Source of the DNA: a virus
IMG/VR virus record: IMGVR_UViG_3300037493_003174
Span: 1-64,000 of that record
Length of the DNA stretch: 64,000 nt
Strand: one strand, 5' to 3'
The position numbers and the translations under genes are program-made. Every line of letters starts with the position of its first letter. Position 1 is the stretch's first letter. Positions 1 to 64,000 of this stretch are shown here, one piece after another. The notes beneath the pieces were generated by a model. That model was not told the origin of the DNA, ran no database searches, and was given only the letters and a program-made list of their open reading frames with translations.

Positions 1-825
1 GTTGATGCTTACACAGGATGTTGTCCAGCAGATTCAATTTCTCCAATTGCAGTTGACTCAACTACAGTAATGATTTTATGGGCAAATGGTTTAACTACCA
101 ATCCAATTGTTGGTCCTTTTGTACAGATTGTTGTACAAGCTGAAGACGGAACATTATGGTATGCTCCAGGAACTAATGCTGCTTTCTTAGCTGCTAATGG
201 TGCTGATACTTGGAATAACTATGTATCTACAGGACACGTAGATGGTGCATGTGCAGGTTTGATCTTGAATGGTGCTTATGTTGATACTAAATTTGGTGAT
301 TGTACATTCCAATTATCTGATTTCTATGAAAAAGAAGCAGTTAAATTATATGCATCAGAAGTAGATTATAATGGTGAGCCATGTACATTTACAACTCTTT
401 GTGTAGTAACAGAATGTCAAGGTTTACAAGTTCAAGGTTTAGGAGAAACAGTTGTAAGAGATTTGGCTATGTCAGAATCTTACAGACAAAACTTCTTAGC
501 AACAGACTTACGTATCCGTGAGATTACTCAAGGAAACCAAATCATCAGTTCAGTTGATAGAAATGCTTTGTATTACAGATACATGTTACAACACAATGTA
601 CCACGTTTCAATAATCCATCTAGTACATTTGATAATGATCAGTACATGTTAGAGATATTTTCTTTAGCACCGCTTACAACATTCCTAGAGGATACTGCTG
701 GATGGTTAGATTCTTGTGGTGTATGTGAAATTGAATTCTTTGGTTGTGATACAGTATGTGATGTTCCAATTGCATTTCCTGCTGTGCCACCATACAATCC
801 ATACAATGTAGTTTCTTGTTACTAA
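1..825 (+). CDS. Virion structural protein, 5' truncated; possible C-terminal part of major capsid protein
   Basis: The reading frame is open back to base 1, so this is the last 274 codons of a longer gene; the ATG at 70 is internal. No enzymatic motif is visible. The segment running from ETVVRDLAMSESYRQ to the NPSSTFDNDQYMLEI stretch resembles, from memory, the C-terminal region of crAss-like major capsid proteins, but this was not tested. The C-terminus is rich in Cys (DSCGVCEIEFFGCDTVC). A strong intrinsic terminator follows directly, which fits a highly expressed capsid gene ahead of the tail genes. It could instead be another head or decoration protein. That it is structural is likely from context; the exact identity is uncertain. 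Confidence 0.5.
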   Translation, partial: VDAYTGCCPADSISPIAVDSTTVMILWANGLTTNPIVGPFVQIVVQAEDGTLWYAPGTNAAFLAANGADTWNNYVSTGHVDGACAGLILNGAYVDTKFGDCTFQLSDFYEKEAVKLYASEVDYNGEPCTFTTLCVVTECQGLQVQGLGETVVRDLAMSESYRQNFLATDLRIREITQGNQIISSVDRNALYYRYMLQHNVPRFNNPSSTFDNDQYMLEIFSLAPLTTFLEDTAGWLDSCGVCEIEFFGCDTVCDVPIAFPAVPPYNPYNVVSCY

Positions 826-847
826 GAATATTTAATTACTAACTAAT

Positions 848-886
848 AAAGGGGGAGAAGAGTTCTAAACTCCTCCCCTTTTTTTA
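848..886 (+). terminator. Rho-independent terminator
   Basis: The outer stem pairs GGGGAG (852-857) with CTCCCC (873-878), an AA bulge follows, and the inner stem pairs GAGTT (860-864) with AACTC (868-872). A run of T follows at 879-885. It ends the unit of the truncated structural gene. The last T residues overlap the promoter-like sequence of the next gene. Confidence 0.85.
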
Positions 887-899
887 ATATAATATTATG
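883..899 (+). promoter_or_regulatory. AT-rich promoter-like/start element
   Basis: TTTAATATAATATTATG lies between a terminator and the ATG at 897. It matches the element at 7458-7474 at 15 of 17 positions with the same distance to ATG, and that element also follows a terminator. A transcript started here would have almost no leader. The role as a promoter is inference; the AT-rich background weakens the case. Confidence 0.35.
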
Positions 900-1463
900 G
901 CAAATCATGTCTTAAGCTTAGAGGTTCCTTTTGTAATGAATGCCTGTGTTATGAAAATATTTGACACAAGTGTTTATACTGTGAATCCTTTAATACCAGT
1001 TACTTGCCCTACTCTTAATATAACAGTACCAGGCTTTAGTTACTCTAATCAAATTGAGGGAACTGTAATGACTGATTTTGTTAATACTGGTCATATTACA
1101 ATAACGGCATGTGACCTGCAATTACAAACTACACAATGTGGTACTCAATATGTAAATATTCCAGATGGGATTTACATAATCAAATACAGTGTATCTCCTA
1201 ATGATCAAGTATTTGTAGAGTATAATCATATGAGGATTACACAAGCAATGAATAAGTATTACAAAGTTCTTTGTGATGTTGATGCAAATGCATGTGATCC
1301 ACCCTTAAAAATTAAACAAAGATTAGAAGAATTACGTTTAATTAAAATGTATCTTGATGCTTCAATATCTAAAGTTGAGTTTTGTCATGAGCCTCAGAAA
1401 GGAATGAGCTTATATAACTATGCTTTAAAATTGTTAAACAAGATGACTTGTACAAATTGTTAA
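897..1463 (+). CDS. Conserved phage virion protein, 188 aa, Cys-rich
   Basis: The N-terminal part (about residues 1-120) is predicted to be beta-rich and contains a segment reading PDGIYIIKYSVSPND. The C-terminal part (about 125-188) looks helical and ends in Cys residues (KLLNKMTCTNC). No catalytic motif is seen. The helical part resembles in character a stretch of the 870-aa protein downstream (around KYEKISCNAAEILYKTVLRA), so the two may share an assembly or anchoring module. It is the first gene of a Cys-rich tail/adhesin unit (897-7353). The start is the first ATG after the terminator. Function is unknown; a tail or fibre-attachment component is inferred from position. Confidence 0.6.
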   Translation: MANHVLSLEVPFVMNACVMKIFDTSVYTVNPLIPVTCPTLNITVPGFSYSNQIEGTVMTDFVNTGHITITACDLQLQTTQCGTQYVNIPDGIYIIKYSVSPNDQVFVEYNHMRITQAMNKYYKVLCDVDANACDPPLKIKQRLEELRLIKMYLDASISKVEFCHEPQKGMSLYNYALKLLNKMTCTNC

Positions 1464-1483
1464 AATATTAAAACCAACTAATT

Positions 1484-1723
1484 ATGGCAAAATGTCCAAA
1501 CTGTGGTAACTCAATGAGTTGCGGATGTCAAAAAAGAACATTACCAAATGGATCACAAGGCTGCACAAGTTGTTTAGGAAAAGTTGCAGGAGCAACAAAA
1601 GCTCCAGTACCTGTTATAAAACAAGCAAGAAAAATTCCTGTAACAACTCAAAGCAAAAGACCCGTATCATTAAATGTATGGGGAAGAGAAAGATATAAAG
1701 ACTTAACTAAGTTTACAAAATAA
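1484..1723 (+). CDS. Small basic protein with N-terminal Cys cluster
   Basis: This is a 79-residue protein. It opens with MAKCPNCGNSMSCGCQKR, giving two CxxC/CxC-type pairs, followed by GCTSC. That suggests a small zinc-binding knuckle or disulfide knot. The rest is Lys/Arg-rich and appears disordered. The N-terminus is similar to that of the 404-aa fibre protein at 6139 (CTICGCSKPKCGCQ), so the CGCQ element may be a shared virion attachment tag. It sits 20 bases after the preceding gene and 7 before the next, so it is almost certainly co-transcribed with them. Function is unknown. Confidence 0.6.
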   Translation: MAKCPNCGNSMSCGCQKRTLPNGSQGCTSCLGKVAGATKAPVPVIKQARKIPVTTQSKRPVSLNVWGRERYKDLTKFTK

Positions 1724-1730
1724 AAAAGTA

Positions 1731-4343
1731 ATGAATGCTGTTGGTACACCATATTATAGTATTGTTCCTTGCTGTCCTGATTTTGGAACAGAGGACACTT
1801 TCTTTAACTTTCCAGTAACTGATGGACTAGTCCCAGATGGAGTTTATGTTTATAACAGTTCTACACCAGCACTTGTTAATGGTATACAATTTTTTGAAGG
1901 ACAGTGTTATACTATCACTCGTGTTGGTACAATCTTTTCCGTGTATCCAAACGCACCATCAATTTCTGAATTTACTTTTGCTGATGTATGTGGAAATGCA
2001 GATTTGTGCGACCCTTGTATACTACCAGTACAGTGTTACACTTTGTATCCATGTGTTTCAGGATTACCTGTTTTAGTATCAAGCAGTACTACATTAGCTC
2101 CCCTAGTAGGCGCATTTACAGGTTTAGTAGATAATGAAGGTTGTTATTTTGTAGTTGAAAATGTTCTGGGAGACTGTACTAATGCTAAAAATATTGTAGC
2201 TGATCCATTAGTAGATTGTAATTGTGAACTTAATTGTTACAGTATTACTGGTAATCCAATATCAGTTACTTATGTAAATGAAGACTTAGAGCTAGTAGTA
2301 ACTAGTGGAAGCACAAGAGTTTGTTCTTATATAGAACCTGGAGTTATTGGAAGTGTTGATGGTAGTGTATATAACTTTGGTCCTTGTGTTGATGGTTTAT
2401 GTCCTGACATTTGTTTTGAATTTACAAATTGTTTGACAGGAGAAATATTAATTGTATCTAATACTACAACAATTTTTGGATACTATACAAATAATAATGT
2501 AGTTACTCTACAAGGTTATGATGGTTGTTGGTCAATAGATATTTCTGATCAGCCATGTGACTGCGCAGTAAATGTGACAGTACTTCAAATATTTGATGAC
2601 TGTCCAACTTGTCTACCAATTATAGCATACAAGTTTACTAACTGTAACAATCAGTCTATTATTAAATACAGTCTAGATGATTACTCTGCTTATGTAGGTC
2701 AAACAGTAAAACTTGAATGTGGTGAATGTTGGTTTGTTGATTTGATTAACTATATGCCACCAGCAATACAACCAATAGTTATCATAACAACATTTGAATC
2801 TTGTCTTGCTTGTAGTAGAACATATTATGAATTATCAGATTGTTCAGGTGTAGAAAATTCAATTTATACTTTTACAGATTTGTCTGTCCTTGTAGGGTAT
2901 GTTATAAAAATTGAGTCTTGTGATACATGTTGGGAAGTTAGTCTTTTAGAATTTCCAACTATAGAACAATCTAGTATGGCTATAGCTGTTTTAATGACAG
3001 CTTCATATGTTGATTGTCCAGCATGTAATTTTCAATTTCCGTGTAGATGTTCAATTGCTTGGCCAGATCTTAATGGAGTATTATCTTATCTAGATTGTGA
3101 TAGTAAGCCTGTTGTATCTACAGGGTTAGATCCGGATGTACCTAGTGAAAAACTATGTGTAAGAGAATGGATTACTGCAAGAGAACCTATTTACTATGGA
3201 GATTGTATAGCATCAGATGGTCCTCTTATATGTATTAGTTATGTAATAACTATTGCACCCTTGATTCAACCACAAACGTTATACTATAAAGATTGTGAAG
3301 GAGTAGTTCAAACGCAACCTTTTACAAATAGTAAAATTATTAGGTATTTTTTTATGTGCGGGATACCTAATCAAACAAGTAGTGATATTTATATTACAGG
3401 AGATAAGCCAGTTACATTTGAAGCAGGAGCTCCTTGTGGAAATGTACCTGTATTAGTGTGCCCGCCAACAATCTACCCTACAAGATTTATCAAACCTGGT
3501 TATCAAACACCTACTTGTGACATAGAGAAGTATGAAAAAATATCATGTAATGCAGCAGAGATCTTATACAAGACAGTGCTTAGAGCAAGATATGGAATTT
3601 CAAATTGTTGTGATGGTCCAGATGATAGATGGCTTATCAAAAAAGAACTAATTGATTTGCAAGCAGCAATGGATCCAAACTATGTTTGTACATCAGTGCA
3701 ATCATGTTGTAACAATACATCTTCTTGTGGCTGTGGTTGTAATGTTACTTCACAAACAACTTGTCCGCTTCCTCCACTTCCTCCACCACCACCGCTTGTA
3801 TCATATAATTGTGTAGAAACACCAACTTGTGTACAGTATCAATGTACTATTGATCTAGATGGAGATGATCTTATAACTTTATTTTATATAAATTGTGAAG
3901 GTCAGAGAGCTCTGCAATCTTGGCAAAACGCAAAGGCTATAATTTCTGTTTTCATATGTTCAATCCCTAATGCAACAAATGAGGATATATATGTAACAGG
4001 TTCTCCGGACTTTACAATTACTCAAACAGATATTATATGTAAATCAACAGTTGATTGTGTGGAAGTACAAGGAACAAGTGGAACTTATCAAACATTGCTA
4101 GAATGTGAAACTAATTGTTCTCCACCACCTGTTGTATGTCATGAATATAAAATAGGTATAGTAACATATCTAGGAACATCATTTTCATATATTGATTGTT
4201 TAGGTCAAGTACAGATACAATTTGTACTTGGTTCAGATGCGGGACAACAAATTGGTATATGCGGAATTGCTGGACAAACTATCCCAACTCCTCTTAATGT
4301 AATTAGTTTTGTAGTTACGGAAACTAATGCAATTTGTACATAA
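1731..4343 (+). CDS. Large Cys-rich repeat protein, probable virion adhesin
   Basis: The protein has 870 residues, about 67 of them Cys (near 8 percent). Residues about 90-440 are repeats of 50-75 residues with a pattern of Cys, a short beta segment, a second Cys, a YVG or YTN turn, and a final GCW/ECW/TCW triplet. Residues about 450-870 hold three copies of a second unit (segments around LYYKDCEG, LFYINCEG and FSYIDCLG). Each has a matching Cys about 30 residues later. A helical segment with CC and a proline stretch (LPPLPPPPPL) separates them. Extracellular disulfide-rich repeats and the fibre genes nearby suggest a surface adhesin or fibre; no enzyme motif is seen. Similar CW repeats are known from environmental phages. 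Confidence 0.65.
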   Translation: MNAVGTPYYSIVPCCPDFGTEDTFFNFPVTDGLVPDGVYVYNSSTPALVNGIQFFEGQCYTITRVGTIFSVYPNAPSISEFTFADVCGNADLCDPCILPVQCYTLYPCVSGLPVLVSSSTTLAPLVGAFTGLVDNEGCYFVVENVLGDCTNAKNIVADPLVDCNCELNCYSITGNPISVTYVNEDLELVVTSGSTRVCSYIEPGVIGSVDGSVYNFGPCVDGLCPDICFEFTNCLTGEILIVSNTTTIFGYYTNNNVVTLQGYDGCWSIDISDQPCDCAVNVTVLQIFDDCPTCLPIIAYKFTNCNNQSIIKYSLDDYSAYVGQTVKLECGECWFVDLINYMPPAIQPIVIITTFESCLACSRTYYELSDCSGVENSIYTFTDLSVLVGYVIKIESCDTCWEVSLLEFPTIEQSSMAIAVLMTASYVDCPACNFQFPCRCSIAWPDLNGVLSYLDCDSKPVVSTGLDPDVPSEKLCVREWITAREPIYYGDCIASDGPLICISYVITIAPLIQPQTLYYKDCEGVVQTQPFTNSKIIRYFFMCGIPNQTSSDIYITGDKPVTFEAGAPCGNVPVLVCPPTIYPTRFIKPGYQTPTCDIEKYEKISCNAAEILYKTVLRARYGISNCCDGPDDRWLIKKELIDLQAAMDPNYVCTSVQSCCNNTSSCGCGCNVTSQTTCPLPPLPPPPPLVSYNCVETPTCVQYQCTIDLDGDDLITLFYINCEGQRALQSWQNAKAIISVFICSIPNATNEDIYVTGSPDFTITQTDIICKSTVDCVEVQGTSGTYQTLLECETNCSPPPVVCHEYKIGIVTYLGTSFSYIDCLGQVQIQFVLGSDAGQQIGICGIAGQTIPTPLNVISFVVTETNAICT

Positions 4344-4360
4344 TCTAGGATAAGTCAATA

Positions 4361-4390
4361 AAAATTGTTATATTATATTATAAGAAAAAT
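4361..4390 (+). promoter_or_regulatory. AT-rich promoter-like leader
   Basis: AAAATTGTTATATTATA starts 30 bases before the ATG at 4391. It resembles, with about the same distance, the AAAATTTAGTATATT leaders at 20237 and 45381. The match is weaker than among those two, so a promoter here is only a suggestion. Confidence 0.25.
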
Positions 4391-6127
4391 ATGAAACCTT
4401 TAAATTTAGATAATAGACCATGTAGTCCAATTTCAAGTAACTGTGTTATTTGGCAGGGCGGTGATATTTCATGCATTAACTTGTGTAGTGGAGATACAGT
4501 ATCTGATGTAGTATTTAAACTAGCTACAGAACTGTGTATAATCATGGATCAGTTAAATGTAAGTAACTATGACTTGTCATGTTTAGCAATAAACGCTTGT
4601 CCTCCTGTTGATTTTCATGCATTGATTCAATTATTGATTAATAAAGTTTGTGAAGCAAATGGAATTGTAGTAGATGCAACAAAAGCATCTGGTTGTCCAG
4701 ACTGTGTTGTATCAGTAGCCCCAGCTTTTGTTAAAGATACTCAAACTACTATGCAATTAGTAGACTATGTACAAGATGTTGCAAATAAAGTTTCTTCTAA
4801 TTTAGGTCAAATAGATGCAATTAATAATGAACTTGTTGTAGTTAATAATACATTAATAGATTTACAATATCAAATTAATAATTTTCCTGTTTATACTTTA
4901 CCAAATATTCCAGCTGATTGTATTTTACCAGCCGGTACTTATCCATTAGATCAAGTTCTTGATGCATTAATGAATGATGACATACTTGGATACTGTAGTT
5001 TATTAACTGCAACAGGTACACCTGCACAGATAGTAAGTGCTGTATTATCTCAATGTATTTTAGATGGTGACCCGTCATTGGCTTCACTTGCTGCTGGTGA
5101 TTCTCCAGTACAATCATTTTCTACCTACTACGCAGGCTCATGGGTTAATAACCCTTCTTTAACTACAACAAGTACAATAGCAAATGCAATTAAAAATATT
5201 TGGATTTCAATCTGTGATATTTATAGTTATGTTACTTCATTAGGTTTTATAGTAGCAGATACAAATACAGTTAACTTAACATATACTGCTGGATTATTAA
5301 CGGCTGCTGTACAAGATACAGGATGGCATGATCTAGAAGGGTTTGCTTATATGTCTGGATTTACAAGTGCTAATCCTCAGTGTAGAAGAATAGGAAATGA
5401 AATTATCTTTAGAGGTGTTATTCAAATACCTATGGGTAATGCATTAGATGGTGCAGGCGGAACAGTATGGCCTGTAAATTCTCCAGATGAGTATAATAGT
5501 TTACCATATGGTAAAGTATTAGATGTAGATACATCAGCAAGTCCAGATGCATGTTTAATGTATTCTTCTGGAGTTCCAGTAGTACCTTCTACTACTCCAG
5601 GAGTTAATAAAAATGAAGGTGTTTCAATATATTTTAGACAAGGTTTAAGAGTTATACCTTCAACTGTATTACCTCTTACTATAGATTTAGATAGATCATA
5701 TACAAATGGAAATAGACAGTTTATAAATAGAGCTATTAGTGTTAATGCAGGAACTAATGGGGTTTCTCTTGCAACACATGTAGGAGTATCAGTTAGTAGT
5801 ACAGGACAGTTAGTAGTTACAGCACCTTATGCTGTAGAAAATTATATTGGCACAGGTTTACAAGACAGTTCAATACTAAGAAGTGTTGTTAGTAATATTA
5901 TCCTTGGAGATAGTATTCCATTATACACAAACACAGCACCTAGTAATTCAAATTTTCTTGCAGCAGGTGTAGATAATGTAGATATAACGGGATCTGCTAT
6001 TACATGGCCTTTTACAGTAAACTGTGTTAATGCATATGAGTTAGGTGGCTTTACTGTAAGACTTGATGGATTGAGAGGTTATATAGATCCATGCGAAACT
6101 TTAATTGCTACACCACCACCTTGTTAA
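4391..6127 (+). CDS. Tail fibre/spike protein, paralogue of the next gene
   Basis: The protein has 578 residues. The N-terminal ~90 residues (CxPISSNCVIWQGGDISC, then LCSGDTVSDVVFKLATELC) look like a virion-anchoring domain. A helical region with NNELVVVNNTLIDLQYQI follows at about 130-165. A linker comes next, then a C-terminal module from D309 (DTGWHDLEGFAY) to the end (FTVRLDGLRGYIDP). That module is clearly related to residues 91-404 of the 404-aa protein downstream, both in its DTGW.DLEGFAY opening with RR.G..I.FRG and in its DGL..Y ending. The arrangement fits a fibre with an interchangeable receptor-binding domain. Receptor binding is inferred, not shown. Confidence 0.65.
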   Translation: MKPLNLDNRPCSPISSNCVIWQGGDISCINLCSGDTVSDVVFKLATELCIIMDQLNVSNYDLSCLAINACPPVDFHALIQLLINKVCEANGIVVDATKASGCPDCVVSVAPAFVKDTQTTMQLVDYVQDVANKVSSNLGQIDAINNELVVVNNTLIDLQYQINNFPVYTLPNIPADCILPAGTYPLDQVLDALMNDDILGYCSLLTATGTPAQIVSAVLSQCILDGDPSLASLAAGDSPVQSFSTYYAGSWVNNPSLTTTSTIANAIKNIWISICDIYSYVTSLGFIVADTNTVNLTYTAGLLTAAVQDTGWHDLEGFAYMSGFTSANPQCRRIGNEIIFRGVIQIPMGNALDGAGGTVWPVNSPDEYNSLPYGKVLDVDTSASPDACLMYSSGVPVVPSTTPGVNKNEGVSIYFRQGLRVIPSTVLPLTIDLDRSYTNGNRQFINRAISVNAGTNGVSLATHVGVSVSSTGQLVVTAPYAVENYIGTGLQDSSILRSVVSNIILGDSIPLYTNTAPSNSNFLAAGVDNVDITGSAITWPFTVNCVNAYELGGFTVRLDGLRGYIDPCETLIATPPPC

Positions 6128-6138
6128 AATAAAAAACT

Positions 6139-7353
6139 ATGGCAACAACATGCACAATCTGCGGATGCAGTAAACCAAAATGCGGATGTCAAGACACAAT
6201 GTTGACATCACCAGCACCATGTCCTACACCAGTAGGATGTCTTAATCCTGAGCCATGCTCTGAAGTATTAGATGCCCAATGTATTATATACACAGGTGAT
6301 GATATCATTTGTACACCAGATGTTGTAGTAAATGCAAATGATTCTGTTGCACTTGCATTAAATAATATAGTAGATTATTTTTGTTCTCAAAGTCCTACCC
6401 CTGTAGAAGATACTGGTTGGATAGACTTAGAAGGATTTGCATATTATCAATCAGGAATGGCTACACAAAAGCCACAAGTACGTAGAATGGGTAAACAGAT
6501 TCACTTTAGAGGTGATTTATACTTACCATTATCTGATGGTACAGTTATTCCTATTCCGTTGACTACTCCTGATACATATAGAACTCTGTTATATAAGACT
6601 CCTTATATAGGAGCTGGTGGATTAATTAATGATGGTACAGATAGATTATTATTTAATAGTTCAGGTTCTGCAGCTCAATCTGTAATTCCAACAAGTGTGT
6701 TGCCTGCATTAACTAATCTAGATGGAACTTATAAACTATCTAAACTTATTGCTACACGTCAATTTAGAATACGGGAACCACAAAGTGATACTGGATCAGG
6801 AACATTAACTTTAACTGCACCTATTATATTAGAAATTCTTCCTAATAAAACTTTACGCATAACACCAGTAGAAGTGATAGAATCTAATAGTGTTGACACT
6901 ATTAGTTTTGATGGTAACTCCGCCTTTAGAAACATTACAAGTAGTTTCAGTGGTAGAAGTATTATGACAAATTTAAAAAATTGGGTTAGTGCAAGAACTG
7001 GTTTACATAGTAGAGCGGGAAATATACAAACAGATGGGGTATTAATAATTGGTAGATTATACACTATGCTTGACTCTTATATAGGTGATGACTTTACAAA
7101 TGTAGGAGCAATTACAACGGGCTCTGGTCAATCATTTATTGCTACAGGAACAACACCTACTAGTTGGACGTTAGGTACTCAATTAATGGTAGTAGAGTTA
7201 TCAGATATAGAGGCAAGTTATCCTCCAAACGGTAATAATTTAGTAGCTTCATTCCCCGTACCACTAGATGGAAGTTACTTGGATGCTGGTAGTCATACAG
7301 ATATTGGTGGATTTAAAATTAGTTTAGATGGGCTTATAGCTTATTTAACATAA
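6139..7353 (+). CDS. Tail fibre/spike protein with CGCQ N-terminus
   Basis: The protein has 404 residues. The N-terminus (CTICGCSKPKCGCQ) matches the Cys motif of the 79-aa protein at 1484. Residues about 45-85 (AQCIIYTGDDIIC, then NDSVALALNNIVDYFC) correspond to the anchoring domain of the 578-aa protein. From D91 onward the shared module (DTGWIDLEGFAYYQSG) runs to FKISLDGLIAYLT at the C-terminus. It is the last gene of the Cys-rich unit, 11 bases after its paralogue, and is followed by a terminator. Duplication followed by divergence of receptor-binding genes is the simplest reading. Confidence 0.65.
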   Translation: MATTCTICGCSKPKCGCQDTMLTSPAPCPTPVGCLNPEPCSEVLDAQCIIYTGDDIICTPDVVVNANDSVALALNNIVDYFCSQSPTPVEDTGWIDLEGFAYYQSGMATQKPQVRRMGKQIHFRGDLYLPLSDGTVIPIPLTTPDTYRTLLYKTPYIGAGGLINDGTDRLLFNSSGSAAQSVIPTSVLPALTNLDGTYKLSKLIATRQFRIREPQSDTGSGTLTLTAPIILEILPNKTLRITPVEVIESNSVDTISFDGNSAFRNITSSFSGRSIMTNLKNWVSARTGLHSRAGNIQTDGVLIIGRLYTMLDSYIGDDFTNVGAITTGSGQSFIATGTTPTSWTLGTQLMVVELSDIEASYPPNGNNLVASFPVPLDGSYLDAGSHTDIGGFKISLDGLIAYLT

Positions 7354-7397
7354 CATAAGAAGTTGCAGGTTTGTTGGTTTCTTGTAACAACAACGGC

Positions 7398-7429
7398 AAA
7401 GCCCTCACACTTGTGGGGGTTTTGTTTTT
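7398..7429 (+). terminator. Rho-independent terminator
   Basis: CCCTCAC (7402-7408) pairs with GTGGGGG (7413-7419), with one T-G pair and an ACTT loop. The flanking AAAG pairs partly with the following TTTT, and a TTTTGTTTTT tail follows. It ends the adhesin/fibre unit. Confidence 0.8.
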
Positions 7430-7457
7430 ATACCTATATTTGCTAAAGTCATTTATT

Positions 7458-7474
7458 TTTAGTATATTATTATG
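7458..7474 (+). promoter_or_regulatory. TTTAGTATATT promoter-like element
   Basis: TTTAGTATATT at 7458-7468 is identical to the elements at 20241 and 45385. It follows a terminator and lies 14 bases before the ATG of the 193-aa gene, which fits a promoter for the connector/tail unit. The distance is so short that the transcript would be nearly leaderless. Confidence 0.45.
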
Positions 7475-8053
7475 AGGGAATTTAATAATCCTGATGTTAA
7501 AGGAGCAAGGTTTAGACCGGATGTATTGAATGTGTTTAATCCAAAACTTGTAAAAGATTTTAAAAAAAAGTATCCTAAGTATAAAAACTTGGATTATAAG
7601 TTGTTGAAAGAAATCATGAGAAAATTCAACAATGCACTATTTCAAGGAGTTATAGATACTAGAGATGGTATACAATTACCAGAATCATTAGGATGGATTT
7701 TTATTGGGACATGTCAACAAAGTAAGAAAGAAAACATTGACTTTGCAAAGTCTAGAAAATATGGAGTAACAGTTACTAATAAGAATTGGGAAACAGATGG
7801 TAAATTAGCAAAGATCTTTTTTACTAATTATGCTCCAAAACATAGAATGCGCAATAGGGAATACTGGGGGTTTACAGCATGTAGAGAATTTAAAAGAACT
7901 GTAGCTAAAACTTATCCAGAAAACTGGAACACATACATTGTTGTAGATGCAACTCAAAGATTAAAGTTAGCATACAGCAAAGCAGTATACAAAGAAATTA
8001 AACTTAAGGAGACCATAAAGGCCCTTGAAAACTATAATGAGTTTGACCTATGA
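7472..8053 (+). CDS. Conserved crAss-like structural protein (connector region)
   Basis: This is a 193-aa basic protein without recognised enzymatic motifs. From memory, the segments DTRDGIQLPESLGWIFIGTC and the later WGFTACREFKR resemble a small protein conserved in the structural block of crAss-like phages, next to the ring proteins. It opens the connector/tail unit after a terminator and promoter-like element. Its stop overlaps the start of the next gene (ATGA), implying translational coupling. A head-tail connector role is inferred only from this neighbourhood. Confidence 0.6.
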   Translation: MREFNNPDVKGARFRPDVLNVFNPKLVKDFKKKYPKYKNLDYKLLKEIMRKFNNALFQGVIDTRDGIQLPESLGWIFIGTCQQSKKENIDFAKSRKYGVTVTNKNWETDGKLAKIFFTNYAPKHRMRNREYWGFTACREFKRTVAKTYPENWNTYIVVDATQRLKLAYSKAVYKEIKLKETIKALENYNEFDL

Positions 8054-8712
8054 CAACAGTTGGTGAAGCAATATCAAGAGTAAGAAATACTTTAAAAGCA
8101 GTGAAAGAGGATCCTTTTTTAACAGATAGGGTTATTTACTTTTCACTTATTAAGTATGCAAAGACTTTGATAAAAAGAGAAGACAATCAATTTAGACTAA
8201 TGAAGATGAGCTCTATATTTAGGGTGTTACCTTATATAGAACTTATTGATGTAGATAAAGTTGAGGCAGGGTGTATAGGAATATATTCTGAATGTTATTT
8301 TAAAAGATCTAAGGAAAAACTTCCAACTATACTTAATGGTATGTTTGGACCTATTATCCGTACTGCATCTTCTATAGATGGATCTATTGAACTATTTAGA
8401 ACAGAACCAGGTACTTGGATATCAATTACTAAATCTAGTACCTTCAAGTATAATAAAAGACCTTACTTTTGGTATCTTGATGGTTATCTATATTGTCCAA
8501 ACATTGATTGGGATGCAATAAGAGTTGAGGCAATTTTTGAAGGCACCTTAGATACATGTAATTCAGAAGAGTGTCAAATATTTCAAAATACAGATTTTGC
8601 TATTCCGGAATATTTATTCTCTGAAGTTGAACAGTTTGTCATAAAAGAATTAACCATGACTATGTCAGTTCCAACAGATGGTCCAGATGATAGTCAAAAT
8701 GCTCTTAGATAA
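8050..8712 (+). CDS. Probable ring/adaptor protein of the head-tail interface
   Basis: The protein has 220 residues and no catalytic motif. A helical N-terminus (GEAISRVRNTLKAVKEDPFLTDRVIYFSL) leads into a beta-rich middle and a helical C-terminus. This resembles the small adaptor proteins that precede the tail stabilisation gene in crAss-like phages. It overlaps the upstream gene by 4 bases, and its TAA overlaps the next ATG (TAATG). Strong coupling across 7472-15355 suggests one assembly module. The precise ring position cannot be told from sequence alone. Confidence 0.6.
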   Translation: MTTVGEAISRVRNTLKAVKEDPFLTDRVIYFSLIKYAKTLIKREDNQFRLMKMSSIFRVLPYIELIDVDKVEAGCIGIYSECYFKRSKEKLPTILNGMFGPIIRTASSIDGSIELFRTEPGTWISITKSSTFKYNKRPYFWYLDGYLYCPNIDWDAIRVEAIFEGTLDTCNSEECQIFQNTDFAIPEYLFSEVEQFVIKELTMTMSVPTDGPDDSQNALR

Positions 8713-9755
8713 TGGATTTTAATTACACACTTAAGTATCGCACATTTGATTCTTTACTAGAAGATGTCAGTATTGACTTAAATACTCTGGCCTTAGAGAA
8801 TATGATTGAGCCTCAGCAGCTTATCAAAGTAGCGCGCAGATTAAACTATGATCTTGGTTTAAGAATAAATCAAACTAAAGAAGCTGTATTAGAGGTTTGT
8901 CATGGAAGAGTTAAGCTCCCTGATGATTTCTATGTATGGAATTATGGAATGGTGTGTGGTGAATATACTGTTATGACTGGTTATGGTGGACAAGTTTCTG
9001 GAACTAATATTCAAGAGGTTCCTTATAGAGAGTTTCCAGCTACAGTTGATCAGTGTGCGCCTCCTACAGTTAATTGTAGAACCTGTAATTCTAATCCTTG
9101 TAATCATACTGCAGCATGTGATCTTAATCATCCTATAGTAGATCCAATACCAACTGAGTATGATCCAAATAATCCTTATGGTAATACATGCATTGCTCCA
9201 AGAGTATTTATGAACTGTAAAGGAGAGAAATGGGAACTGATACAAGAACTTAATCCAGTTCAATCAAGAGTTTACACATCTTTGGTTCCTTTAAGAATGA
9301 AGAAGAGTCAGAATATAGATTGTGAATGTCCAAATCTTTATTACAATACAGCTAATGAAGGTTGGCTAAAGGATAATTACTTATACACAACTTTTCAAAC
9401 TGGTCATGTTTACATAAACTACCAGGGAGAGATGACTGATGAGAATAATAATTTAATGGTTCCTAATCATGAATTAATCAATGACTATTATGAATATGCA
9501 TTGAAGAAAAGAATAATAGAAAACTTAGCTCTTAACGGAGAAGACATGGCTCAAAAGCTACAACTTATTATTCCAGAATTTAGAGCAGCAAGAAATGCAG
9601 CACTAAGTTTAGTTAATACACCAAACTTTAAAGAAATGGAAAAAGTATGGTGGACAAACAGAAAAGCACAGTATGCAAAATACTATGATATGTTTAAAAG
9701 TTATAGTCCAAATGATCCATACTTTAGAAGAACAGGAACTTCAAGACTGATGTAA
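8712..9755 (+). CDS. Probable ring/adaptor protein, 347 aa
   Basis: The opening residues (about 1-70: TFDSLLEDVSIDLNTLALENMIEPQQLIK split by short loops) resemble conserved connector proteins of crAss-like phages. A Cys-rich insert lies near residues 115-165 (CAPPTVNCRTCNSNPC region). The C-terminal half has an NYQGEMTDEN turn and long helices. No enzyme motif is present. The gene is joined to both neighbours by TAATG overlaps. It is likely part of the ring stack between portal and tail tube or muzzle; this assignment rests on gene order. Confidence 0.6.
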   Translation: MDFNYTLKYRTFDSLLEDVSIDLNTLALENMIEPQQLIKVARRLNYDLGLRINQTKEAVLEVCHGRVKLPDDFYVWNYGMVCGEYTVMTGYGGQVSGTNIQEVPYREFPATVDQCAPPTVNCRTCNSNPCNHTAACDLNHPIVDPIPTEYDPNNPYGNTCIAPRVFMNCKGEKWELIQELNPVQSRVYTSLVPLRMKKSQNIDCECPNLYYNTANEGWLKDNYLYTTFQTGHVYINYQGEMTDENNNLMVPNHELINDYYEYALKKRIIENLALNGEDMAQKLQLIIPEFRAARNAALSLVNTPNFKEMEKVWWTNRKAQYAKYYDMFKSYSPNDPYFRRTGTSRLM

Positions 9756-12700
9756 TGGCAAAAGGTTTACAGAATACAACTCAGAATGTTACCCGTAGTT
9801 TTTCTAAGGGGATGAACAAAGATGCCGATCCTTCTTTTGTAGGAGATGGGATGTGGACACATGCAAGAAATGCAACAAACAACACAGATGAGGGTAACAT
9901 TGGAACTCTTTCTAATGAGCAGTCTAATGTTCTTTGTGCAACTGCAGGATTAACAATGCCCGCTACTGCAGTAGACAAATATATCATTGGTACTATACAA
10001 CTATATTCAGATAAGTGGATAGTATTTACAGCAGGTCATGACTCAACTGGTATTCCAGTTATGTCAGAGATTGGTTTACTTGAAACTGATAACTGTATTT
10101 ATAGACCTATTGTTCAAGATGCCTGTCTTAAGTTTGATAAAAGATATTTAATAAGTGGAGCTTCAAGAGAGAAAGAAGATTGTACTTGGCAAGTATATTT
10201 TGCAGATGGTCTAAATCCAGATAGAGTTTTAAATGTAGGAGATCCTCAAACATGGCCAACGGCTAACTATTATTGGATAGGTCAATCTAATATAAACTAT
10301 TACTCAAATGGTACAAATGTACTTTTATGGCCAGGCGTAAAGTGGAAACAAATATGTACTGATGAAACAGGTGTATCAGAAACACAACCTGATGTTTGGC
10401 CTTCTGGTCATCCAATAGGTTGTATTACATGTGTTGATATTAATCAGTTAGATTGTGAGAAGATTAGATTAGCAAGACTAATGAAGACACCTTGTCTTAA
10501 TTTAATATTTGGTAATCAAGGTGGCACATTAAGAAATGGAACTTATTTTGCAACTATAGCATATAGTATCAAAGGTCAAAAAGTTACAGACTATTTTTCT
10601 CAAAGTAATAATCAACAAATTTGGACTTCCCAGGATTTACAAGGTTCACTTGTGCTTGAGCTAGAAGCTGACAGTGTAAACTTTGATGAGTTTATCTTGG
10701 TCATTGTACAAAATATAAACCAAGGAACTGTTGCAAAACAGATTGGTATATATTCTACTAGAACAACTATTATTGCTTTAGATCAAATAAAGGAAGATTT
10801 AATAACTGTACCATTAGAGCAACTTCCAATTCAGACACCAGTTTTTGAAAAATCTGATCAGATTGCTGAAGTAAATAATTACTTGCTTAGAGTTGGCCCA
10901 ACTTCTAAATTTGATTTTAACTATCAACCTTTAGCTAATCTTATTAGAGCTAGGTGGGCTTCAGTTGAGTATCCATCAGATTACTATGTTAAAAATGGAA
11001 ACAAAGCAAGTTATTTAAGAGATGAAGTTTATTGTTTCTTCATTAGATGGGTATATGATACAGGTGATAAATCTGCTTCTTATCATATTCCAGGAAGAGC
11101 CCCTGGATTATATAATGGAATACCAGAAGACGGAATAAGTTTTAATGAAAATGCATTAAGTGCAAGTGATAATGTATTTGAAGTATTTAACACAGCTTCA
11201 ATTGGAACAATACCTAGTGGTCTATCAACTACAACAGATGATGGAGGTACAGTAATTGCAGTTGGAAACATGGGCTATTGGGAATCTACTGAAAAATATC
11301 CAGATAATACACCGGAAATTTGGAATACAAGCTTTCAATGCTGGACAGGATTTTATAATCAACCAAGTAATGTTTATGATTTATGTGGTGATAACATAAG
11401 ACATCACAAGTTTCCAGACAACTGTTTAGATCCAAGTGCAAATAAACTTACTAATCATTTTAAACCTACAGTAAGTAATCAACCTAATGAATTAAAAATT
11501 AGATTGCTAGGAGTTTATTTTGAAAATATTGCATATCCAAAAGATAATGAAGGAAATGATATTCCAGGAATTATTGGATATGAAATCTTAAGAGGTTCAA
11601 GAGAAGGTAATAAGTCTATCATTGCAAAAGGTATGCTTAACAATTTTAGAACATATGATATTGTTGGACAAGTAAATAATCCAGCTGCTCCAAGAAAAGG
11701 TATCTATGCAAATTATCCATTTAATACTATTAAACCTTTTTATAATACAGGTACAGGTACTGATCATAACAGAGGTCTTATTGATCCCTATATAAGAATT
11801 CCAGATCCTAATGATCCTCAAAATAGTGTGCTTGATCAAAACGTTCCCTTAGATTTTGTTAGTTTTCATTCTCCAGATACAAGTTTTAGAACTCCCTTTT
11901 TATCTGCAACAGAACTTAAAATTTATGGATACTTAAGAGGAGCCTCAACTCAAAGATTTATTGAACCAAATCAACATCCTAAGTTTAAATTATTTTCTGA
12001 TCTTGCTATTGCACCAATGTTTGTAGTTGGAATTGCTGAAGCTATTGTATCTGTGATAGGTAAAAGAACATTTAGTGATCCCTCTGTGCAATCTTATACT
12101 GAACAAATGAGGGGTACTGCTGGTGTTGGTGCAATCAATCTTACATTAGGTCCAACAGGTGTAGGACAACTTACTTCAGGAACAAGTATAGCGGGTGCAG
12201 GTGGAAGAATTGATGATTCAGCAGCACAAAACACAGCTTTAGGACTTATACGTAATCTACCTGGAGGTATTACATCATGGAACCAATTTTGGAATACATA
12301 TTATTCATCAGGTAATGCAATTATTGATGTACCCTTAATGATTGCTGGAGGTTTTCCATTAACTACAGTGGGTATTGCTACAACAGCACTTAGGACTGTA
12401 CTAAACAACAATGCAAATAATGCAGGTATCCCCTTAGCAAACCAAACAGGAACTATTGAGTTACCTAACTTTGCATATTTACCTGCAGCATTAAGAATTG
12501 CTTCTGGAGTAAGTCAACTATTATTCTATTTTTCTGAAGGAGCTAATCTTGCTGCTGATATTATTAGAGCTATTATTCCTTATACACAATATGCATTACA
12601 AATGATTGCTCATGGGTTCTACTCAGATATGAGATCACCTGATGCTTCAAAATTATTTAGATTTAATATTGAAGATAGCTCTTACATAAGAGATAATATT

Positions 12701-15355
12701 ATGCAGATGCCGGGTTATTATAATGCAGCAGGTACTTTCCAATCTTACAGTATTAATAACCTTAAAAGATCTGACGCAGTTGTAATAAGAACAGATGCTG
12801 GTCCAAATTATGCAGGCCCCTATAGTAATGGTGTTATTGGTCCAAACTATATTCTTGAATCTTTAAGCTATGTAGATCAATCATTAACTACTCTTGGACA
12901 TATACAGCAAAATGGTTTGGTTAATGCAGTTACATTAAATTCCTATTTTCCTAATCCAAATGTAGGTCCAAATTTTGAGTATAAAGATGCTAATTTTGCT
13001 TTGCCTATTGCTAGTCATTATGCAGCAATGAAAGTAAGAATCCAAAATCAATATGGTCAACTACAAGCTATAAAACAAATTGTAATAACTCCATGTGAGC
13101 AAAAGTTTAATTACAATACTTTAGAACCATGGGGTCCTTATAATCAATGTGGATCATGTAATCTTGCAGTTGTTATTAAAAAGATTAATATTACTCCAAT
13201 ATTTTTTGGTGGAGATGTTTATATAAATAGATACACAGAAAAAAATTCAATGTTCTTTTTTTATGATTGGTTATATGGTCAGCCTGATGGATTTGAATAT
13301 AACTATGCAATTCATCAGATGATTCCTGAACCAAGATTTTATGTTAACTCTAAAAAGTATGAAGTATCAGATCTTAATCCTGCTAACTTAAATGCAGTAA
13401 CACCCGGAACAGGAGCCTTTCCAACAAGATTTTATAGAATGGATCATGGGCCAACAAATACAAATCCAGGATATGACTATACGGATGATACAGCAGGAGA
13501 TTATCCAGGTGTGTTTAGACCAAAAGATTCATACTTCTATTTAGCTGTTTCTTCTGTAAGAGATTTCTTTGTTGAGTCAGATGTGATAGTAGACTATAGA
13601 GAAGCTGGAGACTATGAATGGGAAAAACATTATGACCCATACCGGTATACTCAACTTAGTAGAATGTTTGATATGAATCCTGATATTATTACAAGAGGTA
13701 ACTGGTATAGATATGATTATTCATTAAGTGTAAGTAAACTATATAATCAGTATTTCTCTTCTGGTAATTTACAAAATAGATACTATAATCCAAATGTATC
13801 TCAACTATGTTATACATATCTTCCAGATAGAATTTATTATTCATTGCAACAACAAGATGAATCATTTAAAGATAGTTGGTTTATATTTTTACCAAATAAC
13901 TATAGAGAATTTAAGTCTCAGATATCTGGTGTTAAGTCTATAAATAAAAGTGGTTTATTTATTACATTTAAAAATGACAGCCCCCAAATGTTCCAAGGTG
14001 TTGATACACTTCAGACAGATTTAGGAACTAAGATAACTATTGGTGATGGTGGTTTATTTTCTCAACCCGCTCAATCTGTTTCAAATGCCGATAGACCATA
14101 TGAGTATGGATCATCTCAAAGTAGACTTGGAGTTATCTCTACCCCAGCAGGCTTATTCTATGCATCACAAAATCAAGGTAAGTTGTTTAGTTATGGAGGA
14201 GGGTTAAAAGAAATATCTCAAGTTGGATTAAAATGGTGGTATTCAATGTTCTTAAGATGTAAACTTATAACTCAGTTTCCTGATTATCCATGGCAAGATA
14301 ATCCAGTAGCTGGTGTAGGTGTACAGGCTGTATATGATAATGAAAATTCTAGACTTTACTTTAGTAAAAAAGATTATATTGTTAAAGATGGAATTGATTT
14401 AGATAGAGTAGATTATGTACCATTAGTAGTTGACTGCCGTCAAATAAGTAATGGTAAAGGCTATAGAAAAGGACAAGGAGATTTCTTTACCTTAGATGGT
14501 AATGGAAGATATTTATTAGGTGATCCTGCTATATTTGAAAGTGCCTCTTGGACAGCAAGTTATGATCCTAAGAATGAGATGTGGATTTCATTTCATGACT
14601 GGCATCCTGATTTAGTAATGCCAAGTAAAACTATTTTCTTAACAACAAAGAAAAATAGTTTTTGGAAACATAACTATGTATGTGATTCTTATTGTAAGTT
14701 CTATGGAATAGAATATCCTTTTGAGATTGAAACTCCTATTGTTACTGGTCAATCACCAACAGTAATTAAGTCATTTGAATACATTATTGAAGCATATAAA
14801 CATGCAGCAAACTGTGTTGATCAATTTCAAGTATTAGACTATAACTTTGATACAGCAATTGTTCATAATGCAGAGCAAGTATCTGGATACTTAAATTTAA
14901 ATATATTTCCTAAAAACAATATTACATTGAGTTTAGAATATCCTAAGTTTAATCCATCTATTCCCATGATCATTAGGGATACAGTAGTTGGTCTGCCTGG
15001 ATTTGATATCTTGTTCTCAAAAGAAGAAAACAAATATAGATTTAATCAGTTCTGGGATGTAACAAGAGACAGAGGAGAATTTCCTATTGGTTCTGGTTAT
15101 CCTCCACAGGGCCCATTAGTTCCAGGAACAACTGAGTTGCTTGGTAATTATCCTCAAGAGATTGCATGGATTACATTACCTGATGGATACCGTAGAGAAT
15201 TAAATCTTATAAATTTAGATTACAACAAAGCTCAATTACAAAGAAAAAAGTTCAGACATTATTTAAACTATATAACTTTAAGAAAAGAAATTTCTGGTAA
15301 TATTAACATGGTTGTTAAAGTACTAAACAGTAAGAATCAATCTTCTTTAAGATAA
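9755..15355 (+). CDS. Tail stabilisation (muzzle-type) protein
   Basis: The protein has 1866 residues. The N-terminus (TRSFSKGMNKDADPSFVGDG, then ARNATNNTDEGNIGTLSNEQ) is the hallmark of the large protein called stabilisation or muzzle-type in crAss-like phages: a GMNKD.DP.....G motif followed by ARNA. The body is rich in Asn, Tyr and Gly and predicted mainly beta. A hydrophobic Ala/Gly-rich region is found near residues 750-960. The C-terminus (YNKAQLQRKKFRHYLNYITLRKE) is basic. It is coupled to the ring-type genes upstream and to the 1618-aa protein downstream by TAATG overlaps. It should form the distal tail tube or its cap. It is longer than I remember for relatives in gut phages. Confidence 0.75.
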   Translation: MAKGLQNTTQNVTRSFSKGMNKDADPSFVGDGMWTHARNATNNTDEGNIGTLSNEQSNVLCATAGLTMPATAVDKYIIGTIQLYSDKWIVFTAGHDSTGIPVMSEIGLLETDNCIYRPIVQDACLKFDKRYLISGASREKEDCTWQVYFADGLNPDRVLNVGDPQTWPTANYYWIGQSNINYYSNGTNVLLWPGVKWKQICTDETGVSETQPDVWPSGHPIGCITCVDINQLDCEKIRLARLMKTPCLNLIFGNQGGTLRNGTYFATIAYSIKGQKVTDYFSQSNNQQIWTSQDLQGSLVLELEADSVNFDEFILVIVQNINQGTVAKQIGIYSTRTTIIALDQIKEDLITVPLEQLPIQTPVFEKSDQIAEVNNYLLRVGPTSKFDFNYQPLANLIRARWASVEYPSDYYVKNGNKASYLRDEVYCFFIRWVYDTGDKSASYHIPGRAPGLYNGIPEDGISFNENALSASDNVFEVFNTASIGTIPSGLSTTTDDGGTVIAVGNMGYWESTEKYPDNTPEIWNTSFQCWTGFYNQPSNVYDLCGDNIRHHKFPDNCLDPSANKLTNHFKPTVSNQPNELKIRLLGVYFENIAYPKDNEGNDIPGIIGYEILRGSREGNKSIIAKGMLNNFRTYDIVGQVNNPAAPRKGIYANYPFNTIKPFYNTGTGTDHNRGLIDPYIRIPDPNDPQNSVLDQNVPLDFVSFHSPDTSFRTPFLSATELKIYGYLRGASTQRFIEPNQHPKFKLFSDLAIAPMFVVGIAEAIVSVIGKRTFSDPSVQSYTEQMRGTAGVGAINLTLGPTGVGQLTSGTSIAGAGGRIDDSAAQNTALGLIRNLPGGITSWNQFWNTYYSSGNAIIDVPLMIAGGFPLTTVGIATTALRTVLNNNANNAGIPLANQTGTIELPNFAYLPAALRIASGVSQLLFYFSEGANLAADIIRAIIPYTQYALQMIAHGFYSDMRSPDASKLFRFNIEDSSYIRDNIMQMPGYYNAAGTFQSYSINNLKRSDAVVIRTDAGPNYAGPYSNGVIGPNYILESLSYVDQSLTTLGHIQQNGLVNAVTLNSYFPNPNVGPNFEYKDANFALPIASHYAAMKVRIQNQYGQLQAIKQIVITPCEQKFNYNTLEPWGPYNQCGSCNLAVVIKKINITPIFFGGDVYINRYTEKNSMFFFYDWLYGQPDGFEYNYAIHQMIPEPRFYVNSKKYEVSDLNPANLNAVTPGTGAFPTRFYRMDHGPTNTNPGYDYTDDTAGDYPGVFRPKDSYFYLAVSSVRDFFVESDVIVDYREAGDYEWEKHYDPYRYTQLSRMFDMNPDIITRGNWYRYDYSLSVSKLYNQYFSSGNLQNRYYNPNVSQLCYTYLPDRIYYSLQQQDESFKDSWFIFLPNNYREFKSQISGVKSINKSGLFITFKNDSPQMFQGVDTLQTDLGTKITIGDGGLFSQPAQSVSNADRPYEYGSSQSRLGVISTPAGLFYASQNQGKLFSYGGGLKEISQVGLKWWYSMFLRCKLITQFPDYPWQDNPVAGVGVQAVYDNENSRLYFSKKDYIVKDGIDLDRVDYVPLVVDCRQISNGKGYRKGQGDFFTLDGNGRYLLGDPAIFESASWTASYDPKNEMWISFHDWHPDLVMPSKTIFLTTKKNSFWKHNYVCDSYCKFYGIEYPFEIETPIVTGQSPTVIKSFEYIIEAYKHAANCVDQFQVLDYNFDTAIVHNAEQVSGYLNLNIFPKNNITLSLEYPKFNPSIPMIIRDTVVGLPGFDILFSKEENKYRFNQFWDVTRDRGEFPIGSGYPPQGPLVPGTTELLGNYPQEIAWITLPDGYRRELNLINLDYNKAQLQRKKFRHYLNYITLRKEISGNINMVVKVLNSKNQSSLR

Positions 15356-18300
15356 TGAATAAGAAATCCAAATCTAAGATTATTGTTGATCCAAGAGGCC
15401 AGTGGGCACATCCTGGAAAACTAACAAGAATACCTGGTAATGATATTACTATGCAAGGTGTTCCATATCCAGTTATGGCATATCCTGATTTTGGTTCACC
15501 TGTAATGATGCATCCAGAAGAAGAATATAATTTTCCGGGTGCTAAGTATGTTGATGAATATCCAGAAATGAAGTCAGGTAGGAATACAGATAAGCATGTC
15601 ATAGTAAAACAATCTACTATAAAAGGAGCAGACAAAGGTTTATTTTCTAATCAAAGCTTTAAAAAAAATCAACTTATAGGTTTAGCGCATAGAGATGGTC
15701 AACCAGTAGGAGAGATTGGAAAGATGCATAATCACTCTGATAAACCTAACATGTATAGTGTTAAGAAAGGTAATGAAAGACATGTCTATGCAAAAAGAGA
15801 TATTAAAGCTGGGGAAGAGTTAACAACTGATTACAAGCTTCAACCAGAACTTGAGCAACCTGATGATTTTAAAAAAGGTGGGCAATCACCTAAAATAAGA
15901 ATACCAACAAGCCCTAAAGGAATTAAGTCAAAAGCTTATTCAAGAAGTCTTGAAGCAACAAATAGATTATTTGCTCTTAATCCTTTGTTTGAAGTACCTA
16001 AATCTAGAAAAAGAAAAATCTTTGATCCTAATGCTAGTTTCTATGAAAATGGTGGTATAGTATCATTTGACTATGATGATACTCTCACAAGTGATGCAGG
16101 GATGCAAATGGCTATGAATATACCTAATGATCAGAAGTATATAGTATCTGCTAGAGGAGAAGTTACTCCAGGTATGATTGATAGAGCCCGTAATGCGGGT
16201 ATTTCAGAAGATAGAATCTTTGCTATGGGTTCAGATGAAGCTAAGGTAGCTAAAGTAAAAGAACTTGGTATTGATAGACATATTGATAATAAACAATCAG
16301 TAGTAGATCAGCTAGGTACTAATGGTCAGTTATTTAAAGCGGGGGGTCAATCATCTTCTAATGACTATATTGAAATGGAACTAAGCCCAGAAGAGATACA
16401 AGTATATAGAGATGGTGGTTATACAGTAGAAGAACTTGATGATTATAAAAAAGGTGGTGCTTTACTTACTAAGAAAGTAACTTGTAAAAAATGTGGTTGG
16501 ACGTGGGATGCTGCAGATGGTGGTAATGATATGACTACATGTCATAAGTGTGGTGGCCAAGGATTAATACATGCTCAAAAGGGGGGGCAATCAAATTTTT
16601 ATACTGTATCTGGTAGTGAAGGTGTTTACAAAAAAGTTAATGGTAAATGGGAAGTAGATTGGAATAAATCTGGAAAGTTTCAACCATTATCAAAAGGTGA
16701 TGTTGAAAAAAGAACAGCAGTTTTAAATAAACAAGCTAAACTTTTATATGATTCAGATTACAATGATCTTGCAAACTCAAGAGACTATAAAGCTGTACCA
16801 AAAACAGTAATACAAAAAGCTCCAACAGTAGAACAGAAAAAAGTACAAGCAACTTTTAATAAAGACTTTAAAGTTACAGACAAAAGTAAACTTGAAAAAG
16901 TTCAAGATAAAATTAAAACAGATCAAGAAAACTTAATTAAATGGGGTCAAGAAAATAATGTACCTGTAGATCAAAAACAATTAGATGATGTAGAAAATTG
17001 GGGAATGAATGTTTATGGTAAAGTGGGTAATCAAGCAAACCCTGATACAATAAAACAAGTTACTCCAGAAGAAGCACAAGAGTTCTGGGATAAAGCAGGT
17101 GATATAGCTGCAAATCCTATGACAGCCGCAGGGTTTTTTATGCGTGGTCAAGATATTCCAGACTATATGCAGAGAGATATGGATCGTGGTACATTTGGTT
17201 ATTATGCAAATGGTCAGTTACATACTGAAAGAAATCCATTAGACTTTGCTCTTGCTGACATGACTGGATTAAGTATGATTAATGATGCAAGAAGTGCTTA
17301 CAAAGGTATAAAAGATAAAAATGTAAGTGAAGCTGGCTTAGGTTTACTAGGATTTATACCAGGTGTGAGTGAAGCAAGAAAAGCAGGAAAAGTTATTAAT
17401 GCTGCAGATGCTGTAAATGATACGCGTAAAGCTATAAATTTTTCAGGTCCCATGGTACATTCTTATGGAGATAGAGCAGAAGTATTAGGTGCTTTATCTC
17501 AAAGAGGTAAAAACTGGGACAAGTTAGGAGCTAAAGGAGAAGATCTTTTACATAAAGACATGGTAAATTATCATGGAACATATTCTGGAAGACCCATTGT
17601 TGAAGTTAAAATGCCTGATGGTTCTTCTGAAATGTTTTATAAATCTTCTGGATGGGCAAAAAAAGCAGGAGCTGCAGACAATGGTACCACAGAAGGTATG
17701 TGGCAAGTTTATGGTGGACATGCAGATGACTCCAATAATTGGTTTATGAAAGATGATAATGTACATGTTCCAGGCTTAAGTTATAAAGATTACTATGGAA
17801 GTAATACATTCCGTGGTATGGCAGAGAATATGGATAAAACATTAATGCAAAAATATGGTTTGCAATCTACAAATGAACTTGATGATGTATTAAATTTTCA
17901 AAACAGATATGGAGCTGTTGATACCTATACTCCAAAAAGAAAAACTGGTGGTTTTATTGAACTTGATCTTGATGAGGAAGAAATAGAATACTATAGAAAA
18001 GGTGGGTTTACTATAGAGGAAGTTAAGTTTCAAGATGGTGGTATGCCAACTGTTCCAACTATGCAAGAAAGTCAGACTCAGGTTGTCACTCCTATGTTAG
18101 TACCTGACATGATGCCTACAGGAGATCTTGTTGCACCTCCAGTTGTTACTGAACCTATAGTGGCTACAACAGTTCAACAACCAGCTACCCTAGTGAACAC
18201 TCCAGTAATAGATCAACCAACACCTACTAAGAAAGAAGTAGAGAAAGTAGCAATGCCAAAGATTGAACAATCAGGTGATGTTAAAGCAATTCAAAAGAAA

Positions 18301-20211
18301 CTAGTAACTGCAGGATATAATATTGGAGCTACAGGTCCAAGTAAAGATGGTGTAGATGGTATCCTGGGTAATAAGACTCAAATGGCATTAGATGCTTTTA
18401 ATTCTGGTATTCCTCCTTCTAAAGTAAAAACAATTGAACCAAAGAAAGAATCACAAAGTACTAAGTATGTGATTAACAAAAATCTTGGAACAGGTTACTT
18501 ACCATATCTCGATAGAGGAGAAGGAGAAGAAATTTGTGTTAAAGGTAAAGGATGTTCATTTAATGTAAGTGTTAAGATGAGTAACTTACTTGGTGAAATA
18601 GCTGATGGGGATATATGGGCAAATGATGCTTGGTTTAATAAGTCTGATGTTCTTAATAAAGGTGGAGATCTTATTTATGAAACCACAGAAAGAGACATCA
18701 GTAAGATGCCCAAGGTTCCTAAAGATGTTTATGCAAAATTACAAGTTGGTGATTATGTACAGCTCAATAGGATAAATACAAAAACAAGTGGAGAGTTTGC
18801 TGCAGAAAAACAAGGAGGTTTAGAAAATGAAAATGTTGAACACCTTGGATTTGTAGTTGGTAAAGATAAAGATGGTACGCCACTAATTTGGCATGGTTCT
18901 GAAAAAGGAAAAGCTTTTATTAAAAGACTTGATGAGCCAATAAGTCTTGATGATCATGACAAAAGTATATTCACTTATCAAGTTGCATCTATTGTAAGAT
19001 CACCTAGTCTTAAAAATGCTGACTTATCTGGATTACAGAAAACAGTCTATTACAGTACAATTGATCCTAAACAAAAACTAATAGCTAGTAAAACAGCAAC
19101 TGAACGTCAAAGACAAGCAACAGGTGTTATTAATAATAATGTTAGAAATCTTAAAAACTTAGGTTACACTCAAGAAGATGCAAATTTTGTAGGACAGATT
19201 CTTGTAGGAGGAATCATGCAAAATGAAACTCAGGGTGGAGAATCAAATAAAAGAATTCCTAAACAAATTGCAGCTACTCTTTATAAAGATGTTCTTGGTC
19301 AAGGAGAGTTTGAAGGAGATGAAGCAAGTATTGGTTATTACCAAATGAAACCTACTTTAAACTTTGTCAGTAAAGATGGGTCATTAAATGCACTTGGTAA
19401 AAAATTAGAAAAACTTGGAGTTGATCCTAAAGATATTGGAACTTTTGATATTGAAGCACAAACTAAAGCAGGTGCAATTATTCTTTTAGATAATTATGAA
19501 CAACTTAAAAAAGATAAAGATTTTAATATTAAGACTGGTCTATATAAAGGAAAGATACCAGCATCTTATATTTTAGCTAAGTCTTGGCAAGCAGGAACTG
19601 ATTGGTATAAGAGAGAAAAATATCAAAAATATCTTAATAACTTTGATATAGATTATAGTAATAATGTATTAAAAAATGCTCTTAATACTATGAGCAATAC
19701 AACTACAAGTAATCAATTACAAAAAGAATATAATACAGTAAAGAAAGGAATTACATCAAGAGAACAAGCTAATGCAGATATTCAAAGAGCTCAAAGTCTT
19801 AAAGAATTAGTAGAAAAAAATAACAGAGAAGCTGAGTATCAAAAGAATAATCCAAATTATGCTTATTCAAAAAAGGTACCTACTGAGTCTACTGCTGTTT
19901 ATAATTCTTATAAAGATACATTTAAAACACCTGAGTATACTACGAAACCTATAATAGAAAGTACAGTTTATAAATATCCTGAAAGACCTGGAGTAACTTA
20001 TAAAAAAGATTCAAAAGGTAAATGGTATGTTAACAGTGGAAAAGCAACAGGCAACAAGTACGTTCCTATACAAGATCCATCTGGGAGTAGAACAAAAGCT
20101 TTAGTAAAGGGTGCGGTTAAAGCTAAAGAAGGGGGTATGATTGTAAATCTTACACAAGCTGAAATTGATAGATATATTAAGGATGGTTATGTAATAGAAC
20201 AAATAGATTAA
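15355..20211 (+). CDS. Giant multidomain virion protein with SET, HAD-like and peptidoglycan-hydrolase regions
   Basis: The protein has 1618 residues. It opens with a conserved segment (VDPRGQWAHPGKLTRIP). A SET-like domain spans about 80-160, with NHS at 126-128 and GEELTTDY at 153-160. A HAD-like region starts at 236 (FDYDDTLT, D239/D241). A zinc ribbon has C377/C380/C396/C399. A peptidoglycan-binding repeat lies near 970-1015 (VDGILGNKTQ). An NlpC/P60-like stretch has C1061, H1163 and H1180. A lysozyme-like segment lies near 1280-1440 (E1291; ASIGYYQMKP). Three copies of an IELDLDEEEIEYYRKGG-type repeat separate domains. Together these suggest a virion enzyme that opens the cell wall on entry. 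The SET and HAD activities are inferred from motifs. Confidence 0.7.
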   Translation: MNKKSKSKIIVDPRGQWAHPGKLTRIPGNDITMQGVPYPVMAYPDFGSPVMMHPEEEYNFPGAKYVDEYPEMKSGRNTDKHVIVKQSTIKGADKGLFSNQSFKKNQLIGLAHRDGQPVGEIGKMHNHSDKPNMYSVKKGNERHVYAKRDIKAGEELTTDYKLQPELEQPDDFKKGGQSPKIRIPTSPKGIKSKAYSRSLEATNRLFALNPLFEVPKSRKRKIFDPNASFYENGGIVSFDYDDTLTSDAGMQMAMNIPNDQKYIVSARGEVTPGMIDRARNAGISEDRIFAMGSDEAKVAKVKELGIDRHIDNKQSVVDQLGTNGQLFKAGGQSSSNDYIEMELSPEEIQVYRDGGYTVEELDDYKKGGALLTKKVTCKKCGWTWDAADGGNDMTTCHKCGGQGLIHAQKGGQSNFYTVSGSEGVYKKVNGKWEVDWNKSGKFQPLSKGDVEKRTAVLNKQAKLLYDSDYNDLANSRDYKAVPKTVIQKAPTVEQKKVQATFNKDFKVTDKSKLEKVQDKIKTDQENLIKWGQENNVPVDQKQLDDVENWGMNVYGKVGNQANPDTIKQVTPEEAQEFWDKAGDIAANPMTAAGFFMRGQDIPDYMQRDMDRGTFGYYANGQLHTERNPLDFALADMTGLSMINDARSAYKGIKDKNVSEAGLGLLGFIPGVSEARKAGKVINAADAVNDTRKAINFSGPMVHSYGDRAEVLGALSQRGKNWDKLGAKGEDLLHKDMVNYHGTYSGRPIVEVKMPDGSSEMFYKSSGWAKKAGAADNGTTEGMWQVYGGHADDSNNWFMKDDNVHVPGLSYKDYYGSNTFRGMAENMDKTLMQKYGLQSTNELDDVLNFQNRYGAVDTYTPKRKTGGFIELDLDEEEIEYYRKGGFTIEEVKFQDGGMPTVPTMQESQTQVVTPMLVPDMMPTGDLVAPPVVTEPIVATTVQQPATLVNTPVIDQPTPTKKEVEKVAMPKIEQSGDVKAIQKKLVTAGYNIGATGPSKDGVDGILGNKTQMALDAFNSGIPPSKVKTIEPKKESQSTKYVINKNLGTGYLPYLDRGEGEEICVKGKGCSFNVSVKMSNLLGEIADGDIWANDAWFNKSDVLNKGGDLIYETTERDISKMPKVPKDVYAKLQVGDYVQLNRINTKTSGEFAAEKQGGLENENVEHLGFVVGKDKDGTPLIWHGSEKGKAFIKRLDEPISLDDHDKSIFTYQVASIVRSPSLKNADLSGLQKTVYYSTIDPKQKLIASKTATERQRQATGVINNNVRNLKNLGYTQEDANFVGQILVGGIMQNETQGGESNKRIPKQIAATLYKDVLGQGEFEGDEASIGYYQMKPTLNFVSKDGSLNALGKKLEKLGVDPKDIGTFDIEAQTKAGAIILLDNYEQLKKDKDFNIKTGLYKGKIPASYILAKSWQAGTDWYKREKYQKYLNNFDIDYSNNVLKNALNTMSNTTTSNQLQKEYNTVKKGITSREQANADIQRAQSLKELVEKNNREAEYQKNNPNYAYSKKVPTESTAVYNSYKDTFKTPEYTTKPIIESTVYKYPERPGVTYKKDSKGKWYVNSGKATGNKYVPIQDPSGSRTKALVKGAVKAKEGGMIVNLTQAEIDRYIKDGYVIEQID
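16339..16458 (+). repeat. Virion-protein repeat, copy 1 (residues 329-368)
   Basis: The segment holds IEMELSPEEIQVYRDGG followed by YTVEEL, bounded by AGGQ and KKGG. It is related to copies at 17941-18042 and 20128-20208. The form is a short strand, an acidic helix with EI..Y, and a GG/DG turn with a second strand. Confidence 0.65.
16591..16737 (+). repeat. YKK-W-GDV domain, copy A
   Basis: Residues 413-461 contain VYKKVNGKWEVDW, then FQPLSKGDVEKR and LNKQA. The same order (YKK, K/QW, GDV..R, L.K.A) recurs in the 1233-aa protein at 21966-22115. A looser copy occurs at the C-terminus of this protein. Confidence 0.6.
17941..18042 (+). repeat. Virion-protein repeat, copy 2 (residues 863-896)
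   Basis: The segment reads GGFIELDLDEEEIEYYRKGG followed by FTIEEV and then QDGG. It aligns residue by residue with copy 1 and marks the border between the central region and the peptidoglycan-binding region. Confidence 0.65.
19969..20124 (+). repeat. YKK-W-GDV-type domain, copy B (divergent)
   Basis: Residues 1539-1590 contain VTYKKDSKGKWYVNSG, then YVPIQDPSGSRTKAL. The YKK, KWYV and final R..AL positions match copies A and C, but GDV is replaced by PSG. Confidence 0.45.
20128..20208 (+). repeat. Virion-protein repeat, copy 3 (residues 1592-1618)
   Basis: The C-terminal residues read EGGMIVNLTQAEIDRYIKDG followed by YVIEQID. They match copies 1 and 2 in the I-strand, AEI..Y helix and DG turn. 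The protein therefore ends with the repeat. Confidence 0.6.
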
Positions 20212-20224
20212 ACTTATTAAGTTT
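20210..20224 (+). repeat. Inverted repeat just after a stop codon
   Basis: AAACTTATTAAGTTT has 7-base arms around one T and overlaps the TAA stop of the 1618-aa gene. A near-identical sequence (one mismatch) overlaps the stop of the 767-aa gene at 26280-26294. It has no T tract and low GC, so a classical terminator is unlikely; mRNA processing or protein binding is possible. Confidence 0.5.
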
Positions 20225-20236
20225 ATCCAATAAATT

Positions 20237-20267
20237 AAAATTTAGTATATTAACTATATAAGATAAT
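20237..20267 (+). promoter_or_regulatory. AAAATTTAGTATATT promoter-like leader
   Basis: AAAATTTAGTATATT starts 31 bases before the ATG at 20268. The same 15 bases occur at the same distance from the ATG at 45412. The core TTTAGTATATT is also present at 7458. A phage-specific promoter for virion genes is the best guess. Confidence 0.5.
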
Positions 20268-23200
20268 ATGAAAAAAAGAGTTAGAATCTATAAGAGCCCA
20301 ACAGGTGAAGGACAGTTTTTAAATAAGACTGCACAATTTTTACGTAAAGCTCAGATGGGTGGTGCACCTACTGCAGAAGAATTATCATATCCGGGTGCTA
20401 CTCAAGGTCAAACACAACAAGTAGATGATAATCAACTTGCTTCATTAGTACTACAAGATATTAGTAACTCAAGACCAAAAGAAGAGATAGTAGTTAAGTT
20501 GGTGAATATGTATGGTAAAGATCCAATGGAAGCAACTACTTTGGTAAATCAAATGTATACTTATCTTGAAGAACAATCAGAAGCACAGAAAGAAGAAGAT
20601 TCTGAAGAATCATCAGATGAAGAAATTACAGGTGGAGATCCAGAAGATGCTCAGGAGGAAACAGTAATGAATCCTGTTCAAGAAATTGAAGAAGACTTCT
20701 ATGGTGATGACATGAATAATGATATGGCAAATCAAGTTGCTAATGAAGATGATGAAGTAGAAGATGATGATACTGATGTTGCTTCTCAAGTAGTAATGAT
20801 GAGAGGCGGCTACATGAGAGCACAAGATGGAGCAGAAATAGAAAGTGAATATCCAATTGTATTTCCAGGAGTTGAAGCATACTTACCTGCAAACATGTCT
20901 GACATGATGGGTGGTAGTTATGATGTAGCAACTGGAGAAGCTTGGCAAAGACCAGAGTTTACTGCACCTGAAACTTCAGATGATGCTGGTATCTCATATG
21001 GTTATATGGATCAAGGTGCAGAGGAAGCAATGGTAGAAGATGCCCCTGAAGGAATACCAACAGAAGAAAGTGAGTATAGAAAAGGTGGAGCTTACAAAAA
21101 AGGTAAGAGTGCTTATGTAAATTCTGTACTTAAGTTAGTTAAGAAACAAATAGGTGGAGATCAAGAAAATAATAATCCTAATGACCTTACTAAAAAAGAA
21201 GATCAATCAGATCCAATTGGAAATGATTTAAGAAGAGGTATCTTAAGTAATTATATTGGAACCCTTAAGAATCAAGGTCAGATGGCTGTTGCTAAAGAAG
21301 AAGCAGAACAACAGTATGATCAAATGATGCAACAGCAACAAATGATGCAACAGGGTATGCCTCAAGCTCCAATGAATTATTCTGAAAATGGTGAAATGCT
21401 TGATGAAGCTCAGTTTGGTGGATTGTTTAATAGAAGAAGAAATCAAGAAGGTCAAGAGAGAAGAGGCTTGTTCAATAGAAAACCAAGGATTCCACAAGGA
21501 TTTGGTTATGGCTATCCTCCAATAGAATCAGTAGATGTATACAAGAGAGGTATATTTGGTAGACCAAAAGAATACTCAGTTAACTTTGGACAAATGCCAT
21601 CTGTTATGCCAGGTTATGGTATGCAAGGTAGTGGACCAGGTTTCTATGGTTATGGTTATACAGGTACTAAAAAGACTCCTGCAAGAAAAATTGTAGAAGA
21701 TAATGCTATTTATGTAAATAGTCAAGCTAATAAAGATGTAGCTGTAGTTACTCCGGGTAATGAAGCAACTAATAAAGATGTTAAGGTTGAAGAAAAAGTT
21801 GAAGTAAAAGCTGATGGTACAACAGAAACAGTTGCAACTACTGAAGTTAAAACTCCTGGGACTGAAACTCCGGTTACTGTAAACAGTTCTAAAACTGCAA
21901 AAGAAAAACAAGTTACTAAAGATCAAGTAAAAGGTCAAAAAGAAGTTAATGTTCAGAAACGTGCTGATGGTATTTACACTTATCCAAATAAGACTGCAAT
22001 TTATAAGAAACAAAATAACCAGTGGTATATTGATATAACTGGTGTAGGAAATGCATTTCAAAAAGTTTCTTCTGGAGATGTAGAGGGTAGAGTAAATGCA
22101 TTAGAAAAAAATGCTGTAACATATGTTCAACCAAAAGCTAAAGTAGTACCCATTCCTATTGGAAATAGGCCTGACTTAATGAAAGATGCAACAGGAGTAG
22201 CTTCTCAAGTAAGACAGGTTGCAGTTCCAACTTATGATTTTAAAAAACCAAAACCAAAAGTTAACGCTTTTGATATGGATAAAATTATGGCTCCAATAAA
22301 AGATCCATTCATGTTCCCAAGACAAACAGTGATTGATCCAAAAGGATCACAACTTTTTGGATTACAAGATGGAGGTATCATACAAGATCCTTTTTCTGAT
22401 GAGTATGGTAATCTTCAAAGATTTGTTTATGGAGGAGATGATGATCTATCACTTGCAAATATGGATCAGTCTGATATTGATTACACAGGATCAGAAGATG
22501 TAACAGATCCATACTTTCAAAAAGGAGGTTTGCTTAAAAACTTGTTTCCTGCTAACTTAAATAGAAATTACAGTACAGAATATAGAGGTGCACGTAATGC
22601 TGCAGGAGAAGTTGTTCCTGGTTATTTTGGTAAGAATTCACAACTTAAATCAGTAGATGTTCAAAAAACAGGTTTATTAAGTGGAAGACCTAAGAAGTAT
22701 TCAGTTACTTTTAGTAATCAAAGTTCTGATCCAACTAAACCAATGATTAGTTTAGATAGACCAGGTACAGAAAGTGTTATACCTAAAAAAGCTCCTATGG
22801 CTTTATCTCAAAGAGAAATGGATAGAGGTGATAGACAAGCAGGAAGACAGAGACCATTAACTGCTGGTAAAAAATATGAAAAATATTTTGAAGAACCTGT
22901 ATTGAATGAGGAAGAACAAGCAAAAGCTTTTGATAATCAATTAAAATATCAAGCTAATGTAGATGCTTATCATAAGGAAAGATCAGATAATACTGCAATG
23001 ATTAATAAAATGTTTAATCAAAAAGGAGAACAGCCTGGAATAACACAAAATCAAATGCAAGAGTTTCAGCAGATGATTGGTAATCAAACAGGAATACCTA
23101 GTTATGCTGAATCTCCATATCCAACTCAAGTAATGCGTCCTGAAGGTGAGTTTCCTGAAGGATATGTACAAAGGAATCCAATGTATGGTGCAGCATCAGA

Positions 23201-23969
23201 TAGCTATGAAAGTTACTTAGACTTTATAAATAGTGGTATGCCTTTAGGACAAGGTATGACAAGAAATGAGATGACAAGAGAGCAGTACATGGGAGAGTAT
23301 GGTCATTATAATGATGGTGGTGCTTTAAGAAAGTTTATACCTACTGCTCAGTATGGTGGTGATAGCCCTGTAGTATATACTAATAATCCAGCAATGGATG
23401 GGATGACAGATGTTGATATGTTATCTCTTAACCCTGGTATTCAAGATTTAGATCAATCATCTTTAACAAGTTTTATGAATGTTGATAGTCCTACAAGAGA
23501 TCAATCACAAGACCCAAAACAATATACTGTAGATCCAAATCAAGCTTCAAGACAACAAACTGAAAAAGTTTATGAACCTGAAGGAGATGTAACATATGAC
23601 TTTAAAACAAAAACTAATGTTGATCCACAAGCAGCTTTACTTACAGGTAATGCAGCTGCTAAAGGAGTTTTAGGATTTGTTGATAGAATGCAAAATAAAA
23701 AGAACGAGGCAAAAATGTATAAAAATCTTACTTCTGATAATTTATATGCAAGTGATCCTAGTAGAGACCGTGGTGATTATGAATCAAACTCTGGTTTATA
23801 TAGACCAGATGACATGGGTGAAACTTGGAATAGTAGATCTGCACAAATGGGTGGTCAAAATAGTTATCTTAATGAAGATCCTGACTATGTAGAAGGAGAT
23901 GAAGTTGATATGACAGATGAAGAATTAGCAAACTTTATTGCTAACGGTGGTGAAGTTGAATATTTATAA
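20268..23969 (+). CDS. Giant virion cargo protein with repeated AQxGG motifs
   Basis: The protein has 1233 residues, acidic and Gln/Met-rich, and much of it appears disordered. The N-terminus (MKKRVRIYKSPTGEG) matches that of the next gene (MLRRVRIKSVPKARTG). The motif [A][Q]x[G][G] or close forms recurs at about residues 28, 185, 381, 1027 and 1192. A SVDVxKxGxxxGRPKxYSV unit is duplicated (from S421 and S795). Residues 567-616 carry the YKK-W-GDV domain shared with the 1618-aa protein. No enzyme motif is present. Position between the wall-degrading protein and the RNAP suggests an ejected internal protein or one that packs around it. Function beyond that is unknown. Confidence 0.6.
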   Translation: MKKRVRIYKSPTGEGQFLNKTAQFLRKAQMGGAPTAEELSYPGATQGQTQQVDDNQLASLVLQDISNSRPKEEIVVKLVNMYGKDPMEATTLVNQMYTYLEEQSEAQKEEDSEESSDEEITGGDPEDAQEETVMNPVQEIEEDFYGDDMNNDMANQVANEDDEVEDDDTDVASQVVMMRGGYMRAQDGAEIESEYPIVFPGVEAYLPANMSDMMGGSYDVATGEAWQRPEFTAPETSDDAGISYGYMDQGAEEAMVEDAPEGIPTEESEYRKGGAYKKGKSAYVNSVLKLVKKQIGGDQENNNPNDLTKKEDQSDPIGNDLRRGILSNYIGTLKNQGQMAVAKEEAEQQYDQMMQQQQMMQQGMPQAPMNYSENGEMLDEAQFGGLFNRRRNQEGQERRGLFNRKPRIPQGFGYGYPPIESVDVYKRGIFGRPKEYSVNFGQMPSVMPGYGMQGSGPGFYGYGYTGTKKTPARKIVEDNAIYVNSQANKDVAVVTPGNEATNKDVKVEEKVEVKADGTTETVATTEVKTPGTETPVTVNSSKTAKEKQVTKDQVKGQKEVNVQKRADGIYTYPNKTAIYKKQNNQWYIDITGVGNAFQKVSSGDVEGRVNALEKNAVTYVQPKAKVVPIPIGNRPDLMKDATGVASQVRQVAVPTYDFKKPKPKVNAFDMDKIMAPIKDPFMFPRQTVIDPKGSQLFGLQDGGIIQDPFSDEYGNLQRFVYGGDDDLSLANMDQSDIDYTGSEDVTDPYFQKGGLLKNLFPANLNRNYSTEYRGARNAAGEVVPGYFGKNSQLKSVDVQKTGLLSGRPKKYSVTFSNQSSDPTKPMISLDRPGTESVIPKKAPMALSQREMDRGDRQAGRQRPLTAGKKYEKYFEEPVLNEEEQAKAFDNQLKYQANVDAYHKERSDNTAMINKMFNQKGEQPGITQNQMQEFQQMIGNQTGIPSYAESPYPTQVMRPEGEFPEGYVQRNPMYGAASDSYESYLDFINSGMPLGQGMTRNEMTREQYMGEYGHYNDGGALRKFIPTAQYGGDSPVVYTNNPAMDGMTDVDMLSLNPGIQDLDQSSLTSFMNVDSPTRDQSQDPKQYTVDPNQASRQQTEKVYEPEGDVTYDFKTKTNVDPQAALLTGNAAAKGVLGFVDRMQNKKNEAKMYKNLTSDNLYASDPSRDRGDYESNSGLYRPDDMGETWNSRSAQMGGQNSYLNEDPDYVEGDEVDMTDEELANFIANGGEVEYL
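21966..22115 (+). repeat. YKK-W-GDV domain, copy C
   Basis: Residues 567-616 of the 1233-aa protein read TAIYKKQNNQWYIDITG, then FQKVSSGDVEGR and LEKNA. The order of conserved residues matches copy A in the 1618-aa protein, so two different virion proteins share this small domain. Confidence 0.6.
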
Positions 23970-23977
23970 TTTAAGCT

Positions 23978-26281
23978 ATGTTAAGAAGAGTAAGAATTAA
24001 ATCTGTACCAAAAGCTAGAACAGGGTATCAAGTTAATGGTGGTTTAGCTAATGATGTACCATCATTTGGTGGTGCTGATTACAATGCATATATTGGTGAA
24101 CAACCATCTGAGGTAAAGAGAACACTATCTGCGGTTCCAAGAAAAGAAGCTAATCTAGAAGCTGAAGGTGGAGAAACTGTAATAGGAAATATTGATGGTA
24201 GTATGATGCCCTCTTTTTTTACAATTACTGGTCCACGCCACAGTAGTGGAGGTGTTCCATTAAACTTACCAGATGACAGTTTTATTTTTAGTGATACTAA
24301 GTCAATGAAGATTTCAGACCCAACTATTCTAAAAATGTTTAATGCTAATCCTAAGAAAGGTGGATACACTCCGGCTGACTTATCTAAGAAATATGATCTT
24401 AACAGGTATAGAAAAATACTTCAAGATCCTAATTCAGATAAGATGGATAGAAAGACTGCTGAGATGATGATTAAGAATTACACCATGAAACTTGGTGCTT
24501 TAGCATTAGCTCAAGAGTCTAAGAAAGGATTTCCTCAAGGTATACCTGAATTATCAAAACCTTATATGGAGTCTAATGGAATTACTGAAGAAGACTTACT
24601 ACCACAAAAACCACAACCACAACAGCAGATGCCGTCACAAGAAATGATGGAGGCTCCTGAAATGGAAGGTATGGAAGAGATGCCAATGGAAATGCCAAAT
24701 GGGGAACAGATAGCTCAACCTCAGTCTATGGAGCAAGATATGGCTGCTCAGGAAATGATGCAACAACAAGCTCCTATGGCTTATAGTGGTCAACCAATGG
24801 CTATGTATGGGATGTCAATGGGAGGTTATGAGTTTCCTTATGAGTCAAATGAAATGGCTTATGGAGGATTGACTAAAGCACAAACTGGAGTTATCACACC
24901 TTATGAAGAAGCAAGAACAAAACAAGGAAATGTAACTCCAACGGGTACATCAAATAAGTTTAGTTCACGTAAACAATCATTAAATGATTATTTAAAACAA
25001 TGGGAAGATAGTATTCCTGGTATTGGTAAAATGACAGAAGGCCAAGCACAAAAAGCTATTTATGAATGGACTTTAAAAAACAATCCTGAAAGCATTAAGA
25101 ATATGTGGACAACACATGGTCTTACAGCTAAAGGTATGAAGAATGCAAAATTAAAAGCATTGAGTAAAGATGGGTCAGGTAAATTTACTGAAGAACAATT
25201 AAAAGATCCTAAACTGTTAGAACAGTTGCAAGATGCATATGTAGATAATTATTTTGGTGTAAGACAATTAGATCCTGTAAAAGCAGAAGAAGTAAAAGAT
25301 GGGCCTGTATCAACAGAATGTCCATGTCTTGATGATAAAGGTGTAGCTATTGCAGGAAAGTTTGCTCAGAAGAATGAGAAAGATGAGTGTATGCCTGAAA
25401 CATGTACACCAAAAGAAAGCTGTGAATGTGATAGAGCAGATGGTACGGTATATGATCCAGGTATGAATACTGATGGTAGTTGTAAAGAATGTGAAGAAAT
25501 TATCACAGAAGAAGGAGATGTACTTAAACCGCCAGCAGAAAAAAGAGAACCAGAATGGTGGTTACAAGATACTGTAAATACTATGGGTGCATTTGGTGAT
25601 ATGATGAGTGCTAAGAAATATATGCCTTGGGAAGCAAGAGTTGATCTTGAAGAACCAAGACCTACATTCTTAGATCCTACAAGAGAACTAGCTGCACAAT
25701 CTGAACAAGCTAATATTGCAGCTCAAGCAGCTTCTTCATTTGCGGGTCCTCAAGCATTGAATGCAAGACTATCTCAGATACAAGGTCAAGGAGCTAGATC
25801 AGCTGCAGATACACTTAGTAGAATTAATAATCAAAATGTTAATATTGCTAATCAGTTTGAAGCAAATCAAGTTGGTGTAAGAAACCAAGAAAATCAAATG
25901 AATCAGCAAATGGCAACTAGAGTATATGACAAAAATGTTATTGCTAATCAACAGTTTGATAATGCTAAAAGACAAGGGGCTGCAAATATGAGACAGGCTT
26001 ACAATACTGCAGTAACAAATAGAATGAAGACAGATGCATTAAATCAAATGTATCCTAACTATCAAACTAGACCGGGTGTTGGAGGACGTGTAGAATATAC
26101 ACCAACTGACAAAGCTGTTGATCCAGGAGCAAAGCAAGCAACAATGGGAGAAGAATTAAAAGAATTAATGTCTCAAGGATTTAGTAAAGAGTCTGCTGAA
26201 AAATACCTTTTAAATAAATATAAAAAGAAAGGTGGTAGTACAACAGGATACGTATATACTGATTGGCCAATCTTCTTATAA
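23978..26281 (+). CDS. Conserved crAss-like internal virion protein, 767 aa
   Basis: The N-terminal region (about 55-130) has EGGETVIGNIDGSMMPSFF, then GPRHSSGGVPLNLPDDSF and FSDTKSMKI. This is a block I recall as conserved in crAss-like internal proteins. Residues 180-300 are rich in Met, Gln and Glu. A KAQTG motif (A301) links it to the 1233-aa protein. A cluster of eight Cys at about 448-505 suggests a small disulfide or metal-bound fold. Residues about 560-690 are Ala/Gln/Asn-rich and probably coiled coil. It starts with the same RVRI motif as its neighbour and the context TTAAGCTATG, which is also found at the RNAP gene. Likely ejected with DNA; function unknown. Confidence 0.65.
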   Translation: MLRRVRIKSVPKARTGYQVNGGLANDVPSFGGADYNAYIGEQPSEVKRTLSAVPRKEANLEAEGGETVIGNIDGSMMPSFFTITGPRHSSGGVPLNLPDDSFIFSDTKSMKISDPTILKMFNANPKKGGYTPADLSKKYDLNRYRKILQDPNSDKMDRKTAEMMIKNYTMKLGALALAQESKKGFPQGIPELSKPYMESNGITEEDLLPQKPQPQQQMPSQEMMEAPEMEGMEEMPMEMPNGEQIAQPQSMEQDMAAQEMMQQQAPMAYSGQPMAMYGMSMGGYEFPYESNEMAYGGLTKAQTGVITPYEEARTKQGNVTPTGTSNKFSSRKQSLNDYLKQWEDSIPGIGKMTEGQAQKAIYEWTLKNNPESIKNMWTTHGLTAKGMKNAKLKALSKDGSGKFTEEQLKDPKLLEQLQDAYVDNYFGVRQLDPVKAEEVKDGPVSTECPCLDDKGVAIAGKFAQKNEKDECMPETCTPKESCECDRADGTVYDPGMNTDGSCKECEEIITEEGDVLKPPAEKREPEWWLQDTVNTMGAFGDMMSAKKYMPWEARVDLEEPRPTFLDPTRELAAQSEQANIAAQAASSFAGPQALNARLSQIQGQGARSAADTLSRINNQNVNIANQFEANQVGVRNQENQMNQQMATRVYDKNVIANQQFDNAKRQGAANMRQAYNTAVTNRMKTDALNQMYPNYQTRPGVGGRVEYTPTDKAVDPGAKQATMGEELKELMSQGFSKESAEKYLLNKYKKKGGSTTGYVYTDWPIFL

Positions 26282-26294
26282 ACTTAATAAGTTT
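26280..26294 (+). repeat. Inverted repeat just after a stop codon
   Basis: AAACTTAATAAGTTT overlaps the TAA of the 767-aa gene. It repeats the element at 20210-20224 with one changed base. A second overlapping arm (AAGTTTATTAAACTT, 26290-26304) extends the symmetry. Confidence 0.5.
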
Positions 26295-26340
26295 ATTAAA
26301 CTTAAAAAATGTTGATACTTTTATAAAGAATTAGAATAAC

Positions 26341-29307
26341 ATGGCAACGTACTTACAAGGAGTTACAGATTATATACCACAGTTTCAACCGTTTCAACCG
26401 GACCTGAACTTCTATGGTAATATAATGCAAACTAAGCAAACCCAGTATGATACAAACTGGAAGTCTTTAAATAAAATGTATGGTCAGTATTATAATGCTG
26501 AGCTTACCCGTGATGGAAACATTTCAAAAAAAGATAGTTATTTAAAAGAAATTGAGTTTAACTTAAAAAGAGTATCACAGCTGGATTTGTCTCTAGAACA
26601 GAATGTAACTCAGGCAACTCAAATCTTTAAACCATTCTATGAAGACAAGTCCTTAATGAAAGATATGGCTTGGACAAAGAATTACAACAACCAAAGCAAT
26701 AGAGCAGAAATCTTTAAGGTTTCATCTGATGAAAAAGATAGAACTCAGTATTGGGAAACAGGTGTTAGAGAAATGCAATATTTAAAAGATGAGTTTAAAC
26801 TTGCTACAGATAGTGAAGCAATGAACTTTTCTAATGTAGAGTATACTCCTTATGTTAATGCTGTTGAGAAAGCTCAGGATGTTGCTAAAGAAGCTGGTCT
26901 TTCTGTTGAGTCAGTTGACTTTAGTAAAGATGGTAGATGGATTATAAAGACTAAGAATGGTCAACAACTTGTTGAACCCTTACAAAAGTTATTTGAAGCA
27001 CGCCTTGGTAGTGATCCTGCTATTCAAGCTGTATATAAAACACAGTCTTTTGTAAATAGAAAAGATTATGCATATTCTAATGCAGCACAATTTAAAGGAG
27101 ACAAGAATGCAGCAGAGATGAAATATCTTGAAAACAGTTTTAATGTTTTAAAAGAAAAAAGTACTGCAAGATATAAAGGTCTTCAAGAAAATTCTAAAAG
27201 CTATGATAATAAAATTGCTGATATTGAGAAGCAAATAAAAGATGGAAAAGCATCTCCAGAAGCTACACAAGCTTTAGAGCAGTATAAGATGAACAAAGAG
27301 ATCAATGATAAAGTTTTAGCCCGCGCAGAACAGGAACAAAAAGATCTTAATGGTGGTCAGTCAAGTACACCAACTACATCAAATGGTTTTGTTAATCCTT
27401 ATGGAGATCTTAAATCATTAAGATGGAAAGTTGATAATGGTATGGCTTCTTTGCTTATGCAAAAAGATTTAGATGAGGCAGCAAACATATTTGCATTTAA
27501 AGATGCAAAACAAGATATGGATGCTAATCCATATGCTGTACTTGCTGATAAACATAAGTATAGCATGCAACAAATTGCAACTAGAAATGCTGGTCTTGCA
27601 AATGCAGCAAGAATCCGTAATGAAGGTGAAAGAAAAACCATGCTTGACAAAGCTAGACTTACTGCTGGAACACATTATCAAGATGAACAGACAGGAGAGA
27701 TCAAACCAATTGAAGCTCTTGATCAAGTGTTTACAAGACAGAATGCAAGTGGAACGGCAACTCCAGAATTAGATATGAGAAAGGTGAGCAAGCAGATAGT
27801 TTCAATACAAACTAAATCTGTTGCTATTCCTTATTTAAAAAATGTAACCACACTTCTTGATCAGCTTGTAGCTAGCAAAAGTATGACAGAAAAACAAGCT
27901 TCTCAAATACTTGGTTATAACAAGAGTCCAAATATTAATAGAAAAACATTTAGTGATAAGCTAAATAAGTATGGAGTAACTTGGGTTACTAGTGAAGTTG
28001 GTGTAGAAGGTTTAAATAAGATAAAACGAAACATGTCTACATGGTTAAGTCAAAATAATCAGTTGTCAGGTTTAGATGGAACAGCTTATAATAGTTTTAA
28101 AAAATCATCATTAATGTTTGATGACTATACAAATTACTTAAAGGCTGATCAAGAGTGGAAAGCAAAGTCTTCAAAAGAAGTAGAAGGTGAATTAAGAAGA
28201 TTAGGTTATAAGAATGTAGATTACTTATATGATAATAATGGTAAGCAAAGAACTAAAGTAGAATACTTTGATGCACTAGCAAAAGCAGGTAAGATAAGTA
28301 AATCAGATGCTAAAGATTCTAAATCATATAAATCAGAAAACAGAACCTGGTTACAAAAACTTGGACCAGGTAACTGGATTGATATGGCTGTTGAAGCATA
28401 TAATGCACCAGATATTGATTATGATGAAATGGTTGGTGCTGCTAATAAAGTATATAGTACTGGAAAAGTAAAAGCTCAAGTTGTTGGTTTAGACAAACTA
28501 GGATCAATGTCAGGTTCAGGTACTTTTGCTCCTAATTCAAGTTCAATATTTGTAAATCCAAAAGGTCATACATCATCAAATATAAGATTTGGAGAAATAC
28601 TTTCAGATATGAGTAATGTTGATTGGGGTGCTAATAATAAAAACAAAGTAACATTTGGAGGTACTAGCGCAAATTCATATAATACAGCTTCTGGAAAAAA
28701 TAATACTGGTGTTGCTTTACTTGATCAAATTAGAGCAGAGTTAACTAGACCAGGTAAAACTAAGATGGGTAACTTTAGAGTTGACGTATCACCAATTGCA
28801 GCTGGAAGTATTAACAAATCTGCAGTTATTATTTATCCAGATGCAACATGGTTAAAAGGACAAGTATATACTAAAAATAAAGAAGGTGTAAAAACTAAAC
28901 CTGGATTAATTAGTGCAACTGAGTATGATCAAATTATGAAAAATGGTGTGTCATATGTAACTGATTCAGGAAATATGACAAACTCAGTTTATATGAGTGC
29001 TTATCAAACACCTTTAGAATCTTATGTTGATTACTTAGATACTAAAGGTCAAGCTTATGTTTATACTGATCCTTTAAGTTCTAACTATTCATTTAGTATT
29101 GAAAAAAACAAACTAGGCACAGGAGATTATATAACAACTTTTAAATATCCTGTTTGGAATAATAGTACAAAAAAATATGATTTTGAAACTGCAAGAGACA
29201 ATGTAACCAACTATGGTCAGGGTATGGAACAAGCAAGATTTCAAGCTATGGATTTGATAGAAAAGTATAAACAAATTAATAAAAGTTCATATAATGGCAA
29301 CAGATAA
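26341..29307 (+). CDS. Cargo-type internal virion protein, 988 aa
   Basis: The N-terminus (MATYLQGVTDYIPQFQPFQP, then NFYGNIMQTKQTQYD, LNKMYGQYYNAELTRDGN) is a strong signature of an internal protein widely conserved in crAss-like phages. Long helical and charged stretches follow (about 230-470), with a basic and Ser/Asn-rich C-terminal half. No enzyme or membrane motif is seen. The last 14 bases overlap the start of the 1806-aa gene. In structures of related phages, such cargo proteins travel inside the virion with the DNA and are ejected; that role is inferred here by family. Confidence 0.7.
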   Translation: MATYLQGVTDYIPQFQPFQPDLNFYGNIMQTKQTQYDTNWKSLNKMYGQYYNAELTRDGNISKKDSYLKEIEFNLKRVSQLDLSLEQNVTQATQIFKPFYEDKSLMKDMAWTKNYNNQSNRAEIFKVSSDEKDRTQYWETGVREMQYLKDEFKLATDSEAMNFSNVEYTPYVNAVEKAQDVAKEAGLSVESVDFSKDGRWIIKTKNGQQLVEPLQKLFEARLGSDPAIQAVYKTQSFVNRKDYAYSNAAQFKGDKNAAEMKYLENSFNVLKEKSTARYKGLQENSKSYDNKIADIEKQIKDGKASPEATQALEQYKMNKEINDKVLARAEQEQKDLNGGQSSTPTTSNGFVNPYGDLKSLRWKVDNGMASLLMQKDLDEAANIFAFKDAKQDMDANPYAVLADKHKYSMQQIATRNAGLANAARIRNEGERKTMLDKARLTAGTHYQDEQTGEIKPIEALDQVFTRQNASGTATPELDMRKVSKQIVSIQTKSVAIPYLKNVTTLLDQLVASKSMTEKQASQILGYNKSPNINRKTFSDKLNKYGVTWVTSEVGVEGLNKIKRNMSTWLSQNNQLSGLDGTAYNSFKKSSLMFDDYTNYLKADQEWKAKSSKEVEGELRRLGYKNVDYLYDNNGKQRTKVEYFDALAKAGKISKSDAKDSKSYKSENRTWLQKLGPGNWIDMAVEAYNAPDIDYDEMVGAANKVYSTGKVKAQVVGLDKLGSMSGSGTFAPNSSSIFVNPKGHTSSNIRFGEILSDMSNVDWGANNKNKVTFGGTSANSYNTASGKNNTGVALLDQIRAELTRPGKTKMGNFRVDVSPIAAGSINKSAVIIYPDATWLKGQVYTKNKEGVKTKPGLISATEYDQIMKNGVSYVTDSGNMTNSVYMSAYQTPLESYVDYLDTKGQAYVYTDPLSSNYSFSIEKNKLGTGDYITTFKYPVWNNSTKKYDFETARDNVTNYGQGMEQARFQAMDLIEKYKQINKSSYNGNR

Positions 29308-32300
29308 TAATGTACCATTCAGTTCTTTAGATTCACTAGGTCCGGAATATGGAAGTATTAATACTCCAACAATTGATGCTAAAGGATTAGCAGCATTTGA
29401 AGGAGATAGGATTGATATGCCTAAAATAAATTTTGAGGCATCTGAAAGTTTTACACCAACTTTACCTGATGTACAAAATCTAAATAATCCGGCTGCTCAA
29501 GTTAGAAAAAATGTTGTAGGAATCTCTCCTAGTAAACCAGGTGTAAATAAAAATGCTAGTGTAGATGATTTAAAAAAGTCTATGAAAGATTATGCATTGG
29601 CTACTATAAGAGCAACTGCAGATAAAAATCAATATGGAAAGATCTATTCATATAATGCTGGACCAGATGGTAATGCATTTTATAAAAGATATCAAGCTTA
29701 TGGTCAAGAAAAGTTTGATGCAATTGGGTTTTCTCCATTAAGAGATAATGAAGCATTGTTTAATGCTAGAACCACTCAGTGGGATGATTTTAGTAGAATG
29801 ATGACAAACTCATTTGTCCCGCTCTTTACAAGAGGTTTTGTATCAGGACCAAAGTCATTAGGCAGAATGCTTACTGGTGATTTTACTGGAACAGATTTAG
29901 AAGATGCGGCAGCTTATGAAGAAGCTGCTGCTATTGGTCAATCAAGTAAAGGAGGCTTTGGTGGCTTTGCTACTAATGCTCTTATGAATTTTTCATATTC
30001 AGCTGGTATTATTACTGAAGCTATAGTGGAAGAAGTTGGTTTAGCATTAGCTACTGTAGGTACAGCAGGAGGAGCAGCTCCTATTCTTGGTGTTAGAACA
30101 GGTATAAACATTGGAAGAATAGGAAAAGCACTATATAAAGGAGTTAATTTTGCTGGAGATGGTATAAAAGCTATTAATAAAACTCTAGATGCAGTAGGTA
30201 GTGTAAAAGGAGCTAGAGAATTTTGGAATGCTAGTAAAGGTTTTGCTAAGACAGTGAATCCATTAAGTAATACTTTTGATGCATACAACTTAGCAAATAA
30301 AGCAGACAATCTTAATAATCTTGGAAGAGCATATAAAACTGCTGGTGGTTTTTATAGAGATGTAAGAAACATCAATATGGCATTATCAGAAGCAAGACTT
30401 GAAGCAGGTATGGTAGAGAATGGTATTTATGATAATCTCTACAATGAATACTATGCAAAAAACAATGAAGCTCCATCAGATGATGTACAATATGATATGA
30501 TGAAACAAGCCAAGAAAGGATCATTAAATACCCTTTACTGGAACACAGGTCTTATCTATGGATCAAACTTAATTACATTTCCAAACATTGTTGGTCCTAA
30601 AGGTGGATTAAGAAACTTTTCTAAAGCAACTATTAAAGAACTATCAGAAGTATCTGGTGGTAAGTTTGGTAAATTAGGTAAGGTTGTATATGATCAAGGT
30701 AAAAAGAAGTTTGCCTTTGAGAAAAATAATTTTAAAAATTATGTAAAAGGCTGGGCAAAGGATCCAATACATAAATCATTAGGTAATACAGTTGGATATT
30801 TCAAAGCTAACTTTACTGAAGGTATTCAAGAAAACTTACAGGAAGTTATTGGTGGTGCTAATGAAAGATATTATACAGATACATTTAAAAGTGGAGCAGT
30901 TCAATCACATAATTATAGTAAGTCAGTATCACAATATGATTACTTTTCTGATGAGTTAGGAAAACAATTCTCTGCACAAGGATTTGAAACATTTGCTTCA
31001 GGTTTTGTAATGGGAACATTTGCATCTCCTTTAAATAAAAGTTTTGAATATCTTGGTGTTGGCTTTAATAGAATGTTCAATAAAGAAGATTATCAAAAAC
31101 TAAAAGATAAGAAACTTGAGATAACAAAAGATTTAGTTAATAATCTAAATGGAATTGATGTTAAAGATTTCTTAGATGCTAAAATATTTAACTATGGTCA
31201 ACAGGATATTATATCTAAAGTAAAAGAATCCGGAAGTAAAAAAGAAGCAATGGATGCTGATCATGAGGGTTTATTAAATCAAATGGATTTACTTATTAGA
31301 AATGGTAGTTTAGAATCATATCAAGAAAAGCTAAGAGATCTACAACAACTAACTCCAGAAGAGTTTGAAGATGCTGTTCCTACTATACCTAAAGGTGAAG
31401 GTGCTAAGTATCAAACTAAGATTAATGATACCATTGATAAAATGGATAAGATTAATAGTAGATATAAAACCTACAAAGAGAAGTTTGAGAATCCTATTGA
31501 TCCAGATAATCTTCCTCCAAAAGGAACTCCTGAATATGAGAATGCTGTGACTTTGCATAATGCATGGGAAGATTCTATTAAGAATGCTGTGTTCTTCAAT
31601 GAAACATTTGAAGATACAATGAAAAGAAAAAGAGATATTTTACAAAAGTTTAATACTCAAAAGCCTTTACAAAGTTTAACTCAAAGAGACTCAGAAGTTA
31701 TATTTGATAATGATAAACTACGTAATGAAGTTGGTTTACTTAAAAATGAAATTGAATCTCTTAAGCAATTAAAAGATCCTGCATCTAAAGAAGAATTAAA
31801 AAAGAAAGAAAGCAAGCTTGCTGCAATGCAAAAACTTGGTGAATCTACAGTTAGCTTTACAAACTTCTTTAATAGATATGAAAGATCTGCAGAAATTAGA
31901 GAGGTTCTTCAGAAAGAAAAAGGTGATGTACCTGTAACTGATGAAGAAGTAGAAGCTGTAATGGATGAATACTTTGGAGAGTTTAGTGAAGAAAATAAGA
32001 TTAAACAGACATCTGAATATGAAGCAGCTTTTAAAGATTACCTTAAAACTGTTGCAAATGTAAATAAGGATTACTTGTTTGATGAGAAGGTTGATGAAGC
32101 CTTTGAATTACTTACAGATCATCATAAATTAGATTCTGAAGCTAGATCACTTATTAAAGGAGTTAACTTACTACATGACCCGGCAGGATTTCTTGATCTT
32201 GTAGAAAGAAACCAGAAATGGATGAAAGATCTTTATGCAAGAAGAGGTGAGTACTATCAGAAAATGATAACAGATCAGTTTGACATTGTAGTAGATAATG

Positions 32301-34714
32301 CTCTCTTAAATGCATTAGCTAATAAAAGTGTATACATTAGTATGGATGACTTTGCTGCTTGGAAAAATGAAGGTATTCCACCGTCAGAGTTTTATGATCA
32401 TGCAAGAAAGTTAGTTATACCTGAAGGAACAGAAGCCTATGATGTATATTATATGCTTTTTGATCAAGCGGCTCAATTAAAAGCAGAGAAAAGTGGAACA
32501 GTACCATCATCATTAGATGCCGTTCTTAATGCAGATTTAGAAAAACTTGAATCACAAAAAGAAGCAGAGCTTAAGAATGTTCCAATGATTGAAACAAAAG
32601 TTTCTAAAGGTAAGTTAGAACCAAATTCTTCTGGTCAAATTACTGCTAAGATGGTACAGGAACAACTTCAACCAAATACATATGCTGAAGCAAGTTATGG
32701 AGATGAAGACAATTTTATATTGTTCATGGATGAAGCTGGTAATCTTAGAGAGAATGATGCTGAGGGAGCTGTTGTTGAAGTTAATAAGGTACCTGTTGCA
32801 TTTACTTCTGTAGAAACTTATGTGATTGCAGAAAGACCTAATCCAGAATATGCCCAGGAGATTGAAAAAAGATATGAAGATCTTAAAGAAGACAGGATCA
32901 ATCAGTATACTGCGCAAGTAGAAGAGGTTGAGAAAAAAGAAAAAGAACAAAAGACTACAGAGATAGAACCAATTACTTCAGCTACTTCATTAGAAGATAT
33001 TATCAGACGTTCTCCTGCTTTGTATAACAAGCTTAATAAAGAATTTACTGAAAGAGTTATTAAGAAAATGGATTCAGAGGAGTATGTAAATATGAATTCT
33101 GAGCAAGAAAGAAACTTGTTTGAAAAGTTTCTTCAATCTGATCCAATTGCAAAAGGGCTTATTGATACTTACAACAAAGAGCAAAAGCTTGATGAAGCTA
33201 CTAAAGAAACTGGTGAGAAAGAAGAATTTGAATTCATGTATCAAGGTAAGATGGTTAAGACGGCAGATCTTAAAACCATTCAAGACCTTGAGAAAATGAA
33301 AAGAAGATTTGACAAGATGATTAAGGATATTAATGAGAGTGAAGATGCTACTACTGAAGATATGACTAACAAGTCTAAGTATAGTATTATCTCTAAAGAC
33401 CTTGAAAAACTTATCAATACAAGAACTAAGAATGATGCTAAAGTATCAGATGAAATTACTGCTGATGAATATAATGACTTTGTTGATAATGGTATAGTTA
33501 AAGCTGGCCGTATCACTAAGATTGCAGAAAAAGTTAAGAATGGTACAGACCTTACTCAACAAGAGAAAGAAATGTTCCAAGATAAAACTACTGAGATCAA
33601 TGAAGAGCTCCGTAAGATGAATGAGAAAGATGCTGCTAAAGCTAAACCATCTGACATAGAAAAGGAACTATTTTCAGAAACTGATAGTAAAGGAAGAATT
33701 AATACTGTTTTTTCTACTACAAAAGAAAAAGATGGATTAATTAAAACAACATTTACTTTTAATAGATCAGATAAAGACCCATCTCAAAGAAACAATATGA
33801 TAACAGGTATTCCTGTAGAAAAAGCATTAGGTAATAAGTATACTATTGATGAGGAATACGTACCTGAAGGAGCCAAAGTAGTTGGAGTTTCTGAAATTAG
33901 AATAGATAAAACAGGTGCAGGAGCAACAGTTACTTTTGAAATAGATGGAGAAAAATCTCAAGGTGAAGTTAAATTAAATACTAATACTACTTATGATGCA
34001 GAACTAGCTGCTTTAGAAAGTACTTCTGCTGCTGATACAATTCCAGAAGATCCACAGTCTAGTGATGATGTTGATTCACCAACACAAGATAGTGATTCTA
34101 GAAAAGTAGAAGTAATTGATGATGCTAAGAGATATTCAATTGATGACTTTAAAGCAGATGTTGCAAAAGTTAAAACAATGGATGAGCTACAACAAATTGT
34201 TTCAGACTTACACATTAAAGTTTCTGAAGAAGCTGTTGCATTTGAAGATTTACAAGTTATGTCTGAACTAGCTAAACAAAAAGCTGCAGAAATAAGAGCT
34301 GGAGATGTAAAAATTGATCCAATTGGTTTAACAGAAGGTACTCAAGTTATAGCAAAAGAGATTATCTTTGATAATGCAAATATGTTTGCAATGGCTAATG
34401 ATACTCTTGTAGTCAAGTCAGTTGATAAAACAAAGAAAACTATTACAGTTACTCCTATGGGAAGTACAGAAGAAATGACTGTAGGCTTTGATAAGTTAAA
34501 TGAAATGTTTATATTAAAAGATACAGTAATGGACACAACAGAACAAGTTACAGAACCTGTTACTAAAGAAGAACAGGAAATGGTTACTCAGTCATCAGAT
34601 TTAGCTGATACTATACTAAACAGTCCTGATCAGTTAACAGAACTTGAGAAAACTGTTTCTAAGAAAACAGTTAGTGAATTAGATGCTGAGTTATTAGAAG
34701 ACTTGAAATGTTAA
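29294..34714 (+). CDS. Giant helical virion protein, probable ejection protein
   Basis: The protein has 1806 residues. A hydrophobic Gly/Ala-rich region at about 230-275 (GIITEAIVEEVGLALATVGT) could insert into a membrane. Long charged helical and coiled-coil regions cover about 570-1000 and 1150-1430. Near the C-terminus, around residues 1675-1740 (GTQVIAKEIIF... KKTITVTPMGSTEEMTVGFD), is a small beta barrel-like stretch. No catalytic motif is visible. It overlaps the cargo-type gene by 14 bases and ends 3 bases before the RNAP gene. This arrangement suggests a partner of the RNAP in the ejected complex or a channel former across the cell envelope. Both ideas are inference. Confidence 0.6.
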   Translation: MATDNNVPFSSLDSLGPEYGSINTPTIDAKGLAAFEGDRIDMPKINFEASESFTPTLPDVQNLNNPAAQVRKNVVGISPSKPGVNKNASVDDLKKSMKDYALATIRATADKNQYGKIYSYNAGPDGNAFYKRYQAYGQEKFDAIGFSPLRDNEALFNARTTQWDDFSRMMTNSFVPLFTRGFVSGPKSLGRMLTGDFTGTDLEDAAAYEEAAAIGQSSKGGFGGFATNALMNFSYSAGIITEAIVEEVGLALATVGTAGGAAPILGVRTGINIGRIGKALYKGVNFAGDGIKAINKTLDAVGSVKGAREFWNASKGFAKTVNPLSNTFDAYNLANKADNLNNLGRAYKTAGGFYRDVRNINMALSEARLEAGMVENGIYDNLYNEYYAKNNEAPSDDVQYDMMKQAKKGSLNTLYWNTGLIYGSNLITFPNIVGPKGGLRNFSKATIKELSEVSGGKFGKLGKVVYDQGKKKFAFEKNNFKNYVKGWAKDPIHKSLGNTVGYFKANFTEGIQENLQEVIGGANERYYTDTFKSGAVQSHNYSKSVSQYDYFSDELGKQFSAQGFETFASGFVMGTFASPLNKSFEYLGVGFNRMFNKEDYQKLKDKKLEITKDLVNNLNGIDVKDFLDAKIFNYGQQDIISKVKESGSKKEAMDADHEGLLNQMDLLIRNGSLESYQEKLRDLQQLTPEEFEDAVPTIPKGEGAKYQTKINDTIDKMDKINSRYKTYKEKFENPIDPDNLPPKGTPEYENAVTLHNAWEDSIKNAVFFNETFEDTMKRKRDILQKFNTQKPLQSLTQRDSEVIFDNDKLRNEVGLLKNEIESLKQLKDPASKEELKKKESKLAAMQKLGESTVSFTNFFNRYERSAEIREVLQKEKGDVPVTDEEVEAVMDEYFGEFSEENKIKQTSEYEAAFKDYLKTVANVNKDYLFDEKVDEAFELLTDHHKLDSEARSLIKGVNLLHDPAGFLDLVERNQKWMKDLYARRGEYYQKMITDQFDIVVDNALLNALANKSVYISMDDFAAWKNEGIPPSEFYDHARKLVIPEGTEAYDVYYMLFDQAAQLKAEKSGTVPSSLDAVLNADLEKLESQKEAELKNVPMIETKVSKGKLEPNSSGQITAKMVQEQLQPNTYAEASYGDEDNFILFMDEAGNLRENDAEGAVVEVNKVPVAFTSVETYVIAERPNPEYAQEIEKRYEDLKEDRINQYTAQVEEVEKKEKEQKTTEIEPITSATSLEDIIRRSPALYNKLNKEFTERVIKKMDSEEYVNMNSEQERNLFEKFLQSDPIAKGLIDTYNKEQKLDEATKETGEKEEFEFMYQGKMVKTADLKTIQDLEKMKRRFDKMIKDINESEDATTEDMTNKSKYSIISKDLEKLINTRTKNDAKVSDEITADEYNDFVDNGIVKAGRITKIAEKVKNGTDLTQQEKEMFQDKTTEINEELRKMNEKDAAKAKPSDIEKELFSETDSKGRINTVFSTTKEKDGLIKTTFTFNRSDKDPSQRNNMITGIPVEKALGNKYTIDEEYVPEGAKVVGVSEIRIDKTGAGATVTFEIDGEKSQGEVKLNTNTTYDAELAALESTSAADTIPEDPQSSDDVDSPTQDSDSRKVEVIDDAKRYSIDDFKADVAKVKTMDELQQIVSDLHIKVSEEAVAFEDLQVMSELAKQKAAEIRAGDVKIDPIGLTEGTQVIAKEIIFDNANMFAMANDTLVVKSVDKTKKTITVTPMGSTEEMTVGFDKLNEMFILKDTVMDTTEQVTEPVTKEEQEMVTQSSDLADTILNSPDQLTELEKTVSKKTVSELDAELLEDLKC

Positions 34715-34717
34715 GCT

Positions 34718-37700
34718 ATGAAAATACAATGTGCTTTATCTGAATCTCAGATTAAAAAATTATATTCTAATGTGTATGGAAATATGGTTGAACAAGGAGA
34801 CGCGTTTAACCCTGAGCAATACATGAAGGATTTGTTCAATAAGATTGCAAAAAACTCTGATGTAGATACTGCAGCTAAGTTTATGCAACAAGTTCCATCT
34901 ATGATTGGAACAGCATCCTTCCGTCCGGCTCTGGAAGATTTTGAAATTAAAACAGATTCACTAAAACCACTTATCAAAAAGTTTAAGAAGTCTGAGAATG
35001 GTATTGATAATACTGTTAAATTTTTTAGACCACAACTGGATCCAGATGTTGAGAAAGAACTTATTGAAAAGAAAGCATTAAGTGCATTTCATATTGCTGA
35101 GAAGACTAGTGATACAGTTCCTGCTGATCCATTTAACTATCAGACATACTCATCTTTGTCAACTACTTTTCAGGAATTTATCTCTAAGAATCCTAATGAA
35201 GATATTCAAACAGAAACTTTTGATCCAGGAAGAAGAACAATTTATTCTACTCTTGCCGCAATTAGAGAAGAAGCAAATAACAATACTCCATTAAGAGAAC
35301 TTGTATATCAAGATACTATACTTAAGTTAAAGCCTGTAAGGTTATCTGAAGTAGATGAGAATCTATTGGATAAGACAACAAAGAGATTGGTCAATAGGGC
35401 AGCTTATTTGAAGGGGTCAGGTCAGGCACAATCTTATGTAACAACACCAGATAATATATTCCTAATGGTTATCTCTGATAAAGATGGTATTCCATTACAG
35501 TTTAATGAACAAGGAGATATTGTTGCTGAAGGTGGTCAACTTGTTTACCAATTCTTGAGAGAGGTTAGAAAGGATGGGAATAAGTTTAAGGTTACAGATA
35601 TCTACGGAAGGTCAGAACAAATTATTGATCCGGCTATTCTAGCTGAGAAATCAGGTATTACATTAGAAGAAGCTCAAGTAAGACAACAGGATGAGTTTAA
35701 AGAGCTCTATGAGTTTAGAGAAAAGCTTATTAAAGGTGACTCACCTTTAGTTGACATTGTAGGAGTTAGCCAGGGAATAAGTGAGATTAAACCAAATGCA
35801 TTAAACTTATCCAATATCAGTATTATACTAGAAGATAATGACCATGCAATAAGAACATTGTCTGTTGTTAAATCACCACGTTCTGGTTTTGAAAAAGGAG
35901 AAGGAGTTATTACTATAAAAGGTGTTGAATATAAAGTTGACCGTCCAAACTTAACTGCAGAACTTACTAAAAAGATTGCTACAGTCTTGACTAACAAGGA
36001 GTTAACAAACAAAGAAAAGTATGATTATGTATCTCAACTCTTAGCAGACAAGGCATCAAATGATACAAGAAAGCATGAACTTGAGTATCTTGAAAAAACA
36101 GATAAACTAATGTTCTCATATTCTCCAACAACTTTTGCTGAAGGATATAGTAAGTTTATTGATGTAGATCTTAACTCACCAGAAGCATTCCAACAAATTA
36201 CTGATGCGTTAACAAATGCTTCAGGAAAAGATGGTAAGTACTTTAGTGCTAAAATGACTTATAGTGATAATGCAATTGAGAAAGGTTATCAAGATTATGA
36301 TTTGGCAACTAACACATTGTCAGATGATTACCAAGATTACTTTGCTTTAATTAAAGGTCTTCCAAATACTAAAATCTTTGCAGATATATCTATTGATAGT
36401 AGATCATTCAATAGTTACATGGGATTTGCAATTCCAAATCAGTTCACAGAACAACTGGCAAAAGCTCAAGAGTCAACTGAGACAGTAAACAAAGATGACT
36501 TCTTTGAGTCTATGGTAGATGAAAGTCTTACTCCAGGAGAAGAGATGTTCAATACTCTAATGAAAGAAGCAATTTCAACAGAGGCCAGAGGATGGAAAAC
36601 TATTGTTGATCAGGAAACAGGTAAGCTTCACAAGGACAATTACTACATGTCAACTTATTTAACTAACCAGTTAAAAAATAATGCTAGACGGTTTACAAAA
36701 GAAACCATGCAAGAAGTACTTGATAATTATTCAACTTTCAGAAGGCCAAGTAAAACTGAGATGGAAATCATCCAGAAGGAATTTGATAAAGCATTTGCTC
36801 CTCAAGTAACTAAAGCTAAATCAATTGAAGAAGTTCAAAATGAGATTAATAGTTATATTGATCCAAAGAATGTCCCAACTCCAGAAAGCAATGGTCCGGG
36901 TGATGCATTCTTCCTAAGAAAAGGAGACCTTCCATCTGATGTATCTACTGAGCAGGTAGAAGATGCTAAACAATGGTGGGCAAACTCTCCATTAAACAAA
37001 CACATTGGACTTAAACAAGTAGCAAACATTGTTAATTCTAATGCTTATGCAAGATTCATTGCTTATGGTGCTGCATTAAATGGCAACCTAGGTATGATTG
37101 AAGTTGCAGCAACTGGGAATATGGTTGATGTTTATCATGAAGCTTGGCATGGCTTCTCTCAATTATATCTTACTAAAGCAGAAAAGAAGGCTCTATACAA
37201 TGAAGTACTTAGAAGAACAGGTAAAAGCTTAAGCTTCTTTGAAATTGAAGAATTACTTGCTGAGGAGTTTAGAGATTATGCAAAGAATCAAAAGACAGTA
37301 AAAGATGCACCAAAAAGAAATAGTCTTTTTAGAAAAATACTTGATTTCTTAAAAGCATTATTTGGAAAAGGTTCAGTTACAAATCTATCTGAGATAAGTA
37401 CAGTAAAAGAATTATTTGATAATTTATATTTAGGTAAGAATCTGAATAACTACACACCACTTATAGACAATGTTATGTTTGACTTGCTCTACAGAAACAG
37501 TGGTATAGTTAAACCAGGTACTGAGACAGATCAAGTATTAAATAGACAAGACTCCAACTTATTGAAAGATAGTATGGATTCTATTATCTCTGATATCATT
37601 GACAATGAAGTAAGTAAAAGAGATAATAAGGGAGCAACTTTAAGTATTCTTTTGGATAAAAGAAACCGTGAGCCTCTTTATAATATGATTAAGCAAAATC

Positions 37701-40700
37701 TAGAAGCAAAGTTAAAGACTTATGAAACACAATTAGAGGAAACTCCAGAGAATGAAGAGAATGAATATAAAAGGGACATACTACAAAACAGAATTAGAAT
37801 TATACAAACTGGTCTTGAAAACTATGGGGATACAAAATCCGGACTTGTACAATACCATGTGGAGAATAGTTCTTATGACCTTGTAAGACAAAAGTATACT
37901 GCATTAGAACTTGATGAAGAAGGTAATCTTGTTGAACCTGAGAATGCTACTGATACTGAAAGATATGGTGATCAGAAAGTAAATGATAAGTCACTTATTC
38001 AATTAGCTGGTAAGGAGACTCTTTATATTCTAAAGAGTTTGTATCAAGCAAAGATTAATAAGAAGACAGGTCAAGTAGAGTATGAATACAATGAACTAGG
38101 ATTCAAGAAGCTTGCTGACTTTAGAAGTACTTGGAATAATACAGTAAGAGCAATTGGTGGTATTCAAGATCCACAGCAAATGTATGATAAACTCATGCAA
38201 GAAAGTGAAACTGTACCAGAGTTTAAACAACTAGTGCAATCAAAACTTCCTAACCCAAAAGTATTTACTAACAATGCATTTGAGTTTCAAGCAACAACAT
38301 CTTTCTGGCAAGACTTTAGTAAAACTAGAGTGCCCTATATTCAGCTTACTGTGTTTAAAAATCAAATAGGTGAAAAAATTGAGTACAATAATTTTACTGG
38401 AGCAGAAATAAAAATTCCTATTTATGAGTATGATGCACAAGTAACTGAAGCTTCTAATGAAGTTGGGAATATTGTAAGAATGTTTAAAGAGAACTTTAGA
38501 GCAAATCAGAACAATCCATATGTAGAAAGAGTTGGTAGAGATAATACACCAATGCTTAATCTTGGAAAAGTAGTTGATAGTTTTTCATCTCAAGGTAAAT
38601 TAGATGTAAATCAATCTTACGGTTTTGCAAGAGCACTTGGATTCAACTTGAGTGATTTAAGTATAATTAAGAATACGCTTAAGAAAGATAACAAAACAAT
38701 TGAAGAATTTGGTCTTCCCTACATATTTGATATTATTAAAAAATTGCATGAGAAAGAACAACTTCCAAATACCAATAGTACTACAAGAAGTTTGATCAGT
38801 AAGTTTAGAGAAAATCCAATTGAAACTTTATCAAAAGGAATCCCTGCTAATATTATTAGTACTTCAGAAATTATACAGAAAAATAAAGTAATTGCAATTG
38901 CAAGTCTTGAAGCAAGATATGGTACTAGAACTTCTAATTCTATGGTACTTAATGCTGAAAAGAATCTTGTCTCTGAATTTATTGATAATCATACAATTAG
39001 CAAACAGGTATATGCATTAAACAATGCAAAGAAACTTTCTGATCTTTGGACTACTGATGAATTTAAGCATATGTCTTATATGGATCCTGCTATTAACTCT
39101 TACACAAATAGATTAGGAATAATTAGATCATTGTATGACTTAAAGTCTCCTGAGCAATCAAGAAGAACAACAAGATCATTCTTGTTATTTGCAAACTCTG
39201 GAACTCAAGTTGAGAATGAAGATGGATTTAATACAACTAGTTTAGATGTAAATAGTAAGATGATTCAGGAAATGCATACTATGTTGAAAGACGGTGTGCA
39301 AGAATTTATGAGACATGCTTCTAAGTCATCTTCATTTGGTGCTAGAATTGAAGGAGGAGTTATTGGTCTACCAGGTAAAGAAGGTGGAGACAATAAGCTT
39401 TGGGTTGACCTTGACATGTTTGGTAAAGGAACTGCATTTGATTATGCATTAAAGTCTCATTTACTTCCTTACATGGAAGCAGAGGCTGAAAGAATCTACA
39501 GATTCAAGATTAACAAAGATGAGTTTAAGAAATATGCTGGCTATAATAGAGTGCTCAGTAGTGGAAAGATGGCTGGTGAAGAATTTACAGCCTTTGATGA
39601 TGTTATCTCAGATTCATTAAAGAAACAAATCTATGATGCTATTGACTCTGCAGTTAAGAACAAGACTCTATTTAATTTATCTAGTTTCTTAAAACAAGAT
39701 ACTACAGGTGCACTTGGTGTATTAAGAGGAGATGTAAAGAAATATTTTGATGAGCAAACTAAAGAAAATCTTGAGATGCTTCAGGAATCAAAGTATATTT
39801 CTCAAGATCTTAAAGATAGAATGAAAATATTTAATCTATCAGATGATCAAGTAGAACAAAAGCTTGTTGAAACATTTACATATAACTCTTGGATACATAA
39901 CTTTGAAATGGGTATTCTTTTCTATGGTGACTTTGCTCAATACAACCACTACAAAGAAGAGATGCACAAAAGAAATACTGGAGCTACATCCGGGGGCCGT
40001 GGGTTTAGATCTGACATAGCAGCAAGAAACTTTGTTAATGGTTACTTAGCTACTACATCTTATGCTAAAAAACAAGGCATTTCTGCTATTGCATATAATG
40101 GTACATTCAATACTGCAATTATTCAAGATGTAATTAGAGATTCAGAATATCTTGGACAAATTGAGAAAGGTCTTAGAAAAGACTATGAAAAAAGATATAA
40201 GAATGCAGGTGTTCCAAATGCTGAAAAGGTAATTAATGAAAGATTAAAGATAGAACTTAGTAAGTATAAAGGAATGGAAGAAGGAGATGGGCAAGGCTTT
40301 ATCACCTTTGATGCATATCGGACACTAAGACACCTTGAAAATGCTTGGTCTAATGAGCAAGAAATATTATTTCAAAGAATTGCTAAAGGAGACAATGTAA
40401 CTACAAGTGAGATTAAAGAACTCTTCCCTGTATACAAAGTACAACACTTTGGTAACTTAGCTAATACTGGTCTTCCAATAAATGCAATGCACAAGTTTGC
40501 ATTAGCTCCGTTAATTCCTAGTGTTATTGCTGGTTCAGATCTTGAGAATCTTCATAGACAAATGATGACTAAGAATATTCAGTATGTTACATTTCAAACC
40601 GGTTCTAAAGTAGGTAGTGTTACATCTGAAGTAAATGATAAAGGTGAAGCAGTAGCTGATAAAATTTATGATGATAAAGATCAAAAGTCTTTAAAAAGAG

Positions 40701-43700
40701 ATATTGCATTTACTCCAAATGTTATTTACCTTGAGAATCTTAAGAATGTAACTAATGTACCTAACAAGTTTAAAAACAAAACTGTGTTCTCAACTCAGTT
40801 AAGAAAATTGATCTTGGGAGGTATGTATAGAAATGGTAAGATTATCAATCCTAAAAACTCAGTTGCAGTAAAATCATATGAAGCTGCAGTTGATGCTTAT
40901 AGTAATATCCTAAAGCTTGAATTACTTCATGAAATTGGATATGAATATAATCCAAAAACTAAAAAGTATACTGGAAACATACAAGACTTCTTAGAGGTTG
41001 TTCAAAGAGAACTTGAAAGAAAAGATCTTCCTGAGCATTTAATACAAATGGTAGGGCTCAATAGAGATAAGTCTATTAAGACTGATTTGTCTCTGCACCT
41101 TAAAGCTGATGATATTGAAAAGATTCTTGTTTCTCTTGTAGAAAAAAGATTGATCAAACAAAAAGTAAAAGGTGAAGCATTAGTTCAAGTTGCTAGTTCT
41201 ATGTCCAATGGAATGTGGGATAACAAACTTAAGAAAGCTACTAATGCAGATATATTAAAGTACATGGGTACTAATAATTTGCCTTTCTATAATAATGATA
41301 CAGCTGATGGTAAGACTGCAGCAATGAAAGTTGCTGTTGCACTTCAAGGAGACTTTGCTAACTTGCTTAAACTTAACCACTTAGATGGTGAAGTAATTGG
41401 TACAAGACAAAGACTTAATGAAATGATTAAGGATGACAAGTGGATGGATTTAGATAACAACCGTAAAGCAGTAACAATATCTGCAGTACGTATCCCAGTT
41501 CAGGGTATTAACTCAATGGAATTCATGGAAATCTATGACTTCTTAGATCCAGCTGCAGGAAATATTATTATTCCACCATCAGAAATTGTTGCTAAGTCAG
41601 GAGCCGATTATGATGTTGATAAGTTGACAACATTTATGCCTAGCATAGATAGTAATGGTCAATATGTTGAAACAGGATTGACTAATGATGAAGTTCTTAA
41701 AAAAGTAAATGAATTATCTGGAAATGAAAGAGGAAGTAAAGTTGCCAGAGCTTTAATTAAGAAACAGAAAGCAGCTTTAGAAAACAGATTAATTAATACA
41801 ATCAAAAGCATTCTTGAGTTGCCAGATAATTATGCAGCATTAGTAAGACCAAATGATACATACTTACTTAAAGATGAGATAGCTGATGTAATTCAAGATG
41901 ATGTTATTGAGTATAACAGATTTAAGAATGTAAACAGTAAGGATTACAGAGTTAATAAGAAAGGTGAAAAAGTAATTAGCCCAACAAGAATTCTTGAGTC
42001 ACGCTACAACTTACACAAACATGATGTAAACACAATTGCTAAGAGAGTATTAGGTATGATCGCTATAGAAAATGCATTACACCCAATCTTTAATTCAATT
42101 GGTGTATCTATGCCTGCAACATATAAAGATTCAATCTTTGATGATTCACTTGGAAGATATGTTGATGGAAAAAATGACTATGATGTAAGACTAATGTTGC
42201 CTCATAATAAAACTGATGACGGTAGAGTTTCTCTTTCAGGTACAGATACTGTAGATGGTATGGACAACATTGGTGAATTATTTTCACAAATGATGAATGG
42301 TGCTGTGGATGTTGAGAAAGATGCATGGATATTCTTTATCCAGGGTAACTATGAGATTACTCCAATGATTACTTTCTTACTAAAAGCTGGTGTGCCTAAA
42401 GAAACTGCAATTCTATTTGCCTCAAATCCAATTGTTAGAGAGTATGCAAAACAACAAAGAATAATTAAAAGTGCATACTCAAAAGTTACAGGAACAATTG
42501 CTGAAAATTTTATTCCAACTATGGGTAAATATCAAGCTGCAGTAAATGCTTTAGCAAAGTTTGGAATTAAAGATGGAGCACAGAAAGTAAGTCAGAAAAA
42601 ATATTATAATGCTGTTACTAAAGCAACTGGTGCTTCAGGTATTTTAAATTCTAAAGGTGAGTTTGATCTTGAATTAATGAAAAAAATCATTAAGAATCCA
42701 AATGAACCATCTTTGAGAAATCATATGGAAGCAATGTTCCTTCACTTTATTGAGCTTGAAAAATCTAGCCGTGGATTCACTACACTTAAGTTCTTATCTA
42801 ATCCAGATACTAAGACTTCTAAAACTTTACAAGAAGTAATAAGAAGAAATATGTCATTAGAGGATGCTAAAGCAATGTCAAAAATTGAAGAAGGCACAGT
42901 AGATAAATTAAAAGAAACTGTACTTGGTACTTTCTTTGACAATAAACTAATTAGTGATCTTATTGTTCCATTATTTCCACTTAGAAATAATGATACTGTA
43001 ACTAACTTTATTTTGAAAACAAGTGCTGAAAGAGCAGGTGCAGTTGCAAAAAGATTTGGAAAAGGTCAGGACGGAACTAGAAGTTTTATTACTCAGTTCA
43101 AAAATGCTATTCCAAACTACATCTTCCAGAATTATATGTCCAACTTTGTTGATGAGAATGGTAAACTAACAAGTATGCCTAAGAACTTTAATAAGATGGA
43201 TGTTGTTAGTAAAGTTGGAGTAAAGAATGGGGCAGAGATCATTAATGGGAAATTGTTTGTAGATGACGCAAGGCTTAGAAAAGAGTATCAAGAAGGTTTG
43301 TATTATAGGAACAATACCATGCCTGGTAATTATTCTGAAAGTGGATTAAGAGGACTTGGAGCTTTAGTAATCTTTGAATCAGAAGCTGCCTATTTCAGAT
43401 ATGTATTTGAAAGAGAGAATCAAAGAAATTTATATTCACTTGAGTCTTTATTAAAAAACAAAGACTTTAAAAAAATGCGTGAGTTAACTGCCAATGATAA
43501 AGAAGCTTATGAAGCTTACATAAATCAAAGAGCATTAATTAATGCATTCAATAGAGTAGCAATCATGGGTCTTGAGGGCCAGTCATATACAGACATGGTC
43601 TTAGATATGATAGAAGAATTCTCTCAACTTAAAGGAAGATACCCAATCTTAAGTCAGTTTACTATACCAAACATTAAGACTGGAGAAAGAGTTTTGACTT

Positions 43701-45382
43701 TGAATGATAAAGCTATGTTGAAAGATCCTCAGTTAGCAGAGATTTACTTTGAAAATCTGAAAGATTTGGCTGATGAGAATGTAAAGAAAGTTACAGATAC
43801 TGAAGATAACAAAAGAATCAGTAAACTTTTTGGCCTGCTCCCTATAATGAGCATGTATCAACATGGTATAGGGTACAGTAAGTATGGATTTAATGAAGCA
43901 CTTCCATATGAAGGCTTTATTGGTGTAATGCAAACTGCATCTGAGATCTTTATGAAGAGTCAGTTAAACAATGATACTCTTGGAAACATCTTTGAGTTAA
44001 TGCTTGATTCACCTAATAGAGACTTTACTAATTTTGTAAGAGATCCTAAGACATATATTGCTCCTAAACCAGTTGTTCAACCTGTAGAAGAAGAAGTAAT
44101 CATGGATGCTAATACTCCAATGATTGAAGACATGCTTGCTATGGCTCAGAGTGCTGAAGAAGTTCCTACTCAGAGTGATATAAAAATTCCTAAAGTTGGA
44201 GACATTGTTACAATAAGTTTTTATATAAAAGGTGAAGATGTTGATGTAAAAGCAAAAATAGTGAAATTAGAAAACTATCTTGAAGCAAACATTTATAATA
44301 AAGGCTTTGAAGTAGATTTAGAAAATATCAAAACTGGTAAAAAATATGAAATATATGTAGATCCTGATGGAATTATTTCTCAATTTCAAGGTGAAAAAGG
44401 TTTAAGAATTGGAACTGATAACTATATAAAAGAATTTGATATAGATTTACAAACTAAAACAACAACTACTACTCAACCATCTACTAGTGTTAAAGAAGTT
44501 ATTCCAACTTATGGAGCTGTGCAAGTTGCAACTAATCCTACAAAAGAGTTTGACAAGTATTTAACTGATGCAATTTCAGATAATATTAAAAATAATGCCT
44601 ATGTTGAAAACGGTAGTAGCTCAGCTAATTTAATGTTTAGCTATGGATGGCAATGGAAAGGTAACAACTCTAAACAAGTTATTGGAGATAAACTTATTGT
44701 ACAACCGGCTCAAGTAGATTTTAGTGGTAAAGGAAATCCTGTTGCCGTTAAGTCTAAATATTTTTATGATTCTAAGTATAATGATGGTGCTACAGTGCCA
44801 AATATATCAGAACTAGATTTTTTAAAGAAACATATTGAAAAGAATTTAGGTATTGACATGTCTGATTATGACATTGCTTTAAATAATATTTATACGCAGG
44901 GAACTAATTTATTCAGACATACTGATATTGATGAATCTAATACTGCAAAAAACTATCCAGTTGTTGTTTATGTTTTAGGAAATGAACATAAAGTAAGAAT
45001 AGATGACAATGGTGGAGGTGCTGTAAGAGGTATGGGAGAAATGGTTAATCCAAAAACTTTAACATTAAAGAATGGAGATATTTATACATTTGGTATGAAT
45101 GGTAAAGGTAGATTTGAAGCTGTACATGATGTTATTAGAACAAATAAAACAGATGATACTTTTCCACCAATAACTTTACCTGATGGAAGAACCATAAATA
45201 AGTATACAGTTACTTTTACATTCAGAAGAGCCGCTGATTTAGAACCAGGTATGCCAACTACACCCGCTAAGATTACACCTACTCAACAATCTACAGATAC
45301 TCCTATAACAGAAACAATTACAAACAAAAATACACCTGAAGGTTTACCGGGAATTGATAGAACATCATCTGATTGTCAATAA
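34718..45382 (+). CDS. Virion RNA polymerase fused to zincin-like and AlkB-like domains
   Basis: The protein has 3554 residues. The catalytic DYDVD (2297-2301) lies in KSGADYDVDKL after the upstream RIPVQGINSMEF block. It corresponds to the DxDxD loop of the single-chain crAss-like RNAP and the DxDGD of cellular RNAP beta'. FQTGSKVGSV (K1964) may be the lysine-bearing first double-psi barrel. An HEAWH motif (807-811) with a following EELLAEEF helix indicates a zincin-like domain. Residues about 3270-3520 look like an AlkB-type 2OG-Fe(II) oxygenase, with HTD (3401-3403), H3470 and R3503/R3504. The size far exceeds that of simple homologues. Expected role: early transcription after injection. 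The AlkB activity is inferred. Confidence 0.85.
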   Translation: MKIQCALSESQIKKLYSNVYGNMVEQGDAFNPEQYMKDLFNKIAKNSDVDTAAKFMQQVPSMIGTASFRPALEDFEIKTDSLKPLIKKFKKSENGIDNTVKFFRPQLDPDVEKELIEKKALSAFHIAEKTSDTVPADPFNYQTYSSLSTTFQEFISKNPNEDIQTETFDPGRRTIYSTLAAIREEANNNTPLRELVYQDTILKLKPVRLSEVDENLLDKTTKRLVNRAAYLKGSGQAQSYVTTPDNIFLMVISDKDGIPLQFNEQGDIVAEGGQLVYQFLREVRKDGNKFKVTDIYGRSEQIIDPAILAEKSGITLEEAQVRQQDEFKELYEFREKLIKGDSPLVDIVGVSQGISEIKPNALNLSNISIILEDNDHAIRTLSVVKSPRSGFEKGEGVITIKGVEYKVDRPNLTAELTKKIATVLTNKELTNKEKYDYVSQLLADKASNDTRKHELEYLEKTDKLMFSYSPTTFAEGYSKFIDVDLNSPEAFQQITDALTNASGKDGKYFSAKMTYSDNAIEKGYQDYDLATNTLSDDYQDYFALIKGLPNTKIFADISIDSRSFNSYMGFAIPNQFTEQLAKAQESTETVNKDDFFESMVDESLTPGEEMFNTLMKEAISTEARGWKTIVDQETGKLHKDNYYMSTYLTNQLKNNARRFTKETMQEVLDNYSTFRRPSKTEMEIIQKEFDKAFAPQVTKAKSIEEVQNEINSYIDPKNVPTPESNGPGDAFFLRKGDLPSDVSTEQVEDAKQWWANSPLNKHIGLKQVANIVNSNAYARFIAYGAALNGNLGMIEVAATGNMVDVYHEAWHGFSQLYLTKAEKKALYNEVLRRTGKSLSFFEIEELLAEEFRDYAKNQKTVKDAPKRNSLFRKILDFLKALFGKGSVTNLSEISTVKELFDNLYLGKNLNNYTPLIDNVMFDLLYRNSGIVKPGTETDQVLNRQDSNLLKDSMDSIISDIIDNEVSKRDNKGATLSILLDKRNREPLYNMIKQNLEAKLKTYETQLEETPENEENEYKRDILQNRIRIIQTGLENYGDTKSGLVQYHVENSSYDLVRQKYTALELDEEGNLVEPENATDTERYGDQKVNDKSLIQLAGKETLYILKSLYQAKINKKTGQVEYEYNELGFKKLADFRSTWNNTVRAIGGIQDPQQMYDKLMQESETVPEFKQLVQSKLPNPKVFTNNAFEFQATTSFWQDFSKTRVPYIQLTVFKNQIGEKIEYNNFTGAEIKIPIYEYDAQVTEASNEVGNIVRMFKENFRANQNNPYVERVGRDNTPMLNLGKVVDSFSSQGKLDVNQSYGFARALGFNLSDLSIIKNTLKKDNKTIEEFGLPYIFDIIKKLHEKEQLPNTNSTTRSLISKFRENPIETLSKGIPANIISTSEIIQKNKVIAIASLEARYGTRTSNSMVLNAEKNLVSEFIDNHTISKQVYALNNAKKLSDLWTTDEFKHMSYMDPAINSYTNRLGIIRSLYDLKSPEQSRRTTRSFLLFANSGTQVENEDGFNTTSLDVNSKMIQEMHTMLKDGVQEFMRHASKSSSFGARIEGGVIGLPGKEGGDNKLWVDLDMFGKGTAFDYALKSHLLPYMEAEAERIYRFKINKDEFKKYAGYNRVLSSGKMAGEEFTAFDDVISDSLKKQIYDAIDSAVKNKTLFNLSSFLKQDTTGALGVLRGDVKKYFDEQTKENLEMLQESKYISQDLKDRMKIFNLSDDQVEQKLVETFTYNSWIHNFEMGILFYGDFAQYNHYKEEMHKRNTGATSGGRGFRSDIAARNFVNGYLATTSYAKKQGISAIAYNGTFNTAIIQDVIRDSEYLGQIEKGLRKDYEKRYKNAGVPNAEKVINERLKIELSKYKGMEEGDGQGFITFDAYRTLRHLENAWSNEQEILFQRIAKGDNVTTSEIKELFPVYKVQHFGNLANTGLPINAMHKFALAPLIPSVIAGSDLENLHRQMMTKNIQYVTFQTGSKVGSVTSEVNDKGEAVADKIYDDKDQKSLKRDIAFTPNVIYLENLKNVTNVPNKFKNKTVFSTQLRKLILGGMYRNGKIINPKNSVAVKSYEAAVDAYSNILKLELLHEIGYEYNPKTKKYTGNIQDFLEVVQRELERKDLPEHLIQMVGLNRDKSIKTDLSLHLKADDIEKILVSLVEKRLIKQKVKGEALVQVASSMSNGMWDNKLKKATNADILKYMGTNNLPFYNNDTADGKTAAMKVAVALQGDFANLLKLNHLDGEVIGTRQRLNEMIKDDKWMDLDNNRKAVTISAVRIPVQGINSMEFMEIYDFLDPAAGNIIIPPSEIVAKSGADYDVDKLTTFMPSIDSNGQYVETGLTNDEVLKKVNELSGNERGSKVARALIKKQKAALENRLINTIKSILELPDNYAALVRPNDTYLLKDEIADVIQDDVIEYNRFKNVNSKDYRVNKKGEKVISPTRILESRYNLHKHDVNTIAKRVLGMIAIENALHPIFNSIGVSMPATYKDSIFDDSLGRYVDGKNDYDVRLMLPHNKTDDGRVSLSGTDTVDGMDNIGELFSQMMNGAVDVEKDAWIFFIQGNYEITPMITFLLKAGVPKETAILFASNPIVREYAKQQRIIKSAYSKVTGTIAENFIPTMGKYQAAVNALAKFGIKDGAQKVSQKKYYNAVTKATGASGILNSKGEFDLELMKKIIKNPNEPSLRNHMEAMFLHFIELEKSSRGFTTLKFLSNPDTKTSKTLQEVIRRNMSLEDAKAMSKIEEGTVDKLKETVLGTFFDNKLISDLIVPLFPLRNNDTVTNFILKTSAERAGAVAKRFGKGQDGTRSFITQFKNAIPNYIFQNYMSNFVDENGKLTSMPKNFNKMDVVSKVGVKNGAEIINGKLFVDDARLRKEYQEGLYYRNNTMPGNYSESGLRGLGALVIFESEAAYFRYVFERENQRNLYSLESLLKNKDFKKMRELTANDKEAYEAYINQRALINAFNRVAIMGLEGQSYTDMVLDMIEEFSQLKGRYPILSQFTIPNIKTGERVLTLNDKAMLKDPQLAEIYFENLKDLADENVKKVTDTEDNKRISKLFGLLPIMSMYQHGIGYSKYGFNEALPYEGFIGVMQTASEIFMKSQLNNDTLGNIFELMLDSPNRDFTNFVRDPKTYIAPKPVVQPVEEEVIMDANTPMIEDMLAMAQSAEEVPTQSDIKIPKVGDIVTISFYIKGEDVDVKAKIVKLENYLEANIYNKGFEVDLENIKTGKKYEIYVDPDGIISQFQGEKGLRIGTDNYIKEFDIDLQTKTTTTTQPSTSVKEVIPTYGAVQVATNPTKEFDKYLTDAISDNIKNNAYVENGSSSANLMFSYGWQWKGNNSKQVIGDKLIVQPAQVDFSGKGNPVAVKSKYFYDSKYNDGATVPNISELDFLKKHIEKNLGIDMSDYDIALNNIYTQGTNLFRHTDIDESNTAKNYPVVVYVLGNEHKVRIDDNGGGAVRGMGEMVNPKTLTLKNGDIYTFGMNGKGRFEAVHDVIRTNKTDDTFPPITLPDGRTINKYTVTFTFRRAADLEPGMPTTPAKITPTQQSTDTPITETITNKNTPEGLPGIDRTSSDCQ

Positions 45383-45411
45383 AATTTAGTATATTTAATT
45401 AAAGAAAAGAT
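45381..45411 (+). promoter_or_regulatory. AAAATTTAGTATATT promoter-like leader
   Basis: AAAATTTAGTATATT begins at the stop codon of the RNAP gene, 31 bases before the next ATG. It is identical in sequence and spacing to the leader at 20237. It would let the 1947-aa gene be transcribed apart from the RNAP gene. Confidence 0.5.
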
Positions 45412-48400
45412 ATGCCTTGTCCAAATAAAATAAGATCAAATTTATTTAATGAAGTTCTTGCAAAAGCTACGCCTGCTAAAAGTATGTCTATAGAAGGTGC
45501 AAGAGAATTAGCAAGAACTCTTAATAGAGAGTATGGTGCTAGTGTAGTGACTGTAGAACTAGGTGATGTTATAGAAGTAAATGTATCTATACCAGAATCA
45601 CTTGTTAATACATACTATGCAAGTGAGTTGGCTATTGAGATGAGAGAACTTGCACAAGCTGAAAAAGAAGCAAGAGCAATGCAGAGAGAAGATGCTGAAC
45701 GCGCAGGTGTTGAGTATACTGATGATTATCTTAAAGATGAAGACTTAGCAGAAATATTTACTGAAGAACAAGTACAAGCTGCAAGAGATCAAGAGATAGC
45801 AATGAAGTTAGGTCAGAAGTTTAAAAATGCTTTTGGTATTGACTACAAAATAGTTTCTCCATCTGAGGCTGCCATTATTCTAAAAGATAGTCCAACTCCA
45901 TTTACTGTAGGCACTGCAGGTTTCTTTTATGGTAACCAGGTATATTTTGTTAAGGGTTATTTCAACTCAAATTCAGTAATGCATGAATTTAGTCACCCTT
46001 TAATTAAAGGTATACAGTATCAGAATCCAAAATTATTTGAAAACTTATATGCTCAGTTAGCTACATCAGCAAATGGTCAAGCAGCAATTCAGTATGTAAA
46101 AGATCAGTATCCTGAATTAGAAGAAGGAACAATTAGATTTAAAGAGGAAGCTATTGTTACTGCAATGGAAATGGATGCTCAAATGAAATTGAACAACATC
46201 AAATCAGATGACAGTTTATTTAACAAATTTATTCAGAACTTACTCTATGCATTAAAGAAAGTTCTTAAAGCTCTAACAAATAAAGTAAATCTTCAGAAGC
46301 TTGATACAACTACAACTCTTGATCAGTTAGTTGATATGATGATTAATGAAGACTTTGTTATTCAGGATCTCAACTTCCAACAAAGTTTATTTGCAGAGTT
46401 CAAAAAAGAAACAGATCAGTTCTTAAAAGAATTAGAAGAAGTTACACCAAAGGACTTAATTAAAACTATTGACAAGTTCCATAATGAAATGTCATTCCAG
46501 TTGGGCCAGTTAAGAAACTCACCAAAGAAATTAAAAACTGAGTTAGGTAAAGATGGTATTGATCTTATTAAAAACATCAGAGACTATGTTAAAGGATATA
46601 AAACATCCGGAGAAGTTAGTGATGAAGAACTTGAAGTACTTATTGAAGCTCTACAAAAAGATGAAAGAGATTTAAGATTGAGATCTCTTGCCTTTATTAA
46701 CAGTTTAGCTGAGCTTAATGTATTTGCTAGAAGAATAGAAAAGATCATGAATGATCTAAGAACTTCTAAAGCATACCAGACTGAAGAAGGAAACCAAAAA
46801 ATCCAGTATTACAAACAGTTCATGGAAAGACAGGTTAAATTCTTAAGAGATGTTAGCAAGCAGATTGGTCTTGATCCGTCAAATGAGTTGAGTAAAAAGA
46901 TTTATTCTATCAAAGGTTTGATGGAAAATAATATTGAGAAAGCAAAAGACATGACATTTGATTATGTTAAAGATTTCTTATTGGATCAGACTCAAGTTAT
47001 GCAAAGAAATGTTAAAGGGAACTTAGTAGAGAAAATTAATGATCTTTTAAAAATTGATGGTTATAATGAAGCAGATAGTCAAAAAATTGTACAAGAGCTT
47101 CTTGATAAACTAGATATTGATAAGCAAAGAAATATTACTGAAGAAACTCTGGGTCTTCCAAATAAAACTCCTAGGTTTAAGTATTACAAAAAAGCAATTC
47201 AAAATTATAATGCTAATAAGATTTTAGAAGATACAGTTGATGATTACCTAAGAGGTCATGTTAAAGACCTTGGAATGGCTGGTGCTATGCTAAATCCTCT
47301 AGGGAATATTAATGACTTGTTTGGATCCTTTGTTCAATACATGCGTAAGAAAATTGCTGATGCTGAAGTACAAAGTCAGCAAGAACAAATGAGATTTGTA
47401 CAAAGTCTTGTACCTGATTTGAATGCCCTAGGGTATAATCCAAATGATACTTCACAACTTGCAGACTTAGTTTTGTTTGTTGATAAAGAAGGTATAGTAG
47501 ATGAGGAAGGAAACTATGAAGAGTATGAAGTATATTCATATATTGATAAGTTCAAGAACTGGAGAGCAGATAAAGCTAAACTTCAGGCAGATTTAAAAAA
47601 GGCTAAGATTAAAGGAGATAGAGAAGCCATTAAGGAAGCTATGCAGGCTATGAGAGATTTTGAAAGAGATCACATGGTCCGTAGATACAAAGATAAAGTA
47701 TTTGATGTACAGAATATCTGGTTACAGGCTAATGTTATCTATGACCCAAGTTCTAAAAAAGATATTGTTATCTCTTCTGACATTGCATTAGATGCATTTA
47801 CTGAAAAGAAAGAAGCAATTGCTGAGTTAAGTACTTATAACTCTAGTGACTTTACAACTCTTGAGGATTTATTAGAATTTACTCCATCCGCGGCAGCTAA
47901 AATAAGATACAATGAGCTATTTAATCTTTATGACAATGATGGTAATTTTAAGCAAGGTGAAGAGTTACAAAGAGTTCTTGTAAGAAGACATCATAGAGAG
48001 CAATCTAGAAAGTTCAATGAGTCTGTATCTAATGTTGAAAGATTCCAAAAAGACTTTGACAATTTTGTTAATCAAGAATTGGCAGGGTTAGGTATAACTT
48101 ATGATAGTGATCCTGCAAGATATGAAGCTGAAGTAAAAAAGTTCCTAGATAAAAACACTAGAATAGCTTATGATGATAGTTACTTCCAAGATAGAAACAG
48201 GATCCTTGATAATATTCAGAAGATAAATGATAAAGCAAAAGGAGCTGACATATCTATTAGACTAGCTGCATTATATGAACAACGCTCTCATATAGTTAAT
48301 AAGGTTACTGATAAAGATGGGGAGCCAAATGGAACTGAACTACCTCTTGATTCACTTAAAAGATTAAAATCTCTTGAAGAAGAAATAGTAGATCTTCAAG

Positions 48401-51255
48401 ATCAGTTTGATAAAAAGACTGGTTTATCTAAAGATGACTCAAGAAAACTTAGATACTATGAAGAGTTTATTATTGGAAAAGGTTTAGCATCAAAGATGAC
48501 TCCTGAGCAGAAAAAAGAATATGTAAATTTATCTTCTAAAGCTAAAGCATTTGGTTTATCAGATACAGAAATTGCATATTTAAGAAATCAGTTTAGACAG
48601 TTGGCAGAAATGACCAATACCTTTGCTACTGATTATTATGTACAAGCCTTTAATACAGCACTTGGTACTAGCGATGTAGCACCAATTACTATTGACACAG
48701 CAGATGAGTGGATTAATGGTGATATGGTATTGGCAGCAAAGACTGGTAACTCAAGATTTTCAGAGTGGTTTGATAGAAATCATTATATGAAAAGAGCATA
48801 CAATCCTAAGACTGAGCAGTATGAAGACATGTACATTAGAACTAAAGCTTGGAGTGTAAGTAGACCATCTGATGAAAAGTACATGAAGAAAACTACTATT
48901 ATAGATCCATCAACAGGAAAAGAAATTCCAATCAATGGTGTACCCGTAGCTAAGTATTCATATACTAGAATTAAAGATGAGTATAGAACTGGATATAACC
49001 CAGTAACTAAGAAAGTAGAACTTGAAGTTGGTGTTCATATTGATAACCGTGGTAATTTTTTACCAAAAGAAGTTGCATTGAATGCTCCTAACTCAAAGTA
49101 CATGAATGAAAAGTACTATGAAATTAAGAGTAAAGGTGGACCACAATTTCATTTACTAGAAACTCTTAAAAAAGAAAGAATTAAAGCTCAAGAAAATTCA
49201 CCTTATGCCTCTAGATTATATTTAGACTTTCCAAGATTTAGAATCACTGAAAATTTAGAGTACAAACAATCTGGAAACTTAACAAAAGATATAAAGGATA
49301 AGAAGAGTGCAATAGTTGATTCAGCAAAAGCCTTAGTAAAACAAGTAGCTGATGATGCAGAAAGAGGAGCTAATTATATTGATAAATTCTTATTTGTTCC
49401 AACTGACTTACAAGGAAATCCAATTTCTAAAGTTCCAGTAAGAGGTTTATATAAACTTGACGTTAATGTAGTTTCTAAAAATGTATTAAAGTCTGAGTTA
49501 AATTACATGAACTCATTAGATATCCAGAAGGTATTAATAGAAGCAGAACCAACTGTAAAAGCATTGGTAGATGTACTTGGAGATCCTGAAAATGCTCTAG
49601 ATAAATTAAATATGGCCAGCTCTACTCTATCTAAAGCGCAAGATAAAGCTGCAGTATTCTTAAAGAGAGAAACAAACAACAGACTTCAAGTTGCAATAGA
49701 TGTTATGGATAGAACTTTCTATGGTCAGACTGTAAGTGAGTTTCAACAAGAAAATCCTGTCTTCTCAAAGTTTGTAAGAGGTTCTCTAGGTGCTGCATCA
49801 TTTGCATTCTATAACTTAAATCCAGTATCTACAATAAAGAATAAGTTAGGAATGAACTTTCAGAAAATGATTTTTACATCTGGAGGTAAGTTTATAAGCT
49901 TTCCATCTATTGCAAGAGGTAAAGTAAAAGCAACAAAAGTACTATTTGAATATGCTACTAAAGATGCTTATGCAAGAGGAGTTAAAGGTTTAGATATGCA
50001 GATAGCAGATGCATTTAATATGGCTCCAGGTAAAGCTAAACAAGAAATTGGTAAATCAGCTACAAATACAACTGTCAAAGAATTATTAGATGGAGCATGG
50101 ATGTACTCTGATAGAAAGCTTACTGAATTCCAGGGCTCATTAGAGTTAGGATATAGCATGCTTGACTGGCAAATGATAGATCAAATTCAACCAAATGGTG
50201 AGGTAACACAAATTAGATATGTAGATGCGTTTGAAACAGATGCTGATGGCATTGCAAAACTTAAAGCAGGAATCAATCCTGAATGGGGTATGAACTATGT
50301 TGATCATGTTGTAGAGGCTGGAGATACATTAGCTTCACTTGCTAAAAAATACAACATGACTGTTGAGGAGTTAGCAGCCAAAAATAAAATTGATGCAAAA
50401 GCTAGTCTTGAAGAAGATCAATCAATTATTATCTCAAGAAATGAGAAATTTAATATGATAAAACTTAGAATTGCTAGTGCAAACAAAAAGTTAAATGGTA
50501 CAGTAGAAGCAATTGAATCACCAACTGCTGAGAAGAATTTACTTTATGATGTATTTACTTTCTCAAGAAAGTTTGGTACAGGTATGTTCTTATCTAGATT
50601 CCAGACAGATTTGTCTAAAGAAAATAGATTTGGAGAAGTTTGGGATTGGGATTTGAATGAAACAACAAGAGGTAAATATATTACTTTCTTAAGTGGTTTA
50701 AATAACTTAATACGTGATGGTAAAAATTACTATCCAACTATGACTGATGATGAAAAGTCAGCATTTAGAGAAGTTATTTTTGAAGGTGTATCTTTATTCC
50801 TAATGGGTCTTGCAGTATCATTACTGTTTGGTTTTGATGGGGATGATGAAGACAGATTTAAAAAACTAAAAGAACGTGAAGAAAAATATGGTACAGCAGG
50901 TTGGTTAGCTAATCACATGTTGTATCAGTTAATCATGGTTCAAAAAGAAAATAGCACAATGATACCTTTACCTGGTATGGGTGCTGGTGACTGGTTAGAC
51001 TTTACTAAAACAAGTACTATAGCTATGGGACCAACATTAGAACTTTATCTTAAGATTACAAAAGATATGTACTATATTCTAACAGGAAATGATAAAGCAG
51101 TTTATAAACAAGAGGTTGGGCCATATGAATGGCAAGATGAAGGTCACTATAAATTATGGAATCACGTAGGATCAATCTTTGGATTATCTGGTAAAAACTT
51201 AAGTCCTTACTGGGCAATTAAGAAGAATGAAATATTTACTAATTTAAAAGGTTAA
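45412..51255 (+). CDS. Giant virion protein with zincin-like and LysM-like regions
   Basis: The protein has 1947 residues. HEFSH (191-195), with a later FKEEAIVTAMEM helix, gives a zincin-like metallopeptidase signature, parallel to the HEAWH domain of the RNAP protein. Residues about 200-1300 are largely helical and charged, with likely coiled coils. A LysM-like stretch begins near V1634 (VEAGDTLASLAKKYNMTVEE). A strongly hydrophobic segment near 1783-1810 (GVSLFLMGLAVSLLFGF) could span or enter a membrane. It is the last giant gene of the structural block, so it likely belongs to the ejected set. It may process other virion proteins or contact the cell wall; no experiment is implied. Confidence 0.65.
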   Translation: MPCPNKIRSNLFNEVLAKATPAKSMSIEGARELARTLNREYGASVVTVELGDVIEVNVSIPESLVNTYYASELAIEMRELAQAEKEARAMQREDAERAGVEYTDDYLKDEDLAEIFTEEQVQAARDQEIAMKLGQKFKNAFGIDYKIVSPSEAAIILKDSPTPFTVGTAGFFYGNQVYFVKGYFNSNSVMHEFSHPLIKGIQYQNPKLFENLYAQLATSANGQAAIQYVKDQYPELEEGTIRFKEEAIVTAMEMDAQMKLNNIKSDDSLFNKFIQNLLYALKKVLKALTNKVNLQKLDTTTTLDQLVDMMINEDFVIQDLNFQQSLFAEFKKETDQFLKELEEVTPKDLIKTIDKFHNEMSFQLGQLRNSPKKLKTELGKDGIDLIKNIRDYVKGYKTSGEVSDEELEVLIEALQKDERDLRLRSLAFINSLAELNVFARRIEKIMNDLRTSKAYQTEEGNQKIQYYKQFMERQVKFLRDVSKQIGLDPSNELSKKIYSIKGLMENNIEKAKDMTFDYVKDFLLDQTQVMQRNVKGNLVEKINDLLKIDGYNEADSQKIVQELLDKLDIDKQRNITEETLGLPNKTPRFKYYKKAIQNYNANKILEDTVDDYLRGHVKDLGMAGAMLNPLGNINDLFGSFVQYMRKKIADAEVQSQQEQMRFVQSLVPDLNALGYNPNDTSQLADLVLFVDKEGIVDEEGNYEEYEVYSYIDKFKNWRADKAKLQADLKKAKIKGDREAIKEAMQAMRDFERDHMVRRYKDKVFDVQNIWLQANVIYDPSSKKDIVISSDIALDAFTEKKEAIAELSTYNSSDFTTLEDLLEFTPSAAAKIRYNELFNLYDNDGNFKQGEELQRVLVRRHHREQSRKFNESVSNVERFQKDFDNFVNQELAGLGITYDSDPARYEAEVKKFLDKNTRIAYDDSYFQDRNRILDNIQKINDKAKGADISIRLAALYEQRSHIVNKVTDKDGEPNGTELPLDSLKRLKSLEEEIVDLQDQFDKKTGLSKDDSRKLRYYEEFIIGKGLASKMTPEQKKEYVNLSSKAKAFGLSDTEIAYLRNQFRQLAEMTNTFATDYYVQAFNTALGTSDVAPITIDTADEWINGDMVLAAKTGNSRFSEWFDRNHYMKRAYNPKTEQYEDMYIRTKAWSVSRPSDEKYMKKTTIIDPSTGKEIPINGVPVAKYSYTRIKDEYRTGYNPVTKKVELEVGVHIDNRGNFLPKEVALNAPNSKYMNEKYYEIKSKGGPQFHLLETLKKERIKAQENSPYASRLYLDFPRFRITENLEYKQSGNLTKDIKDKKSAIVDSAKALVKQVADDAERGANYIDKFLFVPTDLQGNPISKVPVRGLYKLDVNVVSKNVLKSELNYMNSLDIQKVLIEAEPTVKALVDVLGDPENALDKLNMASSTLSKAQDKAAVFLKRETNNRLQVAIDVMDRTFYGQTVSEFQQENPVFSKFVRGSLGAASFAFYNLNPVSTIKNKLGMNFQKMIFTSGGKFISFPSIARGKVKATKVLFEYATKDAYARGVKGLDMQIADAFNMAPGKAKQEIGKSATNTTVKELLDGAWMYSDRKLTEFQGSLELGYSMLDWQMIDQIQPNGEVTQIRYVDAFETDADGIAKLKAGINPEWGMNYVDHVVEAGDTLASLAKKYNMTVEELAAKNKIDAKASLEEDQSIIISRNEKFNMIKLRIASANKKLNGTVEAIESPTAEKNLLYDVFTFSRKFGTGMFLSRFQTDLSKENRFGEVWDWDLNETTRGKYITFLSGLNNLIRDGKNYYPTMTDDEKSAFREVIFEGVSLFLMGLAVSLLFGFDGDDEDRFKKLKEREEKYGTAGWLANHMLYQLIMVQKENSTMIPLPGMGAGDWLDFTKTSTIAMGPTLELYLKITKDMYYILTGNDKAVYKQEVGPYEWQDEGHYKLWNHVGSIFGLSGKNLSPYWAIKKNEIFTNLKG

Positions 51256-51257
51256 CA

Positions 51258-51401
51258 ATGGCAAAGGCAACAACAACAGCTTCAGCAAGAACTTATTCTA
51301 AGCCTAAGATTTCCCGTCCTGGGGTACATGCTAAAACTAAAATTAGCAAGTCTGCAAATTCAAAAAACTATAAGAAGTCTTATAGAGGACAGGGTAGGTA
51401 A
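51258..51401 (+). CDS. Small basic conserved protein, 47 aa
   Basis: The ORF starts 2 bases after the stop of the 1947-aa gene. The product is strongly basic (KPKISRPGVHAKTK, then SKNYKKSYRGQGR) with no acidic residue. I recall closely similar short proteins ending in KNYKK.Y.GQG in crAss-like phages at the same position. The charge suggests nucleic-acid binding or virion packing. It ends 20 bases before the converging minus-strand gene and just ahead of its terminator hairpin. Confidence 0.7.
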   Translation: MAKATTTASARTYSKPKISRPGVHAKTKISKSANSKNYKKSYRGQGR

Positions 51402-51433
51402 GAAAAAAAAAGGGGGACTATTACAGTCCCCCT
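51402..51433 (-). terminator. Terminator at the convergence of the two gene blocks
   Basis: AGGGGGACT (51411-51419) pairs with AGTCCCCCT (51425-51433) around a 5-base loop. In minus-strand direction a run of nine or more T follows. The TAA of the 126-aa gene lies partly in the loop. The hairpin could also slow plus-strand transcripts, but no T tract follows in that direction. Confidence 0.85.
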
Positions 51434-51801
51434 AGCTCTATGTCAAGTAATTGACAAAATAATCTTTTTGTTTCAGCTTCTACAGCTTCTTTTGGCCATT
51501 TTTGAATAGTGTCTCCAGAATGAATAGTATCAAATCCAAATACCCACCAATCTTTTGGTGCACGTTTACCATCTCCAAAATCATTATAAGTAATACCACC
51601 ATTAACATTCAAAGTCTGAACTAAATTTATTAGTTTTGTAACATCATCTCCATGCATAAAGTCTAAATTACCTAGATGCAAAGGATGTGTTGGAGGTATT
51701 GCAACATAACCACTACCCCAACCTCTTTCAAAAAATATATCAGCACTTACAGTTGTAGTCATATACTTACGTTTGTTATTTTCAATTACAAACCAAATCA
51801 T
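51421..51801 (-). CDS. Conserved phage protein of unknown function, 126 aa
   Basis: The segment GWGSGYVAIPPTHPLH and the aromatic-rich WWVFGFDTIHSGD are conserved-looking blocks I associate with phage hypothetical proteins. No catalytic motif is recognised. The chosen start overlaps the stop of the upstream gene (ATGA), which favours it over the internal Met at residue 14 (MTTTVSADIFF). It is the last gene of its unit, and its stop codon lies in the terminator hairpin. Confidence 0.6.
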   Translation of the reverse strand: MIWFVIENNKRKYMTTTVSADIFFERGWGSGYVAIPPTHPLHLGNLDFMHGDDVTKLINLVQTLNVNGGITYNDFGDGKRAPKDWWVFGFDTIHSGDTIQKWPKEAVEAETKRLFCQLLDIELGGL

Positions 51802-51989
51802 TCTTCATCAATTTCTTCACAACAATCACATTCTTCTTCATCATGAACTCCATATTGATTATCAAACCATTCTCTGGCTTCTTGTTTACTTGGATACTCA
51901 TGTGAACCTGATTCAATAATTGATTCTGCACCTGCTAGGTATGCTTCAATCATTGATTTACGGAAGGCAATTGGATGCACGTTAGTCAA
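51798..51989 (-). CDS. Small acidic protein with Cys tail, 63 aa
   Basis: This is a short acidic protein. The C-terminal stretch EEECDCCEEIDEE places three Cys among acidic residues and might bind a metal. The N-terminal half looks helical (FRKSMIEAYLAGAESIIESG). It overlaps both neighbours: 8 bases with the pyrophosphohydrolase gene and 4 with the 126-aa gene. Function unknown. Confidence 0.55.
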   Translation of the reverse strand: MTNVHPIAFRKSMIEAYLAGAESIIESGSHEYPSKQEAREWFDNQYGVHDEEECDCCEEIDEE

Positions 51990-52368
51990 CTTTAATAAAT
52001 TTTGTTAAGTCAGGTTTGAAGTATCCGGGCCCTTTAAGAATCTTTCCATCTTCTCTCAAGATTGGTTTACCATCTTCACCAAGCTTACTCATGTTACTTG
52101 ATTGAATCTCATCAAATACATCTTCTATTATATGTTGCATACCATGTCTAAGTATTGTACCACATAAGATGTATAACTGATCTCCTAGAGCATCAGCTAT
52201 GTCTATTAGAGATTTTTCATCACAAGCATCCAAATACTCATCATTTTCTTCTTGCATTAAAGCATGTCTGAGTTCATACTCATCTGCTTTTAACTTTCTT
52301 GGACTAGTACCATCATTTTGTCCAAATGCTTTGTGGAATGCGGCCACTGCTAATAATTGTTTTTTCAT
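51982..52368 (-). CDS. MazG-like nucleotide pyrophosphohydrolase
   Basis: The protein has 128 residues. The helical core holds E40-E41-x-x-E44 (MQEENDEY) and D56-I-A-D-A-L-G-D63 (DIADALGDQLY), the paired metal-binding motifs of all-alpha NTP pyrophosphohydrolases (MazG/PRA-PH type). The family hydrolyses (d)NTPs to monophosphates and pyrophosphate. A phage copy may adjust dNTP pools or lower (p)ppGpp-like alarm signals; which one cannot be told here. It follows a terminator and has a TATCTTTA element 17 bases before its ATG, close to the Bacteroidota TAnnTTTG box. Confidence 0.7.
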   Translation of the reverse strand: MKKQLLAVAAFHKAFGQNDGTSPRKLKADEYELRHALMQEENDEYLDACDEKSLIDIADALGDQLYILCGTILRHGMQHIIEDVFDEIQSSNMSKLGEDGKPILREDGKILKGPGYFKPDLTKFIKVD

Positions 52369-52369
52369 A

Positions 52370-52385
52370 GGTGTAAAGATAAAAA
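52370..52385 (-). promoter_or_regulatory. Possible Bacteroidota-type promoter element
   Basis: On the minus strand, TATCTTTAC lies just before the pyrophosphohydrolase ATG and right after the terminator T tract. It fits the host TAnnTTTG box imperfectly (last base A). The upstream TTTG box is not convincing, so confidence is low. Confidence 0.25.
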
Positions 52386-52413
52386 AAAAGGAGAAACAAT
52401 GTGTCTCTCCTTT
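52381..52413 (-). terminator. Rho-independent terminator
   Basis: In minus-strand direction AAAGGAGA pairs with TCTCCTTT (52106+300 region: arms at 52406-52413 and 52387-52394) with a loop of 11 bases, followed by a run of T. It ends the polymerase/DUF932-like unit. Confidence 0.75.
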
Positions 52414-52451
52414 AATTGATAACTATTGTATTCCCTGTAACTACAGGCTCA

Positions 52452-54041
52452 TTAGAAGAAGTCTGGGGTGTTATCAACTCCATCATCTTCTAGATCATTA
52501 GATCCAAAATCTAAATCAAAATCAGAAGAGTTATCTTCTTTAACTTCAGCTACAGCTTCTTTAAGATCTAAGTCAGCTTCTTGTTGTTCTTCTAAAGGTA
52601 CAACATATAAAGCTTCTTCAGCTTCAAATAATGCATGTTCTTCTGGTGTTGGTTCCAAAGTAGGAGCAGCAATTGGAATAAGAATTTGATCCATGATCAT
52701 GTCCTCTTCTTCATCACTAACAAAGTCTTCTACCACAACAGGAACTATAAAAGTATTACCTGCAACATCAGTATAAGTTACTATTTCATCATTAACAAAA
52801 GCTGACTTGTCTTCAGTAACTTCTAGAATGATTTCTTCTGACTGGTGCAAATCTATATCAAAATCAGACCCTTCTTGCACCACTATAGGTTCTACTTCTT
52901 TTAAAGTAAAATTACCTGCTACATCAGGAGCTACCCAAGTAACTTGAGACATATCAACATCTGAAGCATCAATTTCTGGTGCATTCATCAGAGCATCCAT
53001 AATTTCTTCAGGTGCTTTAACTCCAGATAATTGAGCCATAGCAAAAGTATCTTCTTCAAGTTCATTTTGAAGTTCAAGTTCTCTAGCATTCATAAAAGTA
53101 GTTTCAGCTAAATGAAGTTCAGCTGCTAATTCTTCAGGTTCACCTTCAATCTCAGCTACTCTTTGTGCATACTCTTCATCAGATTCAATATGGATTTGAA
53201 TTTCTTCAACTTCAGCAATCTGATCAAGTAAGTTAGTCTGATTAGGAATAACATATAAAGGATCTACTTCTTCTTCTACTGGTGCACTAATAGCTATAAC
53301 TGGTGCAATAACTGGTTGAGGTGGTGCATTAAAGTTACCCACAGTACTAATAAAGTAATGTAAGATTCTTTGATCTTCCATCCAGGTACGCGGGTGAGAA
53401 TGCTGTAAGGCAATAGTCACATAATTGTAGAAAGCCCAAAGACTGTTACTATCTTCATATACATGACTTGGTCTATCCATTTGACTACGGATGATACTTG
53501 CCTGCTCAGTAGTAAGAATCTGATATTCAGCAAAAAGGATACCCAATAACTGAGCTTGCTTTCTTTTATTCAAACTAATACCAGTCATTATAGCTTTGTC
53601 AGCTACAAGTTGATTATAATACATGTGAGCATTAGCTACTTGGTCATCAATAGTTGCTGTAGTTTCTACATCTGCAGTACCTACATGTTTTCTTGTCCAA
53701 GTTCCAATATCTCCGGATGTCATAACAGTTCCTGTCTGGTTGATATAAGCACCAATCAAACATTTAAACTTAACTTGTTTGTTGTAACTATTAGTCCAAG
53801 CAAACATCATTGATAGATCAGGATCATTGTTGTATTGTAACTTATAAATCCCTTGAGCAATTTGCCCGTCAGCAGTACATCTGTACTCTTCTTCTGTAAT
53901 CACAAAGCCAGCATTTGCTAAAGCTTGAAATGAATGATCAATAACAAACTGGTGAGTAATTACAGTGTAACTAGCAGCATGTTGTGGTAAAGGCACACTA
54001 ATTAAGTGAGCTCTTGTACATTCTTGAATTTTCTTTGGCAT
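52452..54041 (-). CDS. DUF932-like conserved protein with acidic SSB-like tail
   Basis: The protein has 529 residues. Residues 1-240 (YRCTADGQIAQGIYKLQY, MMFAWTNSYNKQVKFKC, SGDIGTWTRKHVGTAD, HPRTWMEDQRILHYFI) resemble DUF932-like phage proteins and a protein I recall as conserved near crAss-like replication genes. Residues about 250-529 are very acidic and low in complexity, and end in DDGVDNTPDFF, an acidic tail with final aromatics like the C-terminal tips of SSB proteins. The gene starts one base after the stop of the DNA polymerase gene, which argues for a role in replication, perhaps in binding DNA or recruiting proteins. The function is inferred. Confidence 0.55.
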   Translation of the reverse strand: MPKKIQECTRAHLISVPLPQHAASYTVITHQFVIDHSFQALANAGFVITEEEYRCTADGQIAQGIYKLQYNNDPDLSMMFAWTNSYNKQVKFKCLIGAYINQTGTVMTSGDIGTWTRKHVGTADVETTATIDDQVANAHMYYNQLVADKAIMTGISLNKRKQAQLLGILFAEYQILTTEQASIIRSQMDRPSHVYEDSNSLWAFYNYVTIALQHSHPRTWMEDQRILHYFISTVGNFNAPPQPVIAPVIAISAPVEEEVDPLYVIPNQTNLLDQIAEVEEIQIHIESDEEYAQRVAEIEGEPEELAAELHLAETTFMNARELELQNELEEDTFAMAQLSGVKAPEEIMDALMNAPEIDASDVDMSQVTWVAPDVAGNFTLKEVEPIVVQEGSDFDIDLHQSEEIILEVTEDKSAFVNDEIVTYTDVAGNTFIVPVVVEDFVSDEEEDMIMDQILIPIAAPTLEPTPEEHALFEAEEALYVVPLEEQQEADLDLKEAVAEVKEDNSSDFDLDFGSNDLEDDGVDNTPDFF

Positions 54042-54042
54042 A

Positions 54043-56121
54043 TTAAAATAAACTTAATTGGTTTCTATTAGGCTCTAAAGAGTTAATCTCTTTCCTAATT
54101 TTTTGTAAATAAAAATCATAATTAATGTTGTAATCAGAAAAAGGTCTTTCTTCATGATCAATATAAACTGTTTGCATCCACGGACCAGATTCAATCTGAA
54201 TTTCCCTGCCATCTAGCAAGTTAGTTTTAATAATCTTTGACCCAGCGTTAGATATAAAATATCTAAGTGTATTTTGTATAGGTATTGCTGTATAGGAACC
54301 TCCTATTTTTGGTGCTATATACATAAATATTCCATTAGTAGTTCCACCATTATTAGCTTCTTTATAATCAGAATCACTTCTTACCCAGTTATCATCTGAC
54401 CAAGATTGTTCATAGCCATTTGCTAATAAATAATCTTTTTGTTGTTGAAGAGTATACTTAAGATATTCAGGATCTATTTCTGGTTTAATTAAATGTTCTA
54501 CAAATTTCCAATCTCCTTTAATCTTGACACCACCACAAAAATCAAATATATTTGTGTTAGCTTTAACAAAGTCTTCTGGTTTTATACCTTCTACAAAATA
54601 TGCATGCAAAGCTTTAGGTATAATTAAGAAGCTCTTGTTTTTATGAAGAGCTAAATTATCAAACTCAAATCTACCTTTACATTTAGACTTTCCATCTTCA
54701 GTAACAGCAATATAATTATTCACATCACCAAGAATAATCTTAGAATATGTATCATGCTCAAGCTGGAGATTAGTAATCTTTTCCCAACGTGCACAGATAT
54801 CCATGTACTGAGCAACATATTTTCTTGGAATTAGTGTCTCAACACCATCTGTATTTTGCATAAGTGGAATAGCTCCAGGAATCTCTTCACAAATCATTTC
54901 ATACAACATTGACAAAGTAAGCTGCCCATTAATTGTAATTCTCATTGTAAATTCAGGATCATATAGGAAACTATTTTCATCATTACTTAACCCATAGGTT
55001 GAGTTTAAAATAATCTTGTACACATAATTCTTGGGATCTTTCTTAGGAATCTTCTTTCTTTCTTCAAAAAACCATTCATACAGATTACAAAACTCTTCTT
55101 GTGGCAAATGACCCGGAGCCCACCCATTTCTAATTGCTAGATTTGGATAGAATGATGTAACATCACTTGTCATAATGACCATGTCAGAATCAGATTCATA
55201 AAGTCTACTATCTCTTGCTCCATGAATACCACCTAGACCATAATCAGTCTTTACTCCGTGATACTGTACAGAATACTTAAACCCTCCCTTAGTTTCACCA
55301 GGATAGATAATTACTTCTTGAAATTTCTTAAGTAAGTTTTCAAAAGTAGCAGTACTAAACTTTATATAAGGCAAGATAATGTCTTTTACAACAATCCTTT
55401 CTCTATAAGTCCTCATCTGTTTGAGATCATATTTCTTAATCCCAGTTTCTTTACTTAAGAAATGAAGAAACAATTCTTTAGATATCCTTGGCTCAGAAGC
55501 AGAGAACAAATCAATATTATATTCTTCAGTTAAAGTCTTTCTTAAAGAAATTTGTTCTTTACTCAAGAACATAATTTGCTTAGTAGACTTAACATCATTA
55601 ATACAATACTTGATGATCTCAGGAATCTGATCAGCTCTAATGTCAGAACTATGATGGATAGGCATGTCAATGATATTCTTCCAATCCATGCTAAACTGAA
55701 TCCACTTTAATGAACTTCTCTTAGCCGGATTATCCCAGTGATTAAGCTTAAATACATCTACCTGTCTGATCTGGAGATCTCTTGGACTAAATTCTAGAAA
55801 CTCTCCTTCATTTTGTCTTCTAATAATATCCTGAACCTTACCATAGATAAACTCAGCAATTTCATCACCATCCATTTCCATCAACTGTTCCTTGTTCCGT
55901 AGAACATGTTCAGTTACCTGACTATCAAATCCAAGTCCGTTATAGCTTACATGCCATTCATTCATAGCAATATTCCTTTCAAGGAAACCTACCAATTCAA
56001 TAATCTGATTTTTACTTTTGTGGATTACAAAAATTTCTTGTTCTTCAGATTGAACTTCCTCAAACACTGCTAAAAAACAGTTGCTTAAAGTTTCATAATC
56101 CATCACGTAATGTTTTCTCAT
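54043..56121 (-). CDS. Family B DNA polymerase with 3'-5' exonuclease
   Basis: The protein has 692 residues. Exonuclease motifs: D8-x-E10 (VMDYETLSN), N61...F65-D66 (YNGLGFDSQ) and Y172...D176 (YCINDVKST). Polymerase motif A is D320-V-T-S-F-Y-P326, motif B is K369-x3-N373-S-x-Y376-G377, and motif C is N423-T-D425-G. The usual first Asp of DTD is Asn, while the Asp known to be catalytic in family B enzymes (D425) is kept. The protein ends in QLSLF, a canonical sliding-clamp binding motif. No terminal-protein-primed TPR domains were recognised. It is short for a family B enzyme, so it may have a compact form. It heads the unit with the DUF932-like gene. Confidence 0.9.
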   Translation of the reverse strand: MRKHYVMDYETLSNCFLAVFEEVQSEEQEIFVIHKSKNQIIELVGFLERNIAMNEWHVSYNGLGFDSQVTEHVLRNKEQLMEMDGDEIAEFIYGKVQDIIRRQNEGEFLEFSPRDLQIRQVDVFKLNHWDNPAKRSSLKWIQFSMDWKNIIDMPIHHSSDIRADQIPEIIKYCINDVKSTKQIMFLSKEQISLRKTLTEEYNIDLFSASEPRISKELFLHFLSKETGIKKYDLKQMRTYRERIVVKDIILPYIKFSTATFENLLKKFQEVIIYPGETKGGFKYSVQYHGVKTDYGLGGIHGARDSRLYESDSDMVIMTSDVTSFYPNLAIRNGWAPGHLPQEEFCNLYEWFFEERKKIPKKDPKNYVYKIILNSTYGLSNDENSFLYDPEFTMRITINGQLTLSMLYEMICEEIPGAIPLMQNTDGVETLIPRKYVAQYMDICARWEKITNLQLEHDTYSKIILGDVNNYIAVTEDGKSKCKGRFEFDNLALHKNKSFLIIPKALHAYFVEGIKPEDFVKANTNIFDFCGGVKIKGDWKFVEHLIKPEIDPEYLKYTLQQQKDYLLANGYEQSWSDDNWVRSDSDYKEANNGGTTNGIFMYIAPKIGGSYTAIPIQNTLRYFISNAGSKIIKTNLLDGREIQIESGPWMQTVYIDHEERPFSDYNINYDFYLQKIRKEINSLEPNRNQLSLF

Positions 56122-56154
56122 AGACTAGTTCAGTTAAGCTGTTCCCCCTTTTAA

Positions 56155-56195
56155 TTAATAAAAAAGAGGGAGTGCCTGTAGCTCACTCCCTCTCT
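56155..56195 (-). terminator. Rho-independent terminator
   Basis: In minus-strand direction AGAGGGAGTG (from 56193 down) pairs perfectly over 10 bases with CACTCCCTCT (to 56165), with a 9-base loop and a following TTTTT tract. It ends the 133-aa gene and separates it from the DNA polymerase gene. Confidence 0.9.
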
Positions 56196-56214
56196 GTGTA
56201 AAACAAAAGACTAA

Positions 56215-56616
56215 TTACTTAGTCTCCTTCTTTACCTTTTCTGCCAAGGTAGTAGCAGTAAAGAATTTTTTATAGTCAAATGTTTTAGCATTAATTGCAA
56301 ACAAGTTAACTAACTCATGCACTGCTGCCATATCTTCAACATAAAACTCTTGGAAAGTTTCAATCTTTGCTCTCTCTTCTCTAACTTGTCTACCATTAGG
56401 TCTTTGAACTTTAGTTGCCATTGGATCACCATTGTCATCTAATCTAGGCAACATGTGCAAAGTTGTCTTAGTAATTTTAGAGATTATCACAAATACTTTA
56501 GTATCTGGATCCATAATACATTCTACGTAAGGACATATGTCTGAAGTAGGAATCATTCTGAAAGTTTGCTTGTCATTCCAAGTTGCTTGGACAAGCATCA
56601 TAGTGTTTTCACTCAT
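56215..56616 (-). CDS. Conserved crAss-like protein of unknown function, 133 aa
   Basis: The N-terminal half is beta-rich (TWNDKQTFRMIPTSD, CIMDPDTKVFVIISK, TLHMLPRLDDNGDP) and the C-terminal half helical (IETFQEFYVEDMAAVHELV). I recall a similar protein with the TF.MIP.. and LP.LDDNGDP blocks in crAss-like genomes close to replication genes. No catalytic motif is seen. It is followed by a strong terminator, which suggests high expression as the last gene of its unit. A DNA-binding accessory protein is possible but not supported by a motif. Confidence 0.6.
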   Translation of the reverse strand: MSENTMMLVQATWNDKQTFRMIPTSDICPYVECIMDPDTKVFVIISKITKTTLHMLPRLDDNGDPMATKVQRPNGRQVREERAKIETFQEFYVEDMAAVHELVNLFAINAKTFDYKKFFTATTLAEKVKKETK

Positions 56617-56642
56617 TTTATTGGTTTTTAATTTCTACAAAG

Positions 56643-57209
56643 TTAACCTAGAATTTTTAATTTCTGCAAATCTGCAACCTCAATCAACAAATTTTCTCTT
56701 TCCATATGAGGTTTATCACAGAGCTCACCAACAAATTTAAGTAATTCTACTTCAACATTTAGGATTTTTGCATACTGTTCAAAGAATTTCTCAGGAAACA
56801 AATAGCTATTGACATATATGTGATTTGCACTATTGTCATCAAAATAATTCAGAATCTTGCGCTTTAATACTTGGTTCATTCTGCTGTATTTACCATCAAC
56901 AAAATAAAACCAATCTTCACTGAAATCAGAAAAGTCAAATATAAATATACTAGTAGAACTATCTACTTTAATATAATCTACAAGTCTATTGTTCTTGAGT
57001 AGAATATTCTTCTCAAACTCAATATACTCTGGATCATTCTTAGTATGATATACACAGACTAATTTCATATCCTCGGTGGTATAGTTCTCATCCCAAGAAA
57101 CATAAGTTTCTGTTGGAACGGCACATGACCCCCTTTTTATTTCCAAGAGCGGATATAAGAATATCTTGGACTTTTGAAAGTATTTCCTATAAAGCGCATT
57201 CAATGCCAT
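56643..57209 (-). CDS. Conserved protein of unknown function, 188 aa
   Basis: The N-terminus (ALNALYRKYFQKSKIFLYPL, then IKRGSCAVPTETY) is a block I associate with crAss-like hypothetical proteins. The remainder alternates strands and helices with several aromatic residues. No enzymatic or nucleic-acid-binding motif could be named. It sits 4 bases after the nuclease gene and 26 bases before the 133-aa gene, so it belongs to the replication/recombination unit. Confidence 0.55.
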   Translation of the reverse strand: MALNALYRKYFQKSKIFLYPLLEIKRGSCAVPTETYVSWDENYTTEDMKLVCVYHTKNDPEYIEFEKNILLKNNRLVDYIKVDSSTSIFIFDFSDFSEDWFYFVDGKYSRMNQVLKRKILNYFDDNSANHIYVNSYLFPEKFFEQYAKILNVEVELLKFVGELCDKPHMERENLLIEVADLQKLKILG

Positions 57210-57213
57210 AAGT

Positions 57214-58233
57214 TTACAATTTTACATTACCAATTGCAAGCTCATAAGGCAAGTCATATCTTCTGTTTTCATAGTGCCACTTGATCTGAGGTACTATGTC
57301 TGTTTCAAATTTTTCTTGCCATAAAGCAAGCGTTTCTAAAGATACTTGATAAGGGTATACTTGGTTATACTTGTCTACAACAATAAATGTTACTTGCACT
57401 GTCCAGTTATGAGCATCTTCACTAGCAACGTACTTCTGAAGAGCAAGCTTAACATAAATCACTGCCTGAATCCAATACCGGTAATATTCTACAGCATCTT
57501 TAAAATCCTGTATAGGTTTACCAGTTGTCTTCAAATCATTGACAAATAAAGTCTTAGATGCATTGTCTACTACAATATTATCCAAGACACCTTTAATACC
57601 AAATGGTAAATCTCCAATACTTCCGGACAGTAGCAACTCATTGTGCACTTCAGTATCTGGATCTCTATCATCTAAATCAAGCTGTAATAGAGACATTACA
57701 TCTCTGTTTTGTTTTAGTATTTGAACAGACTGTCTGCAGCCATCCAGAATTATCTGATCAATTACTGTTTTTTCAGAACTTACTTTCAGAAACTTAAAAT
57801 ATTCTTTGTTTTCTTCTGTCAGGATTTTTTCTATCCTCTGTTGATCAGTCTTTAATGCTTGGTGCAGATTCATTGCAAGAAGTTGTGTAAGAATCTCTGG
57901 CATGTAATCTTCTAGTAATAAAGTATTATTTCCAAGAGTCATATGATACTTGAAAATATTATCTACTACTGTTTTGTTATTTCCACTAGGGAGTTTACCT
58001 GGTAGCACTACAAAATCATTTTCAAACTTACTTGGTTCTAATAAAAGACAATGCAGAACACGCCCTGCTACCAGATGCGCGTCTGTACTATCCTCTCTTT
58101 GATTAAGAATGTAATGATTATAAAATGCTATAGGAGAAAATAATAGCTTGTTAATTCCACTATAACTAAAGTAAAACTTTTGCTTGTAGAATAATTCTAG
58201 TTCATCAGAACCAGTCAAAGTCATCTGACTCAT
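57214..58233 (-). CDS. PD-(D/E)XK nuclease, RecB/exonuclease VIII-like
   Basis: The protein has 339 residues. The N-terminal part has the YFSYSGINKLLFSPIAFYNHY block, then GRVLHCLL (H61), typical of the RecB/Cas4/PDDEXK_12 group. The catalytic core is GVLDNIVVD (D218) followed by LFVNDLKTT (D233, K235), giving D...DxK. A conserved YRYWIQAVIYVKLA helix follows with the Q/Y of motif IV. The family trims or resects double-stranded DNA ends for recombination or packaging. It overlaps the upstream gene by 29 bases. A RecE-like partner for annealing proteins is possible. Confidence 0.7.
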   Translation of the reverse strand: MSQMTLTGSDELELFYKQKFYFSYSGINKLLFSPIAFYNHYILNQREDSTDAHLVAGRVLHCLLLEPSKFENDFVVLPGKLPSGNNKTVVDNIFKYHMTLGNNTLLLEDYMPEILTQLLAMNLHQALKTDQQRIEKILTEENKEYFKFLKVSSEKTVIDQIILDGCRQSVQILKQNRDVMSLLQLDLDDRDPDTEVHNELLLSGSIGDLPFGIKGVLDNIVVDNASKTLFVNDLKTTGKPIQDFKDAVEYYRYWIQAVIYVKLALQKYVASEDAHNWTVQVTFIVVDKYNQVYPYQVSLETLALWQEKFETDIVPQIKWHYENRRYDLPYELAIGNVKL

Positions 58234-59560
58234 TTGCTTGTGTTATTTGATTGTTATTTGATTGGGTATCTAAAGCTAATGGAGTTTCTATAACTTCTTT
58301 AATTATTTCTTCATCATTAGAATCATTAGAATCTAAAATGTTCTTAAGCTCAGTTAAATGTTCCTTAGCTTCTAAAGCAATTAACTCTTCCTTAAGTTCA
58401 TTACGTTCAATTCTAGTAAATGCTTCTGAGATATCTTCATCAGAAATCTCAAGCACCTCTTCTTCAACTTCAGGAAGAGTTTCCTCAAATTCAGATTGCA
58501 TTTGATATGAATAATTAACATTCATTTCTGCAAGAAGTTCTGGAGCTAAAGTAATGTGCTTCATTTTAAAGGTTGAAGTATCTCCTTTTTGTGCAACATC
58601 ATCACCAATATAACTTAACAAAGTGTTTAGTTTATCAGAAGTAAGTTGACCCTTTTCTTTAAGAACACTGATTGAGTGATCAGAACCAATCTGAGGATTA
58701 GAATGAGTAAGTCCTAACCAACCCAATAAAGATTTAAAGTTAACATGAGTTTTAGTGTGGCTATTATAAAATACATCTCCATGATAATAGAAAAGAATTA
58801 TCAAATGAACTAGACTTGCACTGTATTTACAGTTTGCCATAATTTCCATAGCCAATACTGTATTGTCATTATCAGAACTCTCTAGCATTATCTTTAGTTG
58901 GTTATAAACAGTATGATCAATAACGGCAGCTTCATCACCATTTAACTGGTCAATGATTGTTGACTCATCATATACAGAAGCTTGATTTGCAAGATCAACA
59001 ATTACTTTGAAATCCTCAAGAACAGAAGTTATTTTTTCTTGTTTTGGTTCACGGTTGTATTTATAAACATACTTCATGATAAGTCTAGAAGTTGGTCTAT
59101 CAACAAATACACACTTTTCTGTATAAAATTCTAGTGCATCAACAATCTTTTGATAATGGTGATCATCCAAAGAATCTTGAAAATTACTAAATTCTGTCAA
59201 TGCTATAAAATCAGATGTTTTAATTTTGAAGGCCCAAGTTGATGTTACAACTTTATTTAAGGTATTATTATTTGCAATAAACACATTTGCTTTTGCGGGA
59301 TCTCTTACTGTTCTTATACCAGATTCATCACAAAGATTTTTAAATTTATTTCTTGGAACATGTACACCGGGTAAGAAAAATACCTTATCTCCATTTGTTG
59401 GAACATAATCTGATTTAGAAATAGGCAAGATAAGATCTTTATCATTACCAATTTCTCCAAGAAGAACAGATATACTATAACTAGTTTCACTTCCCATGTC
59501 ACTAAAGTCATCACACCAGTAACCTAAGTCTGAGCTAAAGTTTAAAATTGTTTTACTCAT
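58205..59560 (-). CDS. Conserved replication-region protein with acidic DDFDWF tail
   Basis: The chosen start (MSKTILNFSSDLGYWC) is at 59560 and gives 451 residues. The longer reading from 59587 would begin inside a terminator loop, so it is not preferred. Residues 1-160 have alternating strands (FFLPGVHVPRNKFKNL, TRLIMKYVYKYN), 170-350 are helical, and from about 370 the protein is very acidic, ending in ESDDFDWF. That tip matches the chemistry of the C-terminal interaction tips of SSB and T7 gp2.5 proteins. Together with the adjacent nuclease this suggests a role in DNA replication or repair. No known domain was recognised. Confidence 0.55.
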   Translation of the reverse strand: MSKTILNFSSDLGYWCDDFSDMGSETSYSISVLLGEIGNDKDLILPISKSDYVPTNGDKVFFLPGVHVPRNKFKNLCDESGIRTVRDPAKANVFIANNNTLNKVVTSTWAFKIKTSDFIALTEFSNFQDSLDDHHYQKIVDALEFYTEKCVFVDRPTSRLIMKYVYKYNREPKQEKITSVLEDFKVIVDLANQASVYDESTIIDQLNGDEAAVIDHTVYNQLKIMLESSDNDNTVLAMEIMANCKYSASLVHLIILFYYHGDVFYNSHTKTHVNFKSLLGWLGLTHSNPQIGSDHSISVLKEKGQLTSDKLNTLLSYIGDDVAQKGDTSTFKMKHITLAPELLAEMNVNYSYQMQSEFEETLPEVEEEVLEISDEDISEAFTRIERNELKEELIALEAKEHLTELKNILDSNDSNDEEIIKEVIETPLALDTQSNNNQITQANESDDFDWF

Positions 59561-59565
59561 ATTTA

Positions 59566-59598
59566 AAAAATAAAAGAAAGGGGTCATTACACCCCTCT
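59566..59598 (-). terminator. Rho-independent terminator
   Basis: In minus-strand direction AGGGGT (59596-59591) pairs with ACCCCT (59584-59579) around a 6-base loop and is followed by TTCTTTTATTT. It lies between the AAA+ gene and the DDFDWF-tail gene and defines the start of the latter. Confidence 0.75.
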
Positions 59599-59655
59599 CA
59601 AGTTTGTATTGAGTTGAAAAATGGTTTATTAATTTGGAAAAGCTTGAGGCTTCAC

Positions 59656-60846
59656 TTACTTAACAGCCATCTTTACAACATTAGCATTTAGCATTAGCTT
59701 ACTAAATTTAAGCTTGTTTCCATTAACAATCTCCTTGATCATTAAGTATCTCACATCATCATTAAATGCAGCACAATCTGTTGTTAGTTTAATCAAACGG
59801 TTAGCAATTGAATCAGTTACTGTATTACTCTCAGCATGTAGCAAAGAATAATTTATCACACGTGTAGCAATTACACTTGAGATATCAGCTCTAAAGTCAT
59901 CATCTTCACCAACAGCATTCTTCAAGGCTCCCATCACATATGCTTCATCTTTAGTCAAGATATCTTCCGGGGAAATAATCTTGTCTAATTTATTATTAAT
60001 GAACATAGTAAACATGGAACTAAAGTCTACTCCTACTGAGCCTTCACCAATCATTTGAATAAGAGGCAACTTATCCTCAAACTTAGGAATAGAACTAATC
60101 CCGTTGAAGAAAGTTGTAATTGCTCTTGGATTCACGCTTTGGTTTACTAGCTCAGGGTGCATTAGCATAAAGTTAATACATCTACCATCAATAGCAGTTG
60201 TCTCAGCCCACTTTGCCCATACATCTTTATCAAATTTTAGACCCACAGAAATAAATCTTGTCTTTTGAGCTACATCCAAGCTAGTCACATTATAGTCACC
60301 ATTGTCTGGATTAGTAGTCAAGATTACATGCCAGTTCTTTGGAAGTTTCCATGATACATATTCTTGTCTGTCTAAGATCTCCATGGTAGCTTGCATAAAT
60401 CTATGGTCAGCTCTAGTATAATCATCAAGAATCAAGAAGCCACCTTCACCTTTACCCTGAATCCATTCAGGAGCAGCATGTGACATACGTTTTGCAACAA
60501 CTTTGTATCCTTTCTTTACAGCTGCATCAATCTGAGCTTCATTTATCCAGGTAGTTTTACCTTCAGCATTTTGTATTTCAAATTCCTTTACAGGAAAACC
60601 CACTAAGTCACCTAATTCTTCTAACTGAGATAGATTAAGCTTTACAACTTGCATGCTCATCTCTTTACCCAACTGCATAATAGCTGAAGTTTTACCAAGT
60701 CCGGCATCACCTTCAATATTAATTGCTACAGGAACTTTTCCTTCTTTCTGAATATGTTGGTTATTATTAACCATGTGTTTGATGAAATCTTTTAACTCAT
60801 CAACATTTAACAAAACTTGTGAATTCTCTACTTTTTTTCTTGACAT
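59656..60846 (-). CDS. MoxR-type AAA+ ATPase
   Basis: The protein has 396 residues. The Walker A motif is GDAGLGKT at 46-53, Walker B is LILDD at 138-142 and the sensor-1-like TTNPDNGDYN has N179. The layout fits MoxR/NorQ/CbbQ-type ATPases, which work with VWA-domain partners to remodel or activate client proteins. The partner is encoded immediately upstream (60858-62162), 11 bases away, with no terminator between. In a phage, the pair may remodel a host or virion protein. The client is not known. Confidence 0.8.
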   Translation of the reverse strand: MSRKKVENSQVLLNVDELKDFIKHMVNNNQHIQKEGKVPVAINIEGDAGLGKTSAIMQLGKEMSMQVVKLNLSQLEELGDLVGFPVKEFEIQNAEGKTTWINEAQIDAAVKKGYKVVAKRMSHAAPEWIQGKGEGGFLILDDYTRADHRFMQATMEILDRQEYVSWKLPKNWHVILTTNPDNGDYNVTSLDVAQKTRFISVGLKFDKDVWAKWAETTAIDGRCINFMLMHPELVNQSVNPRAITTFFNGISSIPKFEDKLPLIQMIGEGSVGVDFSSMFTMFINNKLDKIISPEDILTKDEAYVMGALKNAVGEDDDFRADISSVIATRVINYSLLHAESNTVTDSIANRLIKLTTDCAAFNDDVRYLMIKEIVNGNKLKFSKLMLNANVVKMAVK

Positions 60847-60857
60847 TGCTTTAATTT

Positions 60858-62162
60858 TTAAAGTTCTAATTTGATAATTCTTCCAGGAAGATCTTCATTC
60901 ATACTTGATCTTTCAGATAACACCCACAATGTTGGACCTTTTGGTAAGACACTTGCGCTGCATTCACCATCTGTAAAATATACAAGACTGGTATATAATT
61001 TATTGTTTTCATTAAAATATTCAATGACAGGATCAAATTGAGTCCCACCTCTACCTTGTACTTTTAAATCAAGTTCTCCTCTGTAAGGATCAATTGATTT
61101 AATTTGTGTATCACATTGTATCACTGTAATATCAACACCAGCTTTATAAATATGATGCATTTCATTCATAAACTCTGCAAGTTCAGTATCACTTACAGAA
61201 GCTGAAGTATCAATGGCCAACAACATGTGTTGTTTCATTTTTATTTTAAGACCAGGATTATCAGAGAATCTTCTATTCTCTTTTCTCCGGATCTTTTTAG
61301 TGAACACTCTAGTGCTAACACCAGTAAATCTTCTAATATAACCCCGCCAGTCAAATTTTGGTGGAACTACTTCATCAATTTCTATCAGTCCTTCAATTTC
61401 TCCAGGAACAGTTCCATGTTTCTTAATAGTCTGCTCTTTAGCATCAGATAGAAGTTTTTGTACTTGCTTATCTAATAACTTTTGCTCAGCTTCACTAAGA
61501 TTATCAAACTCTTCCCATGTTCCATGATCTGGAGTATTACCATCTTGAATATTATCTAGAAGTTGATCAAGATGAGGATTACTACAAGTGCCGTTTTTAT
61601 CTTTTTCATCTTGTGCTTCTTTCAACTTATCATAATAGTATCTAGAGCCTGCTTTTGCATCCCAACCTTTGTCAACGTAATCTTCAAAGATAATACCTCT
61701 AGGAGGAATAGCATCATATTCAGCTTTAGATTGCTCTTCAGTCATAGATCCATCTTCTAGACCTTGTTTTACTTTAGCTTTTACAGCATCAACTAACTGT
61801 TGATACTGATCAGCATTCATATCATCTCCAGGAAGCCAACCATTTTCAATATATTGGTTAAGTTCCATGTCCATAGCAACATTTGCTCTTTTCTTATCAG
61901 AAAATTTAAAATACATGCTAAGGTGCCCAAAGGCTATATGTAATAATTCATGTTTTAAGATACCAAGCTTATGTAAATCAGGTAATTTATCCCAGAACTC
62001 CTCATTGATTTCTAGTTGATAATTTATACCCATTTTACTTACGCCAGCCGTTGGTACTCTTTTGCTCCAAAACTTATTCAACATAATGAGAAAGATACCA
62101 TAATAAGGCTCTTTCAACATCAAGTCTTTAGTTGCTTTGCTTAATGATTCATTTCTTGTCAT
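60858..62162 (-). CDS. VWA-domain protein with zincin-like HExxH (DUF2201 type)
   Basis: The protein has 434 residues. HELLHIAFGH at 71-80 is a full HExxHxxxxH zincin signature. VAMDMELNQYI (from V95) follows. A middle, charged region (100-270) leads to a von Willebrand A-like domain with the MIDAS triad DTSAS (318-322), then GGTQFDP and YFTDGECS. That is the plan of DUF2201-like metallopeptidase/VWA proteins that pair with MoxR ATPases. Its stop overlaps the gene before it (ATGA). It may be a metal-dependent peptidase or a metal-bound scaffold. Confidence 0.8.
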   Translation of the reverse strand: MTRNESLSKATKDLMLKEPYYGIFLIMLNKFWSKRVPTAGVSKMGINYQLEINEEFWDKLPDLHKLGILKHELLHIAFGHLSMYFKFSDKKRANVAMDMELNQYIENGWLPGDDMNADQYQQLVDAVKAKVKQGLEDGSMTEEQSKAEYDAIPPRGIIFEDYVDKGWDAKAGSRYYYDKLKEAQDEKDKNGTCSNPHLDQLLDNIQDGNTPDHGTWEEFDNLSEAEQKLLDKQVQKLLSDAKEQTIKKHGTVPGEIEGLIEIDEVVPPKFDWRGYIRRFTGVSTRVFTKKIRRKENRRFSDNPGLKIKMKQHMLLAIDTSASVSDTELAEFMNEMHHIYKAGVDITVIQCDTQIKSIDPYRGELDLKVQGRGGTQFDPVIEYFNENNKLYTSLVYFTDGECSASVLPKGPTLWVLSERSSMNEDLPGRIIKLEL

Positions 62163-62563
62163 TCTTTTAGTTCAATATTAATGTTAAACTTATCAGCCGG
62201 ATAGCCTAGTTGTCCTAAAAATCCTACCATATCTACAACAAAATATTCTAGATACAATTCCATTGAAGCTTTACTAGCTTTTTTTTCTGTCATTATAGAC
62301 AAACATTTACCGCTTGTTAAAGCTACTGCACTTGAAGAATCTACATGTTTATTAATAATAAGCCATGCTTTTGAACAGTGCTTTTCCCATTCACTTACAG
62401 GTAATTTTGCGTACTTATATAGTACTAGTAACTCACCCAAATACTCTTTCAGATCTGCATTTTTCAGAGCTTCAAATGCTACAGTATGATTTTCTTTATC
62501 TGTAGATTTTAGCATTCCTAATAAATTCTTTGTTTCTTCTTTGTCAAACTTTACTTTACTCAT
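62159..62563 (-). CDS. Helical protein linked to the VWA/MoxR pair, 134 aa
   Basis: The protein is mainly helical, with a run of charged residues at the N-terminus and segments such as YLGELLVLYKYAKLPVSEWE. It has two Cys (EKHCSKAW; SGKCLSI). No known motif is present. It overlaps the VWA gene and the 64-aa gene by 4 bases each (ATGA), so it is translated with them and may be a third member of the system. Function unknown. Confidence 0.55.
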   Translation of the reverse strand: MSKVKFDKEETKNLLGMLKSTDKENHTVAFEALKNADLKEYLGELLVLYKYAKLPVSEWEKHCSKAWLIINKHVDSSSAVALTSGKCLSIMTEKKASKASMELYLEYFVVDMVGFLGQLGYPADKFNINIELKE

Positions 62564-62754
62564 AATTCTTCAGTTTTTAATCCTTCTTCATCTAAATAAT
62601 CTAATTCCATTAATTCACCATTTAAGTCCATCATAATCATGTATGCAGGATTATCTGTATCAACAGCATCCATGTCATAATTACTTTCTAAAAGTTCTAT
62701 AGCTTCATTAATTAAAGCTTCTACTTTTTCTCTAATTTGTTTTACTCTTTCCAT
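62560..62754 (-). CDS. Small acidic protein, 64 aa
   Basis: Helix followed by an acidic region (AIELLESNYDMDAVDTDNPA, then MDLNGELMELDYLDEEG). No motif is recognised. It starts with the context AAAGACTAATGGAA and ends overlapping the 134-aa gene by 4 bases. It may act with the VWA/MoxR genes. Confidence 0.5.
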   Translation of the reverse strand: MERVKQIREKVEALINEAIELLESNYDMDAVDTDNPAYMIMMDLNGELMELDYLDEEGLKTEEL

Positions 62755-62770
62755 TAGTCTTTAATTTTAA
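62753..62770 (-). promoter_or_regulatory. AAGACTAATG start context
   Basis: In minus-strand direction TTAAAATTAAAGACTAATG lies at the start of the 64-aa gene. It recurs at 63213-63230, 63621-63640 and, with ACTGATG, at 63757-63776. It contains no Shine-Dalgarno sequence. Confidence 0.45.
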
Positions 62771-63027
62771 ATGTTTTTTTTAAAACTTACTTTTATAAAA
62801 TACTTTACTGCATTCCAAAAAGATTTAGGAAAATAAATATTATATAAGTAAATAGTTCTAGGAGCTACAATAAACCCTTTCTTTAGTTTTTGTCCATCTA
62901 ACCAGTGGTTGTCTTTATAAATCCAACACAACCAATACTTTTTACTTTTTAATATTACTCTACCTTGTACAGGATACTTTTGAGCATCTTCTCTTTTTAC
63001 ACCTCTATAGTCATAAAATGTTCTCAT
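62767..63027 (-). CDS. Small basic hypothetical protein, 86 aa
   Basis: The protein is rich in Lys, Tyr and Trp, with segments KYWLCWIYKDNHWLDGQ and YNIYFPKSFWNAVKYFI. It probably folds as a mixed domain. No motif is recognised. Its start overlaps the stop of the 63-aa gene (ATGA), giving coupling. Function unknown. Confidence 0.5.
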   Translation of the reverse strand: MRTFYDYRGVKREDAQKYPVQGRVILKSKKYWLCWIYKDNHWLDGQKLKKGFIVAPRTIYLYNIYFPKSFWNAVKYFIKVSFKKNI

Positions 63028-63215
63028 ACTTTTGCTTTTTGTATAAAATGTTTTGCTACTTCAGGAATGTGTTTCTTATAGTAAGGTTGTTCAGACTTAC
63101 ACCATTGTTTCACCTGATCTTTTGTTTCAAATTTTTGATAAGAAAATGTTACTTCCAACTCATTAATGAAGTCTTGAACTGTCCAACCTTCCCATATGTG
63201 CCTATTATTTTCCAT
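63024..63215 (-). CDS. Small hypothetical protein, 63 aa
   Basis: MENNRHIWEGWTVQDFINEL at the N-terminus is followed by a helical, Lys-rich remainder. One Cys (KQWCKSE). No motif is recognised. Start context AAAGACTAATGGAA is shared with other genes of this cluster; the stop overlaps the next gene. Confidence 0.5.
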   Translation of the reverse strand: MENNRHIWEGWTVQDFINELEVTFSYQKFETKDQVKQWCKSEQPYYKKHIPEVAKHFIQKAKV

Positions 63216-63230
63216 TAGTCTTTTGTTTTA
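63213..63230 (-). promoter_or_regulatory. AAGACTAATG start context
   Basis: In minus-strand direction TTAAAACAAAAGACTAATGG precedes the 63-aa gene and contains the stop of the 131-aa gene. The last 13 bases are identical to those at 62753. Confidence 0.45.
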
Positions 63231-63623
63231 ATATGATTTACCTGTTTCTTTTTCATACTTCATTTGCCACTCAGATGCTTTTGCTAAATCAAAATTATGA
63301 TGATAAAAATCTGCTGCAAGCATTAAAAGTGTTGAATCATACATGTCTTTTGTTACATACATTTTAGTCCAAATAGCTTCTATATTTTCTAAACTTTTTC
63401 TAACATCATGACCTTCATTAATCCATTTTTCATATATGCCATAAAGACCATGAAAATCTACAGGAAAAGTCATAATAAAAGCATAAGTGTCTTTATTATA
63501 ATTAGTGTTTTCTTTTACAAAAATTGGTACTTCTCCAAGAGGTTTTTGCCAACCTAATTCTGTCATTATAATGTCAATCTTAGGTGTATCATACACTTTT
63601 TGTGTAAATGCATTTTCTTCCAT
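63228..63623 (-). CDS. Hypothetical protein, 131 aa
   Basis: Mixed alpha/beta protein with aromatic-rich blocks (TELGWQKPLGEVPIFVKEN, YAFIMTFPVDFHGLYGIY) and a helical C-terminus. No known domain or catalytic motif. It shares the GAAGACTAATGGAA start context. Nothing in the neighbourhood indicates its job; small genes of this sort at the edge of phage early regions often target host proteins, but that is only a general expectation. Confidence 0.5.
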   Translation of the reverse strand: MEENAFTQKVYDTPKIDIIMTELGWQKPLGEVPIFVKENTNYNKDTYAFIMTFPVDFHGLYGIYEKWINEGHDVRKSLENIEAIWTKMYVTKDMYDSTLLMLAADFYHHNFDLAKASEWQMKYEKETGKSY

Positions 63624-63640
63624 TAGTCTTCAATTTTTAA
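63621..63640 (-). promoter_or_regulatory. AAGACTAATG start context
   Basis: In minus-strand direction TTAAAAATTGAAGACTAATG runs from the stop codon of the 40-aa gene to the ATG of the 131-aa gene. It is the same leader type as at 62753 and 63213. Confidence 0.45.
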
Positions 63641-63759
63641 GGTTTATAATCAATTTTTATTTCTAAAAATAACCATACATAACTAGCATGCATTCCTTTT
63701 GATTTTTTTGGAATTAATTTCCATTCCAATAAATTAATTTTTAATGTTATTTGTTTCAT
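63637..63759 (-). CDS. Very small hypothetical protein, 40 aa
   Basis: The ORF reads MKQITLKINLLEWKLIPKKS onward to KIDYKP. It starts in the last bases of the upstream gene (TGATG overlap) and carries the cluster's GAAGACT start context. It fills what would otherwise be a 135-base gap. The residues look beta-rich. It is supported by position and start signal, not by any similarity. Confidence 0.4.
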   Translation of the reverse strand: MKQITLKINLLEWKLIPKKSKGMHASYVWLFLEIKIDYKP

Positions 63760-63776
63760 CAGTCTTCTATTTTTAG
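63757..63776 (-). promoter_or_regulatory. AAGACTGATG start context
   Basis: In minus-strand direction AAAAATAGAAGACTGATG forms both the last codons (IED, stop) of the partial gene and the start of the 40-aa gene. One base differs from the other three contexts, which turns TAATG into TGATG. Confidence 0.4.
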
Positions 63777-64000
63777 TGTTTTAATCATCCATTCTGTGGG
63801 TGTATTTATATTATCAACCCACTCTTTAGCAGTAGGAATGTAATTATTACAATCCTCTTTTACATGTTGTTCTCCAATATATCTGACATATACATCTTTA
63901 CCATCACAGTTAGTAATAGTCATACCAAATCTTTTTTCACATTCAAAGATACCTTCACTGTGGTGACGGAACATTCTATGTTTACTGTGTCCAATCCATG
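63759..64000 (-). CDS. Hypothetical protein, 5' truncated by the window
   Basis: The frame is open to the window edge beyond the ATG at 63974 (codons for WIGHSKHR precede it), so the true start probably lies outside. The visible part has GEQHVKEDCNNYIPTAKEW and ends in KTLKIED. The His-rich MFRHHSEGIFECEKR stretch could bind metal. No family recognised. Its stop overlaps the 40-aa gene start. Confidence 0.5.
   Translation of the reverse strand, partial: WIGHSKHRMFRHHSEGIFECEKRFGMTITNCDGKDVYVRYIGEQHVKEDCNNYIPTAKEWVDNINTPTEWMIKTLKIED

Follow-up and report, generated by a model that had tools for sequence, protein, structure and literature searches.

The DNA window analyzed here, bases 1 to 64,000 of an 82,341-base virus record, encodes at positions 1731 to 4343 of its plus strand an 870-residue, cysteine-rich protein, W3, which is probably an external tail component of a crAss-like phage. 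We put the probability of this reading at roughly 60%: W3 would sit in the collar or fiber-docking region and consist of disulfide-stapled modules of two kinds, CW and YD, with a conserved C-terminal anchor. In the mechanism that we propose, small beta-rich modules would be strung together and stapled by disulfides, and a conserved, cysteine-containing helical domain, C-terminal in the closest relatives, would anchor W3 to other cysteine-rich proteins of the collar, with W2, ring protein 1 and the N termini of W4 and W5 as candidate partners. Variation in the number of modules among phages would alter the reach or binding of an exposed arm, possibly in contact with a surface or receptor. The protein would be made in reduced form and oxidized late, at or after lysis.

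The open reading frame is intact from ATG to stop and holds exactly 67 cysteines, in agreement with the original prediction of about 67 in 870 residues. They make up 7.7% of the protein (67/870), compared with a mean of 0.87% in 291 other distinct plus-strand ORFs of at least 150 residues from related loci, and the binomial tail for such a count at 1% Cys is 6e-37. The motif Y.(D/N)C.G occurs three times (residues 519, 719 and 820), with 0.02 occurrences expected and three or more found in none of 5000 shuffled sequences. The pattern [YF].[LF].[NDS]C is also present three times, a count seen in one of 5000 shuffles, as is CW (residues 266, 333 and 400), the same count of which arose in 63 of 5000. 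The two repeat families claimed initially, including three Y.(D/N)C.G copies, were thus recovered, and profiles refined them to more units. We dropped the number of CxxC motifs as evidence, since the six present are at chance level (5.06 expected from composition, reached in 1945 of 5000 shuffles).

Relatives of W3 were collected in scans of the IMG/VR database, which yielded 14 loci first and then, in an alignment-based scan, 66 loci that include most of the first 14. The search patterns of the latter scan sit in the C-terminal domain, so that by construction all 66 loci carry this domain. W3 could be read in each of the 67 records, counting that of the window, and in 65 of them it adjoins W2. 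Alignment A1 comprised 11 of the first 14 loci. Removing two cut-off copies (L062 and L065) from the 67 proteins and filtering at 90% identity left 48 sequences with 41 to 91 Cys residues each; omission of five long proteins (L054, L074, L075, L078 and L080) gave the 43 rows of alignment A2, and omission of nine of these 43 with inserts gave the 34 rows of A4. Over the 43 rows, Cys accounts for 18 of the 33 invariant columns and for 46 of the 122 columns conserved in at least 80%.

Judged by its genes, the window belongs to a crAss-like phage. Pfam models identified two Crassvirales proteins, both encoded on the plus strand, namely ring protein 2 (8050..8712; PF25702, E 2.1e-22) and ring protein 1 (8712..9755; PF24228, 30.4 bits, cut-off 27). 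The genes around W3, all on the plus strand, are W1 (1..825, open at the record start), W2 (897..1463, 188 residues), a candidate tail-hub protein by its place only, the fiber-like genes, also by place, W4 (4391..6127) and W5 (6139..7353), and a large virion protein in the muzzle position (9755..15355). A tblastn search with the latter found 32 records, all below 60% identity, namely Leptolyngbya phage Lbo-JY46, Cellulophaga and Flavobacterium phages, csAssE-Sib and one unannotated record. The order W1-W2-W3-W4-W6-ring protein 2-ring protein 1 is constant in all 58 records that have the seven genes (67 examined); the test did not include W5, whose length varies. W5 ranges from about 80 to 600 residues among the relatives, with up to 15% Cys in its short forms, and is rich in Cys and Pro at the 14 N termini examined. 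No RNA family was detected in the first 10 kb.

The cysteine density singled out as rare in the original prediction holds as to amount, but characterizes the tail-collar block as a whole rather than one protein: the five large ORFs at 70 to 7353 have 116 Cys in 2291 residues (5.06%). Counting columns with Cys in at least 90% of the rows present, we found 15 conserved cysteines in the W1 family, 8 in W2, 14 in W4 (8 of them in the first ~90 residues), 9 in W5, which has a cysteine-rich N terminus, 4 in ring protein 2 and 9 in ring protein 1; the protein in the muzzle position has 12. This neighborhood also bears on the possibility that W3 decorates the capsid, as a head fiber or portal-vertex protein. 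The virion of phiCrAss001 does have head fibers and a disulfide-linked portal-vertex dimer, gp57, according to the part of the published report available (PMC10172136). However, the W3 gene has fiber-like and ring-protein genes as its neighbors and is several kilobases away from that of the capsid (a crass major capsid protein is encoded upstream in the relative L017; PF23898, E 3.7e-32), which makes a place on the capsid unlikely.

The modules of W3 could be delineated along most of the protein. It begins with a Cys-rich beta unit (residues 6-98, 1746..2024) to which the CW profile could not be aligned. CW unit a (101-169, 2031..2237), which scored 99.2% by hhalign against a CW profile that includes its own slot, is followed by a divergent YD unit (167-226, 2229..2408) recognized in a profile-profile comparison. 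The CW units b (227-295, 2409..2615), c (298-362, 2622..2816) and d (364-433, 2820..3029) were detected by profile search and are covered by an AlphaFold2 (AF2) model of the CW triple. Next come a second divergent YD unit (434-494, 3030..3212), also found by profile-profile comparison, and a YD unit (500-569, 3228..3437) detected by profile search. The conserved anchor-like domain (577-676, 3459..3758), modeled with medium to low confidence, has predicted helices at 598-621 and 633-647, then the sequence CC...CGCGC. Behind it, a linker of proline-rich sequence (678-698, 3762..3824) leads to two YD units identified by profile search (699-770, 3825..4040, and 802-869, 4134..4337). All of these units are encoded on the plus strand.

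Profile searches of the window protein thus returned four CW and three strong YD units. The CW profile detected four units in 37 of the 48 proteins, five in 10 and three in one. The YD profile, grown from the three Y.DC.G units of the window and applied at a threshold of E 1e-3, detected three units in the window, one in nine other proteins and none in 38; some of the nine are matches to the core slots. These core slots, 167-226 and 434-494, scored 90.9% against each other in profile-profile comparison, and 91.0% and 97.8%, respectively, against the YD profile, the latter two values being not fully independent; pairs expected to be unrelated scored at most 5%. Outside W3, neither profile had a match in the 66 loci found by alignment or in the window to 26 kb. 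The closest relative, L016, has 598 residues and is 68% identical to the window protein, from which it differs by missing the YD unit at 500-569, before the C-terminal domain, and the two after it, behind the proline run. Three extra YD units, two of them carried behind the anchor on a proline linker, fit an exposed arm with changing reach or binding.

In the AlphaFold2 model of full-length W3, block means were 78 to 96 for residues 101-490, confidence was medium to low in the anchor region, and pLDDT was below 50 for residues 653-870. The three-unit CW array modeled alone, residues 224-436 with 18 Cys, reached a mean pLDDT of 92.4. Neither the full-length nor the CW-triple model matched a solved structure in the PDB at E <= 0.001, the best second-look Z scores being 3.7 and 2.8. 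A known fold for W3 was thus not supported by this comparison, which does not prove a new one.

The variation of the cysteines among relatives makes disulfides more plausible than zinc knuckles, though it is no proof of them. At positions 138 and 163 (window numbering), both residues are Cys in 13 rows, only 138 in three, only 163 in none and neither in 27. On the tree, position 163 changed five times and position 138 six times, and every change at 163 was accompanied by the same change at 138 on that branch; in a control covering column pairs with three or more changes, 70 of 93,096 non-Cys pairs share at least 75% of their changes. Positions 102 and 165 changed jointly both times, too few events for the control. 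Columns 438 and 456 are both Cys in 34 rows and both lacking it in seven, with one single of each kind, and columns 167 and 184 likewise in 31 and 10, with one single of each kind; both pairs have fewer than two joint changes on the tree. Cysteines 14, 59 and 96, and 224, 476, 492 and 577, were lost together in two rows each; the rows concerned lack or misalign the whole stretch, so that this co-loss can mean loss of a module. In the CW profile, the Cys residues of columns 2 and 47 agree in 146 of 149 units covering both ends (52 of 201 units were left out), an agreement that is not independent because units of one slot are orthologous.

Alternatively, the cysteines could bind zinc within each CW unit, in a CxxC...CxxC arrangement stable in the cytoplasm without disulfides. 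The layout of units c and d is indeed reminiscent of a zinc ribbon, in that a pair of Cys precedes the W strand and the helix carries a fixed CxxC; the CxxC after the W strand is invariant in all 34 rows for each of three CW units. However, the spacing of the first Cys pair varies: over the 34 rows, it is two residues in 15 rows, one in 16, three in one and six in one for unit c, and two in 20 and three in 13 for unit d, one row in each case being without both Cys. The constant CxxC...CxxC spacing of a zinc ribbon was therefore not found in the CW unit, and the paired gain and loss that characterizes disulfides was, with five joint changes for one pair and two for another. Moreover, the best-supported co-changing cysteines come in twos, units a and b are short of one Cys of the would-be four, and His is scarce (0 to 7 residues per protein in the 48). 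Zinc binding by the CW units is thus quite improbable. The metal binding proposed originally has become less likely for W3 and is more open for the six-cysteine mini-protein encoded next to it, while the disulfides proposed with it gained indirect support from the paired changes, the variable CxxC spacing and the precedent of phiCrAss001.

With five Cys in each of units c and d and seven in unit b, some of the disulfides would link neighboring units. Neither thioredoxin nor glutaredoxin families were detected in 23 records, which may be fragments, the controls being found in 13 of 14 genomes each; Evr1/Alr was not detected either, a result without weight since its control was found nowhere. 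Oxidation of W3 would thus rest on the host or on release. The family would raise the question of how chains with 41 to 91 cysteines, made in a reducing cytoplasm, are folded. A non-virion role for W3, as an assembly factor or an exported protein acting at the host surface, would also fit its few Lys and Arg residues and abundant beta strands, as in secreted proteins, but is the least probable of the alternatives given that the gene lies inside a structural block of constant order and that the N terminus, judged by eye, shows no apparent signal peptide.

The 267-base gap between W2 and W3 contains a small plus-strand ORF (1484..1723) that is overlooked at the usual length cut-off. It encodes a 79-residue mini-protein with six invariant Cys in the pattern CxxC-x5-CxC-x11-CxxC. 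Taking the longest ORF revealed it in only 29 of 51 gaps; with a profile built from the clearest copies, all 65 records proved to have a relative of 45 to 79 residues in this gap, and exactly six columns, all Cys, are invariant in 47 aligned rows. A scan with the mini-protein and without W3 gave 176 relatives, 80 of which were analyzed. W2 is upstream in 79 of the 80, and a CW protein directly downstream in 76; the C-terminal domain of W3 was recognized in 65 of these CW proteins. Two of the four exceptions end at a contig edge (L100 and L149), and two have another ORF (L164 and L175). A stretch identical to an earlier locus is present in 34 of the 80 loci; 46 are new, 42 of them with a CW protein. 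The mini-protein had no match in Pfam, none by tblastn among 50,697 named phage records and none in five reference stretches beyond a single one at E 0.46. Its matches in the PDB were weak, two of the three being zinc fingers (best E 0.026). It may be a collar strap, a zinc ribbon or a thiol-handling factor.

The cysteine-rich block is followed by six very large plus-strand genes (20268..51255), which by their place only could encode injected cargo and which have 12 Cys in 10,295 residues (0.12%). Eight of the 12 belong to the gene at 23978 to 26281, and genes of similar size in three relatives have six to eight; in the 40-kb downstream stretches of three relatives, the Cys count of ORFs of at least 400 residues ranges from 0 to 8. 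Five named phages have 23 ORFs of this length after the muzzle gene, some cut by the end of the stretch, and 22 of these contain 0 to 2 Cys; the exception is a 544-residue protein of csAssE-Sib with eight. Ejection of cargo with partial unfolding has been proposed for phiCrAss001 in the available part of its description (PMC10172136). We infer that injected proteins avoid Cys because they need to unfold, and that the giant genes encode such cargo. A cysteine-rich outside and a cysteine-poor cargo would provide a simple sequence trait for guessing which phage proteins are injected. It is conceivable, if doubtful as a whole, that this group of phages sorts Cys by compartment, with a stapled exterior (hub, collar arm and fiber bases), a nearly Cys-free cargo that unfolds through the tail, and a mini-protein that keeps the exterior cysteines zinc-bound or reduced, or catalyzes their pairing, until lysis.

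Other features of the downstream region are a 1618-residue protein (15355 to 20211) with a SET domain match (PF00856, E 1.7e-9) and, below the cut-off, a peptidoglycan-binding one, and a 1947-residue protein (45412 to 51255) in which residues 1632-1674 form a LysM domain (PF01476, E 5.8e-10). Coding strand and GC skew switch at 51256 to 51421, the large genes being on the plus strand before and on the minus strand after this point, as if two blocks met there.

As far as sequence comparison reaches, the W3 family is undescribed in the libraries searched. W3 had no match in Pfam, PHROGs or NCBIfam, with no Pfam family up to E 1, and, by sequence, nothing under E 0.15 in the PDB. Profiles of known fibers, hubs and binding domains, including BACON, in the libraries searched did not match it. 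A tblastn search with W3 of the window, L031, L080 and L081 found no match among the 50,697 named phage records; among named phages no DNA nearly identical to window positions 1 to 20,000 was found, and in stretches from five of them the W3 profile had no match at E 0.1. The 144 and 13 candidate stretches of bacterial genomes contained no relative. Among the matches listed in a literature search over titles and beginnings of abstracts, no paper dealt with such a protein; PMC12750041, in the part available, has no bearing on W3.

Two viral proteins resemble the CW triple of W3 by fold model. Comparison of the CW triple with the BFVD library of viral models matched A0A516LFR9 (E 4.2e-7, probability 1.00) and A0A6J5LX60, listed as from an uncultured Caudovirales phage (E 6.8e-3, probability 0.99), both at 15 to 17% identity. 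The 1503-residue protein of csAssE-Sib (L085:409-4920) is similarly long and modular, has 55 Cys (3.7%) and lies upstream of ring protein 2; unlike W3, it carries BACON and DUF5977 repeats, and it did not match the W3 profile at E 0.1.

The closest parallel for the proposed role is phiCrAss001, whose tail collar (gp38 THA, gp39 THB, gp40, gp43 and gp22) is like the window in the neighborhood of ring proteins 2 and 1, which scored 94.4% and 81.2% by hhalign. In the portion of the report available (PMC10172136), cryo-EM located disulfides in the tail hub, the rings and the gp57 dimer. They include those of the Cys-rich hub protein gp38, which has 11 Cys in about 215 residues (5.1%). In contrast with the window, phiCrAss001 has no W3 match in the stretch examined, and its gp22 has no Cys in the first 227 residues, whereas the N termini of W4 and W5 are rich in it. 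The Pfam hub models PF25724 and PF25711 matched none of the 13 records other than named phages, including that of the window, and phiCrAss001 alone among four named records; they are thus narrow, since phi17:2, csAssE-Sib and Fpv1 were missed too. Assignment of W2 to the THA/THB hub proteins was rejected because these models did not match it, although W2 and gp38 are alike in layout by eye. The same assignment was rejected for the C-terminal domain of W3, which never exceeded 20% by hhalign against gp38 or gp39, far from the values of the ring proteins. W3 therefore represents a new family that the tests run place outside the known crassvirus tail-hub proteins and that may work like them. The structure of phiCrAss001 is the only one of a crassvirus virion among the literature matches listed; if our reading of W3 is true, the disulfides of crass tails would extend from hub-ring bonds to whole modular arms.
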